From Neobacillus cucumis (GTDB lineage: Bacteria > Bacillota > Bacilli > Bacillales_B > DSM-18226): a stretch of DNA of 64,000 nucleotides. Location: the NCBI RefSeq assembly GCF_023715505.1, contig NZ_JAMBOH010000014.1:1-64000 (forward strand). The letters run 5' to 3'. This document shows, one piece after another, positions 1 through 64,000 of the stretch (position 1 is its first letter; each line of letters begins with the position of its first letter). The notes beneath the pieces are model-generated. The model was not told the origin of the DNA and ran no database searches. It worked only from the letters and a program-made list of their open reading frames with translations. The position numbers and the translations under genes are program-made.

Positions 1-129
1 CTTGAAGATACCCTTAAAGAGAGTAACAAAAAGATTCAAAAGTTAATTAAAAGTCAACTAGAGCAATGGATTGCGGGCTTGCCTAACTATATCAAGGCAT
101 ACCTGCCTATTTCAGTCTGCGAAAGTTGA
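1..129 (+). CDS. C-terminal end of an unidentified protein (5' partial)
   Basis: Frame 1 is open from the left window edge to a TGA at 127-129, giving 42 residues of a Lys/Glu-rich, probably helical tail (LEDTLKESNKKIQ... ending ISVCES). The start and any recognisable domain lie outside the window. I cannot name the family. A decayed fragment is equally possible, since the next gene on the same strand is a pseudogene. Confidence 0.35.
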   Translation, partial: LEDTLKESNKKIQKLIKSQLEQWIAGLPNYIKAYLPISVCES

Positions 130-430
130 GTTATTAGATATATAGAATAAAAAATCTTATGTGGAGAATGTCTGACAGAAATAAATTCACTTTATTCGCA
201 TGTATGTACTGATGGGCAACGTTTGAATTTCTTTTTTATTACTTGCCGAAAAATGTCCTCTAGAGGATAGCCCTGTTTCTTCAATATTTAAATGCACCTC
301 AGGATTAAACTCCATACTCTTCACCCAAATAGATGATTTTGTAAAATAGTTTTACGATAGGTACCTTAATTGGACTTAAGATAAGGTTTATCTAAAGAAA
401 ACGACCAGACAAATATAGCAACAACTTAAG

Positions 431-490
431 AAAAAGGAATCGGATAAAAAGGAATCTATGTCTCTTTTTATCCGATTCCCTTTCTGTCTT
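431..490. terminator. Bidirectional intrinsic terminator
   Basis: A perfect 16-bp stem (436-451 with 464-479) encloses a 12-nt loop. An A-run lies on its left and a T-rich run on its right, so it can terminate in both directions. Confidence 0.8.
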
Positions 491-523
491 TTCTTTCATA
501 GTTATATTGGGATTACCCAGTGA

Positions 524-539
524 ATGAAAGCGTTTTATA
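524..539 (+). promoter_or_regulatory. cre-like CcpA box upstream of the LysR pseudogene
   Basis: ATGAAAGCGTTTTATA fits the Bacillus cre consensus WTGNAANCGNWNNCWW except at the C near its end. It lies about 100 bp upstream of the dead LysR gene, so the lost regulator may once have been under carbon catabolite control. Confidence 0.45.
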
Positions 540-641
540 ATTAATTTAGATAATCACCATGTTAAGATTGCAGACAAACAGCTCGCTTTTGAAAATTTTT
601 TTCTGGAATCATTTTTAAAAATGATCATAGGAAGTGTTGAA

Positions 642-1524
642 ATGGATGATGAACAGCTTTTAACATTTATGACTATTTTTGATTAAATAATTATTCGCGC
701 ACCGCAGATCATTTGAATTTAACACAACCGGCAATCACTGTACGGATTCAAAAATTAGAAATCGAATCCGGATGTAAATTATTTTACCGTGACGGAAAAA
801 AGATACTGTTAACGGAGGAAGGAACAGCCCTCCTTCCATATGCTTGAAAAATATTAAACTATGTAAATGAAGCAAGACAAGTGGTTGAAGGTATTAAAAA
901 ACCAACAATTACTATTGGATTATCACCTGCTATCTCTGTTTCGATTGTTTTAGAGGCTTTATCAATGCTCCGGCAAACGAGTCAACTTTCGTTTGATCTA
1001 GTCGAAGCTGCGGACTCTGTTGAAGTTTCTAAAATGATTAGAGAAGGATCAATCGATTTCGGAATTCTAAGAGATGTAATCCCATTTACAAATCTGGAAT
1101 CTGAATAAATTTTTCGTGAAAAACTTTTTTTATTGTCGGAAAAAGCCATCCCTTAACTGGAAAAACTAAAATTTACAAAGATGATCTCATTAACCAAACG
1201 ATGATTTGCTATCGGCGGGAATCAGCTTTATGGCGAACGATTGATGAAGGATTAGTAGGTGTAAAAAATCTAAAACGAATTGAAGTCGGCGGATTTGAAA
1301 TGGTTATTTCTATGGTTAAAAATAACTGGGGTTTCAGTGTTGTACCGGAACTCATACTTGCCAATAAACCGAATAAAGATTTATGTGTCGTCCCTTTTGC
1401 TGACTTTGAGCATCTCACTTATAATGTTGTAGGAATATATAAAAAGGAGTCTCCAAAGTTAGAAAAGCTTCTTCTATTTCTACAGTCGTTTAAAACCTCT
1501 TTAAAAAAATTTCCTGATCTATAG
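642..1524 (+). pseudogene. LysR-family transcriptional regulator, multiply disrupted
   Basis: The ATG at 642 opens a LysR winged-helix N-terminus (MDDEQLLTFMTIFD), then stops. A frameshift near 684 continues into the typical recognition helix region (SRTADHLNLTQPAITV, then RIQKLE). An in-frame TGA follows near 846, then substrate-binding-domain sequence to a stop at 1108. After another frameshift the C-terminal half runs 1150-1524 (GGFEMVISMVKNNWGFSVVP is typical LysR effector-domain sequence). At least two frameshifts and two nonsense codons make it dead. Its position beside the convergent aromatic-degradation genes suggests it was their activator. That link is inference. Confidence 0.85.
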
Positions 1525-1532
1525 AACCTATA

Positions 1533-1583
1533 GGCCAAATTAAAGAACATTCCTATCAAAATGGAATGTTCTCTAATTTGGCC
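1533..1583. terminator. Hairpin between convergent genes
   Basis: A 21-bp stem with one mismatch (1533-1553 with 1563-1583) and a 9-nt loop sits exactly between the LysR remnant and the stop codon of the minus-strand decarboxylase. The T-tract is weak on both sides. Confidence 0.65.
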
Positions 1584-2617
1584 TATTCCGATTCTTTAAT
1601 AAAACTCTCTTTATTTAATCCCAGAAACTTAATCGCATTTTCTCCAAGCATTTGTTTCTTTTCCACATCCGAAACATTTTCCAACATTTCAACTATTTTC
1701 CCCGGCGGTGCTTCCCGCAACATGAATGGATAATCTGTACCCATGATAATATGATCAGCACCAAATTTTCCAAGCATAAATTGGAGATTGCACGGATCGT
1801 AAACGAGCGTATCGTAATAGAGTTTCTTCGCATAATAGCTTGGCGGCCGTTCCGTTGTGCGGATATGCGGCCATACTTCCCAGGCTTGGTCGATTCGCGG
1901 TAATAAATACGGCAGGGACCCTCCGCCATGGGCAAAGCAGATTTTTAATTTTGGAAATTTATCAAGAATACCGCTGAAGATTAGACTTCCTGCCGCAAGT
2001 GCTGTTTCGGACGGCATTCCAATCGAATACATAAAGTTATGGTTTGGCATTCTCTCTACTCCGACCGTGGCCCATGGATGAACTAAAATGGGTACATCCA
2101 TTTTTGCCGCTGCTTCCAGAAATCTTTGAATCTCTGGATCATCGAGGGTTTTTCCATTTGCGTTGCTGCCGATTTCAATCCCTTTCAGCCCCAGCTCGTT
2201 AACTGCTCTTTCCATTTCTACAATCGCCAAATCTGAATTCTGCAATGGTACGGTTCCAAGGCCGACAAAACGATCAGGATATTGGGCTACTACCGAAGCT
2301 ATAAAATCATTTTGTGCTTTCGACAGCTCTAAACACTTTTCTACATCTGCCCAATATGTAAACGTAACCGGAATCGGAGATAAAACTTGGACATTGACAC
2401 CTTCTGCATCCATTTCAGCGATGCGCTTTTCAGGATTCCAGGCATTCTCGTCGACTTTTCGGAATGACTTTCCATCCTTGTAAATTTCAGCTCCACAGCT
2501 GCACGTATGCTTTAAAATCGGAAAACGATTATCCGCATATTTTTCCGCAAAATCAGGAAAATTCTCAGGAATAATATGGGTGTGAAAGTCAACACGGAAA
2601 TTCTCACCTTTTGACAT
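1583..2617 (-). CDS. ACMSD-type amidohydrolase (carboxymuconate-semialdehyde decarboxylase)
   Basis: This 344-residue protein resembles 2-amino-3-carboxymuconate-6-semialdehyde decarboxylase along its whole length. Visible metal-site motifs of the amidohydrolase fold are HTH near residue 12, HPW near 180, FAHGGG near 230 and GTDYPF near 295. The family removes a carboxyl group from the extradiol cleavage product of a carboxylated catechol or aminophenol; NbaD (nitrobenzoate route) and PraH (protocatechuate 2,3-cleavage) are known examples. The start has an excellent AAGGAGG site. It lies 35 bp after the extradiol dioxygenase gene, as expected for the next step. The exact substrate, hydroxy or amino, cannot be read from sequence. 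Confidence 0.85.
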   Translation of the reverse strand: MSKGENFRVDFHTHIIPENFPDFAEKYADNRFPILKHTCSCGAEIYKDGKSFRKVDENAWNPEKRIAEMDAEGVNVQVLSPIPVTFTYWADVEKCLELSKAQNDFIASVVAQYPDRFVGLGTVPLQNSDLAIVEMERAVNELGLKGIEIGSNANGKTLDDPEIQRFLEAAAKMDVPILVHPWATVGVERMPNHNFMYSIGMPSETALAAGSLIFSGILDKFPKLKICFAHGGGSLPYLLPRIDQAWEVWPHIRTTERPPSYYAKKLYYDTLVYDPCNLQFMLGKFGADHIIMGTDYPFMLREAPPGKIVEMLENVSDVEKKQMLGENAIKFLGLNKESFIKESE

Positions 2618-2651
2618 GATGCTGCCTCCTTAAAGGATAATTGTTGATTGA

Positions 2652-3566
2652 TTATTGATTAACTTTTTCCAGGTCTTCCTTTATCAATTTACCAACTTTT
2701 CCCCATCCTGGTTTAGGTCTTCCTCCCCATTCATCAAGGGTATGCATGGTTGGTTCTAGACGGCGAGGCTCTCTTGGATTTTCCTCCGGAAATTCTTCCA
2801 TTCCTTGACTATACTCAATCGTTAAGCCATCAGGATCCGCAAAATATAGGAAAATGCTGCCCGATGGGTGATGTTTTCCTGGCCCAAATAGAATCGGAAC
2901 ATTGTTATCCTTTAATCTATTAACTTGAATCCCCACATCATCTACACGTTGAGCTTGATAAGCAAGGTGATTCAATTTATTTTCTTTCCCTTTTGTCAGG
3001 GCAAAATTATGGTGAAATGGAGTTCCAGCTGCCCTTAACCAGGCCCATCCCGTTTCCCTTCCTTGGATATCTGAAATGTTGAAGTTCAAAACATTCGTAA
3101 AGAAATCAAATAATTCGTCAAATTTATTAGTTTCATAAACCACATGAAGAAGTCTCGTAATTCTGGCCTTCTTAGGAACAAATGGTGTACCCATTTGCAT
3201 AATTTGCACATAGAATTCATACGTTACCCCTAAATATGGATCTTTAAAACGCAATGTTCTACCTTGGGCCAAATTTTGGCACTCCTCTGCGCTTAATTCG
3301 ACAGGATTTACACCTTGTTTCGATAAATGGTCAAACACCGCTTGAAATTGGTCTGCCTTTTCAAGCTCAAATGCTACTCTTTTTAACCCAGGTTCTTCTC
3401 CTTGTTCAAGGATTAAATTGTGATGGTCCCCGCTGCATCGAAGGTATGCCACATCAAGAACCCGTTCAACAAATTCCAAACCAACAATATTTTCATAAAA
3501 ATCTACCGATTTATTAAGATCAGTCACGCTTAACACAACATATCCCAACTTTTTATAACGAATCAT
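2652..3566 (-). CDS. Type I extradiol ring-cleavage dioxygenase (two-domain VOC)
   Basis: The 304-residue protein has two vicinal-oxygen-chelate modules, as in catechol 2,3-dioxygenase and BphC. The C-terminal module carries the Fe(II) facial triad His141 (RLLHVVYE), His200 (KLNHLAYQ) and Glu251 (LTIEYSQ), spaced as in the family. It should cleave a ring diol to a muconate semialdehyde in the cytosol. The start has an AGGAGG site. It follows the oxygenase beta gene and precedes the ACMSD-type decarboxylase, so its natural substrate probably bears a carboxyl group (inference). The C-terminus is about 40 residues longer than the metal core and rich in Pro and charged residues. Confidence 0.85.
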   Translation of the reverse strand: MIRYKKLGYVVLSVTDLNKSVDFYENIVGLEFVERVLDVAYLRCSGDHHNLILEQGEEPGLKRVAFELEKADQFQAVFDHLSKQGVNPVELSAEECQNLAQGRTLRFKDPYLGVTYEFYVQIMQMGTPFVPKKARITRLLHVVYETNKFDELFDFFTNVLNFNISDIQGRETGWAWLRAAGTPFHHNFALTKGKENKLNHLAYQAQRVDDVGIQVNRLKDNNVPILFGPGKHHPSGSIFLYFADPDGLTIEYSQGMEEFPEENPREPRRLEPTMHTLDEWGGRPKPGWGKVGKLIKEDLEKVNQ

Positions 3567-3590
3567 TCAAAAACCTCCTGTATTATAGTA

Positions 3591-3605
3591 GAGGGTCTGA
3601 CCCTC
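3591..3605. repeat. Short perfect palindrome in the oxygenase-dioxygenase gap
   Basis: GAGGGTCTGACCCTC lies between the beta-subunit stop and the dioxygenase start. The GGTCTGAC core reappears at the equivalent place in the other two degenerate copies (near 11973 and 15424). It could be an operator, a processing hairpin or part of a dispersed repeat. Confidence 0.4.
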
Positions 3606-3665
3606 ATAGCTTAACCGCGTTAATGTGTTAATTCGTATGAACCCCAATCAAAATCTGACTTCATA

Positions 3666-4145
3666 TTATAAAATGATACTTACTTTTCCGTGCGGGCGGA
3701 GACTGTCCAATTTGAGAATGACTTTCTTGGATTGAATCTTTAATTCTCCATTTTCTTTTACCAAGATGTATTCGTTGACCCCGACATAATTGTCCAGTAC
3801 TTCACGTTTCGTACGGTAGGTAGAGAAATTGCATCTGACTTTTACGGCATCCTCTTCATTATTAACGATTCTTACATTCGTCACATTGTGAAGAGTAGTG
3901 GAGTGCGGGTATTCTACATGGGCTTCTCTTTTCAGTAATCGTAATGCCCGCTGTTCTAAACGGGCACGATCATCATGAACAAAGAAAAGCGATTTTTTAA
4001 AATCCGCATCAGGATTTCCGATGGGCGGAATCACATACGTTCCATTGCTTGCGAATAATGCAGCCCACTCCTTTAACTTAAACTCATCAAGAAGCTCCCC
4101 CTCATGGAATAAAAAATCTTCAATTTCCTGACGTGTTATGTTCAT
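3666..4145 (-). CDS. Ring-hydroxylating oxygenase, beta (small) subunit
   Basis: This 159-residue protein fits the SnoaL/NTF2-like small subunit of Rieske non-heme-iron oxygenases (usual length 155-190). It shows the typical N-terminal IEDFLFHEGELLDE helix and a basic C-terminal strand (LRPHGKVSIIL). The subunit is structural and forms an alpha3beta3 hexamer. Its ATG overlaps the alpha stop codon by 4 nt (ATGA), indicating translational coupling. Two degenerate copies of this gene lie at 11991-12462 and 15491-15757. It is intact here. Confidence 0.88.
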   Translation of the reverse strand: MNITRQEIEDFLFHEGELLDEFKLKEWAALFASNGTYVIPPIGNPDADFKKSLFFVHDDRARLEQRALRLLKREAHVEYPHSTTLHNVTNVRIVNNEEDAVKVRCNFSTYRTKREVLDNYVGVNEYILVKENGELKIQSKKVILKLDSLRPHGKVSIIL

Positions 4146-5425
4146 ACTTCCACCTTCCCAGCTTCTTCTTTTTTGCTTTCAACTGCTGTCATCCGTTTAT
4201 CCCATTCACGCCAAAAGGCACGCATTTGTTCTTCATCCGTCGCTTGGGGAATTTCCCTGTTCATTCCTTTGGAAATATCATTCCATCCGACTTCTTTAGT
4301 ATTTAAAAAACCTTCCTGGCATAGTTCAAGTGCTTCATTATCATCCGGAGTCGCAAAACCGCCTGGCCCTAAAAACTCTAAGTAGCTGTCATTCCGTACC
4401 TCTCTGAAACCGTCTGTTTCATTTATAGGAGATAAAGCATAGGCGGTTACTTGCATATAACCCGGTTCAATCGGATAAAAGGTTCTGATTGCAATCGCCA
4501 TGATATCATTGATGACCAGGTTAGGGAAAATTAAAATATTACGGTTCTTTTTCGAAATGCGGTGGGCTCTTTCTTCGCCAAATTTCTCTACTAAGCGGGC
4601 ATTGATTTTGTCGATAATTTCTTTCGCCTCTTCACCGTAACCTTCAATCCATTTTCCGATTGGTCTTGGCCACGGGGCATAATATTCCATTACGGCATGT
4701 CCATTCCCCAGAGCGCGTGCTTCCCCTGCAAGACTGTCTTTTTCCATTATTCCGCCGCGGGTCGCAACAATATCAAAATAGGTTTTATGGGTTGGTACCC
4801 CGTGGTATAAATCAAAACTATTTTCACAAAGTAATTTCCAGTTCGCTCGTACGCTATATTCCTGGGGATCCTGCAAAACTTCCATTCCAACTTCTGTTTG
4901 ATCTGCCACCAAGTCGAGATACTCTTTGGCACCTGCCAGGTATTCCTCTAATGATATGGCGTTGTCATCAAAGTTAACGAATACGAAACCGCGGTAACTT
5001 TCAAGTCGTTTGACAGCCAGCATATTTTTGGAGCCATCGCAGTTATGGTCTTCCAAGAAACCAAATTTATCAGGTAATCCGACTAATTCCCCTTGCGTAT
5101 TAAAGCTCCACGCATGATAGAAGCAGCGGAATACTTTTGAGTTTCCTTTTCCTTCACGGCATACGAGCGCACCCCGGTGTGGACAAGAATTATATAATGC
5201 CCTTATCACCCCATCATTGCCGCGGGTAAATAAAAGGTTTCGTCCACCAACTTTTCTTCTATGAAAATCGCCTTTATTCGGTACTTCTGATTCATGCCCG
5301 ATATATAACCAGCATTTATTAAAAATCTCATTGCGTTCGACTTCTAAAATTTCCCGATCAATAAAAACTTCACGATTTACTTTGAATAAACACTTCTGTT
5401 GATCTTCCTTAAGATAATTGCTCAT
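4142..5425 (-). CDS. Ring-hydroxylating oxygenase, alpha (Rieske) subunit
   Basis: Starting at 5425 the protein has 427 residues. This ATG is preceded by AGGGGGAGA at proper spacing; an in-frame ATG 45 nt upstream lacks a good site. The Rieske [2Fe-2S] ligands are Cys81, His83, Cys101 and His104. The mononuclear iron motif D-x2-H-x4-H is Asp205, His208 and His213. Together with the beta subunit it should add O2 to an aromatic ring to give a cis-diol, taking electrons from a reductase and ferredoxin, neither of which is encoded in this window. The substrate is not determined. The downstream decarboxylase favours an aromatic carboxylate. A 3' fragment of a second copy lies at 12459-12703. Confidence 0.9.
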   Translation of the reverse strand: MSNYLKEDQQKCLFKVNREVFIDREILEVERNEIFNKCWLYIGHESEVPNKGDFHRRKVGGRNLLFTRGNDGVIRALYNSCPHRGALVCREGKGNSKVFRCFYHAWSFNTQGELVGLPDKFGFLEDHNCDGSKNMLAVKRLESYRGFVFVNFDDNAISLEEYLAGAKEYLDLVADQTEVGMEVLQDPQEYSVRANWKLLCENSFDLYHGVPTHKTYFDIVATRGGIMEKDSLAGEARALGNGHAVMEYYAPWPRPIGKWIEGYGEEAKEIIDKINARLVEKFGEERAHRISKKNRNILIFPNLVINDIMAIAIRTFYPIEPGYMQVTAYALSPINETDGFREVRNDSYLEFLGPGGFATPDDNEALELCQEGFLNTKEVGWNDISKGMNREIPQATDEEQMRAFWREWDKRMTAVESKKEEAGKVEV

Positions 5426-5518
5426 TGGCTCTCCCCCTAAATAAGTTTTTTTAGTAAACCTGCTCATCATTTGTGTCAGTTCTGAAAGAGGTTTTAGAAA
5501 ACCTTAAAATCATTTTTA

Positions 5519-6284
5519 TTACATCCTGCTTCCGCCATTTACACTAATCACTTGGCCCGTAATAAAAGTAGCCTTATCGGAAGCAAGGAATACGACGGCA
5601 TCCGCCACCTCTTCCGGATAGGCCCCTCTTACTTTTGGAATGATGTTAATATAGCGATCTACCCCGTCTCTCTCTTTCTGATCTCATCCAGCACTTCCCC
5701 CTCTACTGCCGGGGGAGCGATGACATTCGCGGTAATATTATTTTTGGCGAATTCTCTTCCTATTCCGGAAACAATGGCATGGACCCCGCCCTTTGCAGTA
5801 TTATAGGCTGCATGGTCCGATAAACCATTTCGGACAGAATCTGCTCCTATGTTAATAATCCGTCCGTAATTTTGTTTCACCATATGCGGCAAAACTCAAC
5901 ATGACCACGTGGTCCAGAGGTTGCGGTCGATTGTCGTTTTTAAGGTTTCCGGTGTTTGTTCAAAGAACGGGAGAATCACGCTCCGCCGGCATTATTGACA
6001 AGAATGTCGATTTTGTCCCATTTATGTATGGCTTTTTCAACCATCTGGATAACATTTTCATCTTTTGATAAATCACCAATAAAGTAGTCTGTTTCCCGCC
6101 CTGTTAATTGGGCCACTTCCTCGGCGACTTTCCTCGTACGTTCCGGATTGGTTCCTGTAACCAATACAGTCGCACCTGCTTGTGATAAACCATTTGCATC
6201 CGCTTTCCCAATTGTGAAGAACCTGTTACATGGCTACTCTCCCTTCCAAAAGATAGGCTTGTGATTGACTCGACGACTCGACAT
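5519..6284 (-). pseudogene. SDR-family (cis-dihydrodiol) dehydrogenase, broken
   Basis: Pieces of one short-chain dehydrogenase lie in successive frames. They are a VTGSS fragment near 6215, NPERTRKVAEEVAQLTGRET through DILVNNAGGA (5976-6164), then VKQNYGRIINIGADSVRNG and the AAYNTAKGG active-site region (5659-5892), and finally a C-terminal SVNGGSRM in another frame ending at 5521. The catalytic Tyr/Lys (YNTAK) is still readable, but several indels disrupt it. The gene directly precedes the oxygenase alpha gene, the usual place for a cis-dihydrodiol dehydrogenase. A partial copy at 15763-16241 is also dead, so the window has no intact version. Confidence 0.85.
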
Positions 6285-6755
6285 GCTAATATCTATCACC
6301 TCTTTTCCTTGTAATCTCTTTTTTGGTTTGTAAAGAAAATGGTCTGTTTCCTTTTTGTCGTCACAATCAAATACACAAAAACTAACATCGATCCGTATAC
6401 CTCAACTAAATGTAACCGCATCCAAAACTTAACTCAGTGTGCTTAAGTAAACAGCGTTTAATGCATTTTTCAAGATAATATCTGAACATATTGACATTTA
6501 AAAATATCAGAATATTATCTTAATTGATTTAATTTTAAATCTTTTTTTTGTGAAAATCTAATCGAAATATTCTTACTTTAAGTGACTAAATTCAAGATTT
6601 TATTTATATATAGATAATTATGGATACTCTGTTAATTCGTTTGCAAAGAGATGATTTAAGAGGAATAATTATATATATCCTTTTTCCTGAGTAAATTTTA
6701 AAGACATTTAAATGGTCATGACATAATAAAAAAAGGTAAGGGGAGCTCAAAATTA
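6285..6755 (-). promoter_or_regulatory. Upstream control region of the oxygenase operon, present three times
   Basis: No gene is supported here. The stretch contains an imperfect dyad (GATAATATTCTGA near 6510-6522 and TCAGATATTATC near 6474-6485, on the minus strand). AT-rich flanks follow it toward the SDR start. The same stretch recurs at 12704-13015 and 16242-16650, always upstream of an oxygenase/SDR remnant. I therefore read it as the ancestral promoter/operator region carried along with each duplication. Confidence 0.5.
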
Positions 6756-6903
6756 TAAAAGGAATTTGTTTTTGATAATCTAGATTTGAGGTACTTTTAT
6801 ACGATTTGATCACATAAAAAATGAGCCACATGATTTCCAATTCTATTAACCTCTCTTATGATAAGAAGTGACTATACTTTCTTCATATGAGAGGAAGAAC
6901 AGG

Positions 6904-7150
6904 ATGATCGAAATGGCTCAATTTCATAATATCAAAATTCTTAAAAGAGGTTGAAGGTTTATTGCAAAGGCAAATTGCGCCAAAACTTGGAATTTCACGT
7001 AACACTGTTAGCAAATATCTTAAAAATGATACGTTATGATAACTACGAATCTAGAATTTACGGAATGGACGTCTATATTTGGAGATAAAAAAATGACTGC
7101 AGCACTTCTAAATCGACTAACCAACTCTGATATAATCTATTTTCTAAAAT
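6904..7150 (+). mobile_element. IS21-family remnant (istA head joined to istB tail)
   Basis: The ATG at 6904 opens MIEMAQFHNIKIL, the usual IstA beginning. After a frameshift come QRQIAPKLGISRNTV and SKYLK, the IstA helix-turn-helix. It stops at 7039. Overlapping from 7036 is EFTEWTSIFGDKKMTAALLN, the conserved C-terminus of the IstB helper ATPase. Roughly 1.9 kb of a normal IS21 element is missing between them, so this is an internal-deletion derivative. Confidence 0.7.
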
Positions 7151-7195
7151 CACTTGAAAAATTAAAAGTTACCTCCGCTCCGAAAAGAGAACCCG

Positions 7196-7369
7196 TTACT
7201 TTTCCTCCTGGCTCCTATTTGTTGAAACTGAATGAATTACATAATAGAATCCTAAAATACTTTCAATTTCTCCTATGTCTAAATATTCATCTGATGAATC
7301 TTTAAGCACTATCTGTGCATCTTGAATATCCAATTTCTCTAGTTTTTCAATGAGTTCAGATACTGTCAT
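7196..7369 (-). CDS. Small hypothetical protein (57 aa)
   Basis: The ATG at 7369 is preceded by GGAGG at about 9 nt. The frame runs 57 codons (MTVSELIEKLEKLDIQDAQI...) to a TAA at 7196. It is acidic, has no Cys and no membrane segment. The opening resembles short phage- or island-borne proteins beginning MTVxELIExL, but I cannot assign a function. It sits next to the IS21 remnant. Confidence 0.5.
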   Translation of the reverse strand: MTVSELIEKLEKLDIQDAQIVLKDSSDEYLDIGEIESILGFYYVIHSVSTNRSQEEK

Positions 7370-7785
7370 TTTTTATTTTCCTCCATATTTATTTTATAAA
7401 ATAATAATACCCAGACTCTATTTATCGTATAAATTACCTTTAGAAATCAAACAGGAGTCTGCACTTTATTTATGTTTGGACAATTTATTACAAAACAAGG
7501 TAAACAAGTTCATCGTCAATTTAGAAAAGCTACAAATGCAAAACATATTTTTCCTAATTATGATAGTTTAAGAAAAAATATCTTTCAAATTAATATAAAT
7601 ATCCCCTACAGTCAATATGTTATTCCCTTTTAATTTTAGGAAATATATAATTTTAGACCTGATAAAATAGTCCATCGTACTTCTATTAAATACTCCTAAT
7701 TGGTATATTAAAATATCTTCCTAATCAACGCCAAGCACTCCAACTACGTTGCAAATGCCACTCGCTCGATTTCACCTGGTTTCAC
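7370..7785. other. AT-rich stretch without recognised content
   Basis: I see no gene, strong hairpin or repeat here. Short frames on the plus strand lack ribosome binding sites and family resemblance. Confidence 0.5.
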
Positions 7786-8013
7786 TTAATTGTTGAGCTG
7801 ATGCGTAAGAGGATCCAAGTATTGAACACGACCAGTTATATCCATAATAAAGCCGTCAGTCCAAACGCTAATGATAAGCCATAATTTTCCCTGTTCTGGC
7901 ATGAAATTATTTAATGGATCCCTGCATGAATGGCTCTTGCATACGTAAAAAATACCATTTCCGCTCGTATCATGGCTATTGAGTTTGCACCTGGAAAATA
8001 GACCTGAAAACAA
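7786..8013 (-). pseudogene. YolD-like protein remnant
   Basis: The C-terminal part (LIISVWTDGFIMDITGRVQY followed by LDPLTHQ) matches the YolD-like fold signature dG-ike-itGrI-kiDp. The N-terminal part does not look like YolD and is Cys-rich, probably through a frameshift. YolD-like proteins usually accompany a Y-family polymerase (UvrX/DinB type), which is absent here. Likely a fragment. Confidence 0.4.
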
Positions 8014-8372
8014 TGGTTATCATGATAAAAAAATTCGTTAATGTAACGATTAAATCAGACAGATATAAAAAATACCAATTCAACAAGATGAATGGGTATG
8101 CCTTTAAATCTATTTCTACTATGGCTAATCATAACGATATAAGTGAATAACAATAAGAGGTGTAGCGAACCTCCCTTAAGGGGGAGTCAGTACCTCAGGT
8201 ATATCGACAAACTCGAATATTTTCGAATTTGTCGACAGTATGAACTCCCTTTCAAAAAATATAGTGAGTTTTAGTTTTTTATTTCTAAAGTTGTGAAAAA
8301 ATTACCTTTATAAAAACAACTAATAGTTTGTTAATTTTCTAGAATACAGTTACTAGACTCATGCTTATTCGT
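8014..8372. other. Gap with a hairpin and a doubtful 45-codon frame
   Basis: A plus-strand frame 8013-8150 (45 aa, Lys/Asn-rich) has no clear ribosome site and I do not call it a gene. A hairpin with arms TCGACAAA and TTTGTCGA spans about 8204-8234. It sits downstream of the tautomerase gene and could end that operon, although its T-tract is poor. Confidence 0.4.
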
Positions 8373-8561
8373 TTATTTTCTATTAGAAACCGGTACACCG
8401 GCAACTCCCCAATGAGTTTTTGGCATTTCATTAACCAATACTCGAACGCTAGTTTTTGGTACAACTAATGTTTCAACAACAGTATCAGTAATATTTTCAA
8501 TTAATGCTTTTATTTTTTCAGGTGGTCTGCCCTCCATAATATTTACTTGAATAAGTGGCAT
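8373..8561 (-). CDS. dmpI: 4-oxalocrotonate tautomerase
   Basis: This 62-residue protein has the usual 4-OT length and layout. Pro follows the initiator Met and becomes the catalytic Pro1 after Met removal. Arg11 and Arg39 (mature numbering) are both present (MEGRPPEK and SVRVLVNE). It interconverts 2-hydroxymuconate and 2-oxo-3-hexenedioate in the meta-cleavage pathway. It is the last gene after decarboxylase and hydratase and has an AAAGGGGA site. The symbol is used by homology to the phenol dmp pathway. Confidence 0.9.
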   Translation of the reverse strand: MPLIQVNIMEGRPPEKIKALIENITDTVVETLVVPKTSVRVLVNEMPKTHWGVAGVPVSNRK

Positions 8562-8620
8562 GATAATTCCCCTTTCATAAATTATATTTTCCTATTGTAA
8601 TATGTTTTAAAATTGCTGAT

Positions 8621-9409
8621 TTATTTACCAACAGAGAAAGTTACTTCGCCCAGGCCATCAAATTTACCTGAAACAACGTCGCCAACTTTTAACAATATTG
8701 CACTTGTTAAGGCTCCCGATAATATGATTTGGCCTTTTTTAATTTTATCTCCTTTTCTGGCGAGCATGTTTGCCAATACTGCAATGGCATTGGCAGGATG
8801 TCCTAAAACGGCAGCTCCAGCGCCCAATTCTTTAATTTGGCCATTAATCGATAAAGTTGCCCCTACTAATTCAAGTTCAAAGTCATTTGGTTTTCGAAGT
8901 GTATTACCGAATACGACCCTTGAAGTAGATGCATTATCAGCAATTACATCTGTGTGGGTAAAGTTAAAATTCTCATAACGGCTATCAATAATTTCGAGTG
9001 CAGGTAAAACATACTCTGTTTTAGCTAACACTTGTGAGCCGGTAATTCCTGGTCCTTCAATATCATCGCCAATCAAAAACGCAATTTCTGCTTCCACTTT
9101 TGGATGGATCAGTTCAGAAAATGGAAGAACACCAGCGTTATCGATCAACATATAATCAAACACATATCCATAAATTGGCTCAGTAACGCCCATTTGTTCC
9201 CACTTCGCCTTGCTTGTTAATCCCATCTTAGGGCCAATGATTCTTCGGCCCTCGTCTAATTTTTTTTGAACAAGCAGTTCCTGTGCTTGATAAGCTTCCT
9301 CAACTGTTAAATCAGATTTAAACGTCTTAGTTACCTTTACAACTTCACGTTTTTCTACTTCCGCAGCAACTAAGTAATCAGCAATTTGTTTAATAATATC
9401 ACTTGCCAT
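8621..9409 (-). CDS. dmpH: 4-oxalocrotonate decarboxylase
   Basis: This 262-residue protein belongs to the fumarylacetoacetase-like hydratase/decarboxylase family. It is closer to DmpH/XylI than to the hydratase: it has GLTSKAKWEQMGVTEPIYG, LIHPKVEAEI, YVLPALEIIDSRYENF and ELGAGAAVLGHPA, all decarboxylase-type signatures. It converts 2-oxo-3-hexenedioate to 2-oxopent-4-enoate and normally forms a complex with the hydratase encoded just upstream (44 bp away). The AAAGGAGG site supports the ATG. Confidence 0.9.
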   Translation of the reverse strand: MASDIIKQIADYLVAAEVEKREVVKVTKTFKSDLTVEEAYQAQELLVQKKLDEGRRIIGPKMGLTSKAKWEQMGVTEPIYGYVFDYMLIDNAGVLPFSELIHPKVEAEIAFLIGDDIEGPGITGSQVLAKTEYVLPALEIIDSRYENFNFTHTDVIADNASTSRVVFGNTLRKPNDFELELVGATLSINGQIKELGAGAAVLGHPANAIAVLANMLARKGDKIKKGQIILSGALTSAILLKVGDVVSGKFDGLGEVTFSVGK

Positions 9410-9453
9410 TCCTTTTCCTCCTTTGATCCAGATTCAGTATCTATTTAAGCCAA

Positions 9454-10233
9454 TTATTTAAAGTTAACGCTTACTTGACCAAGATAAGCAAATCTTGCTG
9501 TAATATTGTCGCCCGGATTAACGACAACCATGCCGGAAAGTGCACCCGAAAGGATTACTTCACCTGCTTTAAGAGTAATATCATAATCTGCTAAACGATT
9601 CGCCAGCCATGCAACACAAGTTGCCGGATTTCCAAGTGCAGCGGCTCCAACACCTGTATTGGCAACTTCACCATTTTGCAAAAGTACCATGCCCATTAAT
9701 TCCAGATTAATATCTTTAATTTTTGTAGGCTTGCCACCCAATACAAATAATCCGGATGAAGCATTATCAGCGACCGTGTCTGGTAGCTTAATTTTCCAAT
9801 CTTGTATCCGACTATCAACAATTTCTAAAGCAGGAACAACATAATCTGTTGCTTGCAGCACATCAAGAACAGTCACATTCGGACCTTTTAAATCTTTCTT
9901 TAAAATAAATGCAATTTCACCTTCTACTTTCGGCTGAAGCATGGTTTCACAAAAAATAGTACCGCCATTTTCAACGACCATGCTGTCTAATAGATGTCCA
10001 TAGTCAGGCTCATCAACACCCAACATTTTTTGTACGGCAACAGAGGTTAATCCAATTTTTTTGCCAACAATTTTCTGTCCTTCAGCTACCTTCTTTTTAA
10101 TATTTTCCAATTGAATATAATATGCCTCATCGACAGTAATTTCTGGATCTACCACAGTTAGCGGATTAATTCCAACGCGTTTTTTTTCAGCTTCTAATAA
10201 TTTAGCAGCAAACTTTTCAATTTTACTAGTCAA
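9454..10233 (-). CDS. dmpE: 2-oxopent-4-enoate hydratase
   Basis: This 259-residue paralogue of the neighbouring decarboxylase carries hydratase-type signatures of DmpE/MhpD: VGKKIGLTSVAVQKMLGVDE, the SRIQDWKIK stretch and ADNASSGLFVLG. It hydrates 2-oxopent-4-enoate to 4-hydroxy-2-oxovalerate. The start is a TTG at 10233 with AAAGGA 9 nt upstream. A terminator separates it from the dehydrogenase gene upstream, so it may have its own promoter or depend on read-through. No aldolase or acylating acetaldehyde dehydrogenase follows, so the last two steps must be encoded elsewhere. Confidence 0.9.
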   Translation of the reverse strand: MTSKIEKFAAKLLEAEKKRVGINPLTVVDPEITVDEAYYIQLENIKKKVAEGQKIVGKKIGLTSVAVQKMLGVDEPDYGHLLDSMVVENGGTIFCETMLQPKVEGEIAFILKKDLKGPNVTVLDVLQATDYVVPALEIVDSRIQDWKIKLPDTVADNASSGLFVLGGKPTKIKDINLELMGMVLLQNGEVANTGVGAAALGNPATCVAWLANRLADYDITLKAGEVILSGALSGMVVVNPGDNITARFAYLGQVSVNFK

Positions 10234-10296
10234 TTGAATATATCCTTTCTATTATAAATGTATTTTGACACTGTTTAGTATAAGCTGAGAAACATT

Positions 10297-10336
10297 CAAA
10301 AAAGTTGCACGGTATATCTTATTTAAACCGTGCAAC
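10297..10336 (-). terminator. Intrinsic terminator after the semialdehyde dehydrogenase
   Basis: A perfect 10-bp GC-rich stem (10304-10313 with 10327-10336) is followed on the minus strand by six T. It lies between the dehydrogenase stop and the hydratase start. Confidence 0.85.
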
Positions 10337-10358
10337 ATATCCATGTTAAAAACTAAAA

Positions 10359-11846
10359 TTAAAGTTTAACACAAATATTAGTTATTTCAGTGTAGAATTC
10401 CCAACTGTGACTACCGCCAACACGACCTAGTCCACTGTCTTTCGTACCTCCGAATGGAGTTCTAAGATCACGTACAAACCAACAGTTGATGTAAGATAAA
10501 CCTGATACAATTTTTTGGGCTACACGGTGTGCACGACGGATATCGTTAGTCCAGATTGTGTTACTTAAGCCCATCCGAGTATCGTTTGCTGCCGTAATCA
10601 CTTCTTCTTCTGAGTCAAATGGAATAACTGTAACAACCGGTCCAAAGATTTCTTCACGAACACAACGAGATCTGTCATCTAGACCAGTAATGATGGTTGG
10701 TTCTATGAAATATCCTTTATCCAAACCATCAGGGCGCTTACCGCCTGTAACGAAAGTACCGCCTTCTTCTTCAGCAATTTTCAGGTAGCTCATTACTTTA
10801 TCATAGTGTACTTTGGCGACTAATGCGCCTTGATCATTGCTCATATCAAATGGATCGCCAACTTTTAATTCTCTTGTTTTAGATGCAAATCTTTCTACGA
10901 ATTCATCAAAAATTTGGCGTTCAACATAGATTCTTGAACCGCAGACACAAACTTCCCCTTGATTTGTAAAACTTGATCTAATGGTTGTTGCCACTACTTC
11001 ATCAATATCCACATCTGCAAATATAATGTTAGGGTTTTTACCGCCTAATTCGAAAGAAAGCTTTTTTAGTGTAGGCGCAGCTTCTGCCATGATTTTAGCA
11101 CCTGTAGATACTTGCCCGATAAAACCGATACCTGCAATGTCAGGGTGTTTGTTGATTGCACTTCCAGCACCAGGTCCAAAACCGTGAACCAAGTTTACAA
11201 CTCCATCCGGAACACCAGCTTCTTTAAGAATTTCCATTAATCTTGTTGCCGTCATTGGGGTTAATTCAGAGGGCTTAATCACTACTGTACATCCCGCAGC
11301 CAAAGCTGGAGCTAATTTCCATGTTAATAAGAATAATGGAAGATTCCATGGCTGGATTAATCCTACTACTCCAATCGGGCGGCGATATCCGTAGTTAAGC
11401 GCATTGTGAGTTTCATCTTGGTATGCCTCTGTTCCTATAGAAATCATGTAATCAGCAAAAAAATGGAAGTTTGCTGCTGCACGAGGAGCATCAACGTGAC
11501 GTGAGAATTTAAGGTGCTTACCAGTATCTAATGATTCTAATTGTGCGATTTCTTCTTGTCTTGCTTCAAGAATGTCACCAACTTTGCGGATAATTCTTGA
11601 ACGTTCATTTACAGTCATTTTTCCCCATGGGCCTTCTTCAAAAGCACGTTTAGCAGCTTTAACAGCTAAATCAATATCTGCCGCGCTTCCTTCTGCAACT
11701 GTACCATAAACTTCCTCAGTTACAGGGTTCACGTTATTAAACGTTTTTCCATCTACAGATTCAACAAATTTACCGTCGATATAATGTAAACAATCAAATG
11801 GTTTTACGATAGGTTCAACTACTGTTTTAGTTTCGACTTGCACCAT
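10359..11846 (-). CDS. dmpC: 2-hydroxymuconate (or 2-aminomuconate) semialdehyde dehydrogenase
   Basis: This 495-residue NAD-dependent aldehyde dehydrogenase has the general-base Glu in FELGGKNPNI and the nucleophile in NQGEVCVCGSRIYVE. The VCVCxSR(I/V)YVER context is characteristic of the hydroxymuconic semialdehyde dehydrogenase branch. It should oxidise the C6 semialdehyde left by the ACMSD-type decarboxylase to the dicarboxylate that the tautomerase acts on. The start has AAGGAGGA. A terminator follows, making it a single-gene unit in front of the hydratase/decarboxylase/tautomerase set. Confidence 0.9.
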   Translation of the reverse strand: MVQVETKTVVEPIVKPFDCLHYIDGKFVESVDGKTFNNVNPVTEEVYGTVAEGSAADIDLAVKAAKRAFEEGPWGKMTVNERSRIIRKVGDILEARQEEIAQLESLDTGKHLKFSRHVDAPRAAANFHFFADYMISIGTEAYQDETHNALNYGYRRPIGVVGLIQPWNLPLFLLTWKLAPALAAGCTVVIKPSELTPMTATRLMEILKEAGVPDGVVNLVHGFGPGAGSAINKHPDIAGIGFIGQVSTGAKIMAEAAPTLKKLSFELGGKNPNIIFADVDIDEVVATTIRSSFTNQGEVCVCGSRIYVERQIFDEFVERFASKTRELKVGDPFDMSNDQGALVAKVHYDKVMSYLKIAEEEGGTFVTGGKRPDGLDKGYFIEPTIITGLDDRSRCVREEIFGPVVTVIPFDSEEEVITAANDTRMGLSNTIWTNDIRRAHRVAQKIVSGLSYINCWFVRDLRTPFGGTKDSGLGRVGGSHSWEFYTEITNICVKL

Positions 11847-11869
11847 TTATAATTCCTCCTTGGTTTTGA

Positions 11870-11960
11870 TTTACATATTTTCTAAATATAGCGTTAATGT
11901 TTACATGTTTTATGTTAATGCTTATTTGTTTATGGAACTTTCCAGTTCACTTAAAAGAGT
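11870..11960 (-). promoter_or_regulatory. Presumed promoter/operator of the semialdehyde dehydrogenase gene
   Basis: The AT-rich leader contains two direct copies of a CATTAAC motif about 20 bp apart and an ACATAAAACATGT near-palindrome. These may be regulator contacts. No clear -35/-10 pair is visible. Confidence 0.35.
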
Positions 11961-11990
11961 TAAAAAAGTGTGCGTCTGACCCAACCTAAA

Positions 11991-12462
11991 TTATAAGATA
12001 ATGCTTACTTTTCCGTGCAGACGGAGACTGTCAGTTTTAGGATGACTTTCTTGGATTGAATCTTTAATTCTTCTTTTTCTTTTACCAAGATGGATTCGTT
12101 GACTCCGACGTAATTATCGAGCACTTCACGTTTTGTGGGATAGGTTGAGTAAATGCAGCTTACCTTACGGCATCCCCTTCATTACTAACGTTTCTTACAT
12201 TCGTGATATTGTGAAGAGTGGTTGAGTGCGGATATTCTACATGGGCCTCTTTTTTCCATAATCGTAACGCCCCTGTTCTAGACGGGCTCGATCATCATGA
12301 ACGAAGAAATTTTTTAAAGTCCGCATCAGGATTTCCGATGGTCGGAATCATATACGTTCCATTGCTTGCGAATAATGTAGACCACTCCTTTAGCTTAAAC
12401 TCATCAAGAGGTTCCGCCTCATGGACTAAAAGATCCTCAATTTCCTGACGTGTTATGTTCAT
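11991..12462 (-). pseudogene. Second copy of the oxygenase beta subunit, degenerate
   Basis: The stretch matches the intact beta gene (3666-4145) almost throughout, including its stop context, but carries several small deletions and substitutions that break the frame (near 12165 and 12310, for example). It lies directly upstream of the semialdehyde dehydrogenase gene. Confidence 0.85.
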
Positions 12463-12703
12463 ACTTTCACCTTCCCAGCTTCTTCATTTTTTCTTTCCGC
12501 TGCTGTCCTCCGTTTATCCCATTCACGCCAAAAGGAACGCATTTGTTCTTCATCCATTGCTTGGAGAATTTCCCTGTTCATTCCTTTGGAAATATCATTC
12601 CACCCGACTTCTTTAGTATTTAAAAAGCCTTCCTGGCATAGTTCAAGTGCTTCATTATCATCCGGAGTCGCAAAACCGCCTGGCCCTAAAAACTCTAAAT
12701 AGC
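12459..12703 (-). pseudogene. 3' fragment of a second oxygenase alpha gene
   Basis: About 245 bp match the last fifth of the intact alpha gene (4142 to about 4385), with the same 4-nt overlap to beta. At 12703 the match jumps abruptly to sequence equivalent to about 6345 of the first copy, so the rest of alpha and the whole SDR have been deleted. Confidence 0.85.
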
Positions 12704-13015
12704 TAGTCTAATTCCTTCTTGTCGAGACTATCAAATGCACGAAAACTAGCATCGAACCCGGGCACCTCAGCCAAATGTAATCGCATCCAAAAGTTAACCC
12801 AACGTGCTAAGGTAATCAGCGTCTGATGTATTTTTCAGATAATTTCAATATTTTAAAATGTTAATATTTAAATATATCGAAATATTATCTCGATTAATTT
12901 AATTTTAAATCTTTCGACCATTTAATTCTAATCGAAATTATCTTTCTTCAAGCGCCCGAATTCAAGATTTTATTTATATATAAACACAATGCAATACGCT
13001 GTTAATAAACCATTT
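12704..13015 (-). repeat. Copy 2 of the oxygenase upstream region
   Basis: This stretch is clearly alignable to about 6345-6640 and 16300-16540, including the TATC-rich imperfect dyad. No gene is present. Confidence 0.7.
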
Positions 13016-13099
13016 CATTAAAAAAGTGGCCGATTTGAAGAATTGTGGGGTTTGTATAATGAGGGTTTGGCAACGGGGATGATGATGGAAATTTGATGA

Positions 13100-13291
13100 T
13101 TCCTTTCTTTTCTTAAAAAATTTGCGGAAAACTCTACTAAAAATGAATGGGGAGAGTTTGAAGCAACACCAATAGATTTATACAAATTTATAGATAAATG
13201 GCTAGTTGTAATGAAACGAGATGGAGTAAAACCATCAATATTCCCTACTTATTTCTTAACCGAACTTTCTGTGATTATTGATGTTTTTTAA
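13100..13291 (+). pseudogene. Unidentified gene remnant
   Basis: An open plus-strand frame without a start codon reads FLKKFAENSTKNEWGEFEAT followed by PIDLYKFIDKWLVVMKRDG and a tail ending at TAA 13289-13291. The composition looks like real protein, but I do not recognise the family. It lies between the copy-2 upstream region and the hmp remnant. Confidence 0.35.
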
Positions 13292-13384
13292 CTTTTGTCC
13301 CATTGAAGAGAACCGGTTAAATTAAAGGGGACTTTTGGATTTTTCCCAATGTTGATGTTGATCGAAAAAAAATACGCTTCAGAA

Positions 13385-14022
13385 TATTAGTCTCCACCGC
13401 CGCTTAACAGGACAACAGGTGATTTTTTATCCTAATCCAGGACAAAGTCGCCGGCAGGTCCACTTACTTGAAGGATTTGTTGTTCCCGCCTCACGTTTGA
13501 CGTTGATTCGATAATAGTCTTTTCCCGGAGCATCAGAAAGGCTGTATTGACGAATATGTGTATACTTTCCGCTCAACGATGAAAGGTCAGAACCCGTCCC
13601 ATCCGCCATTTTGATTGGACGCTTGTTTGTACAATTCAGCTTCTAAATTAATAATGGTATCGGCAATTTCTTTATAAGCGTCTGTTGCTGCATAACCCAG
13701 CAAATCCTTGATTGCTAATAGCAAGAGTTTTCCTACGATGATTGGATAATGTTCCGGTTTAATCCCAAGACTGCGGTGTTTGTGGGCAATTTGGTTCACA
13801 ACAGGAAGAATGGCACAGAGGTTATCGATGTATTTGGCATATACTGCCCTTGCAAGTGCCTTTTGCTGTTTTCTTTGTTTTTGGTTTGTATGATTAAATA
13901 TATTAAGGAGTTCAGGGTGTGCTCCAAACATTAATTGATAAAAGCGGGTTGTAATTTTTTTCTTCTCTAACACTGGAACAGTTGATTTTACAAGCGTCTA
14001 TTTTTTTTGATCTAACAAATTA
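13385..14022 (-). pseudogene. hmp: Flavohemoglobin (nitric oxide dioxygenase), broken and truncated
   Basis: The globin domain is readable (ITTRFYQLMFGAHPELLNIF, and the proximal-side PEHYPIIVGKLLLLAI). A frameshift lies just after the start, and a deletion joins the globin end (NQNGGWDGF) to the FAD-binding part (HIRQYSLSDAPGKDYYRINV). A further frameshift precedes GPAGDFVLD and VVLLSGG, after which the NAD domain is missing. Intact Hmp has about 400 residues and detoxifies NO. This copy is dead. Confidence 0.85.
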
Positions 14023-14054
14023 AACACTCCCTTTAAGTTATTACTATTTACAAG

Positions 14055-14071
14055 GTGTTATTTTAAAACAC
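14055..14071. promoter_or_regulatory. Dyad GTGTT-N7-AACAC upstream of hmp remnant
   Basis: This short inverted repeat lies 30-50 bp upstream of the hmp remnant's start, where redox/NO regulators such as NsrR or ResD act on hmp in Bacillus. The motif is not a clear match to either. Confidence 0.35.
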
Positions 14072-14086
14072 TTCATTCCGGGACTA

Positions 14087-14102
14087 TGTGATATAAATCA
14101 CA
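14087..14102. promoter_or_regulatory. Fnr/Crp-type box upstream of hmp remnant
   Basis: TGTGATATAAATCACA matches the Bacillus Fnr consensus TGTGA-N6-TCACA exactly. It lies 65 bp upstream of the hmp remnant's start, on the correct side, and outlived the gene it presumably controlled. Confidence 0.7.
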
Positions 14103-14224
14103 TATTTTCGAATATAGTCGTAAGAGCCACAAATGGGCCTAATAGCTCATTTGTTAATATTAATTTCAAAATTGGAGGGAACAAGAACAAGTTCTTCCTC
14201 TATTGTTTCTCTTATCCTTCACGT

Positions 14225-14540
14225 TACAAATAAGGAAGCAATGTGGGTGTTCCAATAATTTGTGTGTAAACAGGATCTTTAGTTAATTAATCTGCAGCGT
14301 CATCTTCGGAATACCCAGCAATGATTTGATAAATCTTTTGGCATTTAAGGGTTTCTTCTGAATGAAGTTAATAGGCCCTTGAATCATTCAGTTTTATATA
14401 CTCTCCTAAAGTCTTCGAAAATCCGATTTTTCATCGAATTCTCTAAAGAGAAATTCACCTTTATCGGGAGGAAAGAGATCCTCCATCTCTTGACAATTTA
14501 ATTTTTCGGTTGAAATCAAGAGTTACTTGCGTTAAAGAAT
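14225..14540 (-). mobile_element. IS1380-family transposase N-terminal remnant
   Basis: Readable minus-strand pieces are VTLDFNRKIKLSRDGGSLS, FREFDEKIGFSKTL, and KCQKIYQIIAGYSEDDAAD followed by LTKDPV and QIIGTPTL. This order (N-terminal DFNRK, AGYxDxxDADxLxxDP, GTP-L) is the start of an IS1380-type DDE transposase. The start codon is altered and several frames are broken. No transposase core is present downstream. Confidence 0.65.
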
Positions 14541-14669
14541 CCTTTCTGTGTGGTTTTTGTCTGGTTACTTAAACTCTAATAGAAGTGGATTCTTTTTTCA
14601 TTTTTTTGCGCAAACTAAATTGGGTGAGAAAGTTTATATACAAGACTATAAGGTTTAAATCTTAAATTA

Positions 14670-14852
14670 CTATGAATGAATCAGGTTAAATGATATTTTT
14701 TCTCTAACGCTAAGAAGAAGAAATAATTTTAGTTCCGCCTGTTTGCCACAAAAGGAACATGTTTTTTTTGTTTGGGCAGGCATTTTTTTTACATGTGGAA
14801 CAGGAAGTAATTCCAATCCTTTTGTGAGATGTTCTTTACAAACCATTACCAT
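14670..14852 (-). CDS. Small CxxH/CxxC putative zinc-binding protein
   Basis: The ATG at 14852 follows GGGAG at 8 nt and the frame gives 60 residues. CKEH (residues 5-8) and CSFC (about 32-35) form a CxxH...CxxC arrangement like the short Bacillus CxxH/CxxC (BA_5709/YyzF-like) proteins. The match is to the pattern rather than the full sequence. The C-terminus is Leu/Phe/Ser-rich. No function is known. It is isolated among pseudogenes. Confidence 0.5.
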   Translation of the reverse strand: MVMVCKEHLTKGLELLPVPHVKKMPAQTKKTCSFCGKQAELKLFLLLSVREKISFNLIHS

Positions 14853-14879
14853 AATGAATGCTCCCTTCTAATTAGACTC

Positions 14880-15345
14880 TACTCGAGCAAAATAAGTAAA
14901 TAGGTTGGTACTCCCCCCACCTGAAAACAGTTGTTTTAATCCTCCTAGGAAAATTCTGTAATTTGACTTGGAATAGGATAGGCAAAACCCGTATTTCTTC
15001 TGACGAGGCTACAGGATTCGCTTTAGGTTACAACCTGTTTGTTAATTTGCGAACACTGTCAAAGAGTTACTTTGTCACAGGGATTCAACCTTAGCCACCA
15101 GTCAGCTACCGAGAAGTCTTGGCAGTTGGACTTAAACCAACTAGTAATTAACGGCTTGCCTGGCACCAAATAAGGAAGAAGTGAGAAGACCGTAGACTCC
15201 CTTACCCCATAAAGAATAATGAAATTAAACTAATTTCCACTGTTATTTTTCTGTTGCGAGGCTCTTGGCTTTTAAATTTCTGAGCCATACTCAAATCATG
15301 TCTTCTTGACCGCCAACAAACCTATGTTTTCCTAATCTAACGATT
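14880..15345. other. Non-coding stretch of unusual, more GC-rich composition
   Basis: No credible frame is found. The sequence is less AT-rich than its surroundings and contains several short complementary segments (for example AGTTGG/CCAACT near 15125-15140). It may be the end of a lost mobile element or a structured RNA. I could not match it to a family. Confidence 0.3.
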
Positions 15346-15408
15346 TATTAAGATCCGTCACGCTTAACACAACATACCCCAACTTTTAATAGCCAATCAT
15401 TCGAAAAC
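15346..15408 (-). pseudogene. 5' fragment of a second extradiol dioxygenase gene
   Basis: About 20 codons match the start of the intact gene (around 3504-3566), followed by the equivalent intergenic stretch and a decayed GGTCTGAC palindrome. The rest of the gene is gone. Confidence 0.75.
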
Positions 15409-15490
15409 CTCCTAATATTTTAGGGGGTCTGACACCCACTGGTTCACCGCGGTAATCCACCGTGGGTCAGCTCCAAAATTTGTCTACAAA

Positions 15491-15757
15491 TTATAAGATG
15501 ATACTTACTTTTCCGTGGGGGCGGAGACTGTCCAATTGAGAATGACTTTCTTGGATTGAATCTTTAATTCTCCATTTTCTTTCGACATAATTGTCAAGTA
15601 GTTCACGCTTAGTACGGTAGGGAGGGAAATTGCATCTAACTTTTACGGCATCCTCTTCATTATTAACGATTCTTACATTCGTCACATTGTGAAGCGTAGT
15701 GGAGTGCGGGTATTCTACATGGGCTTCTCTTTTCAGTAATCGTAACGCCCGCTGTAC
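15491..15757 (-). pseudogene. Third copy of the oxygenase beta subunit, C-terminal part
   Basis: It aligns to 3666 to about 3960 of the intact beta gene with a 27-nt deletion near 15583. At about 15758 it joins directly to SDR sequence equivalent to about 5732 of copy 1, so the beta N-terminus, the whole alpha gene and the SDR C-terminus are missing. Confidence 0.85.
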
Positions 15758-16241
15758 TAAATTTTTGGCGAATTCTCTTCCTAATCCGGAAACAATGGCA
15801 TAGACCCCGCCCTTTGCAACATTATAGGATGCATGGTCCCATTAACCATTGCGAACAGAATCTGCCCCTATGTTAATAATCCGTCCGTAATTTTGTTTCA
15901 CCATATGCGGCAACACTCTGTAACATGACCACAGCATAGTCCAGAGGTTGCGGTCAATTGTTGTTTTTAAGGTTTCCGGTGTTTGTTCAAGGAACGGGAG
16001 AATCACGCCTCCGCCGGCATTATTGATAAGAATGTCGATTTTGTCCCATTTATGTATGGCTTTTTCAACCATCTAGATAACGTTTTCATCTTTTGATAGA
16101 TCACCAATAAAGTAGTCTGTTTCCCGCCCTGTTAATTGGGCCACTTCCTCGGTGACTTTCTTCGTACGTTCCGGATTGGTTCCTGTAACCAATACAGTCG
16201 CACCTGCTTGTGATAAACCAATTGCAACCACTTTCCCGATT
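15758..16241 (-). pseudogene. Second copy of the SDR dehydrogenase, internal part
   Basis: This copy reads GKVVAIGLSQAGATVLVTG through DILINNAGGGVILPFLEQ and VKQNYGRIINIGADSVRNG. It is better preserved in the middle than copy 1 but lacks the first dozen residues and the C-terminus and has an in-frame stop near 16072. It shows what the intact enzyme looked like: a classical SDR with GlxxAGA cofactor-loop remnants and an NNAG motif. Confidence 0.85.
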
Positions 16242-16650
16242 CCTTGTAATCTCTTTTTTGGTTTGTAAAGAAAAAGGTCTGTTTCCTTTTTGTCGTGCAA
16301 CTATCAAATGCACAAAAACTAGAATTGATCCGGATACCTCAGCCAAATGTAATCGCATCCAAAACTTAACACAGTGTGCTATGGTCTAAAATTGTTAATA
16401 TTAAAATATATCGGAATATTATCTTGATTAATTTAATTTTAAATCTTTTCCCCATGTAATTCTAATCGAAATAATCTTTCTTCTAGAGCCAAAATTCAAG
16501 ATTTTATTAATATATAAACACAATGAATACATTGTTAATTCTAGTGCAAGGAAATGTTTTAATAGGAATAATGACTAGACTTCGTGGACCTGAGTGAGTT
16601 CTAAAAAAATTTAATTAAAAAAGGGTAAGGGGAGTTGGAAATCAAAAATA
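16242..16650 (-). repeat. Copy 3 of the oxygenase upstream region
   Basis: It aligns to about 6310-6750 and to 12704-13015, minus roughly 90 bp that hold the SDR start in copy 1. The AGGGTAAGGGGAG end near 16635 marks the limit of homology. Confidence 0.7.
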
Positions 16651-16776
16651 AAACCACGAATAAACAATAAGAAATCTTTCTATTTAAATCCTTCCAAATT
16701 TATTTTTTTCCAAAAAAAAAGCCGTTCTCCCTATAAAATGTACCCTAATAGAGTACTTAAAAAAAGTCTACCTAGA

Positions 16777-18329
16777 GGGGCTGTTGACAAAATGGGGTAG
16801 GAGCTGTGACTCCTTTCCCATTTTGTTTTTTTGTTGGTTAATTAATGATTTCTAATTTCTCTTCCATAATTTATTGGTCCTAATTCATCACCTTTATAAC
16901 CCGTTTTAGATTTATCGCCAACGCCTAAAAAAGACATTGTTCTTGAATTTTTTCAATGCCCCTTTTATACGTTTTATATAAATTGTGTTTTGATTTAATG
17001 GTTCCGATGGAACCTTCGCACCAGACTCTTCTTAATTTTTGAACCAGTTTGTACTCACTGGTCTTTGCTCTTTGAATATTTTCTTCCAATAACTCATGAG
17101 CAATAGGGCGAGCAATTGTCCTTCTACTAGCTGTCTTTCCAAAACAAGTTTCTCGAAGAGGACAGACTTTACAGTCTTTTGCTTTAGCAGAATACGTTTT
17201 AAAGTAATTTCCGTTCTTTTGTAATGCTAGATGAGTAAAAGTAAGTATTTTTCGATTTGGACAAATATAAGAACAGTTTTATTCTCATAGGTAAAATCCC
17301 TATGAGAAGTTGTCTTAAATGCATTGTCATGTTTAACAGGATTAATATAGCCTGTTATTTCCATAGTTTTTAATCCATGATAAATTGGTGTTGTATCATA
17401 TCCTCGATCTGCCCCAACATTTTTAATATCTAAATCAATTTTTCTTGAATCACTTTTAATCTTTCAACAAAGGGCTCACAATCATTTATGTTTCCTGGAC
17501 TCGGATGTATATCGTATGATTCCATTTTTGTATCAATACTTGTGTGTGCTAAGTAATGAGGTCCGGATGGCTTTCCAGGTCGATTTAATATTCCAGAGTC
17601 AGAATCAGTTTTAACGATGGATATTGTTTCAGTAGAAGGACCCTTTGGTTTTCGTCCCGATTTCTTTTTTCCTGATTCTATTCTTTTATCTTCTTGCTCT
17701 TTTTCAATTTTCTTTGCTTCTAGTTCAAGAGTATTTAAATATTGGGAAGGAGTCTTCTCAACAACCACTTTTTCGACTTTACTTTTTGCAACCCGGGCTT
17801 TAATATGAGTTGAATCTGTTACAATCACTTCTCCAGTAACTAATCCCTTCTCTATGCTAAGTTTTACAATATGATCGAAAATTTCCTGAAAAACTGTACT
17901 ATCCTTAAATCTTCTACGTCTATTCTGACTAAATGTAGAATGATCAGGTACAGAATCAGTTAAATCAAGTCCTAAAAACCAACGATATGCGATATTTAAG
18001 TACACCTCTTGCCCAATTGACGTTCGGAATCAATGTTAAAAAGATACCCAATTAGTATCATTTTAAATAAAAGTACAGGATCAAGTGATTTTCTGCCGAG
18101 TTTCGAATAATAACTTTCCATTTTGTTATATATAAAAAGAGAAATCAATCTTTTCTTTAATTAGGCGAAGAATATTATTTTGAGGGAACAAAAGTATTTA
18201 AATCAATAAACTCCATTTTACGTTGATACTCATCATTGTGGCCCATCATAAGAATTCCTCCAATAAAAAACCTGTATAGAGATAATCTACACAGGTTTTT
18301 GAAATTCCTATAAGTTTGTCAACAGCCCC
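16777..18329 (-). mobile_element. IS1182-family insertion sequence, complete ends
   Basis: Perfect 15-bp terminal inverted repeats (GGGGCTGTTGACAAA at 16777-16791 and its complement at 18315-18329) bound 1553 bp. Both ends are flanked by CTAGA (16772-16776 and 18330-18334), a 5-bp direct repeat containing the CTAG palindrome that IS1182 elements favour. The intact duplication shows a recent simple insertion, but the transposase is broken. Confidence 0.9.
16842..18249 (-). pseudogene. IS1182-family transposase, frameshifted
   Basis: The ATG at 18249 has GGAGG 7 nt upstream. The N-terminus (MMGHNDEYQRKMEFIDL, later LDPVLLFKMILIGYLFNIDS) is broken by indels near 18165 and 18010. The longest piece, 17430-18005, contains DHSTFSQNRRRRF and the first catalytic Asp in VIVTDSTHIKA. 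A further frameshift precedes NVGADRGYDTTPIYHGL, and the rest to 16842 is scrambled. It is dead, though its ends might still be moved in trans by another copy. Confidence 0.85.
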
Positions 18330-18334
18330 CTAGA

Positions 18335-18697
18335 GGGTACATTTTTGTATAAATATGGAAAAAGAGAAGGGCAAATTCGCAAGAAAAATTTTGTTGCTGT
18401 TTGTACCATCTTGTTTTTTCCTCCTAATATGGCTCTGATTTTCTAAATAAGAATTATTATTCAATACAGTAATATTTTCTCCTTATAGATCCCGCTATTG
18501 ACTTACAACTATAAAAAATTTTTTTAAAAAACCGCCTTTTTATAAATTATATTCTATTAGATATTTCAATAGCTTTTTATTATACTGTAAACATTCAGAA
18601 AATTCCCATATATAAAATATTTATTTTTGAATGTTTAAGACAAAGGGGATTCTATAAGTTAATGGAAGATTTAGGGTTATATAAAAAGAGGGGGACA
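18335..18697 (+). promoter_or_regulatory. Leader of the GntP/dehydrogenase operon
   Basis: A TATACT at 18581-18586 is a candidate -10 with no convincing -35. Right after it, TAAACATTCA (18588-18597) and TGAATGTTTA (18628-18637) form a perfect 10-bp inverted repeat with a 30-bp spacer, suitable for an operator. There is nothing else of note. Confidence 0.4.
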
Positions 18698-20157
18698 ATG
18701 AAAATGCCATTATTAATGGTGCACTTGGAGTTATTCTATTAATTATTTTAATCACGGTCTTCAAATTAAACGCTTTCATCTCATTGATTATTTCCTCGTT
18801 TGTTGTGGCGCTGGCATTAGGGATGCGGCTAGGTGACATAGTCACTTCAGTAGAAGCTGGATTAGGAGGTACTTTAGGACATATAGCGCTAATCTTAGGT
18901 TTCGGAGCGATGATTGGTCGTTTGATCGCTGATGCAGGTGGAGCCTATCGAATTTCAATGACATTAATCGATAAGTTTGGAAGAAGAAATGTGCAATGGG
19001 CAATTGCTGCTTCTTCCTTTATCGTAGGAATTGCTTTATTCTGGGACGTTGCCTTTATTCTATTAGTTCCAATCATCTATATGATTTCTAAGGAACTAAA
19101 AATTTCCATTACACACTTTGGCCTTACGTTAGCAGGTGCTTTAGTTGTCGCACACAACTTCTTGCCCCCTCATCCAGGAATCACTGCCGTTACACAGGAG
19201 TACGGAGCAGACCTCGCCATGGTATTAATATACGGAATCATTATTGGGATACCAACAATTGTAGTTGCGGGAGTTTGGTTCCCTAAAATCAACAAAAAGT
19301 GGATCCCAAGTGCTTTTGAAAAAACAGGCAATGCGGAAGCAATAGGAGATCAAAAACTATGGAAATTAGAAGAAACACCTGGATTTGGAATCAGTGTCTT
19401 AACAGCGATATTCCCGATTCTATTGATGTTTGCAGCAGCTTTTTTAGATATTTTCCAAAAACTATTGGGATTTGCCGATAATCTTTTAGTTGTAATTATT
19501 CGTTTTGTCGGAAACGCTCCAGTAGCTTTGTTAATCTCACTATTATTAGCTATTTATACAATGGGAATTGCCAGGAAGACTCCAATTAAAGACTTAACGT
19601 CCTCTGCAGGGGTATCCATCAACGCGATTGGTTTGCTAATCTTAATTACTGGTGGTGGTGGTGCATTCAAACAAGTTATTATAGATGGCGGAGTTGGCGA
19701 ATATATTGTTAGTCTGTTTACTGATGTTTCCATTTCTCCAGTTCTTCTTTCGTGGATTATTGCCGTAATTTTCCGTATTTGTTTAGGTTCAGGAACTGTT
19801 GCAGCATTATCAACTGCCGGATTGGTGCTTCCAATGCTAGAATCATATCCTGAGGCAAACTTAGCACTTGTTGCTCTTGCTACTGGAGCGGGAACAACTT
19901 TTGCTTCACACGTAAATGATCCTGGCTTCTGGATGGTAAAAGAATTTTTTGGCTTATCAATGAAAGAAACATTTGCGACATATACGATTCTTTCATCAGT
20001 AGCATCAATTGTTGGAATTATTCTTGTCCTCTTAATGGATACTTCTGTCATATTAGCTGGTGTAACCATTGCAGCTATTCTAGTTGCTGCAGTTGTTATT
20101 CACACGATTGAAGGGGCTGAAAGCAAGAAGAAGCAAATTAAAAATATTTCTGTTTAA
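18698..20157 (+). pseudogene. GntP-family permease with out-of-frame start
   Basis: The coding frame reads NAIINGALGVILLIILITVF into the GntP family's membrane domain and continues to 20157, with a dozen or more hydrophobic segments and a near-complete length (about 486 residues). The only good start, an ATG at 18698 behind AGAGGGGG, is one base out of frame. Inserting one base after it would give M-E-N-A-I-I-N. In frame there are only ATT codons (18709) or a TTG at 18784, which would remove the first membrane segment. GntP proteins import gluconate and related hydroxy acids by proton symport. Either a 1-nt deletion inactivated it or the assembly has an error; the rest of the frame is intact. 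Confidence 0.7.
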
Positions 20158-20321
20158 TCTTTATATATTAACATAACACCAAGAGAAAGCTTTCTGATAA
20201 ATTCCTTTCACAATGAAGTTACTATTATAAAAATAAATAGCAACATGCTTCCTATTACTAATAGACTTTCTATTCTAATTATGAAAAATGAAGAAAATAT
20301 AATACGAAATGGGGTTTTTAA

Positions 20322-21287
20322 ATGAAAATCATGACAGTACTTGGAGCAGGTATTATGGGTCATGGCGTTGCTCAATTACTTGCCCAAGCAGGATATATTG
20401 TACGTATTCAAGCTAGACGCGAGACATCATTGGAAACAGCAAAAAAAATGATTACGAACAGCTTGAAAATTATGGTTGATAAAGGAATGCTCTCACAAGA
20501 AAAAATGGAGCAGACTTTGGATAATATTAAATATACAACAGATTTACTTGAAGCTATCCAGGATACTGATTTTATTCTAGAATCTATTCCAGAAGTGCTT
20601 GAGACAAAATTAGATACTTACGAGATTATTGAAAGCATTGTCTCTGAAAAAACCATTATTGCATCTAATACATCTACTTTTCCATTAAAAGAATTAACGC
20701 AAAGAGCAAAACATCCAGGAAGATTTATCATTACACACTACTTTAACCCTCCACAACTTGTACCAATTGTAGAAATTGCTAAATTTGAGAAGACAGATGA
20801 AAATGTCGTAAAAGTAACTTATGACCTAATGAAAGAAATCGGTAAAACTCCAGTGGTACTGAAAAAAGAGATTACCGGCTTTATCGTTAACCGCATACAA
20901 GTAGCTTTTCTACGGGAATGCTTCAACTTAATTGAATTGGGAGTTTGTACGGCAGAAGATATTGATATCGCTGTAAGAGGAAGCATGGGCTTTAAATGGG
21001 CTTTTTGCGGACCAATGGAAAGTCAGGATTTAGCAGGTCTGCAAACAACACAAGCTATGGTATACAACATCGAGCAGGATTTATCGAATACAAGAGAAGT
21101 TCCTAAATTCTTAAAAGAAATGGTCGAAAAAAGTGAACATGGTATTCGTTCAAATAAAGGTTTCTATGAATACGATGATAATGGGGCAAAAGCAATTCAT
21201 ACACGTGATGATAATTTCTTAGATCTTCTAAAATTAATTCAAGACAAAGAAGCAAAGAAGGAAAAAACAGCATCAGCAGTTAAATAA
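20322..21287 (+). CDS. 3-hydroxyacyl-CoA / 3-hydroxyacid dehydrogenase
   Basis: This 321-residue protein has an N-terminal NAD fold (LGAGIMGHGVAQLLAQAGY) and the C-terminal helical domain of the 3HCDH family. The family catalytic His lies in ITHYFNPPQLVPIVEI, a signature also shared by L-gulonate and carnitine dehydrogenases. It lies 164 bp downstream of a hydroxy-acid permease, which favours a small hydroxy acid over an acyl-CoA (inference). A good terminator follows. Confidence 0.8.
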   Translation: MKIMTVLGAGIMGHGVAQLLAQAGYIVRIQARRETSLETAKKMITNSLKIMVDKGMLSQEKMEQTLDNIKYTTDLLEAIQDTDFILESIPEVLETKLDTYEIIESIVSEKTIIASNTSTFPLKELTQRAKHPGRFIITHYFNPPQLVPIVEIAKFEKTDENVVKVTYDLMKEIGKTPVVLKKEITGFIVNRIQVAFLRECFNLIELGVCTAEDIDIAVRGSMGFKWAFCGPMESQDLAGLQTTQAMVYNIEQDLSNTREVPKFLKEMVEKSEHGIRSNKGFYEYDDNGAKAIHTRDDNFLDLLKLIQDKEAKKEKTASAVK

Positions 21288-21315
21288 GCAATGTTACAGT
21301 TTAAAAATAGTGAGA

Positions 21316-21348
21316 AAGAAGTTGGTTTAGCCGGCTTCTTTTTTTTTT
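21316..21348 (+). terminator. Intrinsic terminator after the hydroxyacid dehydrogenase
   Basis: A 10-bp stem with two G-U pairs (21316-21325 with 21331-21340) is followed by about ten T. Confidence 0.88.
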
Positions 21349-22155
21349 GCTCCGTACAGCGTCTCCGATTCTGGGATAGAAAAAGCTTTTTGTTGATTAA
21401 CTTAGATTTACCCTCGGACCCAACAAACGCTTATTTTAAGTTCAACTCTCCTGCTACTTGAAGAAGAAAAAGGCTACTGAAGAAACATTTCCTTCAAAGG
21501 CGAATTCCATTCTTAGTTCAAAAGCAATTTATTGTTTAGCGCTTTCTTTAGTCCTTCTAGTTCTACCAATGCAACTGCCTGCTGAATAAAAATTTAATCT
21601 TAATCCAGACCGAATGTAGTAAATAATTGAAATAAGCCGTATATTTGATTAAAAAAATCAGGATATACGGCTATTTGTAATGCGCATCGAAAAGGTGTGC
21701 TTTTTTTATAATTCGGGCTTACAAATCGATGACCCGCAAGAATTCTTTATAAATATAAACAGTCTCGAATATTCCTTTTCGAGACTGTTATCTATTATTC
21801 TGCACCAATAAGTTATAGCCACTTAACCTATTTACGTTTATCTTTCTAAAACCTACTAATATATTGCCGACTTTTCAAACTCTTGCACGGAGTGGAGTAA
21901 GCAGAATCTCACCAATTCTGTGACACAGGTATCCAGCAGTTTTGAAGACTGTCGAGGACACCAGTGGTCAAATCATCTTCATAATTTTGTGTAACATCGA
22001 GGGATATCGGCAGTCTCTTGATTGTTTTTTAGAACGTTTTCCCTCAACCTCTACTCTCCCCTTCCTGAATAGAAGTTTCTATTCTATTACGCCTAAAATA
22101 AATCTAGGCCTATAATTAGTTGCGGAGTGAAACGAATAACTCTTCTCTATTATGA
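21349..22155. other. 800-bp gene-free stretch with two strong hairpins
   Basis: No frame or family resemblance is supported. Hairpin 1 pairs AGCCGTATAT (21635-21644) with 21663-21672. Hairpin 2 pairs a 12-bp arm AACAGTCTCGAA (21758-21769) with 21778-21789. The stretch may be the graveyard of a lost gene or element. A minus-strand piece near 21550-21590 (ALVELEGLKKALNNKLLLN) has protein-like composition. Confidence 0.4.
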
Positions 22156-23643
22156 CTACTTCTCTTCAAAAGAACAGTCCTTTAGTGGAACGATCTTCGT
22201 TTTATGAATTACTTTATACCCGAGCCATACTGCCAAGAAGATCGGTAAACCAATATATGACACAGCCACTCCATACCAATCAATCTCACTAGTTATAAAA
22301 GCTTGATAATTTTGGCCAAAAATGACCAACACACAAATGACCAAAGCGAGAATCGGACCGAATGGGAACCATTTGGCTCTAAATTCCAAATCATTTATGT
22401 CCTTGCCCTGTGCGATATATGCTTTTCTAAAACGGTAGTGGCTGACAGCAATTCCAATCCATGCAATAAATCCAGTTAAACCGGATGCATTTAATAACCA
22501 TGTATACACTTGATCTCCAAAAATGGAACTTAAAAAGGCCAAGCCTCCGATAATGGTCGTTGTGACAAGGGCATTCATTGGAATCCCGCGATTATTTACT
22601 CTTTGTAAAAACTTTGGTGCTTGTCCGTCTTTTGCCATCGACCAAAGCATTCGAGTCGACGCATATAAACCAGAAGTCCCTGCCGATAAGACCGATGTCA
22701 AAATGACCGTATTCATCACCGATGCCGCAAATGCAATGCCCACTTTCTCAAATACAAGGGTAAAAGGGCTGACAGCAATACTATCGACATCCCTGCCCAA
22801 CAGATTAGGACTTGTATAAGGAATAATAAGGCCAATGACAGCAATGGCGATAATATAGAACAGAAGAATACGCCAGAATACTTGTCGAATCGCCTTTGGT
22901 ACGTTTTTCTCCGGCTCTTCACTTTCTCCTGCAGCAATCCCGACAAGTTCTGTTCCTTGAAAAGAAAAACCTGCGATGAAAAAAATACTTAAAATGGATA
23001 AAAGACCGCCATGAACCGGAGCATCGCCTAAAGTAAAGTTTTTAAACCCGATAAACTGCCCGCCCAAAATACCGAAAATGGTAAGCAAACCGACTCCAAT
23101 GAAAACAATGATTGTCACTACTTTTATCAAGGAGAACCAATACTCGGATTCTCCGTAACTTTTAACCGACAATGCATTCAATAAAAAGATTAATCCTAAA
23201 AAAAGTGCACTCCATAGGATGCTCGGTACAGCCGGAAACCAAAACTTCATTATAATAGCGGATGCAACTATTTCAACCGCAAGTGTAACGGCCCAGTTAA
23301 ACCAATAGTTCCAACCAAGCGCAAAACCAAATGCCGGATCAACAAAACGGCTGGCATAGGTTGAAAAAGATCCCGAAACCGGTATTAACGTAGCCATTTC
23401 TCCGAGACTAGTCATCAAAAAGTAGACCATGATGCCAATAGCTCCATACGCAATTAGCGCGCCACCTGGTCCAGCCGTTTGAATGGACGCCCCTGTTGCT
23501 AAAAATAAACCTGTCCCGATTGACCCTCCAATAGCAATCATCGTCAGGTGACGTGCTTTTAAATTGCGTTTAATTTCCTGTTCGCCCTCCTCATTATTTT
23601 GATTTTTCTGATTTTTACTTGTATAGCTTTTGATTGCTTCCAT
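22156..23643 (-). CDS. lysP: Lysine-specific permease (APC superfamily)
   Basis: From the ATG at 23643 (GGAAGGGAGA 6 nt upstream; a longer frame to 23670 lacks a site) the protein has 495 residues. It matches E. coli LysP throughout: LKARHLTMIAIGGSIGTGLF, GFALGWNYWFNWAVT, GFSFQGTELVGIAAGESE and FRKAYIAQGKDINDL. Twelve membrane segments are expected. It imports L-lysine with protons. It is the last gene of the lysine cluster, behind yokU and kamA, which makes lysine the obvious feedstock. No lysine riboswitch is visible in its 170-bp leader. Confidence 0.9.
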   Translation of the reverse strand: MEAIKSYTSKNQKNQNNEEGEQEIKRNLKARHLTMIAIGGSIGTGLFLATGASIQTAGPGGALIAYGAIGIMVYFLMTSLGEMATLIPVSGSFSTYASRFVDPAFGFALGWNYWFNWAVTLAVEIVASAIIMKFWFPAVPSILWSALFLGLIFLLNALSVKSYGESEYWFSLIKVVTIIVFIGVGLLTIFGILGGQFIGFKNFTLGDAPVHGGLLSILSIFFIAGFSFQGTELVGIAAGESEEPEKNVPKAIRQVFWRILLFYIIAIAVIGLIIPYTSPNLLGRDVDSIAVSPFTLVFEKVGIAFAASVMNTVILTSVLSAGTSGLYASTRMLWSMAKDGQAPKFLQRVNNRGIPMNALVTTTIIGGLAFLSSIFGDQVYTWLLNASGLTGFIAWIGIAVSHYRFRKAYIAQGKDINDLEFRAKWFPFGPILALVICVLVIFGQNYQAFITSEIDWYGVAVSYIGLPIFLAVWLGYKVIHKTKIVPLKDCSFEEK

Positions 23644-23714
23644 GTCTTGTCTCCCTTCCATTTTGAACACTTAGAATCTATCTAACTATAAGAATCTATT
23701 ATTGCAGATTGTTT

Positions 23715-23757
23715 GGACAATTTATCCCTTCTTGAAGATAGCAGGGATAAATTGCCC
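23715..23757 (-). terminator. Hairpin between yokU and lysP
   Basis: A 15-bp stem with one mismatch (23715-23729 with 23743-23757) has no T-run. It may be a weak terminator or an mRNA-stabilising element in the lysP leader. Confidence 0.45.
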
Positions 23758-23812
23758 ATAAGAATAAACGTTCATTGCTGGTGTTATCGAAAAACGGGAG
23801 ACGGCTCGCTAT

Positions 23813-24094
23813 TTATTTGGAAAAATCAAAGTAGTTTCGCTTCAATAAGCGCGGAGCAGCCATTAGGGTTTCATACTTCATACTTTTTTCAAGCATAGAA
23901 GAATCAATCAAATATAGCTGATCCTCAATTTCTTTTACCGTAGTATCTGTTTGATAGTTCATTCCACATTCCAGGCAGAGAATGGACGGTGTGCCCTGAA
24001 TTTCAATTACTTTTGTTCCATCGGGAAGTTCCCAATACACTGTGTTGCTCGTTTCATGTACTGTTTCGGATTCGCACCATTGACAAATCAACAT
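23813..24094 (-). CDS. yokU: YokU-family small zinc-finger protein
   Basis: This 93-residue protein has two Cys pairs (CQWC at residues 4-7 and CLEC near 40-43), like the MqsA/YokU zinc-ribbon type. In B. subtilis yokU sits in the same position beside kamA. The start overlaps the kamA stop by one base. The role is unknown. Its constant pairing with lysine aminomutase suggests regulation or maturation of that enzyme (inference). Confidence 0.8.
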   Translation of the reverse strand: MLICQWCESETVHETSNTVYWELPDGTKVIEIQGTPSILCLECGMNYQTDTTVKEIEDQLYLIDSSMLEKSMKYETLMAAPRLLKRNYFDFSK

Positions 24095-25503
24095 TATTCC
24101 TCCTCTGCTCCCACCATCTCGTACTTGCTCATTTGCGCCTGGAACTTTTTCTCTTTTAACTCGTCACGTTTATCGCGTTTATCCTTTAAAGAGCTATGCT
24201 CAGGATTTTCCCGGTACGTTTTGCGGCGGTCTAAACGTTTCAAACCTTCCGGGGTCAAGTTAAATTTCGTATCATCAATAAGAGACAGGACACCATTGCT
24301 TTCAAACTTTTCAAATACTTCAGGATAGACCTTTTTATAATAATCTTCTGCACTGCCTGCCACATAGTTTAGCGGTTCAGGATAAGAGGTAATGACACCT
24401 TCAAAGTTACGTAACACGACCTTATTGGAGCTTTGAGAAATAATGTAGTTCGGCTGCAACGGAATTTTACCGCCTCCGCCAGGGGCATCAACGATAAATG
24501 TCGGAACGGCATAACCCGATGTATGGCCGCGAAGTCCTTCCATGATCTCCAATCCTTTACTGATTGGAGCACGGAAATGGCCAATCCCCTCTGATAAATC
24601 GCATTGGTAAATGTAATAAGGACGAACACGAATTTTAACAAGATCATGCATAAGCTGTTTCATGATTGGAACACTGTCATTGATCCCTGCTAAAATAACC
24701 GCCTGATTACCAACCGGAACACCAGCGTTTGCAAGCATTTCACAAGCGCGCTTCGATTCTTCTGTAATTTCTATGGATGTGTTGAAATGTGTATTTAGCC
24801 AAACTGGGTGATACTTTTTCAATATATTACAAAGATTTTCGGTAATTCGCTGAGGGAACACGACAGGTGCCCGTGTACCGATGCGAATAATTTCAACATG
24901 AGGAACCTCACGTAAATTTTTTAAAATATATTCTAAAATATTGTCATTGATAAGGAGACCGTCTCCTCCGGAAATTAACACATCTCTGATTTGCGGATTT
25001 GAGGCAATATAATTTATCGCTGTGTCTAACTGCTTCTTTGGTACGCCCATTCCAATTTGTCCGGAAAAACGTCTTCTGGTACAGTAACGGCAATACATGG
25101 AGCATTGATTTGTTACCAAGAACAGCACGCGGTCAGGATAACGATGGGTTAACCCTGGTACTGGTGAATCCTCATCTTCGTGAAGGGGATCTTCTAAATC
25201 ATATTTTGTTTTATGCAGTTCCTGAGAAATCGGCACAGACTGCATTCTAACCGGACATCTTGGATCATCTTGATCCATAAGCGATGCATAATATGGCGTA
25301 ATATTTAATGGAATTGTTTTCGTTGAGATTTTAACGCCTTCTTCTTCCTCAGGTGTTAAGTTAACAACTTTCTTTAAATCATCTAAATTTTTAATTGTAT
25401 TGGTCAGCTGCCAAACCCAATCGTTCCATTGCTCATCGGTTACATCCTTCCAAAGCTCGATTTCTTTCCAATGTCTTTTCGGTTTGAATAAAGTGTTTCT
25501 CAT
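24094..25503 (-). CDS. kamA: Lysine 2,3-aminomutase
   Basis: This 469-residue radical SAM enzyme has its [4Fe-4S] motif Cys134-x3-Cys138-x2-Cys141 (NQCSMYCRYC) and a PLP-binding Lys in the glycine-rich VDAPGGGGKIPL. It converts L-lysine to L-beta-lysine using SAM and PLP. The full family length is present and the GGGGGAG site fits the ATG. It is coupled to yokU downstream. The long charged C-terminal tail is typical of Bacillus KamA. Confidence 0.93.
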   Translation of the reverse strand: MRNTLFKPKRHWKEIELWKDVTDEQWNDWVWQLTNTIKNLDDLKKVVNLTPEEEEGVKISTKTIPLNITPYYASLMDQDDPRCPVRMQSVPISQELHKTKYDLEDPLHEDEDSPVPGLTHRYPDRVLFLVTNQCSMYCRYCTRRRFSGQIGMGVPKKQLDTAINYIASNPQIRDVLISGGDGLLINDNILEYILKNLREVPHVEIIRIGTRAPVVFPQRITENLCNILKKYHPVWLNTHFNTSIEITEESKRACEMLANAGVPVGNQAVILAGINDSVPIMKQLMHDLVKIRVRPYYIYQCDLSEGIGHFRAPISKGLEIMEGLRGHTSGYAVPTFIVDAPGGGGKIPLQPNYIISQSSNKVVLRNFEGVITSYPEPLNYVAGSAEDYYKKVYPEVFEKFESNGVLSLIDDTKFNLTPEGLKRLDRRKTYRENPEHSSLKDKRDKRDELKEKKFQAQMSKYEMVGAEEE

Positions 25504-25563
25504 TAGTAAACTCCCCCTAAATGGATTGATTTTTTATGACCCCTTTAATGAATTCTCTGTCTA

Positions 25564-26043
25564 TTAAGAAATGGAGTATTCCATATAGTAGCGATTCTCG
25601 CCTTCTCCAAATTCATCGAATCTCGTCTCTTTTATAGCAAATCCCATTTTTTCATATAGCTTAACAGCCGACTTATTTTCAACGTTGACCGTTAAGCATA
25701 CTTTTTGAAATCCATCTTGCTTCAAAATCGGATAAATCTCCTGTAAAAATAATTTCCCTATGCCTTTTCCTTGCTGATCAGAGCGGACATAGAATCCAAA
25801 AATATAGGCTTTGTGAATATCGTGGTAAGCTCTCATCACTTCGCAAATCGCAATTGGTCTTGGATCACTTTCCTGCCGATATTGAATGAGTTTCCCATAA
25901 CGTGTAAGCGGGACAAGTGTTTGTTCATCTACTGCTCCAAATCCCGGAAATGCATCTTTCTCAAGCTCCATCATCATTGTTAGCTGATCCGGCTTCAATG
26001 CGGCCGGTACTTCGATATAATAGTTTTTTTTCATTGTTTCCAT
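25564..26043 (-). CDS. GNAT N-acetyltransferase, candidate beta-lysine acetyltransferase
   Basis: This 159-residue single-domain GNAT has the acetyl-CoA loop RSDQQGKGIGKLFL and the C-terminal NVENKSAVKLYEKMGF motif. It overlaps the upstream MlrC-type gene by 13 nt (GGAGG lies inside that gene) and precedes kamA. In B. subtilis the corresponding place is held by YodP, an AblB-type beta-lysine acetyltransferase of about twice this length. This shorter GNAT may fill that step, but its sequence is not clearly AblB-like, so the role rests on context. Confidence 0.7.
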   Translation of the reverse strand: METMKKNYYIEVPAALKPDQLTMMMELEKDAFPGFGAVDEQTLVPLTRYGKLIQYRQESDPRPIAICEVMRAYHDIHKAYIFGFYVRSDQQGKGIGKLFLQEIYPILKQDGFQKVCLTVNVENKSAVKLYEKMGFAIKETRFDEFGEGENRYYMEYSIS

Positions 26044-27551
26044 CGTTCTTTCTCCCTCCGTTCCACTTCATATTCGACATCATCCAGCGGCCAAATTGGC
26101 TTGGGAATGTTTTGATACGTAAATGTTGATAAACAATTAGAAGCAACACCCGGCGCATCCACATAAATGATCCGGCCGACAATTGGTTCAAATGCTGCAC
26201 GAAAATGATTTTTAGCCTTGAGCGCGAGAATTTTCTTCGTCGATGGCTCAAGCCCGATATGACGAAACATCGCAGGATCATTCGCTGACATCGGCCTGCC
26301 AATTAGAAGGATATCCATCTGACCCACACGGATGTATGCCGCTCCCTTTAAATCAACTTTTAAATGCTGATTGAAGGGGCCCGTATTTTGAAATATTCCG
26401 TCTGATAGAGCCATTACCGTTGCTTCCACTTGAACGGGTTCCCCAAATTCAGGAGACACTTTCCCACCCAGGGATAACCATACCCTTTTTCCTACTCCCG
26501 CTTTACGACAAAGCTCGATCGATTGGGGATCGTAGAGCCCTCCGAACAATGTGTCCGGAACATCGAGCATTACCATTTCCCGAAGCAGTTCTGTTGTATC
26601 GCCGCTCCCGCAGCTTAAAGGATTATCTGATATGTCTGCCAGAACGACTGGACGATCGTCTTCAATGGATAGCGCCAATTCCAGCCCATCCTTTACACTG
26701 GGTAAATCGATGATAAATTCTTCTTTGACACTCCAGAACAAGGAAGCCATCCTTTTGGCTGTTTCTTCTCCTTTTTTAGGATCAAGCGAAACAACTAGTA
26801 CACTTGCACCGACCATGGGGATGTCCGAATAAGGAAAGCCGCCAAAAACGGATACATTCTCAATTCCTGCTTCCTGTTCGGCAAGTTTTGCCCACTCGAT
26901 CATTTTGTGCATCGGCCCTTCTGAAGTTCTCATATTGATAGAAGGGGGCATCATTGGCAATTTTTCAAAAGAAGCATAATAATTTATCCCTTCCTTTAAT
27001 TGCTTCATTAAAGCCTTTGCTGCATGAACGCCTTGGTCATACATATCAACATGGGGATAGGTTTTAAAGCCAAAATGTAGTGGTGTGTGATGAATCATTT
27101 TTTCACTTAAATTGGCATGCATATCTAGTGTTGTAGCAATCGGGATCCGCGGTCCAAGAAGCTCCCGAATTTCACCCAGTAAATGCTCTTCCGGATCAAA
27201 GAGATCTTCCACAACCATTGCTCCATGCAATGCCAGCAATAAACCGTCCAGCCTTCCCGCCCGTTGGATGGACTCGAGCATTTGTTTTTCGATCATCGAG
27301 TACGCTTCGGTTGATACGACCCCGGAGGGAATTGCAGCCGCACACACTAGAGGTACGATTTCGACAGCCTTTTCTTGTTCCAATACATCCAAAAACCCGC
27401 CCACTTCCGTTTTCGTGCCCGTATAGGCATCATAAATTTCATCGCCAATAAAGTAGCCTTCATGACGAAACTGTTCGATTTCAGTCTTTATTGGGCTGAA
27501 ACTGTGGGATTCATGGTAAAAGAATGCGATACCGATACGATGTTCTTTCAT
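26031..27551 (-). CDS. M81-family metallopeptidase-like protein (MlrC type)
   Basis: Starting at 27551 (GGGGGAGA upstream; the longer frame to 27647 overlaps the previous gene and lacks a site) the protein has 506 residues. It shows the MlrC signatures FYHESHSFSP near the N-terminus, TLDMHANLSEKM near 160, FKTYPHVDMYDQG near 180 and DNPLSCGSGDTTELL near 310. The family is named for microcystin-fragment hydrolysis, but most members act on unknown amide or small-molecule substrates. Within a lysine cluster it could remove an acetyl or amide group, a step otherwise uncovered here because no YodQ-type deacetylase is seen. That is inference. Confidence 0.8.
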   Translation of the reverse strand: MKEHRIGIAFFYHESHSFSPIKTEIEQFRHEGYFIGDEIYDAYTGTKTEVGGFLDVLEQEKAVEIVPLVCAAAIPSGVVSTEAYSMIEKQMLESIQRAGRLDGLLLALHGAMVVEDLFDPEEHLLGEIRELLGPRIPIATTLDMHANLSEKMIHHTPLHFGFKTYPHVDMYDQGVHAAKALMKQLKEGINYYASFEKLPMMPPSINMRTSEGPMHKMIEWAKLAEQEAGIENVSVFGGFPYSDIPMVGASVLVVSLDPKKGEETAKRMASLFWSVKEEFIIDLPSVKDGLELALSIEDDRPVVLADISDNPLSCGSGDTTELLREMVMLDVPDTLFGGLYDPQSIELCRKAGVGKRVWLSLGGKVSPEFGEPVQVEATVMALSDGIFQNTGPFNQHLKVDLKGAAYIRVGQMDILLIGRPMSANDPAMFRHIGLEPSTKKILALKAKNHFRAAFEPIVGRIIYVDAPGVASNCLSTFTYQNIPKPIWPLDDVEYEVERREKERWKQ

Positions 27552-27619
27552 ATTCTCCCCCCTCGGATATATGAAGTTATTAATATAGTCTCCCTGAACT
27601 TCCCTGTCCGTTTTGAAAA

Positions 27620-29080
27620 TTAATAATTTGTATAAATCGACTTCCACTCTGTCATGACATCAAATACATGATGGGATACTTCACGGTGACCGTTTCCGGA
27701 CATTTTCATTCCTCCAAATGCCACGCCCATCTCAGCATTGGATGTGCCATTATTAATATAGACAAGTCCACTTACCGCTTCCTTGGCAGCACGGTTTGCA
27801 AAGTGTAGACTTTGAGTATAAATAGAAGTCGACAACCCATAAATGGTCCCGTTATTTACCCTTATGGCTTCTTCATATGAATCTACTTCAATGATGGCAA
27901 GTACAGGGCCAAATATTTCTTCCTGTGCAATGGTATCCTTCGTTTTGACATTTTCAATGATGGTGGGTTCATAATAAAAGCCTCCCAATTCATTGACACG
28001 CTGACCGCCTGATACAATTTTCCCGCCTTCTTCGATCGCTTTTTTCACAAATTGTTCAACTGTATGAAGCTGGTCTTCATTTACGAGTGGGCCCACTTGT
28101 ATCCCTTCTTCAAGACCATTTCCTATTTTCATAGACTTTGTTAATTCCACTACTTTTTGTAAAAGCAATTCCTTTACTGGTCGCTCCACGATTACCCTGC
28201 TTGCTGCTGTACAGCGCTGGCCAGTTGTCGTAAACGCTGATTTTACAATTCCGTCTGCCGCTTTTCCCAAGTCGGCATCCTTCAAGACAATCACGGCGTT
28301 TTTTCCTCCGAGCTCCAATGAAATACGTTTTAACGTTTTACTACTCATTTCACACAGCTGTTGTCCGACTTCAGTTGAACCCGTAAACGAGATGACTTTC
28401 ACATCCGGATGCTCTGCAAGTCTTTGTCCCACAATTCTTCCCGAACCTGTAATTAAGTTAACAACCCCCGCAGGAAATCCAGCTTCATCCAAGACTTCCA
28501 CAAAAATCTTTGCCGATAAGGCAACCTCTGAGGCAGGCTTCCATACGACCGTATTCCCAGCAATCAGGGCGGAAAAGATTTTGTAGGAAGCAAGCGCAAC
28601 CGGAAAATTCCAAGGAGTAATGCACGCGACAACTCCAAGAGGTTCACGAACCATTGTTACGTTGCGGTCTGGGAAACCTGCAGGGACTATTTCTCCAAAG
28701 AGGCGTCGTCCCTCACCTGCCATGTACTGAGCAGTTGCGATGACAACTCCTGCTTCACCTAAAGACTCAGAGAGTACTTTGCCCATCTCCATTGTCATGA
28801 CACGAGCAAGTTCGTCTTTTCGCTTTTCAAACAATTGAGCTGCTCTCGTTAAATATGCCGCTCGTTCTGGAATGGGGGTGTTCTTCCATTTTAAATAGGC
28901 ATCATTCGCTATTTCGACAGCATCATCCACTTGTTCTGTTGTAGCAGCCGCACATATGCCAACAAGTTCACCTGTTGCAGGATTTAAACTATTAAAATAC
29001 GATTGGTCGGGCGCAGTTACCCATTCTCCATTTATATAAAGATCTCCCTGAAGAATATCTGTTTTGATTTGGCTAGACAT
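27620..29080 (-). CDS. Aldehyde dehydrogenase, probably succinate-semialdehyde type
   Basis: This 486-residue NAD(P)-dependent aldehyde dehydrogenase has catalytic Glu in SLELGGKNAVI and Cys in TTTGQRCTAASRVIV. The GQRCTA context is shared by succinate-, glutarate- and alpha-ketoglutarate-semialdehyde dehydrogenases. It follows a GABA-type aminotransferase by 40 bp, the usual GabT-GabD pairing. An aminoaldehyde or glutarate-semialdehyde role is possible. The AGGAGG site fits the start. Confidence 0.8.
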   Translation of the reverse strand: MSSQIKTDILQGDLYINGEWVTAPDQSYFNSLNPATGELVGICAAATTEQVDDAVEIANDAYLKWKNTPIPERAAYLTRAAQLFEKRKDELARVMTMEMGKVLSESLGEAGVVIATAQYMAGEGRRLFGEIVPAGFPDRNVTMVREPLGVVACITPWNFPVALASYKIFSALIAGNTVVWKPASEVALSAKIFVEVLDEAGFPAGVVNLITGSGRIVGQRLAEHPDVKVISFTGSTEVGQQLCEMSSKTLKRISLELGGKNAVIVLKDADLGKAADGIVKSAFTTTGQRCTAASRVIVERPVKELLLQKVVELTKSMKIGNGLEEGIQVGPLVNEDQLHTVEQFVKKAIEEGGKIVSGGQRVNELGGFYYEPTIIENVKTKDTIAQEEIFGPVLAIIEVDSYEEAIRVNNGTIYGLSTSIYTQSLHFANRAAKEAVSGLVYINNGTSNAEMGVAFGGMKMSGNGHREVSHHVFDVMTEWKSIYTNY

Positions 29081-29120
29081 AAGCTAGACCTCCTTTTGTG
29101 GTATTCCGAGGAAATGAAAA

Positions 29121-30416
29121 TTAGTTTCCTGAAATGCTTTCAGTGATCACATCTTCTAAAATCGTTAATCCTTTGTTCAGCACATCTTCTTCAATATTAA
29201 GCGGCAGCATTAATCGGATTGTTTGCCCGCTTACACCGCAGTTCATAATAAGCAAACCATTTTCCAGTGCCTTTGATTTAATTTTAGGTACATAATAAGG
29301 AGCAGATTGCGAATCGAATTCAATGCCGATCATCATACCGACTCCACGGACTTCAACAACACCTGGTAAATGACCGATCGAGCTTTCTAGCCTGCGCACA
29401 ATTTCCGCACCTAGTTTTGCACTGCGTTCAACTAACTTTTCTTCCTCAATAACCTCGATGTTTGCCAATGCCGCTGCACAAGAAACCGGATTTCCACCAA
29501 ATGTCGAACCGTGACCTGCCGTCGGCCATTTTTCATGGAGCTCACGGCTTGCCACAATCGCACCAAGAGGCATCCCGCCAGAAAGGGCTTTTGCCAGTAC
29601 CAAAATATCAGGAGTGACATTCGCATGCTCTGCCGCAAACATTTTACCGGTCCGGCCAAATCCTGTTTGTACTTCATCAAAGATAAGCAAAATGCCGTGT
29701 TCCTTTGTCATCTTTCGTAACGCCTGCAAGAAGCTTGGCGGTGCTGGATAATAGCCGCCTTCCCCCATTACCGGTTCAATGATGATCGCAGCTACTCGTG
29801 AAGGGTCGACGCGTAAATCAAACAATTTCTGAAGCTGATTCAAACAATATTCTTCAACCTCTTCTTCTCTAATGTTTTTCAACTGGCTGGGATACGGATA
29901 TGGTGCATGGTATACTTCGCCTAAAATCGGTTCATAATAACGGCGATATTTAGAGCTTGAGGCCGTTATGGCTGTTGCTCCTAATGTGCGGCCATGAAAC
30001 GATCCTTCAAAAGCAATAATCGCTGGCCTGCCTGTTGCCGCTTTTGCCAGTTTAAGAGCCCCATCAATTGCTTCAGCTCCAGAATTGGAGAAAAAGACGG
30101 TGTCTAAATTTCCAGGGGCGATGTGGGCAAGCTTTTCTGCTAAATTTGCCCCTGTTTCATAATAACCATAGTTCAATCCCAGATGTATCAAGGCTTCTGC
30201 CTGCTTCTGAATCGCCTCGACCATTTTTTTGTTCGTATGCCCGACAGCGTTGACGGCGACTCCTGAAACGAAATCAATATATTCCTTTCCGTCCATCGTC
30301 CAAAATTTGGCGCCATGCGCTTTTTCAATGACAAGCTCAGTCACCCTTGTCATAACCGGTGATAAATGTTTTTTGGCTTTTTCTTGGATTTCTGCTGTTT
30401 TACTTTGTAATTTCAT
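29121..30416 (-). CDS. gabT: Class III aminotransferase, 4-aminobutyrate type
   Basis: From the ATG at 30416 (AAAGG at 9 nt) it has 431 residues; an ATG 9 nt earlier directly abuts the site. Features are SNSGAEAIDGALKLA, EGSFHGRTLGATAIT, FDEVQTGFGRTG and the PLP lysine in VLAKALSGGMPLGA. The GABA/ornithine-like core and the adjacent semialdehyde dehydrogenase support GABA to succinate semialdehyde. The gene overlaps the end of the second aminotransferase. Confidence 0.82.
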   Translation of the reverse strand: MKLQSKTAEIQEKAKKHLSPVMTRVTELVIEKAHGAKFWTMDGKEYIDFVSGVAVNAVGHTNKKMVEAIQKQAEALIHLGLNYGYYETGANLAEKLAHIAPGNLDTVFFSNSGAEAIDGALKLAKAATGRPAIIAFEGSFHGRTLGATAITASSSKYRRYYEPILGEVYHAPYPYPSQLKNIREEEVEEYCLNQLQKLFDLRVDPSRVAAIIIEPVMGEGGYYPAPPSFLQALRKMTKEHGILLIFDEVQTGFGRTGKMFAAEHANVTPDILVLAKALSGGMPLGAIVASRELHEKWPTAGHGSTFGGNPVSCAAALANIEVIEEEKLVERSAKLGAEIVRRLESSIGHLPGVVEVRGVGMMIGIEFDSQSAPYYVPKIKSKALENGLLIMNCGVSGQTIRLMLPLNIEEDVLNKGLTILEDVITESISGN

Positions 30417-31786
30417 AGAGTTCATCCTTTCTTAATTGAAGCTTGAATATGGTGAATGATTCATCTAGAATTCTTACAATCTCATCCATTTCTGTTTTGG
30501 TAACCTTTAAAGGAGGGCTAATAATAAGGTGTTCCCCCTTTGTGCCGTCAATCGAACCGGAACCGGGGTAAAAAACCGCACCCAGATCCATGGCAATTCC
30601 ATTCAATCTTTCAGCCGCTTTTTCAGCTGGATCGAACAATAGATCCTGTTCACGATCCTTCACAAGCTCGATACCCATTAAAAGCCCTCTACCACGTACA
30701 TCAGAGATAAAAGCGTGTTTTTGCTTCAACTCCAAAAGCCGGTTGAAAAGGTAAGGACCTTGTTTTTTGACGTTATCCAGCACCGATTCCTGCTTATATA
30801 TGTCCAATGCAGCTTGGCCGGCTGCAACCGCTACGGGATGCCCGCTATATGTGTAACCGTGAATGAATTTCCCGTCGCTGTTTTCAATGAGCCCATCGAT
30901 TACTCGATCATGAACAATCATTCCGGCAAGCGGGGCATATCCCGCTGATACCCCTTTTCCAAAAGTAATGATATCCGGAACGATCCCTATCTGTTCTGTC
31001 GCAAAGTTGGTGCCGGTACGACCGAATCCAGTCATGACTTCATCAATAATTAAAAGAATTTGATAACGGTCACACAGCTCCCGAACTTTCTTAAAATACC
31101 CGAGCGGCGGCGGAACAGCTCCCTGCTGACTTCCGACAATCGGTTCGGCTATAAACGCCGACACGTTCTCAGGCCCGAGCTCTAAAATCGATCTTTCAAT
31201 ATCCGTAACGCACGTCCAGTTTTGGTTCGAAAGACAATCATCCTTTTGACGATCATACGGACATCGATGGCAGTATGGAGAATAGACATGGGCATAGTTT
31301 AAAAGATTAGGAGTGTAGGCATGCCTGCGTTTGACGTCCCCTCCTGCTGATAAAGAACCAATTGTGTTACCGTGATACGACTGCCATCTCCCTATGACAA
31401 TTTGTTTTTGATGTCTGCCGGCATCCCGATGATATTGCCTTGCCAGCTTCAGTGCACTTTCATTTGCTTCGGAACCGCCGGTTGTAAAATACACTTTATT
31501 TAAATGGTCCGGCGCCATTTTTCCGATTGTTTCGGCCAGCTGATGGAGTGCTTTTGTCTCGAAACGCATGGAATGGACGAAAGCTGCTTTTTTTGCTTGT
31601 TCCGCCATGGCCTCTCCGATGGACGATATTCCATGGCCCAAGTTGGCTGCCACTGCCCCCGAACAAGCATCCAAATATTTTTTCCCGTTTTCATCGAAGA
31701 GATAGGAGCCTGTACCGTGGGTAATAATCGGATATTTCTTTTTTAAATCACGATGAAACACGTAGTCTTTTTTTATTCCATCCATC
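30400..31786 (-). CDS. yodT: Class III aminotransferase, YodT type
   Basis: The usable start is the ATG at 31786 (MDGIKKDYVFHRDLKKKYP; GGTGGAAAG upstream). The longer frame to 31827 lies inside the thiolase gene. The roughly 460-residue protein has YFTTGGSEANESALKLA, WQSYHGNTIGSLSAGG, IDEVMTGFGRTG and the PLP lysine in TFGKGVSAGYAPLAG. A Cys-rich insert (PYCHRCPYDRQKDDC) is characteristic of the YodT/YhxA branch. In B. subtilis YodT belongs to the kamA operon and is thought to deaminate an acetylated beta-lysine. Confidence 0.82.
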
Positions 31787-32963
31787 TTTCCACCACCATA
31801 GCCATTCCTAATCCTCCCGCGACACAAATCGTTGCAAGGCCAAATTTCCGCTTTTGTTTATCAAGCTCATGACATAATGTAGTGACGATCCTTGCACCGG
31901 AACATCCAAGTGGATGCCCTAAGGCGATCGCCCCACCATTTACATTGACGTTGTCTCCTTTTATGCCCCATTCTCGTAAACAGGCAAGACTTTGCGCAGC
32001 GAATGCCTCATTTAATTCAATCAAATCGATATCTTCCAATCGGAGCCCCGCCTTTTTCAATGCCATTTGGGATGCCGGAACAGGACCGAGTCCCATTTCT
32101 TTTGGCGATACACCCGCTGTAGCAAAGGAACGAATCCTTGCCATCGGGACAACTCCGAATTGTTTCGCCTTTGCTTCCGACATCAACAGCAGCATCGAGC
32201 CACCATCATTTCTTCCGGATGAATTTCCGGCTGTTACCGTACCATCCATTTGAAACACAGGCCTTAAAGTTCCAAGTGTTTCAATTTCCGTTAATCTGGG
32301 GTGCTCATCTGTCGCAAAGTTTCTGATCCCTGTTTTTCCTTCCTTTACCGGAACAGGAATGATTTCTTCTTCAAAACGACCCATTTCAATGGCGCGTTTC
32401 GCTTTCTGCTGGCTTTTATAAGCAAATTCGTCTTGTTCCTGGCGGCTAATGTTATATTTTTCAGCTAACCATTCTGCTGTTTGCCCCATCGTGAAGCGGC
32501 CGTATATCTCCTCCGGCTGGGATCTTGGCTGACTTTCCGTATTGGAATCGTACAATGTGATATCTCCCATCTTTGGTCCGAATCGATTGCCAACCGAATA
32601 ATGAGGAGCTTGTGACATACTTTCCACTCCTCCTGCTAACACAACGCTCGCCTGGCCGGCCAAAATCGACATAGCACCGTTTATGACCGCCTGCATTCCC
32701 GAGCCGCACTGCCGATGGACCGTATAAGCAGGAAGGGATTCAGGAAAATGGGCCAATAGTGCAGCGACCCTTGCGATATTCGGAGCATGGGCACTCTGCT
32801 TTGTTTGCCCGACGATGACTTCATCGACAATATTGGCACCGTAACCGGAAGCGGAAAGGTTATTTTTCATAATCAGGGAAACCAGCTCTTCTGGACAAGT
32901 ATTTACCAGTGACCCGCCAAAGCTTCCGATGGCAGTACGAAAGGCATTTACAATGACAACCAC
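31773..32963 (-). CDS. Acetyl-CoA C-acyltransferase (thiolase)
   Basis: This 396-residue thiolase has all active-site parts: nucleophilic Cys in HRQCGSGMQAV near 88, NEAFAAQ near 320, His in GHPLGCSGAR near 353 and the second Cys in TICVAGGLGMAM near 383. It cleaves 3-ketoacyl-CoA with CoA. Start and stop overlap neighbouring genes by a base or so (32963 is shared with the CoA-transferase B stop), so it is tightly co-translated. In this cluster it would release acetyl-CoA from the deaminated lysine skeleton. Confidence 0.9.
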   Translation of the reverse strand: MVVIVNAFRTAIGSFGGSLVNTCPEELVSLIMKNNLSASGYGANIVDEVIVGQTKQSAHAPNIARVAALLAHFPESLPAYTVHRQCGSGMQAVINGAMSILAGQASVVLAGGVESMSQAPHYSVGNRFGPKMGDITLYDSNTESQPRSQPEEIYGRFTMGQTAEWLAEKYNISRQEQDEFAYKSQQKAKRAIEMGRFEEEIIPVPVKEGKTGIRNFATDEHPRLTEIETLGTLRPVFQMDGTVTAGNSSGRNDGGSMLLLMSEAKAKQFGVVPMARIRSFATAGVSPKEMGLGPVPASQMALKKAGLRLEDIDLIELNEAFAAQSLACLREWGIKGDNVNVNGGAIALGHPLGCSGARIVTTLCHELDKQKRKFGLATICVAGGLGMAMVVERWME

Positions 32964-33625
32964 TACACGGTCACCTCTTTGCTGTTTTTGAATGACTCAG
33001 GTATATGGAAAGGTGCATCCGTTTTCTGCTCCACTTCCCTGAGGGAAACCCCAGGGGACAGCTCGATCAGATGAAGTCCATCTGCCTTCACAGTAAAAAC
33101 CGCCAAATCAGTAATAATTAAATCCACTATTCGTTCCGATGTAATTGGATAGGTTAATTCCTTGACGATTTTTGGCCCCCCCTCGGTATTTGTATGCTTC
33201 GTGGTGACAATCACCTTCTTGGAGCCCTCCAATAAATCCATTGCCCCGCCAACACCCAGAACACTTTTTCCTGGTACGGCCCAATTAGCGATCCGACCAT
33301 TGGCATCGATTTGCAGTACACCAAGAATGGAGACACTTACATGCCCTCCGCGAATCATCGCAAAAGAGGAAGCGCTATCAAAAAAAGATGCTCCTTCTAA
33401 TACCGAAACGGGTAGTTTCCCGGCATTGACCAGATTTGGGTCCGTATGCTCAAGATCTGGAGAAGGACCTACTCCAAGAATGCCGTTTTCCGAATGTAAA
33501 AACACTTTGACATCTGATGGAATATAATCAGCCACCAGAGTTGGTATCCCAATCCCCAAATTGACGATATCGCCAGGCTTTAATTCTTTCGCTGCCCTTG
33601 CAGCAATGTATTGTTTAGGATTCAT
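32963..33625 (-). CDS. 3-oxoacid CoA-transferase, subunit B
   Basis: The ATG at 33625 follows AAGGGA and gives 220 residues. The catalytic Glu lies in LHSENGILGVG, the beta-subunit SENG motif of family I CoA-transferases (ScoB/AtoA/YodR). It moves CoA from succinyl- or acetyl-CoA to a 3-oxoacid and needs subunit A, whose gene just upstream is interrupted by a stop codon. The stop overlaps the thiolase start. Confidence 0.9.
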   Translation of the reverse strand: MNPKQYIAARAAKELKPGDIVNLGIGIPTLVADYIPSDVKVFLHSENGILGVGPSPDLEHTDPNLVNAGKLPVSVLEGASFFDSASSFAMIRGGHVSVSILGVLQIDANGRIANWAVPGKSVLGVGGAMDLLEGSKKVIVTTKHTNTEGGPKIVKELTYPITSERIVDLIITDLAVFTVKADGLHLIELSPGVSLREVEQKTDAPFHIPESFKNSKEVTV

Positions 33626-33626
33626 G

Positions 33627-34283
33627 CTAGTTCCCTTCATTTACAACGATATAATCCACGTATAAATGAGGGGTCACAATTTCTTCAGGAGAAATTTTCC
33701 CTGCCTCCACTATCTCGTCAACCTCTGCAATCACAACATTTGCAGCTGTTACCATCATTGGATTAAAGTTTCTTGCTGATTGGTTGTAAATGAGATTTCC
33801 TAATTGATCCGCTTTTTTCGCTTTTATGAAAGCAAAATCGGCTTTAATTGGCTCTTGGAACACATATTTTTTACCGTTAAGGGCTCTCACTTATTTGGTT
33901 TCGGCGATTTTCGTTCCAACACTGACTGATGTATACAACCCCCCTATTCCGGCACCGCCCGCCCGGATAGCCTCAGATATCGTTCCCTGCGGGATAAGCT
34001 CTACCTCTAATTCTTGATCCTGATAGGCTTTCACGACCTCAGGGTTAGAAGTAAAGTAGGAACCGATCGCCTTTTTCACTTGTTTTTGCCGTACTAAGAC
34101 TCCAAGACCTCTCCCCGTCTCTCCAAGGTTATTACTAATAATCTCTAAGTCTTTCACGTTTCTTTGAGCCAAAGCGTCGATTAAACTGAGCGGACATCCG
34201 ACAAGTCCAAATCCTCCTACCATAATTCGTGAGCCGCTTTTAACCATTTTTACAGCTTCAGCGCATGTAATTAGCTTGCTCAT
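33627..34283 (-). pseudogene. 3-oxoacid CoA-transferase, subunit A, with internal stop
   Basis: The ATG at 34283 (AGGTAGGG upstream) opens MSKLITCAEAVKMVKSGSRI with the glycine-rich VGGFGLVGCPL. The frame is interrupted by TAA at 33891-33893 where relatives usually have Glu (GKEVRxxNGKKY). The next codon is GTG and the same frame continues intact to 33627 (VRALNGKKYVFQEP to VVNEGN). A single base change explains it. TAA-GTG could allow reinitiation and yield two half-proteins. Otherwise the CoA-transferase step is lost. Confidence 0.85.
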
Positions 34284-34339
34284 CCTTTTCCCTACCTCCT
34301 CTTGGCTTTTTGAGTGTTCTAACGGTTTGGAAAAATAAA

Positions 34340-34421
34340 AAACCGGACAAAACATAAATCCTCCATAAAGAATGTGTTCTAAAGAACATTCCTTACAAAG
34401 TGTTCATGTTTGCCCGGTTTT
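34340..34421 (-). terminator. Large nested hairpin between DUF3870 and the CoA-transferase genes
   Basis: Outer arms AAACCGG (34340-34346) and CCGGTTT (34414-34420) extend inward through ACAAAACAT/ATGTTTG. An inner hairpin pairs GAATGT (34370-34375) with ACATTC (34386-34391). On the minus strand the outer stem is followed by a T-rich run, so it can act as a terminator or attenuator upstream of the catabolic genes. Confidence 0.65.
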
Positions 34422-34470
34422 AATAAGACCATGGGAAGAGGTCATCTTCCCACTTTATTATAACCAAACG

Positions 34471-34800
34471 TTATGTATTCTTTTGCTTGATGTTATCCCA
34501 GTAACGTTGAACTGCCGCCTGAAGGGCCACAATGATCGCTTGCTGGGATGGAGCAAAATAAAAGCTTTGAATTCGTTCTATCAGCGGCTCAACACCGTCT
34601 CGAAGACAGTAACCAATCAGTAGTTTTTGAAAATAATTTTTCGTTAGTTCTGTTACGAATGTAAATTCGGCGCCGATAATTTTATGCTCTTTCAGTTCCA
34701 CTTCGAGTACAATTCCCGCATGCTTATACATTTCATACATGGAGGTACCCTGTGGAGCCTTTGCATATCCTGTAACAATCACTGTTTCCAGTGTTTGCAT
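34471..34800 (-). CDS. DUF3870 protein
   Basis: The ATG at 34800 follows AAAGGAGG and gives 109 residues (MQTLETVIVTGYAKAPQGTS..., later QAIIVALQAAVQRYWD). Both ends fit DUF3870, a short family of unknown function often found with catabolic CoA-transferase or amino-acid genes. It is the first gene behind the SigA/cre promoter region and could be a ligand sensor or chaperone for the operon. That is inference. Confidence 0.75.
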   Translation of the reverse strand: MQTLETVIVTGYAKAPQGTSMYEMYKHAGIVLEVELKEHKIIGAEFTFVTELTKNYFQKLLIGYCLRDGVEPLIERIQSFYFAPSQQAIIVALQAAVQRYWDNIKQKNT

Positions 34801-34847
34801 GCCCCTAATCCTCCTTTCAAAAACCAACTGATCATATTACTAACACG

Positions 34848-34876
34848 AGTATACGTGTCAGAAAAAACTATGTCAA
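34848..34876 (-). promoter_or_regulatory. Near-consensus SigA promoter of the lysine-catabolic operon
   Basis: On the minus strand TTGACA (34871-34876) and TATACT (34848-34853) are separated by 17 bp. A dyad ACACG-TATACT-CGTGT covers the -10 box (34843-34858) and would suit a repressor of the TetR type. Confidence 0.8.
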
Positions 34877-34903
34877 TAATAATATTCTAAATTTTCAAAT
34901 ATA

Positions 34904-34919
34904 TTAAAGCGCTTTCAAC
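34904..34919 (-). promoter_or_regulatory. cre box for CcpA upstream of the lysine-operon promoter
   Basis: TTGAAAGCGCTTTAAT is a near-palindromic cre sequence centred about 60 bp upstream of the -10 box. Its place upstream of the -35 is compatible with either activation or roadblock-type repression. Confidence 0.65.
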
Positions 34920-35017
34920 ATCTAGAAAATGGCTTACAACCAATTTTAAAATCTATAATAATATATAAATTATTATCTATTATTTGACAAAATCCTTCCA
35001 CAAAGATTAAAAATTTT

Positions 35018-35899
35018 TTACCAACCACGTTCCTGCATACGTGCTTCAGGAGACAGAGTTGAGATATCAATACCTTTCATTGCAATTCCAAGATTTTTTG
35101 AAATCTCTGCAATTAGGTGATAGTCCTGGTAGTGGGTTGTTGCTTCCACGATAGCTCTAGCGAATTTTGCTGGGTTATCAGATTTGAAGATTCCGGAACC
35201 AACAAATACACCATCAGCACCTAACTGCATCATAAGTGCAGCATCAGCAGGTGTTGCTACTCCACCAGCCGCAAAGTTTACTACAGGCAGGCGTCCAAGC
35301 TGCTTAATCTCAACAAGAAGTTCATATGGAGCTCCTAGTAACTTAGCCTCTGTCATCAATTCATCTTCACTCATTGAAACGACTTTACTAACTTGTGCAT
35401 TTACCTTACGGATATGACGAACTGCTTCTACGATATTCCCAGTTCCCGGCTCTCCTTTTGTACGAAGCATGGATGCACCTTCACCAATACGGCGAGCTGC
35501 TTCTCCTAGATCACGGCAGCCACAAACAAATGGAACCGTGTAAACTTTTTTATTTAAATGGTATTCTTCGTCAGCCGGTGTTAAAACTTCGCTCTCATCA
35601 ATATAATCAACGCCCATTGCTTCAAGCACCCGGGCTTCAACGATGTGTCCGATACGAGCTTTTGCCATAACCGGAATGGAAACTGCCTTCATAACTTCTT
35701 CTGTAATTCGTGGATCTGCCATTCTTGCTACTCCGCCAGCTGCACGGATATCAGAAGGTACGCGCTCCAATGCCATTACAGCTACCGCTCCTGCTTCCTC
35801 TGCTATTTTTGCTTGCTCAGCATTCACAACATCCATTATGACGCCGCCCTTTTGCATTTCAGCCATGCCTCTTTTTACACGATCCGTACCTGTACTCAT
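35018..35899 (-). CDS. pdxS: Pyridoxal 5'-phosphate synthase, PdxS subunit
   Basis: From the ATG at 35899 (AAAGGGGGA upstream) it has 293 residues. The active-site residues of PdxS are visible: Asp in GVIMDVVN, Lys81-type in VMAKARIGH and Lys149-type in [10 protein letters not shown]. It makes PLP from ribose 5-phosphate, glyceraldehyde 3-phosphate and ammonia, normally delivered by the glutaminase PdxT. No pdxT follows; the next gene downstream is DUF3870. It may be a second, stand-alone pdxS serving the PLP-dependent lysine enzymes, or pdxT may lie elsewhere. Confidence 0.95.
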
Positions 35900-36343
35900 T
35901 GTTAATCCCCCTTTGATGATTGTGAATCTTTTCAATTCAAGTGTTTTGTTTTCTTATAAATTCATAGAATTTTTCCTGTCACCCCTCTCAAAATGGATAA
36001 TCTTGCACATTTATCCAAAATATATTTTTCGCTTATAAACATGCAATTACTGTGCCAATATTAAAAACACGTATTTATTAACGATGGTGAAAACAATATG
36101 CAAAATTTATTGGCACTACGTTTTTTATTTTTGCGCTTAGACTGCAAAAATTTATTTCCAATAAATATAGAAAGAGCTTTTTGATTTAATAAAAGATTCT
36201 TTTGAGACAACAGCTTCTTAGAAGGAGTTTTTTTTGAAAAACTCCTTCTTCAGTTAGAAAATAATTGCTTGTTTGTCAATTAATGTTTTTACCTCTTCGA
36301 CTAAGGATTGCCAGCTGTAACGCAGAACAGCATTGAATAACTT
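35900..36343. other. Intergenic stretch with a hairpin
   Basis: It contains the presumed pdxS promoter (nothing convincing seen) and a strong hairpin: GAAGGAGTTTT (36221-36231) pairs with 36237-36247. This may terminate the minus-strand PaiB-like gene. No gene is seen. Confidence 0.5.
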
Positions 36344-36956
36344 TTATTTTTGTAAATTTTTTCTCATAAGAGATGCCACTTGTAGGTTATCCTGTTTAGA
36401 AGTGTTTTCCAGGTTCTTTATAATTGACTCTTGTCGTTCTACAGGGTGATTTTGGCTTAATTTAGCTTTTGCTCCCATTTTTGTGATTTTTATTCTGAAC
36501 GCTACAATTCCTTTACTCATTCCTTCGATAAAACTCGGTTCTACATCATTTAAATTGTATGGACTATCAGGACTTTCATATTTATTTACTAAGTCATTTA
36601 AAGAATCGAATATCACTTTTTCATCCTCGATAATCTCCAGCTTCCCATATAAATGGATGGACACATAATTCCAAGTAGGCACTGCTTTCATGGATTCGTA
36701 CAAAGAAGGTGAAATATAACAGTGTGGACCTTGGAAAACCACAAGAACTTGTTGGTTTTCAGCATTCCTCCATTGTTCGTTCAGACTTGCAAATTGACCA
36801 TATAAAGCGTTTTCTGATTTATTTAAGATCAGTGGAAGATGAGTAGCGTAAGGTTCTCCATTATGCTGTGAAAATAAAGTTGCAAAGCTATACTTTTCAA
36901 TAAAATTATAAATCGTGCCTTCCATCATCAATTTTAAAATGTTTAGGTATATACAT
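36344..36956 (-). pseudogene. PaiB-type FMN-binding negative regulator, N-terminal frameshift
   Basis: The long frame carries PaiB-family sequence (NFIEKYSFATLFSQHNGEPY, ATHLPLILNK, FQGPHCYISPSLY, VPTWNYVSIHLYG) to the stop at 36344. The natural start, an ATG at 36956 with GGTGG, encodes MYIPKHFKIDD, exactly the family's N-terminus, but in a different frame that soon stops. A one-base change near 36920 separates them. Initiation at an internal ATG (36914-36917 region) would lose about a dozen residues and has no good site. PaiB proteins affect protease and sporulation genes in B. subtilis. Confidence 0.7.
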
Positions 36957-37108
36957 AATGATTCCACCTTTCAAAACTCTATATTGCTTAAGGAATCTAA
37001 TGCCCTTGCTATCATTCCAATTTCACGAAGAATTTCCTTCATAATTAATTCCTTTGACATATTTTGTTGCAAATCAATAAAAAAGGATGTAAATTAAATT
37101 CAACCTAA

Positions 37109-37130
37109 TTTTGTTGCACTTGCAACAAAA
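37109..37130. promoter_or_regulatory. Perfect dyad TTTTGTTGCA-CT-TGCAACAAAA
   Basis: Two 10-bp arms are perfectly complementary with a 2-bp centre. A further half-site TTTTGTTGCA lies near 37063. It sits between the PaiB-like gene and the YczE-like remnant. Size and symmetry suit a MarR-type operator. Confidence 0.5.
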
Positions 37131-37155
37131 AAATAAGGATAAGAGGTCGAGTAAA

Positions 37156-37302
37156 GTGAAATATGTTTTTTATGTATTAGGAATTTTAATCTTAACCCTT
37201 GGTATTTCTTTCATCATACAATCAGTACCTCATTCTTATTATACAAGAACCAATGATCTGTATATAAAGAAAAAGACCATTTACCATCGGTCTTTAGTTT
37301 AG
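37156..37302 (+). pseudogene. YczE/YitT-type membrane protein, N-terminal remnant
   Basis: The GTG at 37156 behind AGAGG gives 48 codons. KYVFYVLGILILTLGISFII resembles the first membrane segment of the YczE family, after which the sequence diverges and stops. The family normally has about 210 residues. Confidence 0.45.
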
Positions 37303-37312
37303 AAAATAAAAA

Positions 37313-37360
37313 GAAGCAGGGAATTTGGACTTTGTCCCCCTGCTTCCTCCATATATTTTT
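37313..37360. terminator. Intrinsic terminator-like hairpin
   Basis: GAAGCAGGG (37313-37321) pairs with 37338-37346, with an additional GGAC/GTCC pairing inside and a T-run after an 8-nt gap. A smaller AAAGACC/GGTCTTT hairpin lies just before it (37273-37295). Confidence 0.6.
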
Positions 37361-37399
37361 AATGCCCCTGCCAAGGAATTTCATATTAACACATTCCTT

Positions 37400-37571
37400 A
37401 CTAACTTGCCACGTCTATACTAACTAAAATATTCTCAAAAACTAAATCATTTTCTATGAATTTATCATAAGATAGGCCCATGATGTATTTTTCAACTTTA
37501 ACTTTATCGTCTAGCATATCTTCAATAAAACTCTAGGCTCCCTCAGCCCTTCCTTAATCTCCCTAAATAGC
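37400..37571 (-). pseudogene. Unidentified minus-strand remnant
   Basis: Two frames joined by an indel read ELFREIKEGLREPRV and then FIEDMLDDKVKVEKYIMGLS with a tail ending IDVAS at about 37408. The sequence is acidic and protein-like, and the family is unknown. It directly follows the DUF5412-like remnant. Confidence 0.35.
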
Positions 37572-37968
37572 TCATTTTCCCGTCGCCTTTTTGTCTGCAT
37601 AAAGGATCTTAACCCCATTCACTTCTTTATCCATTTTGTAGGTTTCAGAGGATTTATCATAAATCACTTTCAAGTTCTTGTCGTTTAGCCATCGAAAATT
37701 CTTTATCCGACCTAAATGTGTTTCCTGATTCATTTTGGAACTTTTCATCCTTATTTAAAATGGATAATTGGCGAGAATGTCCCGTCGTAGCTCCACAATT
37801 TCTTTCGAAAAGATATGCTATATTTTCACCATTTGGAGAATGGATTTTTTGTTTAATGTCGTTACCGCACATATCCCCAAAAATTGCATCCAGTGCAAAC
37901 TTTCCAGCCATAAATAAAGCAAGTATAATTATTATGGCAATTAGATACGCTTTTTCCTTATTCCTCAT
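37572..37968 (-). pseudogene. DUF5412-like membrane-anchored protein, frameshifted
   Basis: The ATG at 37968 follows GGAGGGAGG. One N-terminal membrane segment (AYLIAIIIILALFMAG) precedes the domain core (MCGNDIKQKIHSPNGENIAY, FERNCGATTGHSRQLSIL). Around 37690 the frame shifts: the continuation WLNDKNLKVIYDKSS through VNGVKILYADKKATGK is in another frame to 37572. DUF5412 function is unknown. Confidence 0.7.
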
Positions 37969-38215
37969 CAATTCTTCCTCCCTCCATTCGGATCCATCCA
38001 TAACTCCAATAACATTCACCCTAAGCCCGCCTAGATGGTAAAGCTTTTCAACAATCAGGAAGGAAAGAAAAATATAGCTATATTTGAAGCTGAAACAGGA
38101 GAACATATCTAGAAATGAGGAAGAATAAAATCAACCCAAAAATAAGTTGTTATTATTTTTCCCTATTTATTTGTTCTAATAATAAGATTGTAAACAAAAT
38201 TCGAGGAGGTCTAGT

Positions 38216-38380
38216 ATGCAACAGGATCAACAAGCTAAAGAGAATTTGGGCTCCGGTTCGATTATGAATCCAGAATTTGCTGGAACAGATGCACAAAAAG
38301 TAAAACAAGAAATTCAAAAAGATGTAAGCCAAGGACAAGGTGCAATGACTTCCCGGGAGGCAGGATCATTGCGCGATTAA
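38216..38380 (+). CDS. Gamma-type SASP-like small protein
   Basis: The ATG at 38216 behind GAGGAGGT gives 54 residues. The segment NPEFAGTDAQKVKQEIQKD resembles the repeat of gamma-type small acid-soluble spore proteins (EFASETDAQxVRxQN). It is Gln-rich, has no Cys and ends with a good terminator. Classical SspE-type proteins have two such repeats; this has one and a divergent tail. A forespore-specific role is inferred from this similarity only. Confidence 0.55.
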   Translation: MQQDQQAKENLGSGSIMNPEFAGTDAQKVKQEIQKDVSQGQGAMTSREAGSLRD

Positions 38381-38408
38381 AAAACCACGCCAGTGGTTTT
38401 TTATTTTT
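38381..38408 (+). terminator. Intrinsic terminator
   Basis: AAAACCAC (38381-38388) pairs with GTGGTTTT (38393-38400) across a 4-nt loop, followed by TTATTTTT. Confidence 0.88.
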
Positions 38409-38493
38409 CTGCCTTGCACTCCTAATTTTCTTTGGTGTTTTTGTAATGGTCAGTCCCTCTTTATACATAAAGATGTACAAAGGAGGATTTTTC

Positions 38494-38859
38494 ATGAAAA
38501 CGTATTTAACAGCAAATAACTTAATCAGATACGCAGTCGCCTATGTTTTTATTACCTCTGCACTTATGAAATTAATGAGTTCTGAATTAGCGAACCATTT
38601 TCTTGGATTAGGACTGCCCTATCCTCAGCAAATGTTAAAGCTAGTCATTTTCCTAGAAATGGTTTGCGGAATTTTACTATTAATCAATAAATCTGTTAAA
38701 AATGCGGTTGTACCTTTAATTGGCATCATGGTCGTAGCCCTTCTATTAACAAAGGTTCCCTTGTTGCACACCGGCTTCCTTCCATTTGCTTTTCAAGCTC
38801 GTTTAGACATTGTGATGTTAATTCTGCTTGTTTATCTATATAAGCACTCTCCTAGGTAA
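38494..38859 (+). CDS. DoxX-like small membrane protein
   Basis: The ATG at 38494 with AAAGGAGG gives 121 residues. Four hydrophobic segments are visible (RYAVAYVFITSALMKL, MLKLVIFLEMVCGILLL, AVVPLIGIMVVALLL, IVMLILLVYLY). The arrangement fits the DoxX/YphA-like superfamily of four-helix membrane proteins. The role is unknown. Confidence 0.6.
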   Translation: MKTYLTANNLIRYAVAYVFITSALMKLMSSELANHFLGLGLPYPQQMLKLVIFLEMVCGILLLINKSVKNAVVPLIGIMVVALLLTKVPLLHTGFLPFAFQARLDIVMLILLVYLYKHSPR

Positions 38860-38915
38860 TCCCTTCATGTGCTAAAATAATAACTATCTATTATTATTTG
38901 GTGAGTGAACACACT

Positions 38916-40013
38916 ATGAAACTAAAAGAAAAGGTAAAGTCTTTGCCACTAACTCCAGGTGTTTATTTGATGAAGGACTCCCATGGCCATATCATTTATG
39001 TGGGTAAGGCCAAAAACCTAAAGAGGCGAGTGCAGTCTTATTTTCAACAATCAAAAGCACATCCTCAAAAAATTAAAATGATGGTGGCTAACCTTAACGA
39101 TTTTGACTATGTTCTTACGGACACGGAATTCGAAGCTTTTCTGCTCGAATGTAAACTAATCAAGGAATTAAAGCCTCATTTTAACAAAAAAATGAAAAGT
39201 CCCCGATCCTATACTTATCTCGTTATAAAAATAGTTGAAGGAAAGCGGGTCTTGGAAATGGCCCACTCCTTTGTTGAAAATGACGGGAATTTATATTTCG
39301 GACCATATATAAACAAGCACACCGTCGAAAGAGCTATCATTGGAATAAAAGAAGCTTTTAAAATTTGCTGCAGCAACCCATCCATGAAACATGGACCGTG
39401 TTTAAATTACACTTTAGGAGTGTGTATCGGAATGTGTCTGGGAGGTTCCGCTTTAGAACAATATAATCGAATATTAGACAAAATCATTTCATTGTTAAAT
39501 AGGACGGACACAGAAATACTGGAGGAAATTGAGCAGAGGATGTTAGCTGCATCCGAACAATTCCAGTTTGAACTGGCGGCAAAATATCGGAACATCCTTG
39601 AAACGATCAATGCCCTCCTCGATAAGGAACAGGTCATCGAGTTCACAGAGGCAAATCAAAATATTGTCATCGTTGAATCCTTAACTGAGTCTACGTACAA
39701 ACTTTTTCTTATTAAGGGGAACAAAATTTTATATCGAGAAAAACTAAATAGCCAACAAAAGCAAGGGAACATAATGAATAACCTATTAACCTATTTTAAA
39801 AAGGCCCATCCCTGCTCTTCCATTGTAGTCAGTAAAGAGGAACTTGATGAGGCGCAAATTATTTACAGTTATTTAAAAAGCGGCAATTGCTTTTATCGTA
39901 TTATTCCTGATGATTGGCTTGAGGCTGGAAATGAGTCGTTTATTGATAATGTATTTGAAGAATTACTAAACGAAATGTTTACTATTAATTATAAAACTAT
40001 TGAAAGTTCGTGA
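38916..40013 (+). CDS. UvrC-like GIY-YIG nuclease lacking the second catalytic half
   Basis: From the ATG at 38916 it has 365 residues; a GTG at 38898 is also possible. The N-terminus is a UvrC-type GIY-YIG nuclease domain (GVYLMKDSHGHIIYVGKAKN, later Glu in TDTEFEAFLLEC and KSPRSYTYLVI). A four-Cys stretch follows (CCSNPS, GPCLNY, GVCIGMC), as in iron-sulfur-containing UvrC. Next come a UVR-like helix pair (EQFQFELAAKYRNILETINAL) and a start of the central domain. The RNase H-like 5'-incision and HhH domains of UvrC (about 600 residues) are absent, so by analogy with Cho it could make only the 3' incision. Confidence 0.8.
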   Translation: MKLKEKVKSLPLTPGVYLMKDSHGHIIYVGKAKNLKRRVQSYFQQSKAHPQKIKMMVANLNDFDYVLTDTEFEAFLLECKLIKELKPHFNKKMKSPRSYTYLVIKIVEGKRVLEMAHSFVENDGNLYFGPYINKHTVERAIIGIKEAFKICCSNPSMKHGPCLNYTLGVCIGMCLGGSALEQYNRILDKIISLLNRTDTEILEEIEQRMLAASEQFQFELAAKYRNILETINALLDKEQVIEFTEANQNIVIVESLTESTYKLFLIKGNKILYREKLNSQQKQGNIMNNLLTYFKKAHPCSSIVVSKEELDEAQIIYSYLKSGNCFYRIIPDDWLEAGNESFIDNVFEELLNEMFTINYKTIESS

Positions 40014-40041
40014 GGAGTCATCCGACTACATTTAGGAAAAA

Positions 40042-40084
40042 GGACAGGTTCCTTGTCTACCAATTTAATTGGACTAGCCTGTCC
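40042..40084. terminator. Nested hairpin between convergent genes
   Basis: GGACAGG (40042-40048) pairs with CCTGTCC (40078-40084). Inside, CCAAT/ATTGG (40060-40072) forms a second stem. It has no T-run but sits between two convergent stop codons. Confidence 0.5.
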
Positions 40085-40108
40085 CTATGTCATGAATAAC
40101 TTAAATAT

Positions 40109-42181
40109 TTATTCCAAAGAAATCTTCACAACGTCTTCCAAATATTTTGTTTTATTATATCCAAAAATCTCGAGCCTTTTAGGAATCACTTTTTCTCCAG
40201 TGCTATCATTGTCTAACTTCATATTTAGAACGGTAAAGAAATAACGAGGCTGCTTGATTTCTTCGTATGGGACAGGCGTATCGTTATCGTATTCCACTCC
40301 GTTTTTATCAACTAGCACTCCATCGGTATTCATCTCGATTGAACTAGCTTCCTTTTCACTCTCATCCACAATGCGAAATTGAAGCGACTCATATGCGCGA
40401 TTCTCAATTTCATGATTGCTTATGACAACATTGGTCGGCTGTCCAACTTCCACCTTGTCAATGGAGATTGTACTGCCTGCATATTCAAAGGTTTGAGGAT
40501 ATTTCAGAGAAGCATCCAGTTCAATGTTTTTTTGGTCTTCAAAACTTAAATAAATAGAACCCAGTTTAACGTTAATCTCTTTTGGCTTTTCTCCCAAAAG
40601 CGGATCAAAGTTTGTTTGAATAGTAGTCCAATTCATGTCTTGTTGTGAATCTGGAAAAGAGCTGCCAGTAAAATCAGGTTTAGCTTTCTTATTATTCACT
40701 TCTAAATAGTCAATATTGAGAGTTTCTATCCGTCTTTTTGACTGATCACTATTAATACTATATTGCAAAATCGTAGTTGTTGGAGCAATCGTAAGTTTAT
40801 CAAATCGAACCGGGATTCCCTCGACTTCTGTTTTTTCTTCCAATGCATATTCGACAGAGGGTTGTTTTGTTACAGGAATCTCAAAGTCCCACTCCCCCGT
40901 TTCATATTCCAATTTCTCATCAGCCCAATAACCATTCCGTTTAGTGGAATTACGATCCAACTTCTGAATCTTTGTGATCTGCAGTTTAATTGTCCCGTTA
41001 TCCTTGGAGAGTGGCAGTAGACTAATCTTTCCTCGATACATATTCTTTTCCTGTGTGTTTACATCCGATTCAAGATTTGGAGGATCGTACCTTTGATATG
41101 CTTCTCTGCTCATGATGTCATATTCGTTCTCCACATTAACCCCATAATCATAATTTATCACATATTGATTATCTTCATTTGTATCCTCTATTTCATAAAA
41201 AACAATCGTCTGAACATCATCAGCAATCGCACCTTTAATCTTAATTTTCACCCCATTGCTTTTTGCTTCCAGATTCAGCCTTTCACCAAGGTCCTGTCGA
41301 AGAAAGGCACGTAATTGCTGATCTTCTACTGTCCATGAATAGTAGAGGTTAGTAAACACCCCCATAAAAAAAACTATACCCATTAACAATGCGAATAAGC
41401 TCGCAAAAACAGGTCCCTTCCTTTTACGTTTTTTGATCTTCTGTCGTCTTTGCTTTTCCTCTTCGGCGAGCTTATCTTTGACGTTCTCCATGAAACCAGA
41501 TGGCACATGCAAATCTTGAAATGTTTCAGTAAGATCTAACATGGTTAACATGACTTCTTGAAAGGTAGCCAAATCCTCCTGACATCCTTGACAATGATAA
41601 ATATGTATCTCTAAATCAATCTTTTTCGACCGATCTTGGGTTCTTTCTAAGTAATCAATGTAATCCTTATGATACTCCTTACAGCCATTAAAGGTTGATC
41701 CATATCCCAGTTCTTTTCTAAGTGACTGAATACCAGAAAACAAAAGCTCTTTAACCTTTTCCACTGAAACTTGGAGAAGATGCGCTACCCCCTCCTTAGA
41801 GATTCCTTTTACATAAGTAAGGAGGATCGCTTCTTTCTCGTACCCTTTCAATTGATCAACTGCTTTAAATAAAACCTGACGTGGTTCACTATCCTCTGAA
41901 ACTTGTACACTTCTATTATTAGACAGCTCCCGGCAGATATGTATGAAAATGGAGGTAATCCACGTTTCGACTGGTATATCTTTTTTATATCTAGGCAACT
42001 GCTTTTGGACCTTTTTAATCGACCGATAAAAAAGCTCTTCCACTTGCTGCTGATTCATAAGATAGGACCAACCAAGTGCATAGAACGATTGTTTATGCTG
42101 ATCGAACCAATCGACGACGGATTCCAAGCCTTTTTCTCTTATCGTAGTGGTTGAAATGGAATCAACTTTTGTTGGGATCAT
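40109..42181 (-). CDS. Single-chain ECF sigma / zinc anti-sigma / DUF4179-type membrane protein
   Basis: This 690-residue protein starts at an ATG behind AAGGGGGG. Residues 20-90 resemble sigma-70 region 2 and 105-160 region 4 (EKEAILLTYVKGISKEGVAH with a helix-turn-helix). A zinc anti-sigma motif follows, His193-x3-Cys197-x2-Cys200, with an earlier Cys167. A basic stretch (RRQKIKKRKRKG) leads into one membrane segment at about 257-278. The outer 410 residues match the DUF4179/DUF5643 extracellular type of Bacillus anti-sigma factors. Sigma and anti-sigma parts are normally separate neighbouring genes; here no stop or start separates them, so the sigma part should be held at the membrane unless proteolysed. 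Confidence 0.75.
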   Translation of the reverse strand: MIPTKVDSISTTTIREKGLESVVDWFDQHKQSFYALGWSYLMNQQQVEELFYRSIKKVQKQLPRYKKDIPVETWITSIFIHICRELSNNRSVQVSEDSEPRQVLFKAVDQLKGYEKEAILLTYVKGISKEGVAHLLQVSVEKVKELLFSGIQSLRKELGYGSTFNGCKEYHKDYIDYLERTQDRSKKIDLEIHIYHCQGCQEDLATFQEVMLTMLDLTETFQDLHVPSGFMENVKDKLAEEEKQRRQKIKKRKRKGPVFASLFALLMGIVFFMGVFTNLYYSWTVEDQQLRAFLRQDLGERLNLEAKSNGVKIKIKGAIADDVQTIVFYEIEDTNEDNQYVINYDYGVNVENEYDIMSREAYQRYDPPNLESDVNTQEKNMYRGKISLLPLSKDNGTIKLQITKIQKLDRNSTKRNGYWADEKLEYETGEWDFEIPVTKQPSVEYALEEKTEVEGIPVRFDKLTIAPTTTILQYSINSDQSKRRIETLNIDYLEVNNKKAKPDFTGSSFPDSQQDMNWTTIQTNFDPLLGEKPKEINVKLGSIYLSFEDQKNIELDASLKYPQTFEYAGSTISIDKVEVGQPTNVVISNHEIENRAYESLQFRIVDESEKEASSIEMNTDGVLVDKNGVEYDNDTPVPYEEIKQPRYFFTVLNMKLDNDSTGEKVIPKRLEIFGYNKTKYLEDVVKISLE

Positions 42182-42509
42182 AAATGCGTTCCCCCCTTTC
42201 CTATCTTTACAACCTTTTGGCAGTTACTATTGACGCATTCATCCCCTGTATTAGTTATGATCTTTTAACCACCACATCCAAATATTTAAATAATTGTTAA
42301 ATAATACATATATTTATCTTATAATAACATAGTTCTTAAATTCTATAAAAAACAACAAAGTTTACGGAGTCAGCCTTTATAAAAGAAATAAAAGGCGTTC
42401 TTAAAAAAATAAGAAAAAAAAGATACCTTTACAATATTTGACAATCAAAGAAGGAAAAAAGCAATTTAGAAAAGAATAGAATGAGAGGATTACGAACAGA
42501 GGTGATATC
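42182..42509. promoter_or_regulatory. Divergent intergenic region
   Basis: This 328-bp AT-rich gap lies between the sigma/anti-sigma gene and the GNAT gene. A TTGACA occurs at 42438-42443 without a -10 at proper distance. I see no firm promoter or operator. Confidence 0.35.
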
Positions 42510-43337
42510 ATGTTAACAAAAGACGAATTAGCTTCTATAAAAGCACTTCAAGAGGTGTGTGAGCAAGACGGCGGATTCCAGCTAAAACTTAATTTTGACA
42601 TGCTAGAAAATAGAAACAGAATTAAAAAGGAAGACTTCTTTCATTATGAGGAAGGTAAACTTGTCGGTTTTCTTGGCAGCTATGTGTTTGGCAATAAGGT
42701 AGAGCTTTGCGGGATGGTTCACCCAGATTACCGCAGAAGAGGTATTTTTTCTAAGTTGCTAGAAATGGGTCTTGAGGAAACAAAGAAACGGAACATCCAG
42801 ACAATTTTATTAAATGCCCCTACTGATTCCTTATCGGCAAAGGAGTTTTTAAAGAATATTCCTTGTACCTTTTCAGTAGCCGAATATCAAATGAAATGGC
42901 AGAAAACAAATTTAATCGAAGACCCTGCAGTTACCCTCAGGCCTTCTACCACAACGGAGGATTTTGAAACTGAAGTACAGCTTGAAGTCTTGGCCTTTTG
43001 TTTTGAGGAGCAAGAATCTCGGGAGTATAATCTGAAACTCAGAGAAAACCACTTTAAGGAAAATTTCATCATTGAAGCAGACGGCAAAGCTGCCGGAAAA
43101 ATGCGTGTGGCTGAATCAGATAGTGAAGCTTGGATTTATGGATTTGCGGTATTTCCTGAACTACAGGGAAAAGGAATTGGCAGAAAGGCTCTATCAAGAG
43201 TTGTCAAGCTGGAGTTTCAAAAAGGATTGTCTATTTTCCTCGAGGTCGAGGCGAAAAATGCGCATGCTCTTAAGCTCTATGAATCATGTGGATTTAGAAG
43301 CTACCATTCTCAGGATTACTATCTATATCAAAATTAG
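42510..43337 (+). CDS. Tandem GNAT acetyltransferase
   Basis: This 275-residue protein has two GNAT modules. The first carries VHPDYRRRGIFSKLLEMGLE near residue 75. The second carries VFPELQGKGIGRKALSRVV near 220 and AKNAHALKLYESCGF near 255. Only the second has a canonical acetyl-CoA loop (Q/R-x-x-G-x-G/A). The substrate is unknown. AGAGGTGA precedes the ATG. It is a single gene with its own terminator. Confidence 0.82.
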   Translation: MLTKDELASIKALQEVCEQDGGFQLKLNFDMLENRNRIKKEDFFHYEEGKLVGFLGSYVFGNKVELCGMVHPDYRRRGIFSKLLEMGLEETKKRNIQTILLNAPTDSLSAKEFLKNIPCTFSVAEYQMKWQKTNLIEDPAVTLRPSTTTEDFETEVQLEVLAFCFEEQESREYNLKLRENHFKENFIIEADGKAAGKMRVAESDSEAWIYGFAVFPELQGKGIGRKALSRVVKLEFQKGLSIFLEVEAKNAHALKLYESCGFRSYHSQDYYLYQN

Positions 43338-43342
43338 TATGT

Positions 43343-43374
43343 AGAGCCTTTTTATGATCTCCATAAAAGGCTCT
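43343..43374 (+). terminator. Intrinsic terminator after the GNAT gene
   Basis: AGAGCC-TTTT-TATG (43343-43356) pairs with 43362-43374 across a 5-nt loop. A short T-run follows. Confidence 0.75.
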
Positions 43375-43520
43375 TTACCTTTGTAATTCTTGTAAAAAAT
43401 ACCTCGTTTGTTCCATCAAGATACACTTTTCGACTTTAATTTATGTTATAATGAAAGAGTTTACATAGGTGTTAATTACCTACTTACTTCTCAACAAGAA
43501 TGGTCTGGAGTTGATAAAAA

Positions 43521-44231
43521 ATGAATAATGTCTTAGAACGTTTAAATCCCGTTTTTGAGTGGATTACAAAGCTTGCCGGCACCAATCTGTTATGGGTTTT
43601 GTTTAACTTTCCGATTGCTTACCTAGTATTATCTTTATTTACTGTTAATGAGATGTCGCAAATTTCCATGTTAATTTTGACCATTGCCGTGCTGGCACCA
43701 TTTATTTTATTTCCTGCAACCACGGCTATGTTTGGCATTGTCAGGAAATGGATTATGAAAGAAGAAGTGCCAATTATTCGATTCTTTTGGAAATACTATA
43801 AGGAAAATTATAAGAGGAGTCTCGTCGGGGGATTGATTCTTACTGTTCTTTGGGCGATTGTTGGCGTTGATTATTATTATTTTCATTCCCGCATTTTCCT
43901 AGGCAGTTACCTATTTTTATTCCTAATGATTTGGCTGTTCATCATTACTCTTTTCTTTTTTGCCCATACCGTTCATACAGAAACGAGACTTGGACAAGCA
44001 TTAAAGAATGTGTTCATTTTATCGATTGCTAGCCCCATCCTTTCGTTTGGGATTGCCATTATCAGTATTGTCATTTTGTATATTAGTTTGATGAAAATAA
44101 CCTTTCTATTGCCATTTTTCAGCGGCTCGGTTATCTCTTTTCTCGGATTCTTTGCCTACTATAAGGTATTTACAAGGATTGTTCAATTAGAACAAAATGC
44201 TCCAGTTGAAAAAAATATGATAGAAGGCTAG
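43521..44231 (+). CDS. YesL/DUF624 membrane protein
   Basis: This 236-residue protein has about five membrane segments and the DUF624 opening LNPVFEWITKLAGTNLLWVL. In Bacillus such genes (YesL) accompany LplABC-type oligosaccharide importers and glycosidases. Here it points at the GH43/GH2/ABC locus from the other side of a shared terminator. A TATAAT at 43447-43452 is a likely -10. The function is unknown; an accessory role in sugar uptake is inferred. Confidence 0.8.
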   Translation: MNNVLERLNPVFEWITKLAGTNLLWVLFNFPIAYLVLSLFTVNEMSQISMLILTIAVLAPFILFPATTAMFGIVRKWIMKEEVPIIRFFWKYYKENYKRSLVGGLILTVLWAIVGVDYYYFHSRIFLGSYLFLFLMIWLFIITLFFFAHTVHTETRLGQALKNVFILSIASPILSFGIAIISIVILYISLMKITFLLPFFSGSVISFLGFFAYYKVFTRIVQLEQNAPVEKNMIEG

Positions 44232-44335
44232 GTTACTTGTGGTTGGCAAGCCCTAATTTACAGATAGTGAGCGCTAACTTGCGGAAGACAGCCCATACTT
44301 GTGGATAGCTGCACCAACTTGCGGATAGCGACCAG
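44232..44335. repeat. Array of four degenerate 20-25-bp repeats
   Basis: The units read roughly ACTTG(C/T)GGATAGC-N4-CC and occur four times in tandem (near 44233, 44275, 44297 and 44319). They are not coding. Such arrays are dispersed intergenic repeats in some Bacillaceae. Confidence 0.55.
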
Positions 44336-44341
44336 CCAAAT

Positions 44342-44370
44342 AAAATTCCTCTCTGACCGAGAGGAATTTT
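44342..44370. terminator. Bidirectional terminator between convergent genes
   Basis: AAAATTCCTC (44342-44351) pairs with GAGGAATTTT (44361-44370). The A and T flanks serve both strands (YesL-like gene on plus, GH43 on minus). Confidence 0.82.
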
Positions 44371-44386
44371 ATTTACTTTGTTCTAT

Positions 44387-45380
44387 TTAATCATGAAGAT
44401 CCACTCTAGCTTTAATAACCCTAAAGCTATCTTCCGTTTCCTCTACTTCATAAATCTTTGCCCGGGATTCAGGTGTACTGAATGGATGATGAAGAATAAG
44501 CATCCAATCCCCTTCAAATGTTTTGACCAGCATCCCATGTCCACTATCACCAACAACCAACGGGTCGAGTTTGCTCCCAAGGCCCTTCTAACTTACCTGA
44601 CCTAGATCTAGCTATCGTTTGGACATACCCCTCATTGTTATAGCTTGACCACAGCATCAGAAGGTGACCACCTTTTGTCCGGTATAATTGACATCCATCT
44701 GATACATAAACCGAAGGCTTCACATCAGGCTTTCGTTCAGCATTAATCCACGGGGCATCCGAAGCTTTAAAAAGATGTTGCGGATCCCCATCTGCTGCAG
44801 ATAAATCATCCTTTAGTGGAATGGCCTCAAACGTACCATCGATAACCTGAATCCATTCATGACAATAAACCATCCATGGCGTTCCTTCCTCATCCACGTA
44901 CAAGGTTCCGTCTAATGTCATGAAATTTCTAGGCGGCACCGGCCCATCCGTTTTTAGTAATTCAAACGGGCCCTCTGGCGAATCGGATACAGCAATGCTT
45001 GTGCCACGAAGATGATTGGTGTTCCAAACTTCAGGTGGTTCAGCTAGCTTCGTATCTCTATTATGAAGAGTAACGAATAAATAATATTTATCATGGTACT
45101 GGTGAACCTCTGGTGCCCATGTGCCATGCTGTGGATGGGCCCAAGTTCCATCAGGAACCTCGAAAACGACAATTGGTCCCTCCCAATCTAGTAAATCTTT
45201 ACTTTTATAAGCTAGTACACCATTTCTCTCTAAATCGGTTAATTCTGGAATTCCGGTTGTATATAAATAATAAGTATCTGTTTCTTTATGCGACAAGATG
45301 AACGGGTCGTGTGCAGGAATATCAATAAGTCGGTGCCCCTTTTTAGGATTCGATGTGTCAGAGGCCTTGTTATACGGCAT
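44387..45380 (-). pseudogene. GH43-family glycosidase, frameshifted near the C-terminus
   Basis: The ATG at 45380 (GGGAG upstream) opens a five-bladed propeller-type GH43. Putative general base Asp is in PAHDPFILSH, general acid Glu in HGTWAPEVHQY and the third acid in FMTLDGTLYVD. The frame ends at 44547 after TRPVGCW. One base shift there restores LVVGDSGHGMLVKTFEGDW through EVEETEDSFRVIKARVDL to a stop at 44387, giving about 330 residues, the normal length. Members release arabinose, xylose or galactose residues. All catalytic residues lie before the break, so the truncated form might still fold poorly or not at all. Confidence 0.8.
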
Positions 45381-45429
45381 GTAAGCAACTCCCAACCAAT
45401 ATATTTTACTTCAAACCTTTAAGTAGCTC

Positions 45430-47799
45430 TTATTCAACCTTTATTTCGATAGTTGAACTTTCTAAACCTACAGAAGATGTTTTTAAGGTAATCGTCCCTC
45501 GTTCATCAGTCGACCGCACATAAATTAATAATTTCCCATGATAGGCATTTCTAAAATTTGCTTTATAATCCTGATGGCTGACAGAGTTACTGCATTCCAT
45601 TCCAATCATTTCACCAGGTCCTTCAATCTCGCAATTTATTTGATTCTCCGCCTCATATACAAGATTATTGTCTTGATCAAGGATATTTACTTCTATATGT
45701 GCGACATCCTGTTTATCAGCTTTAAGAATAATGGTATCCGCGAGTAACTGTAACTTAGTTGGCTCACCAGCTGACTTTAATTCATGTGTACAACAAATGT
45801 TTCCGTTTCTTTTACCTACTGCCTTTAACGTACCATTTTCATATGGGATGTCCCAATAAATTGTTCCATTTGGGAAGTCCTCCCGTTTTTTCAAGCCAAC
45901 AGATACACCATTTACTAATAAGTCCACTTCAGGGCAATTGGTACAACAAGCCACCCTTACTGTTTCTCCTTCCTTCCCTTTCCATTGGCAGACCACTTCA
46001 TGGTCCCAATAAATTCGATCAGGATGTTCTTCCTTAATAGAAGTCAAGCCTACATGGACCATATCCTTTTCGGACCATTCACTTTGTTTAAAAAAGTATA
46101 AAGGCTTTTTGAAACCAGCAAGATCGAGTAATCCAGGTGTAGCGTGACGAAGCGGCCAGCCACGTGCTTCTCCCAAATAGTCAATTCCTGTCCAAATAAA
46201 TTGTCCTGATATGTAGTCATTCTGTTCTACAGCCAGCCAGGCCTCATGATGCCTTCCGTTTTCACTTCCATAAATCACGCGATTAGGGTATTTTACATGG
46301 TCTTCAGGATATAGAAACTCTTGATAGTTATAGCCAACCACGTCAAGTGTATCTGGAAATTCCGTTTCATTTGACATAATCACACTTGCGAGAGCTGCTG
46401 TAACAGGTCGTGTGGAATCGTATTGTTTTACCACCTTTGCGAGTCTTTTTGCAATCTCACCTATTCCCTTTGCTTCCGGTTTGTCCGGATTGTAACGATC
46501 TTCGAGGACTGGATGTGAATAAGGATCATTGGGATAATCTATTTCATTCCCAATACTCCAGAAAACAATCGAGGGATGGTTTCGGTCTCTTAAAACCATA
46601 TCCCTCAAATCGATCTCTGCCCATTCCGAAAAGTCGGAAGCATATCCGTCAAGTGATGGTTCGCCTTTATTCCAACCCTCTACCCACTTGTTCTTTGGAT
46701 ATTCCCACTCATCAAATGCTTCATCTTGAACTAAAAACCCATAAGAATCACACATATCTAGTAACTCAGGTGCGGGTGGATTATGGCTCATTCTTATTGC
46801 ATTTACACCAGCTTCTTTTAATAGCTGCAACCGTCGATGCCAGACCTTTTCAGGAACAGCCGCTCCAAGACACCCCGCATCATGATGGAGACATACACCT
46901 TTCATTTTCATGATCTGTCCATTAAGAAAAAATCCTGAATTTACATCGAAATGAAAATATCGAACACCAAGTGGAGTCGTCTCAAAACCGATCACTTCAC
47001 CATTTTTTATCATCGTCGTTTCCACACGGTATAAATACGGATTGTCCGGTGACCAGAGATTCGGCTGTTCTAGCAAGATCGAATGAGAAAATTCTTGTTC
47101 ACCATTTGCAGCAATGTTCTCCCCAGATGAGCAAGCGATGATTTCTTTGCCGGCAGCATCTTTAATTTGATGTACAATTTGGAATTTAGCTTCATTTGGT
47201 TCTTCATTTTTCACGCTTGTTTGAATATGGATTTCTGCTTCTGATGATGAAATATTCGGAGTGGTGACAAAAATACCATAGGGCTTAATATACAGCTGAT
47301 CAGTTAAATAGATAAATACATTTCGGTAAATACCAGACCCTGGATACCAGCGGGAATCAGCAAAATCTGTGTGATCCACTTTCACCGCAATCACATTCTC
47401 TTGTGTACCGAAGTTTACATAGGGGGTTAAATCATAATGAAAGGAGCTGTATCCATAAGGTCTTTTCCCTAGAAATTGTCCATTAATCCACACTTCACTA
47501 TTTTTATAAATTCCATCGAATTGAATCACTATTCTCTTTCCCTTGATGTTGTCAGGCAGGATAAAATTCTTCCGATACCAGCCAATTCCTCCAGGCAAAT
47601 AACCTGTTGAACTAGCATATTCCTTTTTAAATGGACCTTCAATACTCCAATCATGCGGCAAGTCTAATGTACGCCACTCTGAATCATCAAACTGAATTTT
47701 AAATGCATCAGAATGGTCACCTTTTAAGAATTTCCAATCAAAGTTAAACTTTCTACTTTTAACTGACAGATTCCATTCTTGAGTTACTACATTTACCAT
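45430..47799 (-). CDS. GH2 beta-galactosidase-type enzyme (DUF4982-containing)
   Basis: Starting at 47799 (AAGGGGTG upstream) it has 789 residues. The order is a sugar-binding jelly roll (NFDWKFLKG to PHDWSIEGPF), an Ig-like domain, a TIM barrel with acid/base Glu in FWSIGNEIDYPND and nucleophile in RVIYGSENGRHHE, then C-terminal beta domains including a GH2 C5-like part (IEVNILDQDNNLVYEAE). This is the shorter beta-galactosidase/glycosidase type, distinct from LacZ downstream of the same regulator. It is cytosolic (no signal). It follows the ABC importer genes and probably belongs to the same transcript, subject to the hairpin at 47868. Confidence 0.88.
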   Translation of the reverse strand: MVNVVTQEWNLSVKSRKFNFDWKFLKGDHSDAFKIQFDDSEWRTLDLPHDWSIEGPFKKEYASSTGYLPGGIGWYRKNFILPDNIKGKRIVIQFDGIYKNSEVWINGQFLGKRPYGYSSFHYDLTPYVNFGTQENVIAVKVDHTDFADSRWYPGSGIYRNVFIYLTDQLYIKPYGIFVTTPNISSSEAEIHIQTSVKNEEPNEAKFQIVHQIKDAAGKEIIACSSGENIAANGEQEFSHSILLEQPNLWSPDNPYLYRVETTMIKNGEVIGFETTPLGVRYFHFDVNSGFFLNGQIMKMKGVCLHHDAGCLGAAVPEKVWHRRLQLLKEAGVNAIRMSHNPPAPELLDMCDSYGFLVQDEAFDEWEYPKNKWVEGWNKGEPSLDGYASDFSEWAEIDLRDMVLRDRNHPSIVFWSIGNEIDYPNDPYSHPVLEDRYNPDKPEAKGIGEIAKRLAKVVKQYDSTRPVTAALASVIMSNETEFPDTLDVVGYNYQEFLYPEDHVKYPNRVIYGSENGRHHEAWLAVEQNDYISGQFIWTGIDYLGEARGWPLRHATPGLLDLAGFKKPLYFFKQSEWSEKDMVHVGLTSIKEEHPDRIYWDHEVVCQWKGKEGETVRVACCTNCPEVDLLVNGVSVGLKKREDFPNGTIYWDIPYENGTLKAVGKRNGNICCTHELKSAGEPTKLQLLADTIILKADKQDVAHIEVNILDQDNNLVYEAENQINCEIEGPGEMIGMECSNSVSHQDYKANFRNAYHGKLLIYVRSTDERGTITLKTSSVGLESSTIEIKVE

Positions 47800-47867
47800 A
47801 TACAGCTTACACCCCTTACCCAAATTAACTAGTATTATTTCCATTTGAAAATGGCAGACTGATAGAT

Positions 47868-47900
47868 AAAGGGCTATCAAGCAAGAATGATAGCCCTTTT
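47868..47900 (-). terminator. Hairpin between the solute-binding protein and GH2 genes
   Basis: A 12-bp stem (47868-47879 with 47888-47899) has a weak T-tract on the minus strand. It probably gives partial termination, leaving the binding-protein mRNA more abundant. Confidence 0.65.
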
Positions 47901-47922
47901 ATCCCTTACAATTAATCTCTCA

Positions 47923-49497
47923 TTAATTACCTTCTACCTGTTTTTTATATGCATCCATTTGCTTTTGGATTTCTTTTAGGACCTTATCATAACCTGCGTC
48001 TTTTAATCTCTTGCGGAAATCTTTTACAGCTTTTTCAGGATCGCCTGCTTTACCAAATGCAATGGCTGGTACCATTTGGGCTGTCACTTGTGATAGAGCA
48101 GAAATTTCAGCTTGAACAGGGGTACTATCAAACACAAATCGTCCATATGGGTAAGGCTTCTTAATTTTATCGTACTTCGCGTAAATCTCAGAAATGCCAT
48201 CATATGTGTCGGCACTTGAAATCTCGTACTTGTCCATACGGCCACCCCAGAAGTTAGTAGAGAATGTATCTCTTGTTTCATCATAGCCTTCAGGTTGAAC
48301 CCGTTTTCCGTCTTTAATTTCGTATTGTACACCTTCAATACCGTAGCTCCATAATCTATAAAGTTCCTGATCATTTCGAATTAAATCGTATACCATTAGG
48401 GCACGCTCAGGATTTTTACTGTGAGCTCCAACAGCCATAGCACCATGTGTAATGGATGTTGAAATTAAGTTGTTCCGTGTATCAGACCAAGCAAACATAT
48501 CGATAGCCGAACCTGGTTGTTTCACGTCCATTTGTGGGCGCAGACCTGAGAATGTTTGGGTATGATGCTGGTCAGCACCTGTTTTTCCCGCTTGGAATTC
48601 GGCTCTAGTGTCACCTTTATAGTTCAATACATCCTTACGCCAATAGCCAGCATCTCCCCATTGTTTCATCATTTTTGCATAGTCTACAAATGTATCTGTG
48701 AAAATAGGACTCATAACATTATACTTTTCATCATAGGATTTAGCCCAGTAAATCGGGAATACTCCTGTCGTAATTGGCAGTTCAATTGCATCTGAATAAG
48801 AAGTTACATATCCCCATGCAGTGGTCACGTTTGTTCCTTGTGCATCCCAAGGAATGACACCAGGTTTATTGTCTTTAACACCTTGGAAGTATTTACCCAT
48901 TGTTTCAAAATCGCTAATATGTTCATTGATTCCAAATTCTTTTGCCCAATCTGTGCGATAGAAGAATCCGTGGTTAACCCATTGAGTATATTGGTCCTCT
49001 GGAATCATGACAATTTTGCCCTTATACTTAGATTCCTCCCAATCAGCTTTGGGAACCTCTGCCCATGTCTTAGGTGCATATGTTGGAAGAAGGTTGGTAA
49101 GATCCATGAATGCCCCTTTTTGTGCATTTCCCCACGCATCTAACCAGTCAGTTGCTGTGATGACTAAATCAACAGGTTCTCCAGAAGCTAGGGTTAGATT
49201 ATATTTTGTCGTATAATCAGCCCATTCAATCCATTTTAATTGAATCGTAGCGTTTACTTTTTCTTTTAATTTAGCATTCACTTTTTCCAATACTTTTTCT
49301 ACTTGTCCATTGGTTGGTTTATCCCCCAACACCATCATGGTGACGGTTACAGGTTTGGAAATATCAATTTTTCCATTTTTGTCCACCTTTGTTCCAGCGT
49401 TTCCTGAACTGGTTTTGCTTGAGCCACTACAGGCTGCAAGGCTGAAGGTCAACATCATGATGATGATCAGTGCCAGGATTTTTTTCATCTTGGACAT
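47923..49497 (-). CDS. Sugar ABC transporter solute-binding lipoprotein
   Basis: This 524-residue protein has a lipoprotein signal (hydrophobic ILALIIIMMLTFSLAAC, lipobox LAAC with Cys near 23). It is of the large LplA/YtcQ type with a C-terminal DUF3502-like region. It binds an oligosaccharide outside the membrane for the two permeases upstream. No ATPase gene is present; CUT1 importers of this kind in Bacillus use a shared MsmX-type ATPase (family knowledge). Confidence 0.88.
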   Translation of the reverse strand: MSKMKKILALIIIMMLTFSLAACSGSSKTSSGNAGTKVDKNGKIDISKPVTVTMMVLGDKPTNGQVEKVLEKVNAKLKEKVNATIQLKWIEWADYTTKYNLTLASGEPVDLVITATDWLDAWGNAQKGAFMDLTNLLPTYAPKTWAEVPKADWEESKYKGKIVMIPEDQYTQWVNHGFFYRTDWAKEFGINEHISDFETMGKYFQGVKDNKPGVIPWDAQGTNVTTAWGYVTSYSDAIELPITTGVFPIYWAKSYDEKYNVMSPIFTDTFVDYAKMMKQWGDAGYWRKDVLNYKGDTRAEFQAGKTGADQHHTQTFSGLRPQMDVKQPGSAIDMFAWSDTRNNLISTSITHGAMAVGAHSKNPERALMVYDLIRNDQELYRLWSYGIEGVQYEIKDGKRVQPEGYDETRDTFSTNFWGGRMDKYEISSADTYDGISEIYAKYDKIKKPYPYGRFVFDSTPVQAEISALSQVTAQMVPAIAFGKAGDPEKAVKDFRKRLKDAGYDKVLKEIQKQMDAYKKQVEGN

Positions 49498-49569
49498 TCT
49501 ATTTCCCCCTTAAATTATTAAAATTATTACTCTCTATGATACGAGGAAGTCCCCTCGGGTCATATTCTA

Positions 49570-50472
49570 TTACCCCTTCACTGCACCAACTGTAATTCCT
49601 GTAATAAAGTACTTTTGTACAAACGGATAGAATAGAATAACCGGTCCAGTAGCTACGACGGCTGTTGCCATTTTCATAGATTCCAATGGGACGTCTTGCG
49701 GCGGTACATTGGAGGATGCGGCTGAATTCCTGATAAAGTCGGCACTCGTGATTACGTTATATAGAAACAGCTGTAGCGGTCTATATTCCATATTAGGTGA
49801 AAGGAAAAGCATGGAATTATACCATTCATTCCAATACCCAAGGGCAATGAATAGCCCGATTGTCGCCAAGGCTGGCGTAGACATAGGTAGAATAATCCTT
49901 AAAAAAATAGTGAAGTCTCCCGCACCATCAATCTTCGCAGATTCCGTAATCTCGTGTGGAATCGACTTTGTGAAGGATTTCATCATAATAATGAGAAAAG
50001 GACTGAGCAATCCTGGCAGCAGTACTGCCAAGTAATTATCTTTAAGATGCAGATACTGCGTAATTAATAGATAAAACGGGACAAGACCACCTGAAAAAAG
50101 GGTTGTAAAGTAGATATAAAATGAAATTTTATTACGATACAAGAAATCCTGGCGCTGCAAGGCATAACCTGTCATTGCGACAATAAACAAACCAACCGCA
50201 GTCCCGACAATCGTAATACCGAGCGTTACGATATAGGATCCAATGACAAGTCTTGGATTCTGGAAAACGATCTCATAGGCAAATGTAGAAAACTCTTTAG
50301 GCCATAAAGAAAATCCATGGTCCATAATAGACTTCTCTGTTGATAAAGAAGACGATATGATCAAGATAAAGGGCAAAAGACAAGATAGAGCAAAAACGCC
50401 GATAAAGCCATATCCAATAATACGAACCATTATAGTAGACACATCTATATTTCGTCTGGCCGTATTTTCCAT
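49570..50472 (-). CDS. ABC transporter permease, YtcP/LplC type
   Basis: This 300-residue protein has six membrane segments and the EAA loop ESAKIDGAGDFTIFLRIILP, which docks the ATPase. It ends FITGITVGAVKG, typical of the LplC/YtcP branch. It is the second of two adjacent permease genes, 15 bp after the first. Confidence 0.9.
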   Translation of the reverse strand: MENTARRNIDVSTIMVRIIGYGFIGVFALSCLLPFILIISSSLSTEKSIMDHGFSLWPKEFSTFAYEIVFQNPRLVIGSYIVTLGITIVGTAVGLFIVAMTGYALQRQDFLYRNKISFYIYFTTLFSGGLVPFYLLITQYLHLKDNYLAVLLPGLLSPFLIIMMKSFTKSIPHEITESAKIDGAGDFTIFLRIILPMSTPALATIGLFIALGYWNEWYNSMLFLSPNMEYRPLQLFLYNVITSADFIRNSAASSNVPPQDVPLESMKMATAVVATGPVILFYPFVQKYFITGITVGAVKG

Positions 50473-50487
50473 AAATACGTCCCTCCT

Positions 50488-51462
50488 TTAAAATAATGAG
50501 TTATCTGGTGAAACCTTTTTAATAATCCAGTTAGCCACTAGGACAATAACGAGGCCAAAGAAAGATTGATATAAACTTACAGCACTTCCTAATGAGAAGT
50601 TAAAATTCGTCATCAATGTTCGGAAGACATAGGTTTCAATAATATCTGTGGTAGGATAGAGCATGGTATTATTTGCCCCAACTAAGTTATAAAACAAACC
50701 GAAATTTCCTTTTAATACTCCACCTAAAGAGAACAATAGTAAAATGATGAAAGTTGGCTTAAGCCAAGGAATAATGATATATCGAATACGCTGGAAGGCA
50801 TTAGCGCCATCGATTTCTGCAGCTTCTATAATAGATTTATCTAGACCCATAATGGCAGCAAAATAAACGATTGATCCATAGCCTGTGGATTGCCATAGGA
50901 ATGTAATGACAATAATATAAGGCCAAATATGGGGATTAGAGTAAGTCTGCACCGGATCCAAGCCAAGCATTTTTAAAAATGAATTTAATAAACCATAATC
51001 GTAACTAAGTATGTTATAGGCTAAAAGTCCAACTAGTACGGCGGAAATAAAGTGTGGTAAAAACATAATCGTTTGTGATACTTTTTTGAACCATTTATTT
51101 GTCAGTTCATTAAGCATGATGGCTACTGCTATTTGTAGGAAATTACCTAGAACAATGAAAGCTAGATTATAAGCAATTGTATTAAAGGTTAACTTCCACA
51201 AATCACCGGTCATGACCAAAAAGCGAAAATTATCAAGGCCTACGAAAGCGCTTTTAAAAATTCCAAGTGAATAATCATAGTTCACAAATGCTAGATATAG
51301 TCCCGGCATGGGCAGATAAGCAAAGACAGCAAAGAAAATAATCGCAGGCAAACACATAAGAAGCAGGGTTCGGTTCTTCCACATTCTTTTAAATGCGGAC
51401 TCTTTTGTTTTTGTTTGTTTTTCAACTATAGGTGTCGGTGATTCCACAGTAACAGTTTTCAA
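50488..51462 (-). CDS. ABC transporter permease, LplB/YteP type
   Basis: This 324-residue protein has six membrane segments and the EAA loop EAAEIDGANAFQRIRYIIIP. The N-terminus has an unusual charged extension (VEKQTKTKESAFKRMWKNR). It is the first gene of the importer operon, directly downstream of the LacI-operator and cre region. Confidence 0.9.
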   Translation of the reverse strand: MKTVTVESPTPIVEKQTKTKESAFKRMWKNRTLLLMCLPAIIFFAVFAYLPMPGLYLAFVNYDYSLGIFKSAFVGLDNFRFLVMTGDLWKLTFNTIAYNLAFIVLGNFLQIAVAIMLNELTNKWFKKVSQTIMFLPHFISAVLVGLLAYNILSYDYGLLNSFLKMLGLDPVQTYSNPHIWPYIIVITFLWQSTGYGSIVYFAAIMGLDKSIIEAAEIDGANAFQRIRYIIIPWLKPTFIILLLFSLGGVLKGNFGLFYNLVGANNTMLYPTTDIIETYVFRTLMTNFNFSLGSAVSLYQSFFGLVIVLVANWIIKKVSPDNSLF

Positions 51463-51640
51463 ATAAATCCCCCCTAAACAACATAATTTGACCTAATAAG
51501 CGGCAAACCAGCATACAAAACAAGCGACAAGATGAGCTAGCAGATTGCTAATCTAGTACCTGAAAAAGACTTTCTTTTAAGAAACAAAAGGATTTAGATA
51601 GGATATAAGATATATACCAATATCATTTAACTAGGAGATT

Positions 51641-51654
51641 TGAAATGGGTTTCA
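51641..51654. promoter_or_regulatory. LacI-family operator 1
   Basis: TGAAATGGGTTTCA is an inverted repeat with GAAA/TTTC arms. It lies nearest the importer start codon. Confidence 0.7.
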
Positions 51655-51723
51655 AAAATACCCCTACAAAAAATTCATATACGGTTATTTTGTTTTTGAT
51701 TATGTATGGATCCCAGTAGCTGA

Positions 51724-51737
51724 TGAAATGGGTTTCA
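51724..51737. promoter_or_regulatory. LacI-family operator 2
   Basis: Identical 14-mer to operator 1, 83 bp away (about eight helical turns), allowing looping. Confidence 0.7.
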
Positions 51738-51798
51738 TTTAATTGAGATAAAAGCAATTTCTTGTGAGGAATAACATAGAAGCCTTTAGAATTCTCAA

Positions 51799-51814
51799 TT
51801 GTAAGCGGTTACCT
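51799..51814 (-). promoter_or_regulatory. cre box of the importer operon
   Basis: TTGTAAGCGGTTACCT fits the Bacillus cre consensus at all but one position, placing the importer under CcpA control. Confidence 0.65.
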
Positions 51815-51954
51815 TGTCTTCATTATATTCCTGCACCTATTAAATGTAAATACTGTTATTTCGATAATTTTAACTAATTCTAAAATTACCATTATTTTAA
51901 TCATACTTACGTTACACAGACTTTTTAGGTACTCCGCTTGAAATAACATCAAAT

Positions 51955-51968
51955 AGAAATGGGTTTCA
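51955..51968. promoter_or_regulatory. LacI-family operator 3
   Basis: AGAAATGGGTTTCA differs from operators 1 and 2 by one base. It lies nearer the lacZ end than the importer. Confidence 0.55.
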
Positions 51969-52105
51969 GGACAATATTAATGACCCGTTTAGATGATGTT
52001 CCCTTGGCTAAGAATAAATAGTCCAAGGGAACACACTAACTTTAAAGCGGTAGGTCGTACCTAGTGATCGGAACGTCCTGATTAATCAAAATTACAAGAC
52101 ATATT

Positions 52106-55288
<3,183 letters not shown>

Positions 55289-55307
55289 TCACACAATTCC
55301 CCACTCA

Positions 55308-55321
55308 TGAAACCCGTTTCA
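55308..55321. promoter_or_regulatory. LacI-family operator 4 (lacZ promoter)
   Basis: TGAAACCCGTTTCA is an inverted repeat with a CG centre, 59 bp upstream of lacZ. Confidence 0.75.
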
Positions 55322-55399
55322 AAAATTTAAAATAATAAAGGAATATTAATCATCTATTATAGTAAAATTGAATACTATCAATTAATATTCCACACGTTA

Positions 55400-55413
55400 C
55401 GAAACCCATTTCA
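55400..55413. promoter_or_regulatory. LacI-family operator 5 (lacZ promoter)
   Basis: CGAAACCCATTTCA, 92 bp from operator 4, between lacZ and the regulator's stop codon. Confidence 0.7.
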
Positions 55414-55456
55414 TTTTTATCGTACCCTAAATTATGGAAGTGTGCAATAAGTTATT

Positions 55457-56494
55457 TTATGATTCTGAAAATAATTTACAAGAATCCCTCAATACGAGTG
55501 ATGTTGGGATGACCGTTTCTTTCTCTGCTTCGTTCTCATTAATTAAATCGACTAGAACATTGATAGCCGTCTGACCCAACTGATCATAATTCTGGCTGAC
55601 TGTCGTAATTCCTGGAGGGAAATGCTGCGCCAAATAAATATCATCAAAACCAACAATGGAAACATCATCTGGCACTTTTAACCCAAATTTAGTAAGAACC
55701 TTTATGATCCCGATTGCTACTAAATCATTGGCACAGATCACGGCTGTAGGTCTTTCTTTTAAATAGAGTAATTGTACAGCCACTTCTTCACCAGATTCAA
55801 TACTAAACCCAGTACCAAAAACCCAATCTTTTTTCACGTCTAAACCTTTAGATTTCATGGCTTTCACAAACGTATTCTTTTTCACATCCGTTGAACTAAT
55901 TCCTTCCAATCCACCTAGAAAACCAATCTTTTTATGTTTTAGATTTACTAATAGTTCAACAAGCTTTTCAATCCCTGACTCTTCATCCGTTCTAACCATA
56001 TGGGCATCCACCCCAGCCATTTGACCGTTCACAAAAACAACCGGAATTCTTTCCATCACTTTCTTCATTTCTTCCGCATATTCTTGATCGGTGTCCGTAT
56101 CATTAATTCTCCCGCCCAGATAGATAATCCCATCCACTTGTTTTTCTACTAAACTTTGTAAGTATTTTGATTCATTTGCTGAGTTGTTCATCGTATTGCA
56201 CAAAAAAGTGGTATACCCTAATTCCAGTGCATGTGCTTCACATTTTTGAACCAGTGTTGAAAAAAATGGATGATTGATGTCTGGCAGAATAAAACCAATC
56301 GTTTTCGATTGCTTATGTAATAAACTCCTTGCTAAACTATTAGGTCTAAAATTATATTTTTCAATTACATCTACTATTTTCCGCATTGTTTGAGGCCGCA
56401 CTTTTGCATTTCCGGTTAAGACTCTCGAAACAGTAGCTGGAGATACATTAGCTTCTTTGGCAATGTCATATATAGTTATATTTTCCTTTTTCAT
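55457..56494 (-). CDS. LacI-family transcriptional repressor
   Basis: This 345-residue protein has the LacI helix-turn-helix and hinge (TIYDIAKEANVSPATVSRVL, later RPNSLARSLL) followed by a periplasmic-binding-protein-like effector domain (IGFILPDINHPFFSTLV, VGFDDIYLAQHFPPGITTVS). It sits upstream of lacZ in the same direction. The six matching 14-mers in its own, the lacZ and the importer promoters make it the likely repressor of the whole locus, with autoregulation. The inducer is presumably a galactoside or a degradation intermediate. Confidence 0.92.
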   Translation of the reverse strand: MKKENITIYDIAKEANVSPATVSRVLTGNAKVRPQTMRKIVDVIEKYNFRPNSLARSLLHKQSKTIGFILPDINHPFFSTLVQKCEAHALELGYTTFLCNTMNNSANESKYLQSLVEKQVDGIIYLGGRINDTDTDQEYAEEMKKVMERIPVVFVNGQMAGVDAHMVRTDEESGIEKLVELLVNLKHKKIGFLGGLEGISSTDVKKNTFVKAMKSKGLDVKKDWVFGTGFSIESGEEVAVQLLYLKERPTAVICANDLVAIGIIKVLTKFGLKVPDDVSIVGFDDIYLAQHFPPGITTVSQNYDQLGQTAINVLVDLINENEAEKETVIPTSLVLRDSCKLFSES

Positions 56495-56541
56495 AACTTT
56501 CCTCCATCGCTAATGATTTCATTGCATTCAAGAAGGAAGAA

Positions 56542-56555
56542 TGAAACCGATTTCA
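56542..56555. promoter_or_regulatory. LacI-family operator 6 (regulator's own promoter)
   Basis: TGAAACCGATTTCA, 48 bp upstream of the regulator start. Confidence 0.7.
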
Positions 56556-56618
56556 ACTAAATTGTAATCCTATACTAACCATAAGTCAATATATTGTTTA
56601 ACCACTCATTCTAGCAAA

Positions 56619-57389
56619 TCAATTTTTTAAGCTTATTGTCACTTCATCGGCCGCTTGCTGTACTTGTTTTATTAATTTGGGAATAGTTCGCTCATTTATT
56701 CTAGTTATCGGTCCTGCGATACTCACAGCGGCTATTGGTTTGCTTTTACTATTCCTAACTGGAGCTGCGATCGACACAACCCCTTCATGAAGTTCTTCCT
56801 TACTCACCGCATATCCTTTGGATCGGATTGTATGTAATAACTTTTTTAACATGATTGGATCTGTGATTGTTTGTGATGTATAGGATATTAGTCCCCTCTC
56901 CCACACCTGATTAATAGTGGACTCTTCTTGAAACGCTAACAAAACTTGTCCAGTGCTCGTACAATGAAGCGGACTCCGCCTCCCAGCATGCGACAATAAA
57001 TGGACGGGATGTGCACTATCGATTTTCAGGAGATACATCAGCTGAAATTCTTTAATAATAGCAATATGGGCTGTTTCACCCGTCCTCTCTGCGAGTTTCT
57101 CTATAGGATCGAGTGACAAATGATATAAATTTTCCTTTTTAATGAGCGTCTGTCCCAAAGCTAATAAAGATGCTGCTAGACGGTAGGTTTTAGTGGATGA
57201 ATCCCTGACAATAAAGCCTTCTACCATCAATGTATGAACCAAGCGAAACGCCGTACTTTGCCCTATTTCCAAACGGCTGGCAATATCCTCTAATTGTAAT
57301 TCAGGTTCTTCCAAGGAAAATAGATTGAGAAGACGAAGAGCATTTCTCAAAGACGAGTATTGATAACTATTCGCAGCAGGATACCTCAA
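56619..57389 (-). CDS. IclR-family regulator B
   Basis: A TTG start at 57389 overlaps the upstream regulator's TGA by 4 nt (TTGA) and has AAGGAG 11 nt upstream. The GTG at 57401 has no spacing to that site. The protein has 256 residues with an N-terminal winged helix (LEDIASRLEIGQSTAFRLVH) and the IclR ligand domain (HCTSTGQVLLAF, YAVSKEELHEGVVSIAAPV). IclR proteins commonly control aromatic catabolism (PcaR, PobR). It is translationally coupled to regulator A and divergent from pobA. Confidence 0.88.
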   Translation of the reverse strand: MRYPAANSYQYSSLRNALRLLNLFSLEEPELQLEDIASRLEIGQSTAFRLVHTLMVEGFIVRDSSTKTYRLAASLLALGQTLIKKENLYHLSLDPIEKLAERTGETAHIAIIKEFQLMYLLKIDSAHPVHLLSHAGRRSPLHCTSTGQVLLAFQEESTINQVWERGLISYTSQTITDPIMLKKLLHTIRSKGYAVSKEELHEGVVSIAAPVRNSKSKPIAAVSIAGPITRINERTIPKLIKQVQQAADEVTISLKN

Positions 57390-58186
57390 TGTTCTGACCA
57401 CTCCTTTTCAGGAATATTTCCTAATCTCAGCGATATTTCATTTGCTGCCTCCATGACCCTTCCAGTAAACCTATTAATTTCATGATTTTGAATACGGTCC
57501 CTTGTCCCGACAACGCTGACAGCCGCTACCACTTCACCCGTGTAGTCCCTAACTGGAGCTGCAATACTTACAACATTGTCATGCATTTCATCGATACAGA
57601 TGGAATATCCCTCTTCTTTAATTTGACGTAATTGATCGATTAGTTGCTCAGGGTCTGTCTGGCTGTTTGGTCCCATTCGTGGAAGTCCTTCCCTGATGAT
57701 GCTGTCAACGATATTCTTTTTCCCAAATGCCAATAAAACTTTGCCAGCACTTGTACAAGATACGGGATTCTTTTTTCCAATCGATGATAAAAGAGGTACT
57801 GGGTTTAAGCATTCTACTTTATGGACGTAGGTAATTTCTATTCCTTCTAAAATCGCAACATGAGCCGATTCCCCTAAATCAGCTACTAATTTTTTTAATA
57901 TATCTTTGGACTCTCGATGAATTTCTAAATGGGAAGTAATCACTCCACTAATAGAAAGTAACGAAAATCCAAGACTATATTTATTCCCTTCTTTTTGCAA
58001 AAAACTTTCGGCAGTCAAATCGGATATTAGCCTGCTCACTGAACTTTTATTCATTTCAAGAGCATTGGCTATCTCAGTGATTCCCCACACTGGTTTTTCA
58101 ATGGTAAAAAGTTTGAGTATTTGCAGTCCATTTTGGACCGATTGTAAAACAGATGTTTTTTTATGAGTCGGAATGATACAAATCAC
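57386..58186 (-). CDS. IclR-family regulator A
   Basis: This 266-residue protein has a winged helix (ITEIANALEMNKSSVSRLIS) and an IclR effector domain (SCTSAGKVLLAFGK, GYSICIDEMHDNVVSIAAPV). The only usable start in frame is the GTG at 58186, whose purine-rich site (TTTTGAGG) partly overlaps it. It lies divergent to pobA with 117 bp between. It is probably the 4-hydroxybenzoate-responsive regulator, with regulator B as a paralogue (about one-third identical by eye). Confidence 0.85.
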   Translation of the reverse strand: MICIIPTHKKTSVLQSVQNGLQILKLFTIEKPVWGITEIANALEMNKSSVSRLISDLTAESFLQKEGNKYSLGFSLLSISGVITSHLEIHRESKDILKKLVADLGESAHVAILEGIEITYVHKVECLNPVPLLSSIGKKNPVSCTSAGKVLLAFGKKNIVDSIIREGLPRMGPNSQTDPEQLIDQLRQIKEEGYSICIDEMHDNVVSIAAPVRDYTGEVVAAVSVVGTRDRIQNHEINRFTGRVMEAANEISLRLGNIPEKEWSEH

Positions 58187-58216
58187 CTCAAAAGATTTAA
58201 TTTGTTCCGTATATAA

Positions 58217-59506
<1,290 letters not shown>

Positions 59507-59549
59507 AAAGCCTGTTCTTTTTGGGTAATACTGGTAAAAGATCCAATAG

Positions 59550-59650
59550 TGTTTAAAAATGAGCCAATGATGGAAGTAAACCGGCTAATGTAGGCCATAT
59601 TGAGCCAATCTAGCCTAAAAATCAGCCAAAAGCCTTAGAATTTCAGCCAA
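59550..59650. repeat. Degenerate GAGCCAAT-type repeat array
   Basis: Four imperfect units with the core (T/G)AGCCAA(T/A) recur about every 20-30 bp (near 59560, 59602, 59626 and 59646). Non-coding. Confidence 0.5.
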
Positions 59651-59669
59651 TCAAATATTCAGGCACTAA

Positions 59670-59795
59670 GAAAAGCGCAAGCGCCTTGGTCAGCCCCGAC
59701 AAGCACAAGACGAGCCGGCCGAAAGGTTGCTCTTTAACCTTTTGGACGGATTGGCTTGTGACCTCGAGGGGCTAGGCGCTGGAGCTGGACAATTT
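59670..59795. repeat. Long palindromic dispersed repeat of Bacillaceae
   Basis: The stretch begins AAGCGCAAGCGCC and ends GGGGCTAGGCGCTGGAGC. Its outer arms (GCGCC/GGCGC, AGCCCC/GGGGCT, ACAAGC/GCTTGT) pair in order, and a central part (AAAGGTTG...CCTTTTGG) pairs again. It is GC-rich relative to the surroundings and resembles the 120-bp interspersed palindromes seen in many Bacillus genomes. Confidence 0.7.
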
Positions 59796-59826
59796 TCGAA
59801 GTCAAAAACATTTATACTTTCTTATC

Positions 59827-59870
59827 TTTTAAAAAAGGAATTTGACTCTGGTCAAATTCCTTTTTGCACT
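59827..59870. terminator. Bidirectional terminator between the repeat and jetD
   Basis: A perfect 15-bp stem (59832-59846 with 59851-59865), a 4-nt loop, and A and T runs within the arms. It closes the minus-strand defence operon. Confidence 0.9.
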
Positions 59871-61154
59871 TTAATACTCCCGCTTGATATCCTCTATAAG
59901 TCGATTAACCAAGCCTTCTTGGTAACCTGCTTTTTGTCTATCTATTAAAGTAGCAGCGACCTCAATTAGTTCTGGCGAAGTAATGCTTTGCATTTTCGAT
60001 AGTCTACTGGAAATATCTTCGTCGGAAATGGATACTTCATAGGCAACTGTATCCATTCTCCAAAAGATGACTCGATCTGGAAATCGGTCTTTTAGTCGTT
60101 GTGCCATCGCAATTCCTTCAGGATCCAGGTCTCCTGAATAATATAAATAGCAGCCAGATTCCACCAATAAATTCAATAAAACCCAGCTTGCCGCACGAAA
60201 TTGACCATGCGTGCAAATAACGGGAGCACCTGGAACCTCGTCTACGATCGTCGAACAGACACTTGAATTTTCTAAAATCCATACTTTTTTCCCTTTGACG
60301 GGCCAGATTCTTTTTAACTTCAATAATTCTTTAATCGGTACGTTTAAAACGGTATTCGTTTCTGCAGCCCCTTTCCATACGGGATGAATCCCTATCTCAC
60401 CTTCAGCAAGGAAACCACGGCAGGAAACAAAACTCCATAAATCATCTCGCATTATCCCATAGCTGCTTAATAATTCATTGAGTTCTTCTGTTGCTGAAGG
60501 CATTCCTGATTCACGAAGCCCCTTTATTTGCTGATCCACGGACATACAGTTAATTAGTAATTTTCCTGTAAGACTGCCATTATCAAAAAAATGAGGGTTT
60601 CCAGTTGTCCTTTGAGCGAATAATGGTAGTCTTTCAAATTTATCAGTTGCTGAAGGAATTTGTTGATAGGCCCTCCATACGGTTGTTACCTTTTCATAAA
60701 AATCGACTGGATCCTGTTTATACATCGACCAAATCCATCTAGCTTCCGGTGGCCTGGACTCCATCCAGTCCCACCACCAGCTTCCTTCTGGGTACGCAGT
60801 TCTAAGCTTTTGAAAAAAATCTCGCTCACTCTGTTTTACAAAATCATTTTCTTCCTGTTTTGTCTTAATCGACTCTTGGAGCACCTCTTCTAACAGCTGC
60901 AACAGCGTATAGGAGGAGAAAACCGTCTGCTTTAGTTCCTGTTCAAAGTCGAGTAATGAGATTTTCCCTTTCTTTATGAGCTTGTCTGTGGATTCACCCA
61001 AAAAACCGGCAATCGATTCCAGTTCTTCCTTCGTGAAGCTGCGAGTACTAACAGTACCACTGATTCTCCCGAGTGACCGGTATTTTTCCTTAAAAAGGGT
61101 AAAAAGCTTATGAAAGCCAGGTTCCTCCCTAAGAATTTGGACCCTGCTATTCAT
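59871..61154 (-). CDS. jetD: Wadjet nuclease subunit JetD (TIGR02679/DUF2399 type)
   Basis: This 427-residue protein begins with a DNA-binding-like arm (LFTLFKEKYRSLGRISGTVS) and ends with a Toprim domain: CTHGQFRAASWVLLNLL, then the metal motif YYSGDLDPEGIAMAQRL, followed by VIFWRMD. In Wadjet systems JetD is the topoisomerase-VI-A/Toprim-like nuclease that cuts circular plasmid DNA extruded by the SMC-like JetABC complex. The start overlaps the jetC stop by 8 nt. It is the last gene of the operon, with a terminator right behind. Confidence 0.85.
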   Translation of the reverse strand: MNSRVQILREEPGFHKLFTLFKEKYRSLGRISGTVSTRSFTKEELESIAGFLGESTDKLIKKGKISLLDFEQELKQTVFSSYTLLQLLEEVLQESIKTKQEENDFVKQSERDFFQKLRTAYPEGSWWWDWMESRPPEARWIWSMYKQDPVDFYEKVTTVWRAYQQIPSATDKFERLPLFAQRTTGNPHFFDNGSLTGKLLINCMSVDQQIKGLRESGMPSATEELNELLSSYGIMRDDLWSFVSCRGFLAEGEIGIHPVWKGAAETNTVLNVPIKELLKLKRIWPVKGKKVWILENSSVCSTIVDEVPGAPVICTHGQFRAASWVLLNLLVESGCYLYYSGDLDPEGIAMAQRLKDRFPDRVIFWRMDTVAYEVSISDEDISSRLSKMQSITSPELIEVAATLIDRQKAGYQEGLVNRLIEDIKREY

Positions 61155-64000
61155 GGTTTACCAGCTCCATCGCAGGAATATCATCCAATACCAAGGACCG
61201 CTTTTTCCCATCCCATTGGTAGCGGATTACCGTAACGAAATCTGCATTCTTCGGCCGGACTAACTCACATATCGAAAGACTGGAAATAGTATCATAATCC
61301 CCCCATAATGCCTGTGAGTTCATTATATAGTTAAAACCCAGTTGTTCCACTACTTCAAACATATCACGTATATTATTTTCATCGACACCTGCAAAGGCTT
61401 CATCAAGAGAAATGATAAAAGGTGCCATATCCCCTGCTTCTTTATAACGGGAATATGCAGCTGTAAACAACGGAATATACATCGCCATGGCCTTCTCACC
61501 ACCGCTGAATTTAAAGAACGCATTATTGGTCAGTTCGCGTTTCGGTTCATTCACCCGTTTGAAGGATAGGACAAATGTAAACCACTTTCGATAATCAAGG
61601 ACTTCTTTTAACACTTGATGAAGCGTTGAACCCTCGTTCCTTAGCTGGATCAATTCCTTGGCCTTGGCAATTCTCGATTGGAAGTGCTTAGTAATTCGGT
61701 GTAAATCTTCTTCGTTTAAAAATTTACTATTCCTTTGCAGCAGTTTTACAAGGTCCTCTGTGTCTAATTCCTGTTCTGATTCTGCCGTCAATGGCTTCCA
61801 AGCGATGGAGAACGTTAATCCTGATGAATTATCCCGGCTTTTCATGATTTTATCCATTTCATGGACCCAAGTCTCCGCTCGCTGGATCCGATTTCTCAGG
61901 ATAACCCCAACGGTATTAACGATGATATCTTCATACAACTGACGGTCTTGCTCATCCAGCCAGCCTTTTTGGTCTTCTACTTCTTTGGTTAGAGAGGCAA
62001 ATACAAAATATGGGCTGACCCGCTGTCCTTTATATTCCATTTGAATGATCCGCCGTCCCTTTAGCTGGTTCCATTCATTCAAGATGGGTTCATAATACTC
62101 ACCCCAATCCTGCGAAAACCATTCAGGGCGTTCTCTCTCTTCCGAGTATTCAAACATTCTGTATTCAGTTAGGAATACTTGCTCATTAATGAAAGCTTTG
62201 GTTAATTGTTCATTTAACTTAGAGCGGTCATATTTCCTCAAAATGGGTGCCAGCTCTTTAACCATTTGTTCAGAATTGACCTCTTCTATTTCCATAAAAC
62301 CTTTTGCCAATTCCGATTTCACCATTTCTTCCCACTCATTCGCCATATGGGACCAAAATTCAGAGTTTGTTTTGGCTGCAACTAACTCTTTTTGACAAGT
62401 GGCCTGGGCCATTTCCTTTTTGGGGATTAATACTATCAATTGGGTAAATCCATCCTCTGCTTCCCTAAGCGATTGCAGTACCCGCTGAATTTGCAGGCGG
62501 ATTTCATCAATTCCTTTTAATTTCAATTGTTTCTCAATCGATTCCACTTCTGCTTTTTCTTTTCGTAAAAGGGATTCCCTGATGTTCTGATCACCTTTTA
62601 TTTCGTCCAATTCCGTTTCCATTTCCATAATTCTATCCGTCAACCGGCTGATGGTCTTTCGGGTAAATTGACCTCTTTGGAATAGCTCTCTTAGATTAAA
62701 CAGTTCTGTTCTGTAATGTTTCGCCATCTCTAAGGCATGTTCTAAAATGTCATTGGTCAGGGAAAGATTGAGATGGCTGCCTAATTGATGAAGCTTTACT
62801 TTCACTGCTTGGAGCTGGCTGTGAACGTTTTTCCACTGTTCATCCAGCTGTTGATGGACACTTTTCTTTTCCTCTAACTGATGTCCCAATTTTTCAATTT
62901 GCTCGTTTACATCGCTAAGCACTTTGTCAGAAGGGATTGATTGTTTCCATTCCTCCGCGAGATGAATAGCTTCATCCAATAACAGACGCTCTTTAAGCAA
63001 CTGGTTAAATTCAATTTGAAGATGCTCTATCAGTTGTTCAAATTCTTTAATTTTCTCTTGCTGATATCGCTTGCGTGAGGAACGTCCGATAAATTTGGCC
63101 GGTCCTTCATTCGGTGCATGTCCCATTAAACAGCCAAGTGAATAGGTACCATCTACATCTACATGAAAACCCGATCCATCCTGTTCGATTGAGATACTTC
63201 TTAAAACTTCATCTACTTTGGTTTTGGTAATCGTGCTGTCTTCATCTAAATCAGGACAAAGGTAATCCGCCAGCGTAAAGCCGAGTAATTTCGGTTCAGG
63301 CCGGATGATGCGGTCATGAGTTGGGACAATGTCCTGTTCGGTTATTAAACTATCCAGTAGGCCCGTTTGTTTTATGGCAGATTCAATCCGTTCTCGCTGT
63401 TCTTCTGTCACATGATCCTGAAATTCTACCGCTGCATAAAAGGGAATAAATGCCTGACCATCCTTTTGCAGCTTCTCACGAAACAACTCTGTATCATTTG
63501 CCCGTTCAGGATTAGGCATCTTTAATGTTTTCCAATATTGAAGATCGTCTCGTGCTGTTGCAACCTCAATATTTTTATCGTCTATCGACTTCTCCAGTAG
63601 ATTTTTCTCAGTCAGCAATCTGGCTTTATAATCATTGAGCACCGCAAATAGCTGTTCACGGACTTGTTCGTATCGATTTTCCTCATACAATCCTTCAATG
63701 AGACGGGCAATTGTCTGCATTTTCTCGGTTGGAAAAACAAGCTTTGGATGCTCTTCCATCCAGGAAAATAGCTGCTGTTCCAGCTTTTGCTTTTCTTCGG
63801 TAAACCACTCTGCCAGGTGATCCAAACTTTTACGTAGTTCATCGATTTCCTTCTTTTTGTCAGAGGATTGCCTCTGTAAACGGTTATGATCCTCAAATAG
63901 CCGAGCTTCTTCATCTGACAGCTGTTTTAACGTGCTAAGCAATTGTTCATGATGGTTAATTTCTTGGATCCAGACAGAAAAATCAAACTCTTCCTGCTGA
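61147..64000 (-). CDS. jetC: Wadjet SMC-like ATPase JetC (TIGR02680 type), 5' partial
   Basis: The frame is open to the right edge, so 950 C-terminal residues are visible; the TTG at 63942 is internal. Long coiled-coil stretches (about 250-600 and 690-760 from the edge) flank an insert (PFYAAVEFQDHVTEEQRERI) seen in this family. The C-terminal head has the ABC signature FKFSGGEKAMAMYIPLF and Walker B APFIISLDEAFAGVDENN. The N-terminal head with Walker A lies beyond 64000. TIGR02680 proteins have about 1,350 residues. jetA and jetB (TIGR02677/TIGR02678 type) are expected farther right. Confidence 0.88.
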   Translation of the reverse strand, partial: QQEEFDFSVWIQEINHHEQLLSTLKQLSDEEARLFEDHNRLQRQSSDKKKEIDELRKSLDHLAEWFTEEKQKLEQQLFSWMEEHPKLVFPTEKMQTIARLIEGLYEENRYEQVREQLFAVLNDYKARLLTEKNLLEKSIDDKNIEVATARDDLQYWKTLKMPNPERANDTELFREKLQKDGQAFIPFYAAVEFQDHVTEEQRERIESAIKQTGLLDSLITEQDIVPTHDRIIRPEPKLLGFTLADYLCPDLDEDSTITKTKVDEVLRSISIEQDGSGFHVDVDGTYSLGCLMGHAPNEGPAKFIGRSSRKRYQQEKIKEFEQLIEHLQIEFNQLLKERLLLDEAIHLAEEWKQSIPSDKVLSDVNEQIEKLGHQLEEKKSVHQQLDEQWKNVHSQLQAVKVKLHQLGSHLNLSLTNDILEHALEMAKHYRTELFNLRELFQRGQFTRKTISRLTDRIMEMETELDEIKGDQNIRESLLRKEKAEVESIEKQLKLKGIDEIRLQIQRVLQSLREAEDGFTQLIVLIPKKEMAQATCQKELVAAKTNSEFWSHMANEWEEMVKSELAKGFMEIEEVNSEQMVKELAPILRKYDRSKLNEQLTKAFINEQVFLTEYRMFEYSEERERPEWFSQDWGEYYEPILNEWNQLKGRRIIQMEYKGQRVSPYFVFASLTKEVEDQKGWLDEQDRQLYEDIIVNTVGVILRNRIQRAETWVHEMDKIMKSRDNSSGLTFSIAWKPLTAESEQELDTEDLVKLLQRNSKFLNEEDLHRITKHFQSRIAKAKELIQLRNEGSTLHQVLKEVLDYRKWFTFVLSFKRVNEPKRELTNNAFFKFSGGEKAMAMYIPLFTAAYSRYKEAGDMAPFIISLDEAFAGVDENNIRDMFEVVEQLGFNYIMNSQALWGDYDTISSLSICELVRPKNADFVTVIRYQWDGKKRSLVLDDIPAMELVNHE

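Follow-up and report, generated by a model that had tools for sequence, protein, structure and literature searches.

The window analysed here, a stretch of 64,000 nucleotides from Neobacillus cucumis (contig NZ_JAMBOH010000014.1, positions 1 to 64,000), encodes a membrane protein in which the sigma part of an ECF sigma/anti-sigma fusion has probably become a pseudo-sigma, without promoter reading, judging by the residues that it has lost. This sigma part is under purifying selection and is not a dead remnant, and the single-chain layout is genuine, being the product of neither chance nor assembly error. Fusions of sigma and anti-sigma are already known, and the disabled sigma part looks to be the new element.

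The gene starts with ATG at 42181, ends with a stop codon at 40109-40111 on the minus strand, and forms a single frame of 690 residues (Table 1). The initial annotation had described a sigma-like part, a zinc motif, a single membrane segment and an extensive outer part in one chain, read as one frame behind a good ribosome site; its coordinates are right, with the strand being minus, and the ribosome site is borne out by a Shine-Dalgarno-like word before the ATG. The word AAAGGGGG is present upstream of 43 of the 77 family genes by word count. Over the sigma part, the NCBIfam sigma70-ECF model TIGR02937 matches residues 25-158 with an E value of 1.4e-10 (41.0 bits, cut-off 42.9), the Pfam matches to region 4, at E 3.6e-4, and to region 2, at E 0.055, stay below the Pfam cut-offs, and a profile of 17 family rows matches SigW in the PDB (E 8.8e-9) with both sigma domains covered. 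This pattern of matches indicates that the homology is real and the domain divergent; by profile comparison, the sigma part is a true ECF homologue over regions 2 and 4, yet an unusually divergent one. The similarity of residues 1-160 to sigma profiles suggested in the initial annotation is therefore present, but at scores under the model cut-offs, those of Pfam included.

The zinc motif reads H193-x3-C197-x2-C200, with an additional Cys at 167. The Pfam model zf-HC2 gave no match in the protein, and the NCBIfam anti-sigma model NF052375 gave a weak one (E 1.1e-5); by its motif, the stretch of residues 164-250 is classed as a zinc (class I) anti-sigma-type domain with putative sigma binding. 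In a hydropathy scan of 19 residues at a time, the best segment is 258-276 (mean 2.54) and the best elsewhere reaches 0.95, leaving one clear membrane segment. The two domains expected in the initial annotation over residues 160-690 were both recovered by Pfam: DUF4179 at residues 251-332 with E 5.6e-11, above the cut-off, and DUF5643 at residues 444-557 with E 3.5e-8, slightly below it. Residues 425-492 match the structure 3fbq (E 2.9e-4), named BAS1627 in PMC6066255. No receiver domain was matched by Pfam in the protein, and an Rfam search of positions 37000-45000 returned nothing at gathering score.

Table 1. Positions in the window of the fusion gene and of its assigned or putative parts
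Feature	Position	Strand	Basis
Whole gene, 690 codons and stop (P0001): putative pseudo-sigma / zinc anti-sigma-type / membrane / sensor fusion	40109..42181	-	549 homologues, 78 related loci
Shine-Dalgarno-like AAAGGGGGG, 9 bases 5' of ATG	42191..42199	-	read from sequence
Sigma region 2-like part, residues 20-92; core- and -10-type residues replaced	41906..42124	-	profile matches, residue comparison
Sigma region 4-like part, residues 104-158; -35-helix arginines replaced	41708..41872	-	profile matches, residue comparison
Zinc anti-sigma-type domain, residues 164-250; C167, H193, C197 and C200 in 78/78 rows	41432..41692	-	alignment
Membrane segment, about residues 257-280, after Lys/Arg-rich stretch	41342..41413	-	hydropathy
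DUF4179 match, residues 251-332 (membrane segment and juxtamembrane part)	41186..41431	-	Pfam
Outer part, residues 281-690	40112..41341	-	translation, Pfam, hydropathy
DUF5643 match, residues 444-557	40511..40852	-	Pfam

In total, 549 homologues were found. Every one of the 120 listed carries H-x3-C-x2-C, and 119 are no shorter than 670 residues; the nearest among the matches listed bears the label Neobacillus vireti and has 90% identity. By genome scanning, 136 relatives were confirmed and 78 loci retained, distributed amongst Neobacillus, Cytobacillus, Lederbergia, Mesobacillus, Psychrobacillus, Virgibacillus, Peribacillus, Heyndrickxia, Sporosarcina, Robertmurraya and others. Each of the 78 loci, which come from separate assemblies, is a single frame, so that the survey of homologues suggested in the initial annotation came out overwhelmingly in favour of a single chain. 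One locus (L013) was considered as a split exception and rejected, since its apparent split is explained by coordinates that merged a neighbouring ECF gene with an intact fusion of 686 residues; it was omitted from the alignment, residue, promoter and dN/dS comparisons, and the 78 family rows consist of 77 loci and the window.

An order-wide sample of 397 genomes contains an outer-domain match in 69. Frames of at least 630 residues, across 60 of the 397 genomes, hold 70 of the 76 matches counted, the count being made after 10 partial or weak rows (G391 twice, G220, G249, G242 twice, G218, G142 twice and G140) were dropped from 86; the relatives L257 and L273, treated below, come from two genomes among this dropped set. 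These 70 frames were called fused by length. A sigma match is present in all 42 fused frames checked from such genomes (28 + 14, of which at least one may stem from the sigma-profile survey instead of the outer-domain sample). Matches in the class-wide sample are confined to 5 of 398 genomes. A DUF4179 search of 10 genomes gave a fused-length frame in each, and shorter separate DUF4179 frames also in 8.

That an assembly or sequencing error joined two genes, as the initial annotation would have concluded from homologues consistently split near residue 165, has next to no probability. Two-gene relatives with overlapping genes do exist (L210 and L211), and one small indel could join genes of this type because the overlap is 20-35 bases; against this stand the single frames of all 78 loci in separate assemblies and the 70 outer-domain matches in long frames, and an error or frameshift is ruled out by the locus survey. 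Set against the refuting outcomes named in the initial annotation, the result is mixed: a sigma match exists and homologues are mostly unsplit, but the few split ones carry an intact sigma.

The sigma part was compared between the 78 fused rows and 40 ECF genes taken from six genomes that also supplied fused rows. Q52 is conserved in 37 of 40 ECFs and replaced in every fused row (Y in 74, F in 4). D85 is D in 35 of 40 ECFs and E in 77 of 78 fused rows. At R149 the ECFs have R (33) or K (3), and the fused rows have S in 66 of 78 and R in none. The basic stretch 88-92 of the ECFs gives way to neutral or acidic residues in the fused rows; mean charge is -0.87 against +4.42 in region 2.3-2.4, and +0.74 against +4.35 in the 4.2 helix. 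Among 86 family rows, the region 2.2 positions Q52, D49 and E53, which we take to be core-binding, are retained in 0, 3 and 2 rows, respectively, while N81 is found in 3, D85 in none, R88 in 7 and R149 in none. The sigma regions concerned are named in PMC7406223. Some of the altered positions double as anti-sigma contacts according to the same source, and changes there could mean retuned inhibition.

Four contact-position sets were picked after this comparison had been seen; 28 of 40 ECFs, but none of 120 fused rows, score at least as high as the lowest split relative in each of the core, -10 and -35 contact sets. Since these positions had been seen before scoring, the test was repeated on positions chosen from the ECF set alone, namely its 40 most conserved, of which 19 are polar and 21 non-polar. 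At the polar positions the score is 2.62 for the ECFs, 2.14 for six split relatives, 0.07 for the 86 family rows and -0.32 for 34 other fused rows, and the highest family row (0.97) lies below the lowest split row (1.25) with no overlap. At the non-polar positions the drop is much smaller, the scores being 2.55, 1.87, 1.34 and 1.04 in the same order, which indicates that fold-type residues are largely kept and contact-type residues are not. A counterpoint is that, with Pfam at E 1e-3 or better, region 4 is still matched in 59 and region 2 in 27 of 70 family members; PhyR_sigma-like is matched in 12 of the 70. Many homologues are labelled 'sigma-70 family RNA polymerase sigma factor' by database sources, a label that is probably wrong in function.

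Split relatives were identified by a sigma-profile search of 299 genomes together with the DNA of the matched loci, and by the order-wide survey. In four of them (L210-L213) a sigma gene is followed by a separate gene carrying the zinc, membrane, DUF4179 and DUF5643 parts; the genes of the first two overlap as given above, and those of L212 and L213 are 2-3 bases apart. The outer parts match the family profile with E 1e-71 to 1e-112. All four sigmas pass the Pfam cut-offs for regions 2 and 4, and they possess GTVKSR[LI]YRG in region 4.2 and N-x-x-C/D...RK, with the basic stretch kept, after region 2.3; zf-HC2 is passed by both split anti-sigma genes examined. L255 and L273 are additional, more distant two-gene pairs, and the split-sigma comparison covers these six sigmas. 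R149 is present in all six and in 8 of 34 other fused rows. Q52 is already gone in five of the six, so not every residue loss follows fusion. L254 has an anti-sigma gene with an upstream sigma in broken frames, and no sigma was found upstream of L256. The sigma of L257 is eroded though it lies in a separate frame, and erosion is thus not strictly tied to fusion. Free-standing close kin of the sigma part were also considered (19 proteins from 62 candidates) and rejected; the nine inspected are taken as cut forms, since they have a family-like start and then run into, stop or shift frame near the zinc region.

Other fused lineages have changed in various ways. L225-L230 keep KSRLF[RS]G and have part of region 2.3 deleted, L231-L233 have lost about 30 residues between regions 2 and 4 (linker/region 4), L234 retains the outer part but neither the zinc ligands nor much of its sigma part, and L261-L263 retain the outer part without H-x3-C-x2-C. 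KSRL is retained in several other fused lineages, and H-x3-C-x2-C with its upstream ligand is found in 27 of 28 divergent fused rows. A tree was built from 51 rows that span the zinc to outer domains. In it, 46 of the 47 fused rows group together and are separated from the 4 split rows by a branch of 100% SH-aLRT support, a grouping that fits one main fusion event. The exception is L234, which has a long branch and falls outside the fused group on this quick tree, so its placement is unsure. By sequence comparison the fusion is old, widespread and, on the tree, mostly of single origin. Because two-gene relatives with an intact sigma still exist, the change is open to direct testing.

Selection was estimated from 53 close pairs (52 for sigma 4), many of which share L001; the two sigma domains gave dN/dS values of 0.23 (sigma 2) and 0.31 (sigma 4), the zinc domain 0.29 and the outer part 0.33. 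The zinc ligands are invariant in the family rows, and a helix-4-like stretch is well conserved (P227 in 77 and F230 in 69 of 78). In class I anti-sigmas, sigma 2.1/2.2 is described as the docking site of helix 4, and sigma 4 as that of helix 1 (PMC7406223).

The reading preferred here, held with evenly balanced confidence, is that the fusion is locked in the membrane as a pseudo-sigma joined to its anti-sigma and works through sigma mimicry or titration, after the logic of PhyR. An ECF sigma/anti-sigma pair of two ancestral genes would have merged into one chain, and the sigma part would then have lost promoter reading with its fold retained. The pseudo-sigma may occupy its own zinc anti-sigma domain permanently, as a ligand built into the same chain. 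A change of state in the DUF4179/DUF5643 sensor could offer the pseudo-sigma to another anti-sigma, in a PhyR-like manner, or, as an alternative output, free the anti-sigma domain to hold another ECF sigma; the fused protein itself would not start transcription. The titration step is a weaker part than the pseudo-sigma identity. A one-chain membrane partner switch, in which the outer sensor would set whether the protein holds itself or titrates other ECF sigma/anti-sigma systems, is offered tentatively and is rather doubtful.

The initial annotation had proposed a working one-component sigma pathway. Such a sigma would resemble IutY, with a signal leading through proteolysis to active sigma of unusual promoter preference, and it is regarded as distinctly unlikely and as less likely than the inert anchor discussed below. 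Fused precedents are described in IutY, cut by Prc and RseP (PMC5411451), and in SCO4117 of ECF52 (PMC5826349), and the retained sigma fold and purifying selection would agree with activity; but the core, -10 and -35 residues are mostly lost, the ECF-conserved polar residues are lost relative to split kin in 120 of 120 fused rows, and the deletions in region 2.3 or in the linker and region 4 of some lineages point the same way. As to proteolysis, the DUF4179 of RsiV is described as the location of its signal-peptidase site (PMC6066255), and signal peptidase is stated to need small residues at -3 and -1 (PMC8844934). The end of the membrane segment in the four split relatives reads A-V-A, A-V-A, A-F-A and V-V-A, a putative cleavage site. 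In the family, however, this A/V-x-A is gone: its last residue is the bulky F, I, L, V or Y in all 78 rows, its first residue is also unsuitable in 36, and A-x-A occurs anywhere in residues 262-285 in 5. Among 28 divergent fused rows, 7 have a small last residue in this cleavage-type motif. As to the cleavage that the initial annotation had proposed to look for, a signal-peptidase-type site has no counterpart in the family, where release by proteolysis looks unlikely, though another site or protease may serve. An autoregulated ECF-type promoter is common among ECF sigmas, though not universal. AAC-N14-19-CGT[ACT] occurs upstream in 10 of 77 family genes, where shuffles give 7.3 (highest 13), and in 11 of 38 ECF controls, where they give 3.9 (highest 10), 2 of the 40 controls being omitted for having too little upstream DNA. 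The window gene is among the ten, with AAC-N18-CGTC at -75, which would suit a working sigma but is at chance level. GGAAC-N14-20-CTC, a motif derived from the same four split loci in which it was counted, is present in 3 of these 4, in 0 of 77 family genes and in 2 of 28 other fused genes, where both matches are at chance level and far upstream. The shared upstream -35/-10 motif that the initial annotation had proposed to look for did not emerge: with the one pattern near shuffle level, and present in only a minority of the controls, and the split motif absent from the family, an autoregulatory ECF-type promoter for the fused genes as a set is unsupported.

The main rival treats the sigma/anti-sigma part as an inert cytoplasmic anchor, a plug for an outer DUF4179/DUF5643 surface binding protein with no transcriptional output; it is possible, though on the improbable side. 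The lineages that lost the zinc motif and kept the outer part (L234, with much of its sigma part also gone, and L261-L263) are what such an anchor would allow. No conserved neighbour or partner gene was found around 79 loci, the widest neighbour cluster (ABC-transporter type by eye) lying within 6 kb in 23 of 79 and the next in 8, and the upstream elements are more sigma-A-like, with a loose sigma-A pattern in 20 of 77 family genes, where shuffles give 10.1 (highest 19). Zinc ligands kept throughout the family rows argue against the anchor, as does a sigma part that evolves no faster than the outer part, which exceeds the need of a mere plug.

Among the main ways of sensing what lies outside the cell are the ECF sigma factors, and to our knowledge sigma mimicry is known mainly from soluble PhyR. 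In the preferred reading of a pseudo-sigma fusion, a sigma/anti-sigma pair has seemingly been kept long after its sigma ceased to read promoters, and a fused form is carried by 60 of the 397 order genomes; membrane-bound sigma mimicry in bacilli would, if true, be an invention separate from PhyR.

The initial annotation had taken sigma and anti-sigma to be normally two genes and the fusion to be possibly a distinct pathway; published fusions show that the layout has precedents (PMC8999054, PMC5411451, PMC5826349). Among fused ECF/anti-sigma membrane proteins, IutY is given as shown and ECF48, ECF52 and ECF53 as predicted (PMC8999054), and all are described as likewise joining an ECF sigma, an anti-sigma and a membrane segment in a single chain. 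For IutY (ECF243), from Pseudomonas putida, release by Prc and RseP is described (PMC5411451). SCO4117 of ECF52 is described as activating genes and is reported to be autoregulated; it has the same order of parts, with a zinc finger and a large outer part (PMC5826349). Unlike IutY and SCO4117, from which it is set apart by their descriptions and not by their sequences, the window's sigma lacks the ECF-conserved contacts, and unlike the IutY/ECF52 type its family possesses an outer part of DUF4179/DUF5643 and is hosted by bacilli. A literature search with a scope short of the 2021 ECF reclassification (PMC7826278) found neither a DUF4179/DUF5643 sigma fusion nor a fused sigma/anti-sigma with lost sigma contacts. 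PhyR, of the alphaproteobacterial general stress response, is similar in that its sigma-like domain is described as having an ECF-like fold with degenerate core and promoter regions, and as titrating NepR (PMC8103513); PhyR is a soluble response regulator, whereas the window's putative mimic has no receiver and sits in the membrane, fused to a zinc anti-sigma. RsiV and BAS1627-type proteins (ECF30 partners) also carry DUF4179 after the membrane segment, but their anti-sigma and sigma are separate genes, and the signal-peptidase site of RsiV is without counterpart in the bulky-ended family rows. Finally, L210-L213, L255 and L273 have the same order of parts across a gene boundary, and differ from the window's family in that their sigma gene is separate and its promoter-type residues are largely kept.

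At locus L254 (positions 1-1018), the sigma relative upstream of the anti-sigma gene is spread over more than one frame, which reflects either a broken gene or a sequencing error. At L257 (G242:C3), the sigma part occupies its own frame of 127 residues, is strongly eroded and lies immediately 5' of the anti-sigma-like gene; a second outer-domain match of the same type is found further along that stretch. Genome G168 carries both forms: a fused gene without zinc ligands (L234, G168:C1) and a separate anti-sigma-like gene with the H-x3-C-x2-C motif, upstream of which the sigma gene is absent (L256, G168:C6).

Among the fused relatives, L231, L232 and L233 are missing about 30 residues between sigma regions 2 and 4, and retain H-x3-C-x2-C despite this shortening. 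Two or three fused gene copies, clustered inside a few kilobases, are present on G352:C4, G200:C8, G083:C1 and G136:C34.

Other genes of the window are listed in the table below. Judged by eye, the Rieske dioxygenase gene lies in what appears to be an aromatic-degradation cluster (about 1.5 to 12 kb), and the aminomutase gene in an apparent lysine/CoA-transferase cluster (22-36 kb). The N-terminal third of JetC2 falls outside the window.

Further features of the window
Feature	Position	Strand	Evidence
Rieske ring-hydroxylating dioxygenase alpha subunit	4142-5470	minus	
Transposase piece, DUF772	17430-18005	minus	
Lysine 2,3-aminomutase	24094-25503	minus	
Protein of 371 residues, GIY-YIG and UVR motifs	38898-40013	plus	
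JetD2 and JetC2, Wadjet-type defence system	59871-63942	minus	E-values 5.9e-154 (JetD2) and 2.4e-300 (JetC2)

The fusion gene is convergent with the gene of the GIY-YIG/UVR protein, whose layout resembles that of the N-terminal half of UvrC.
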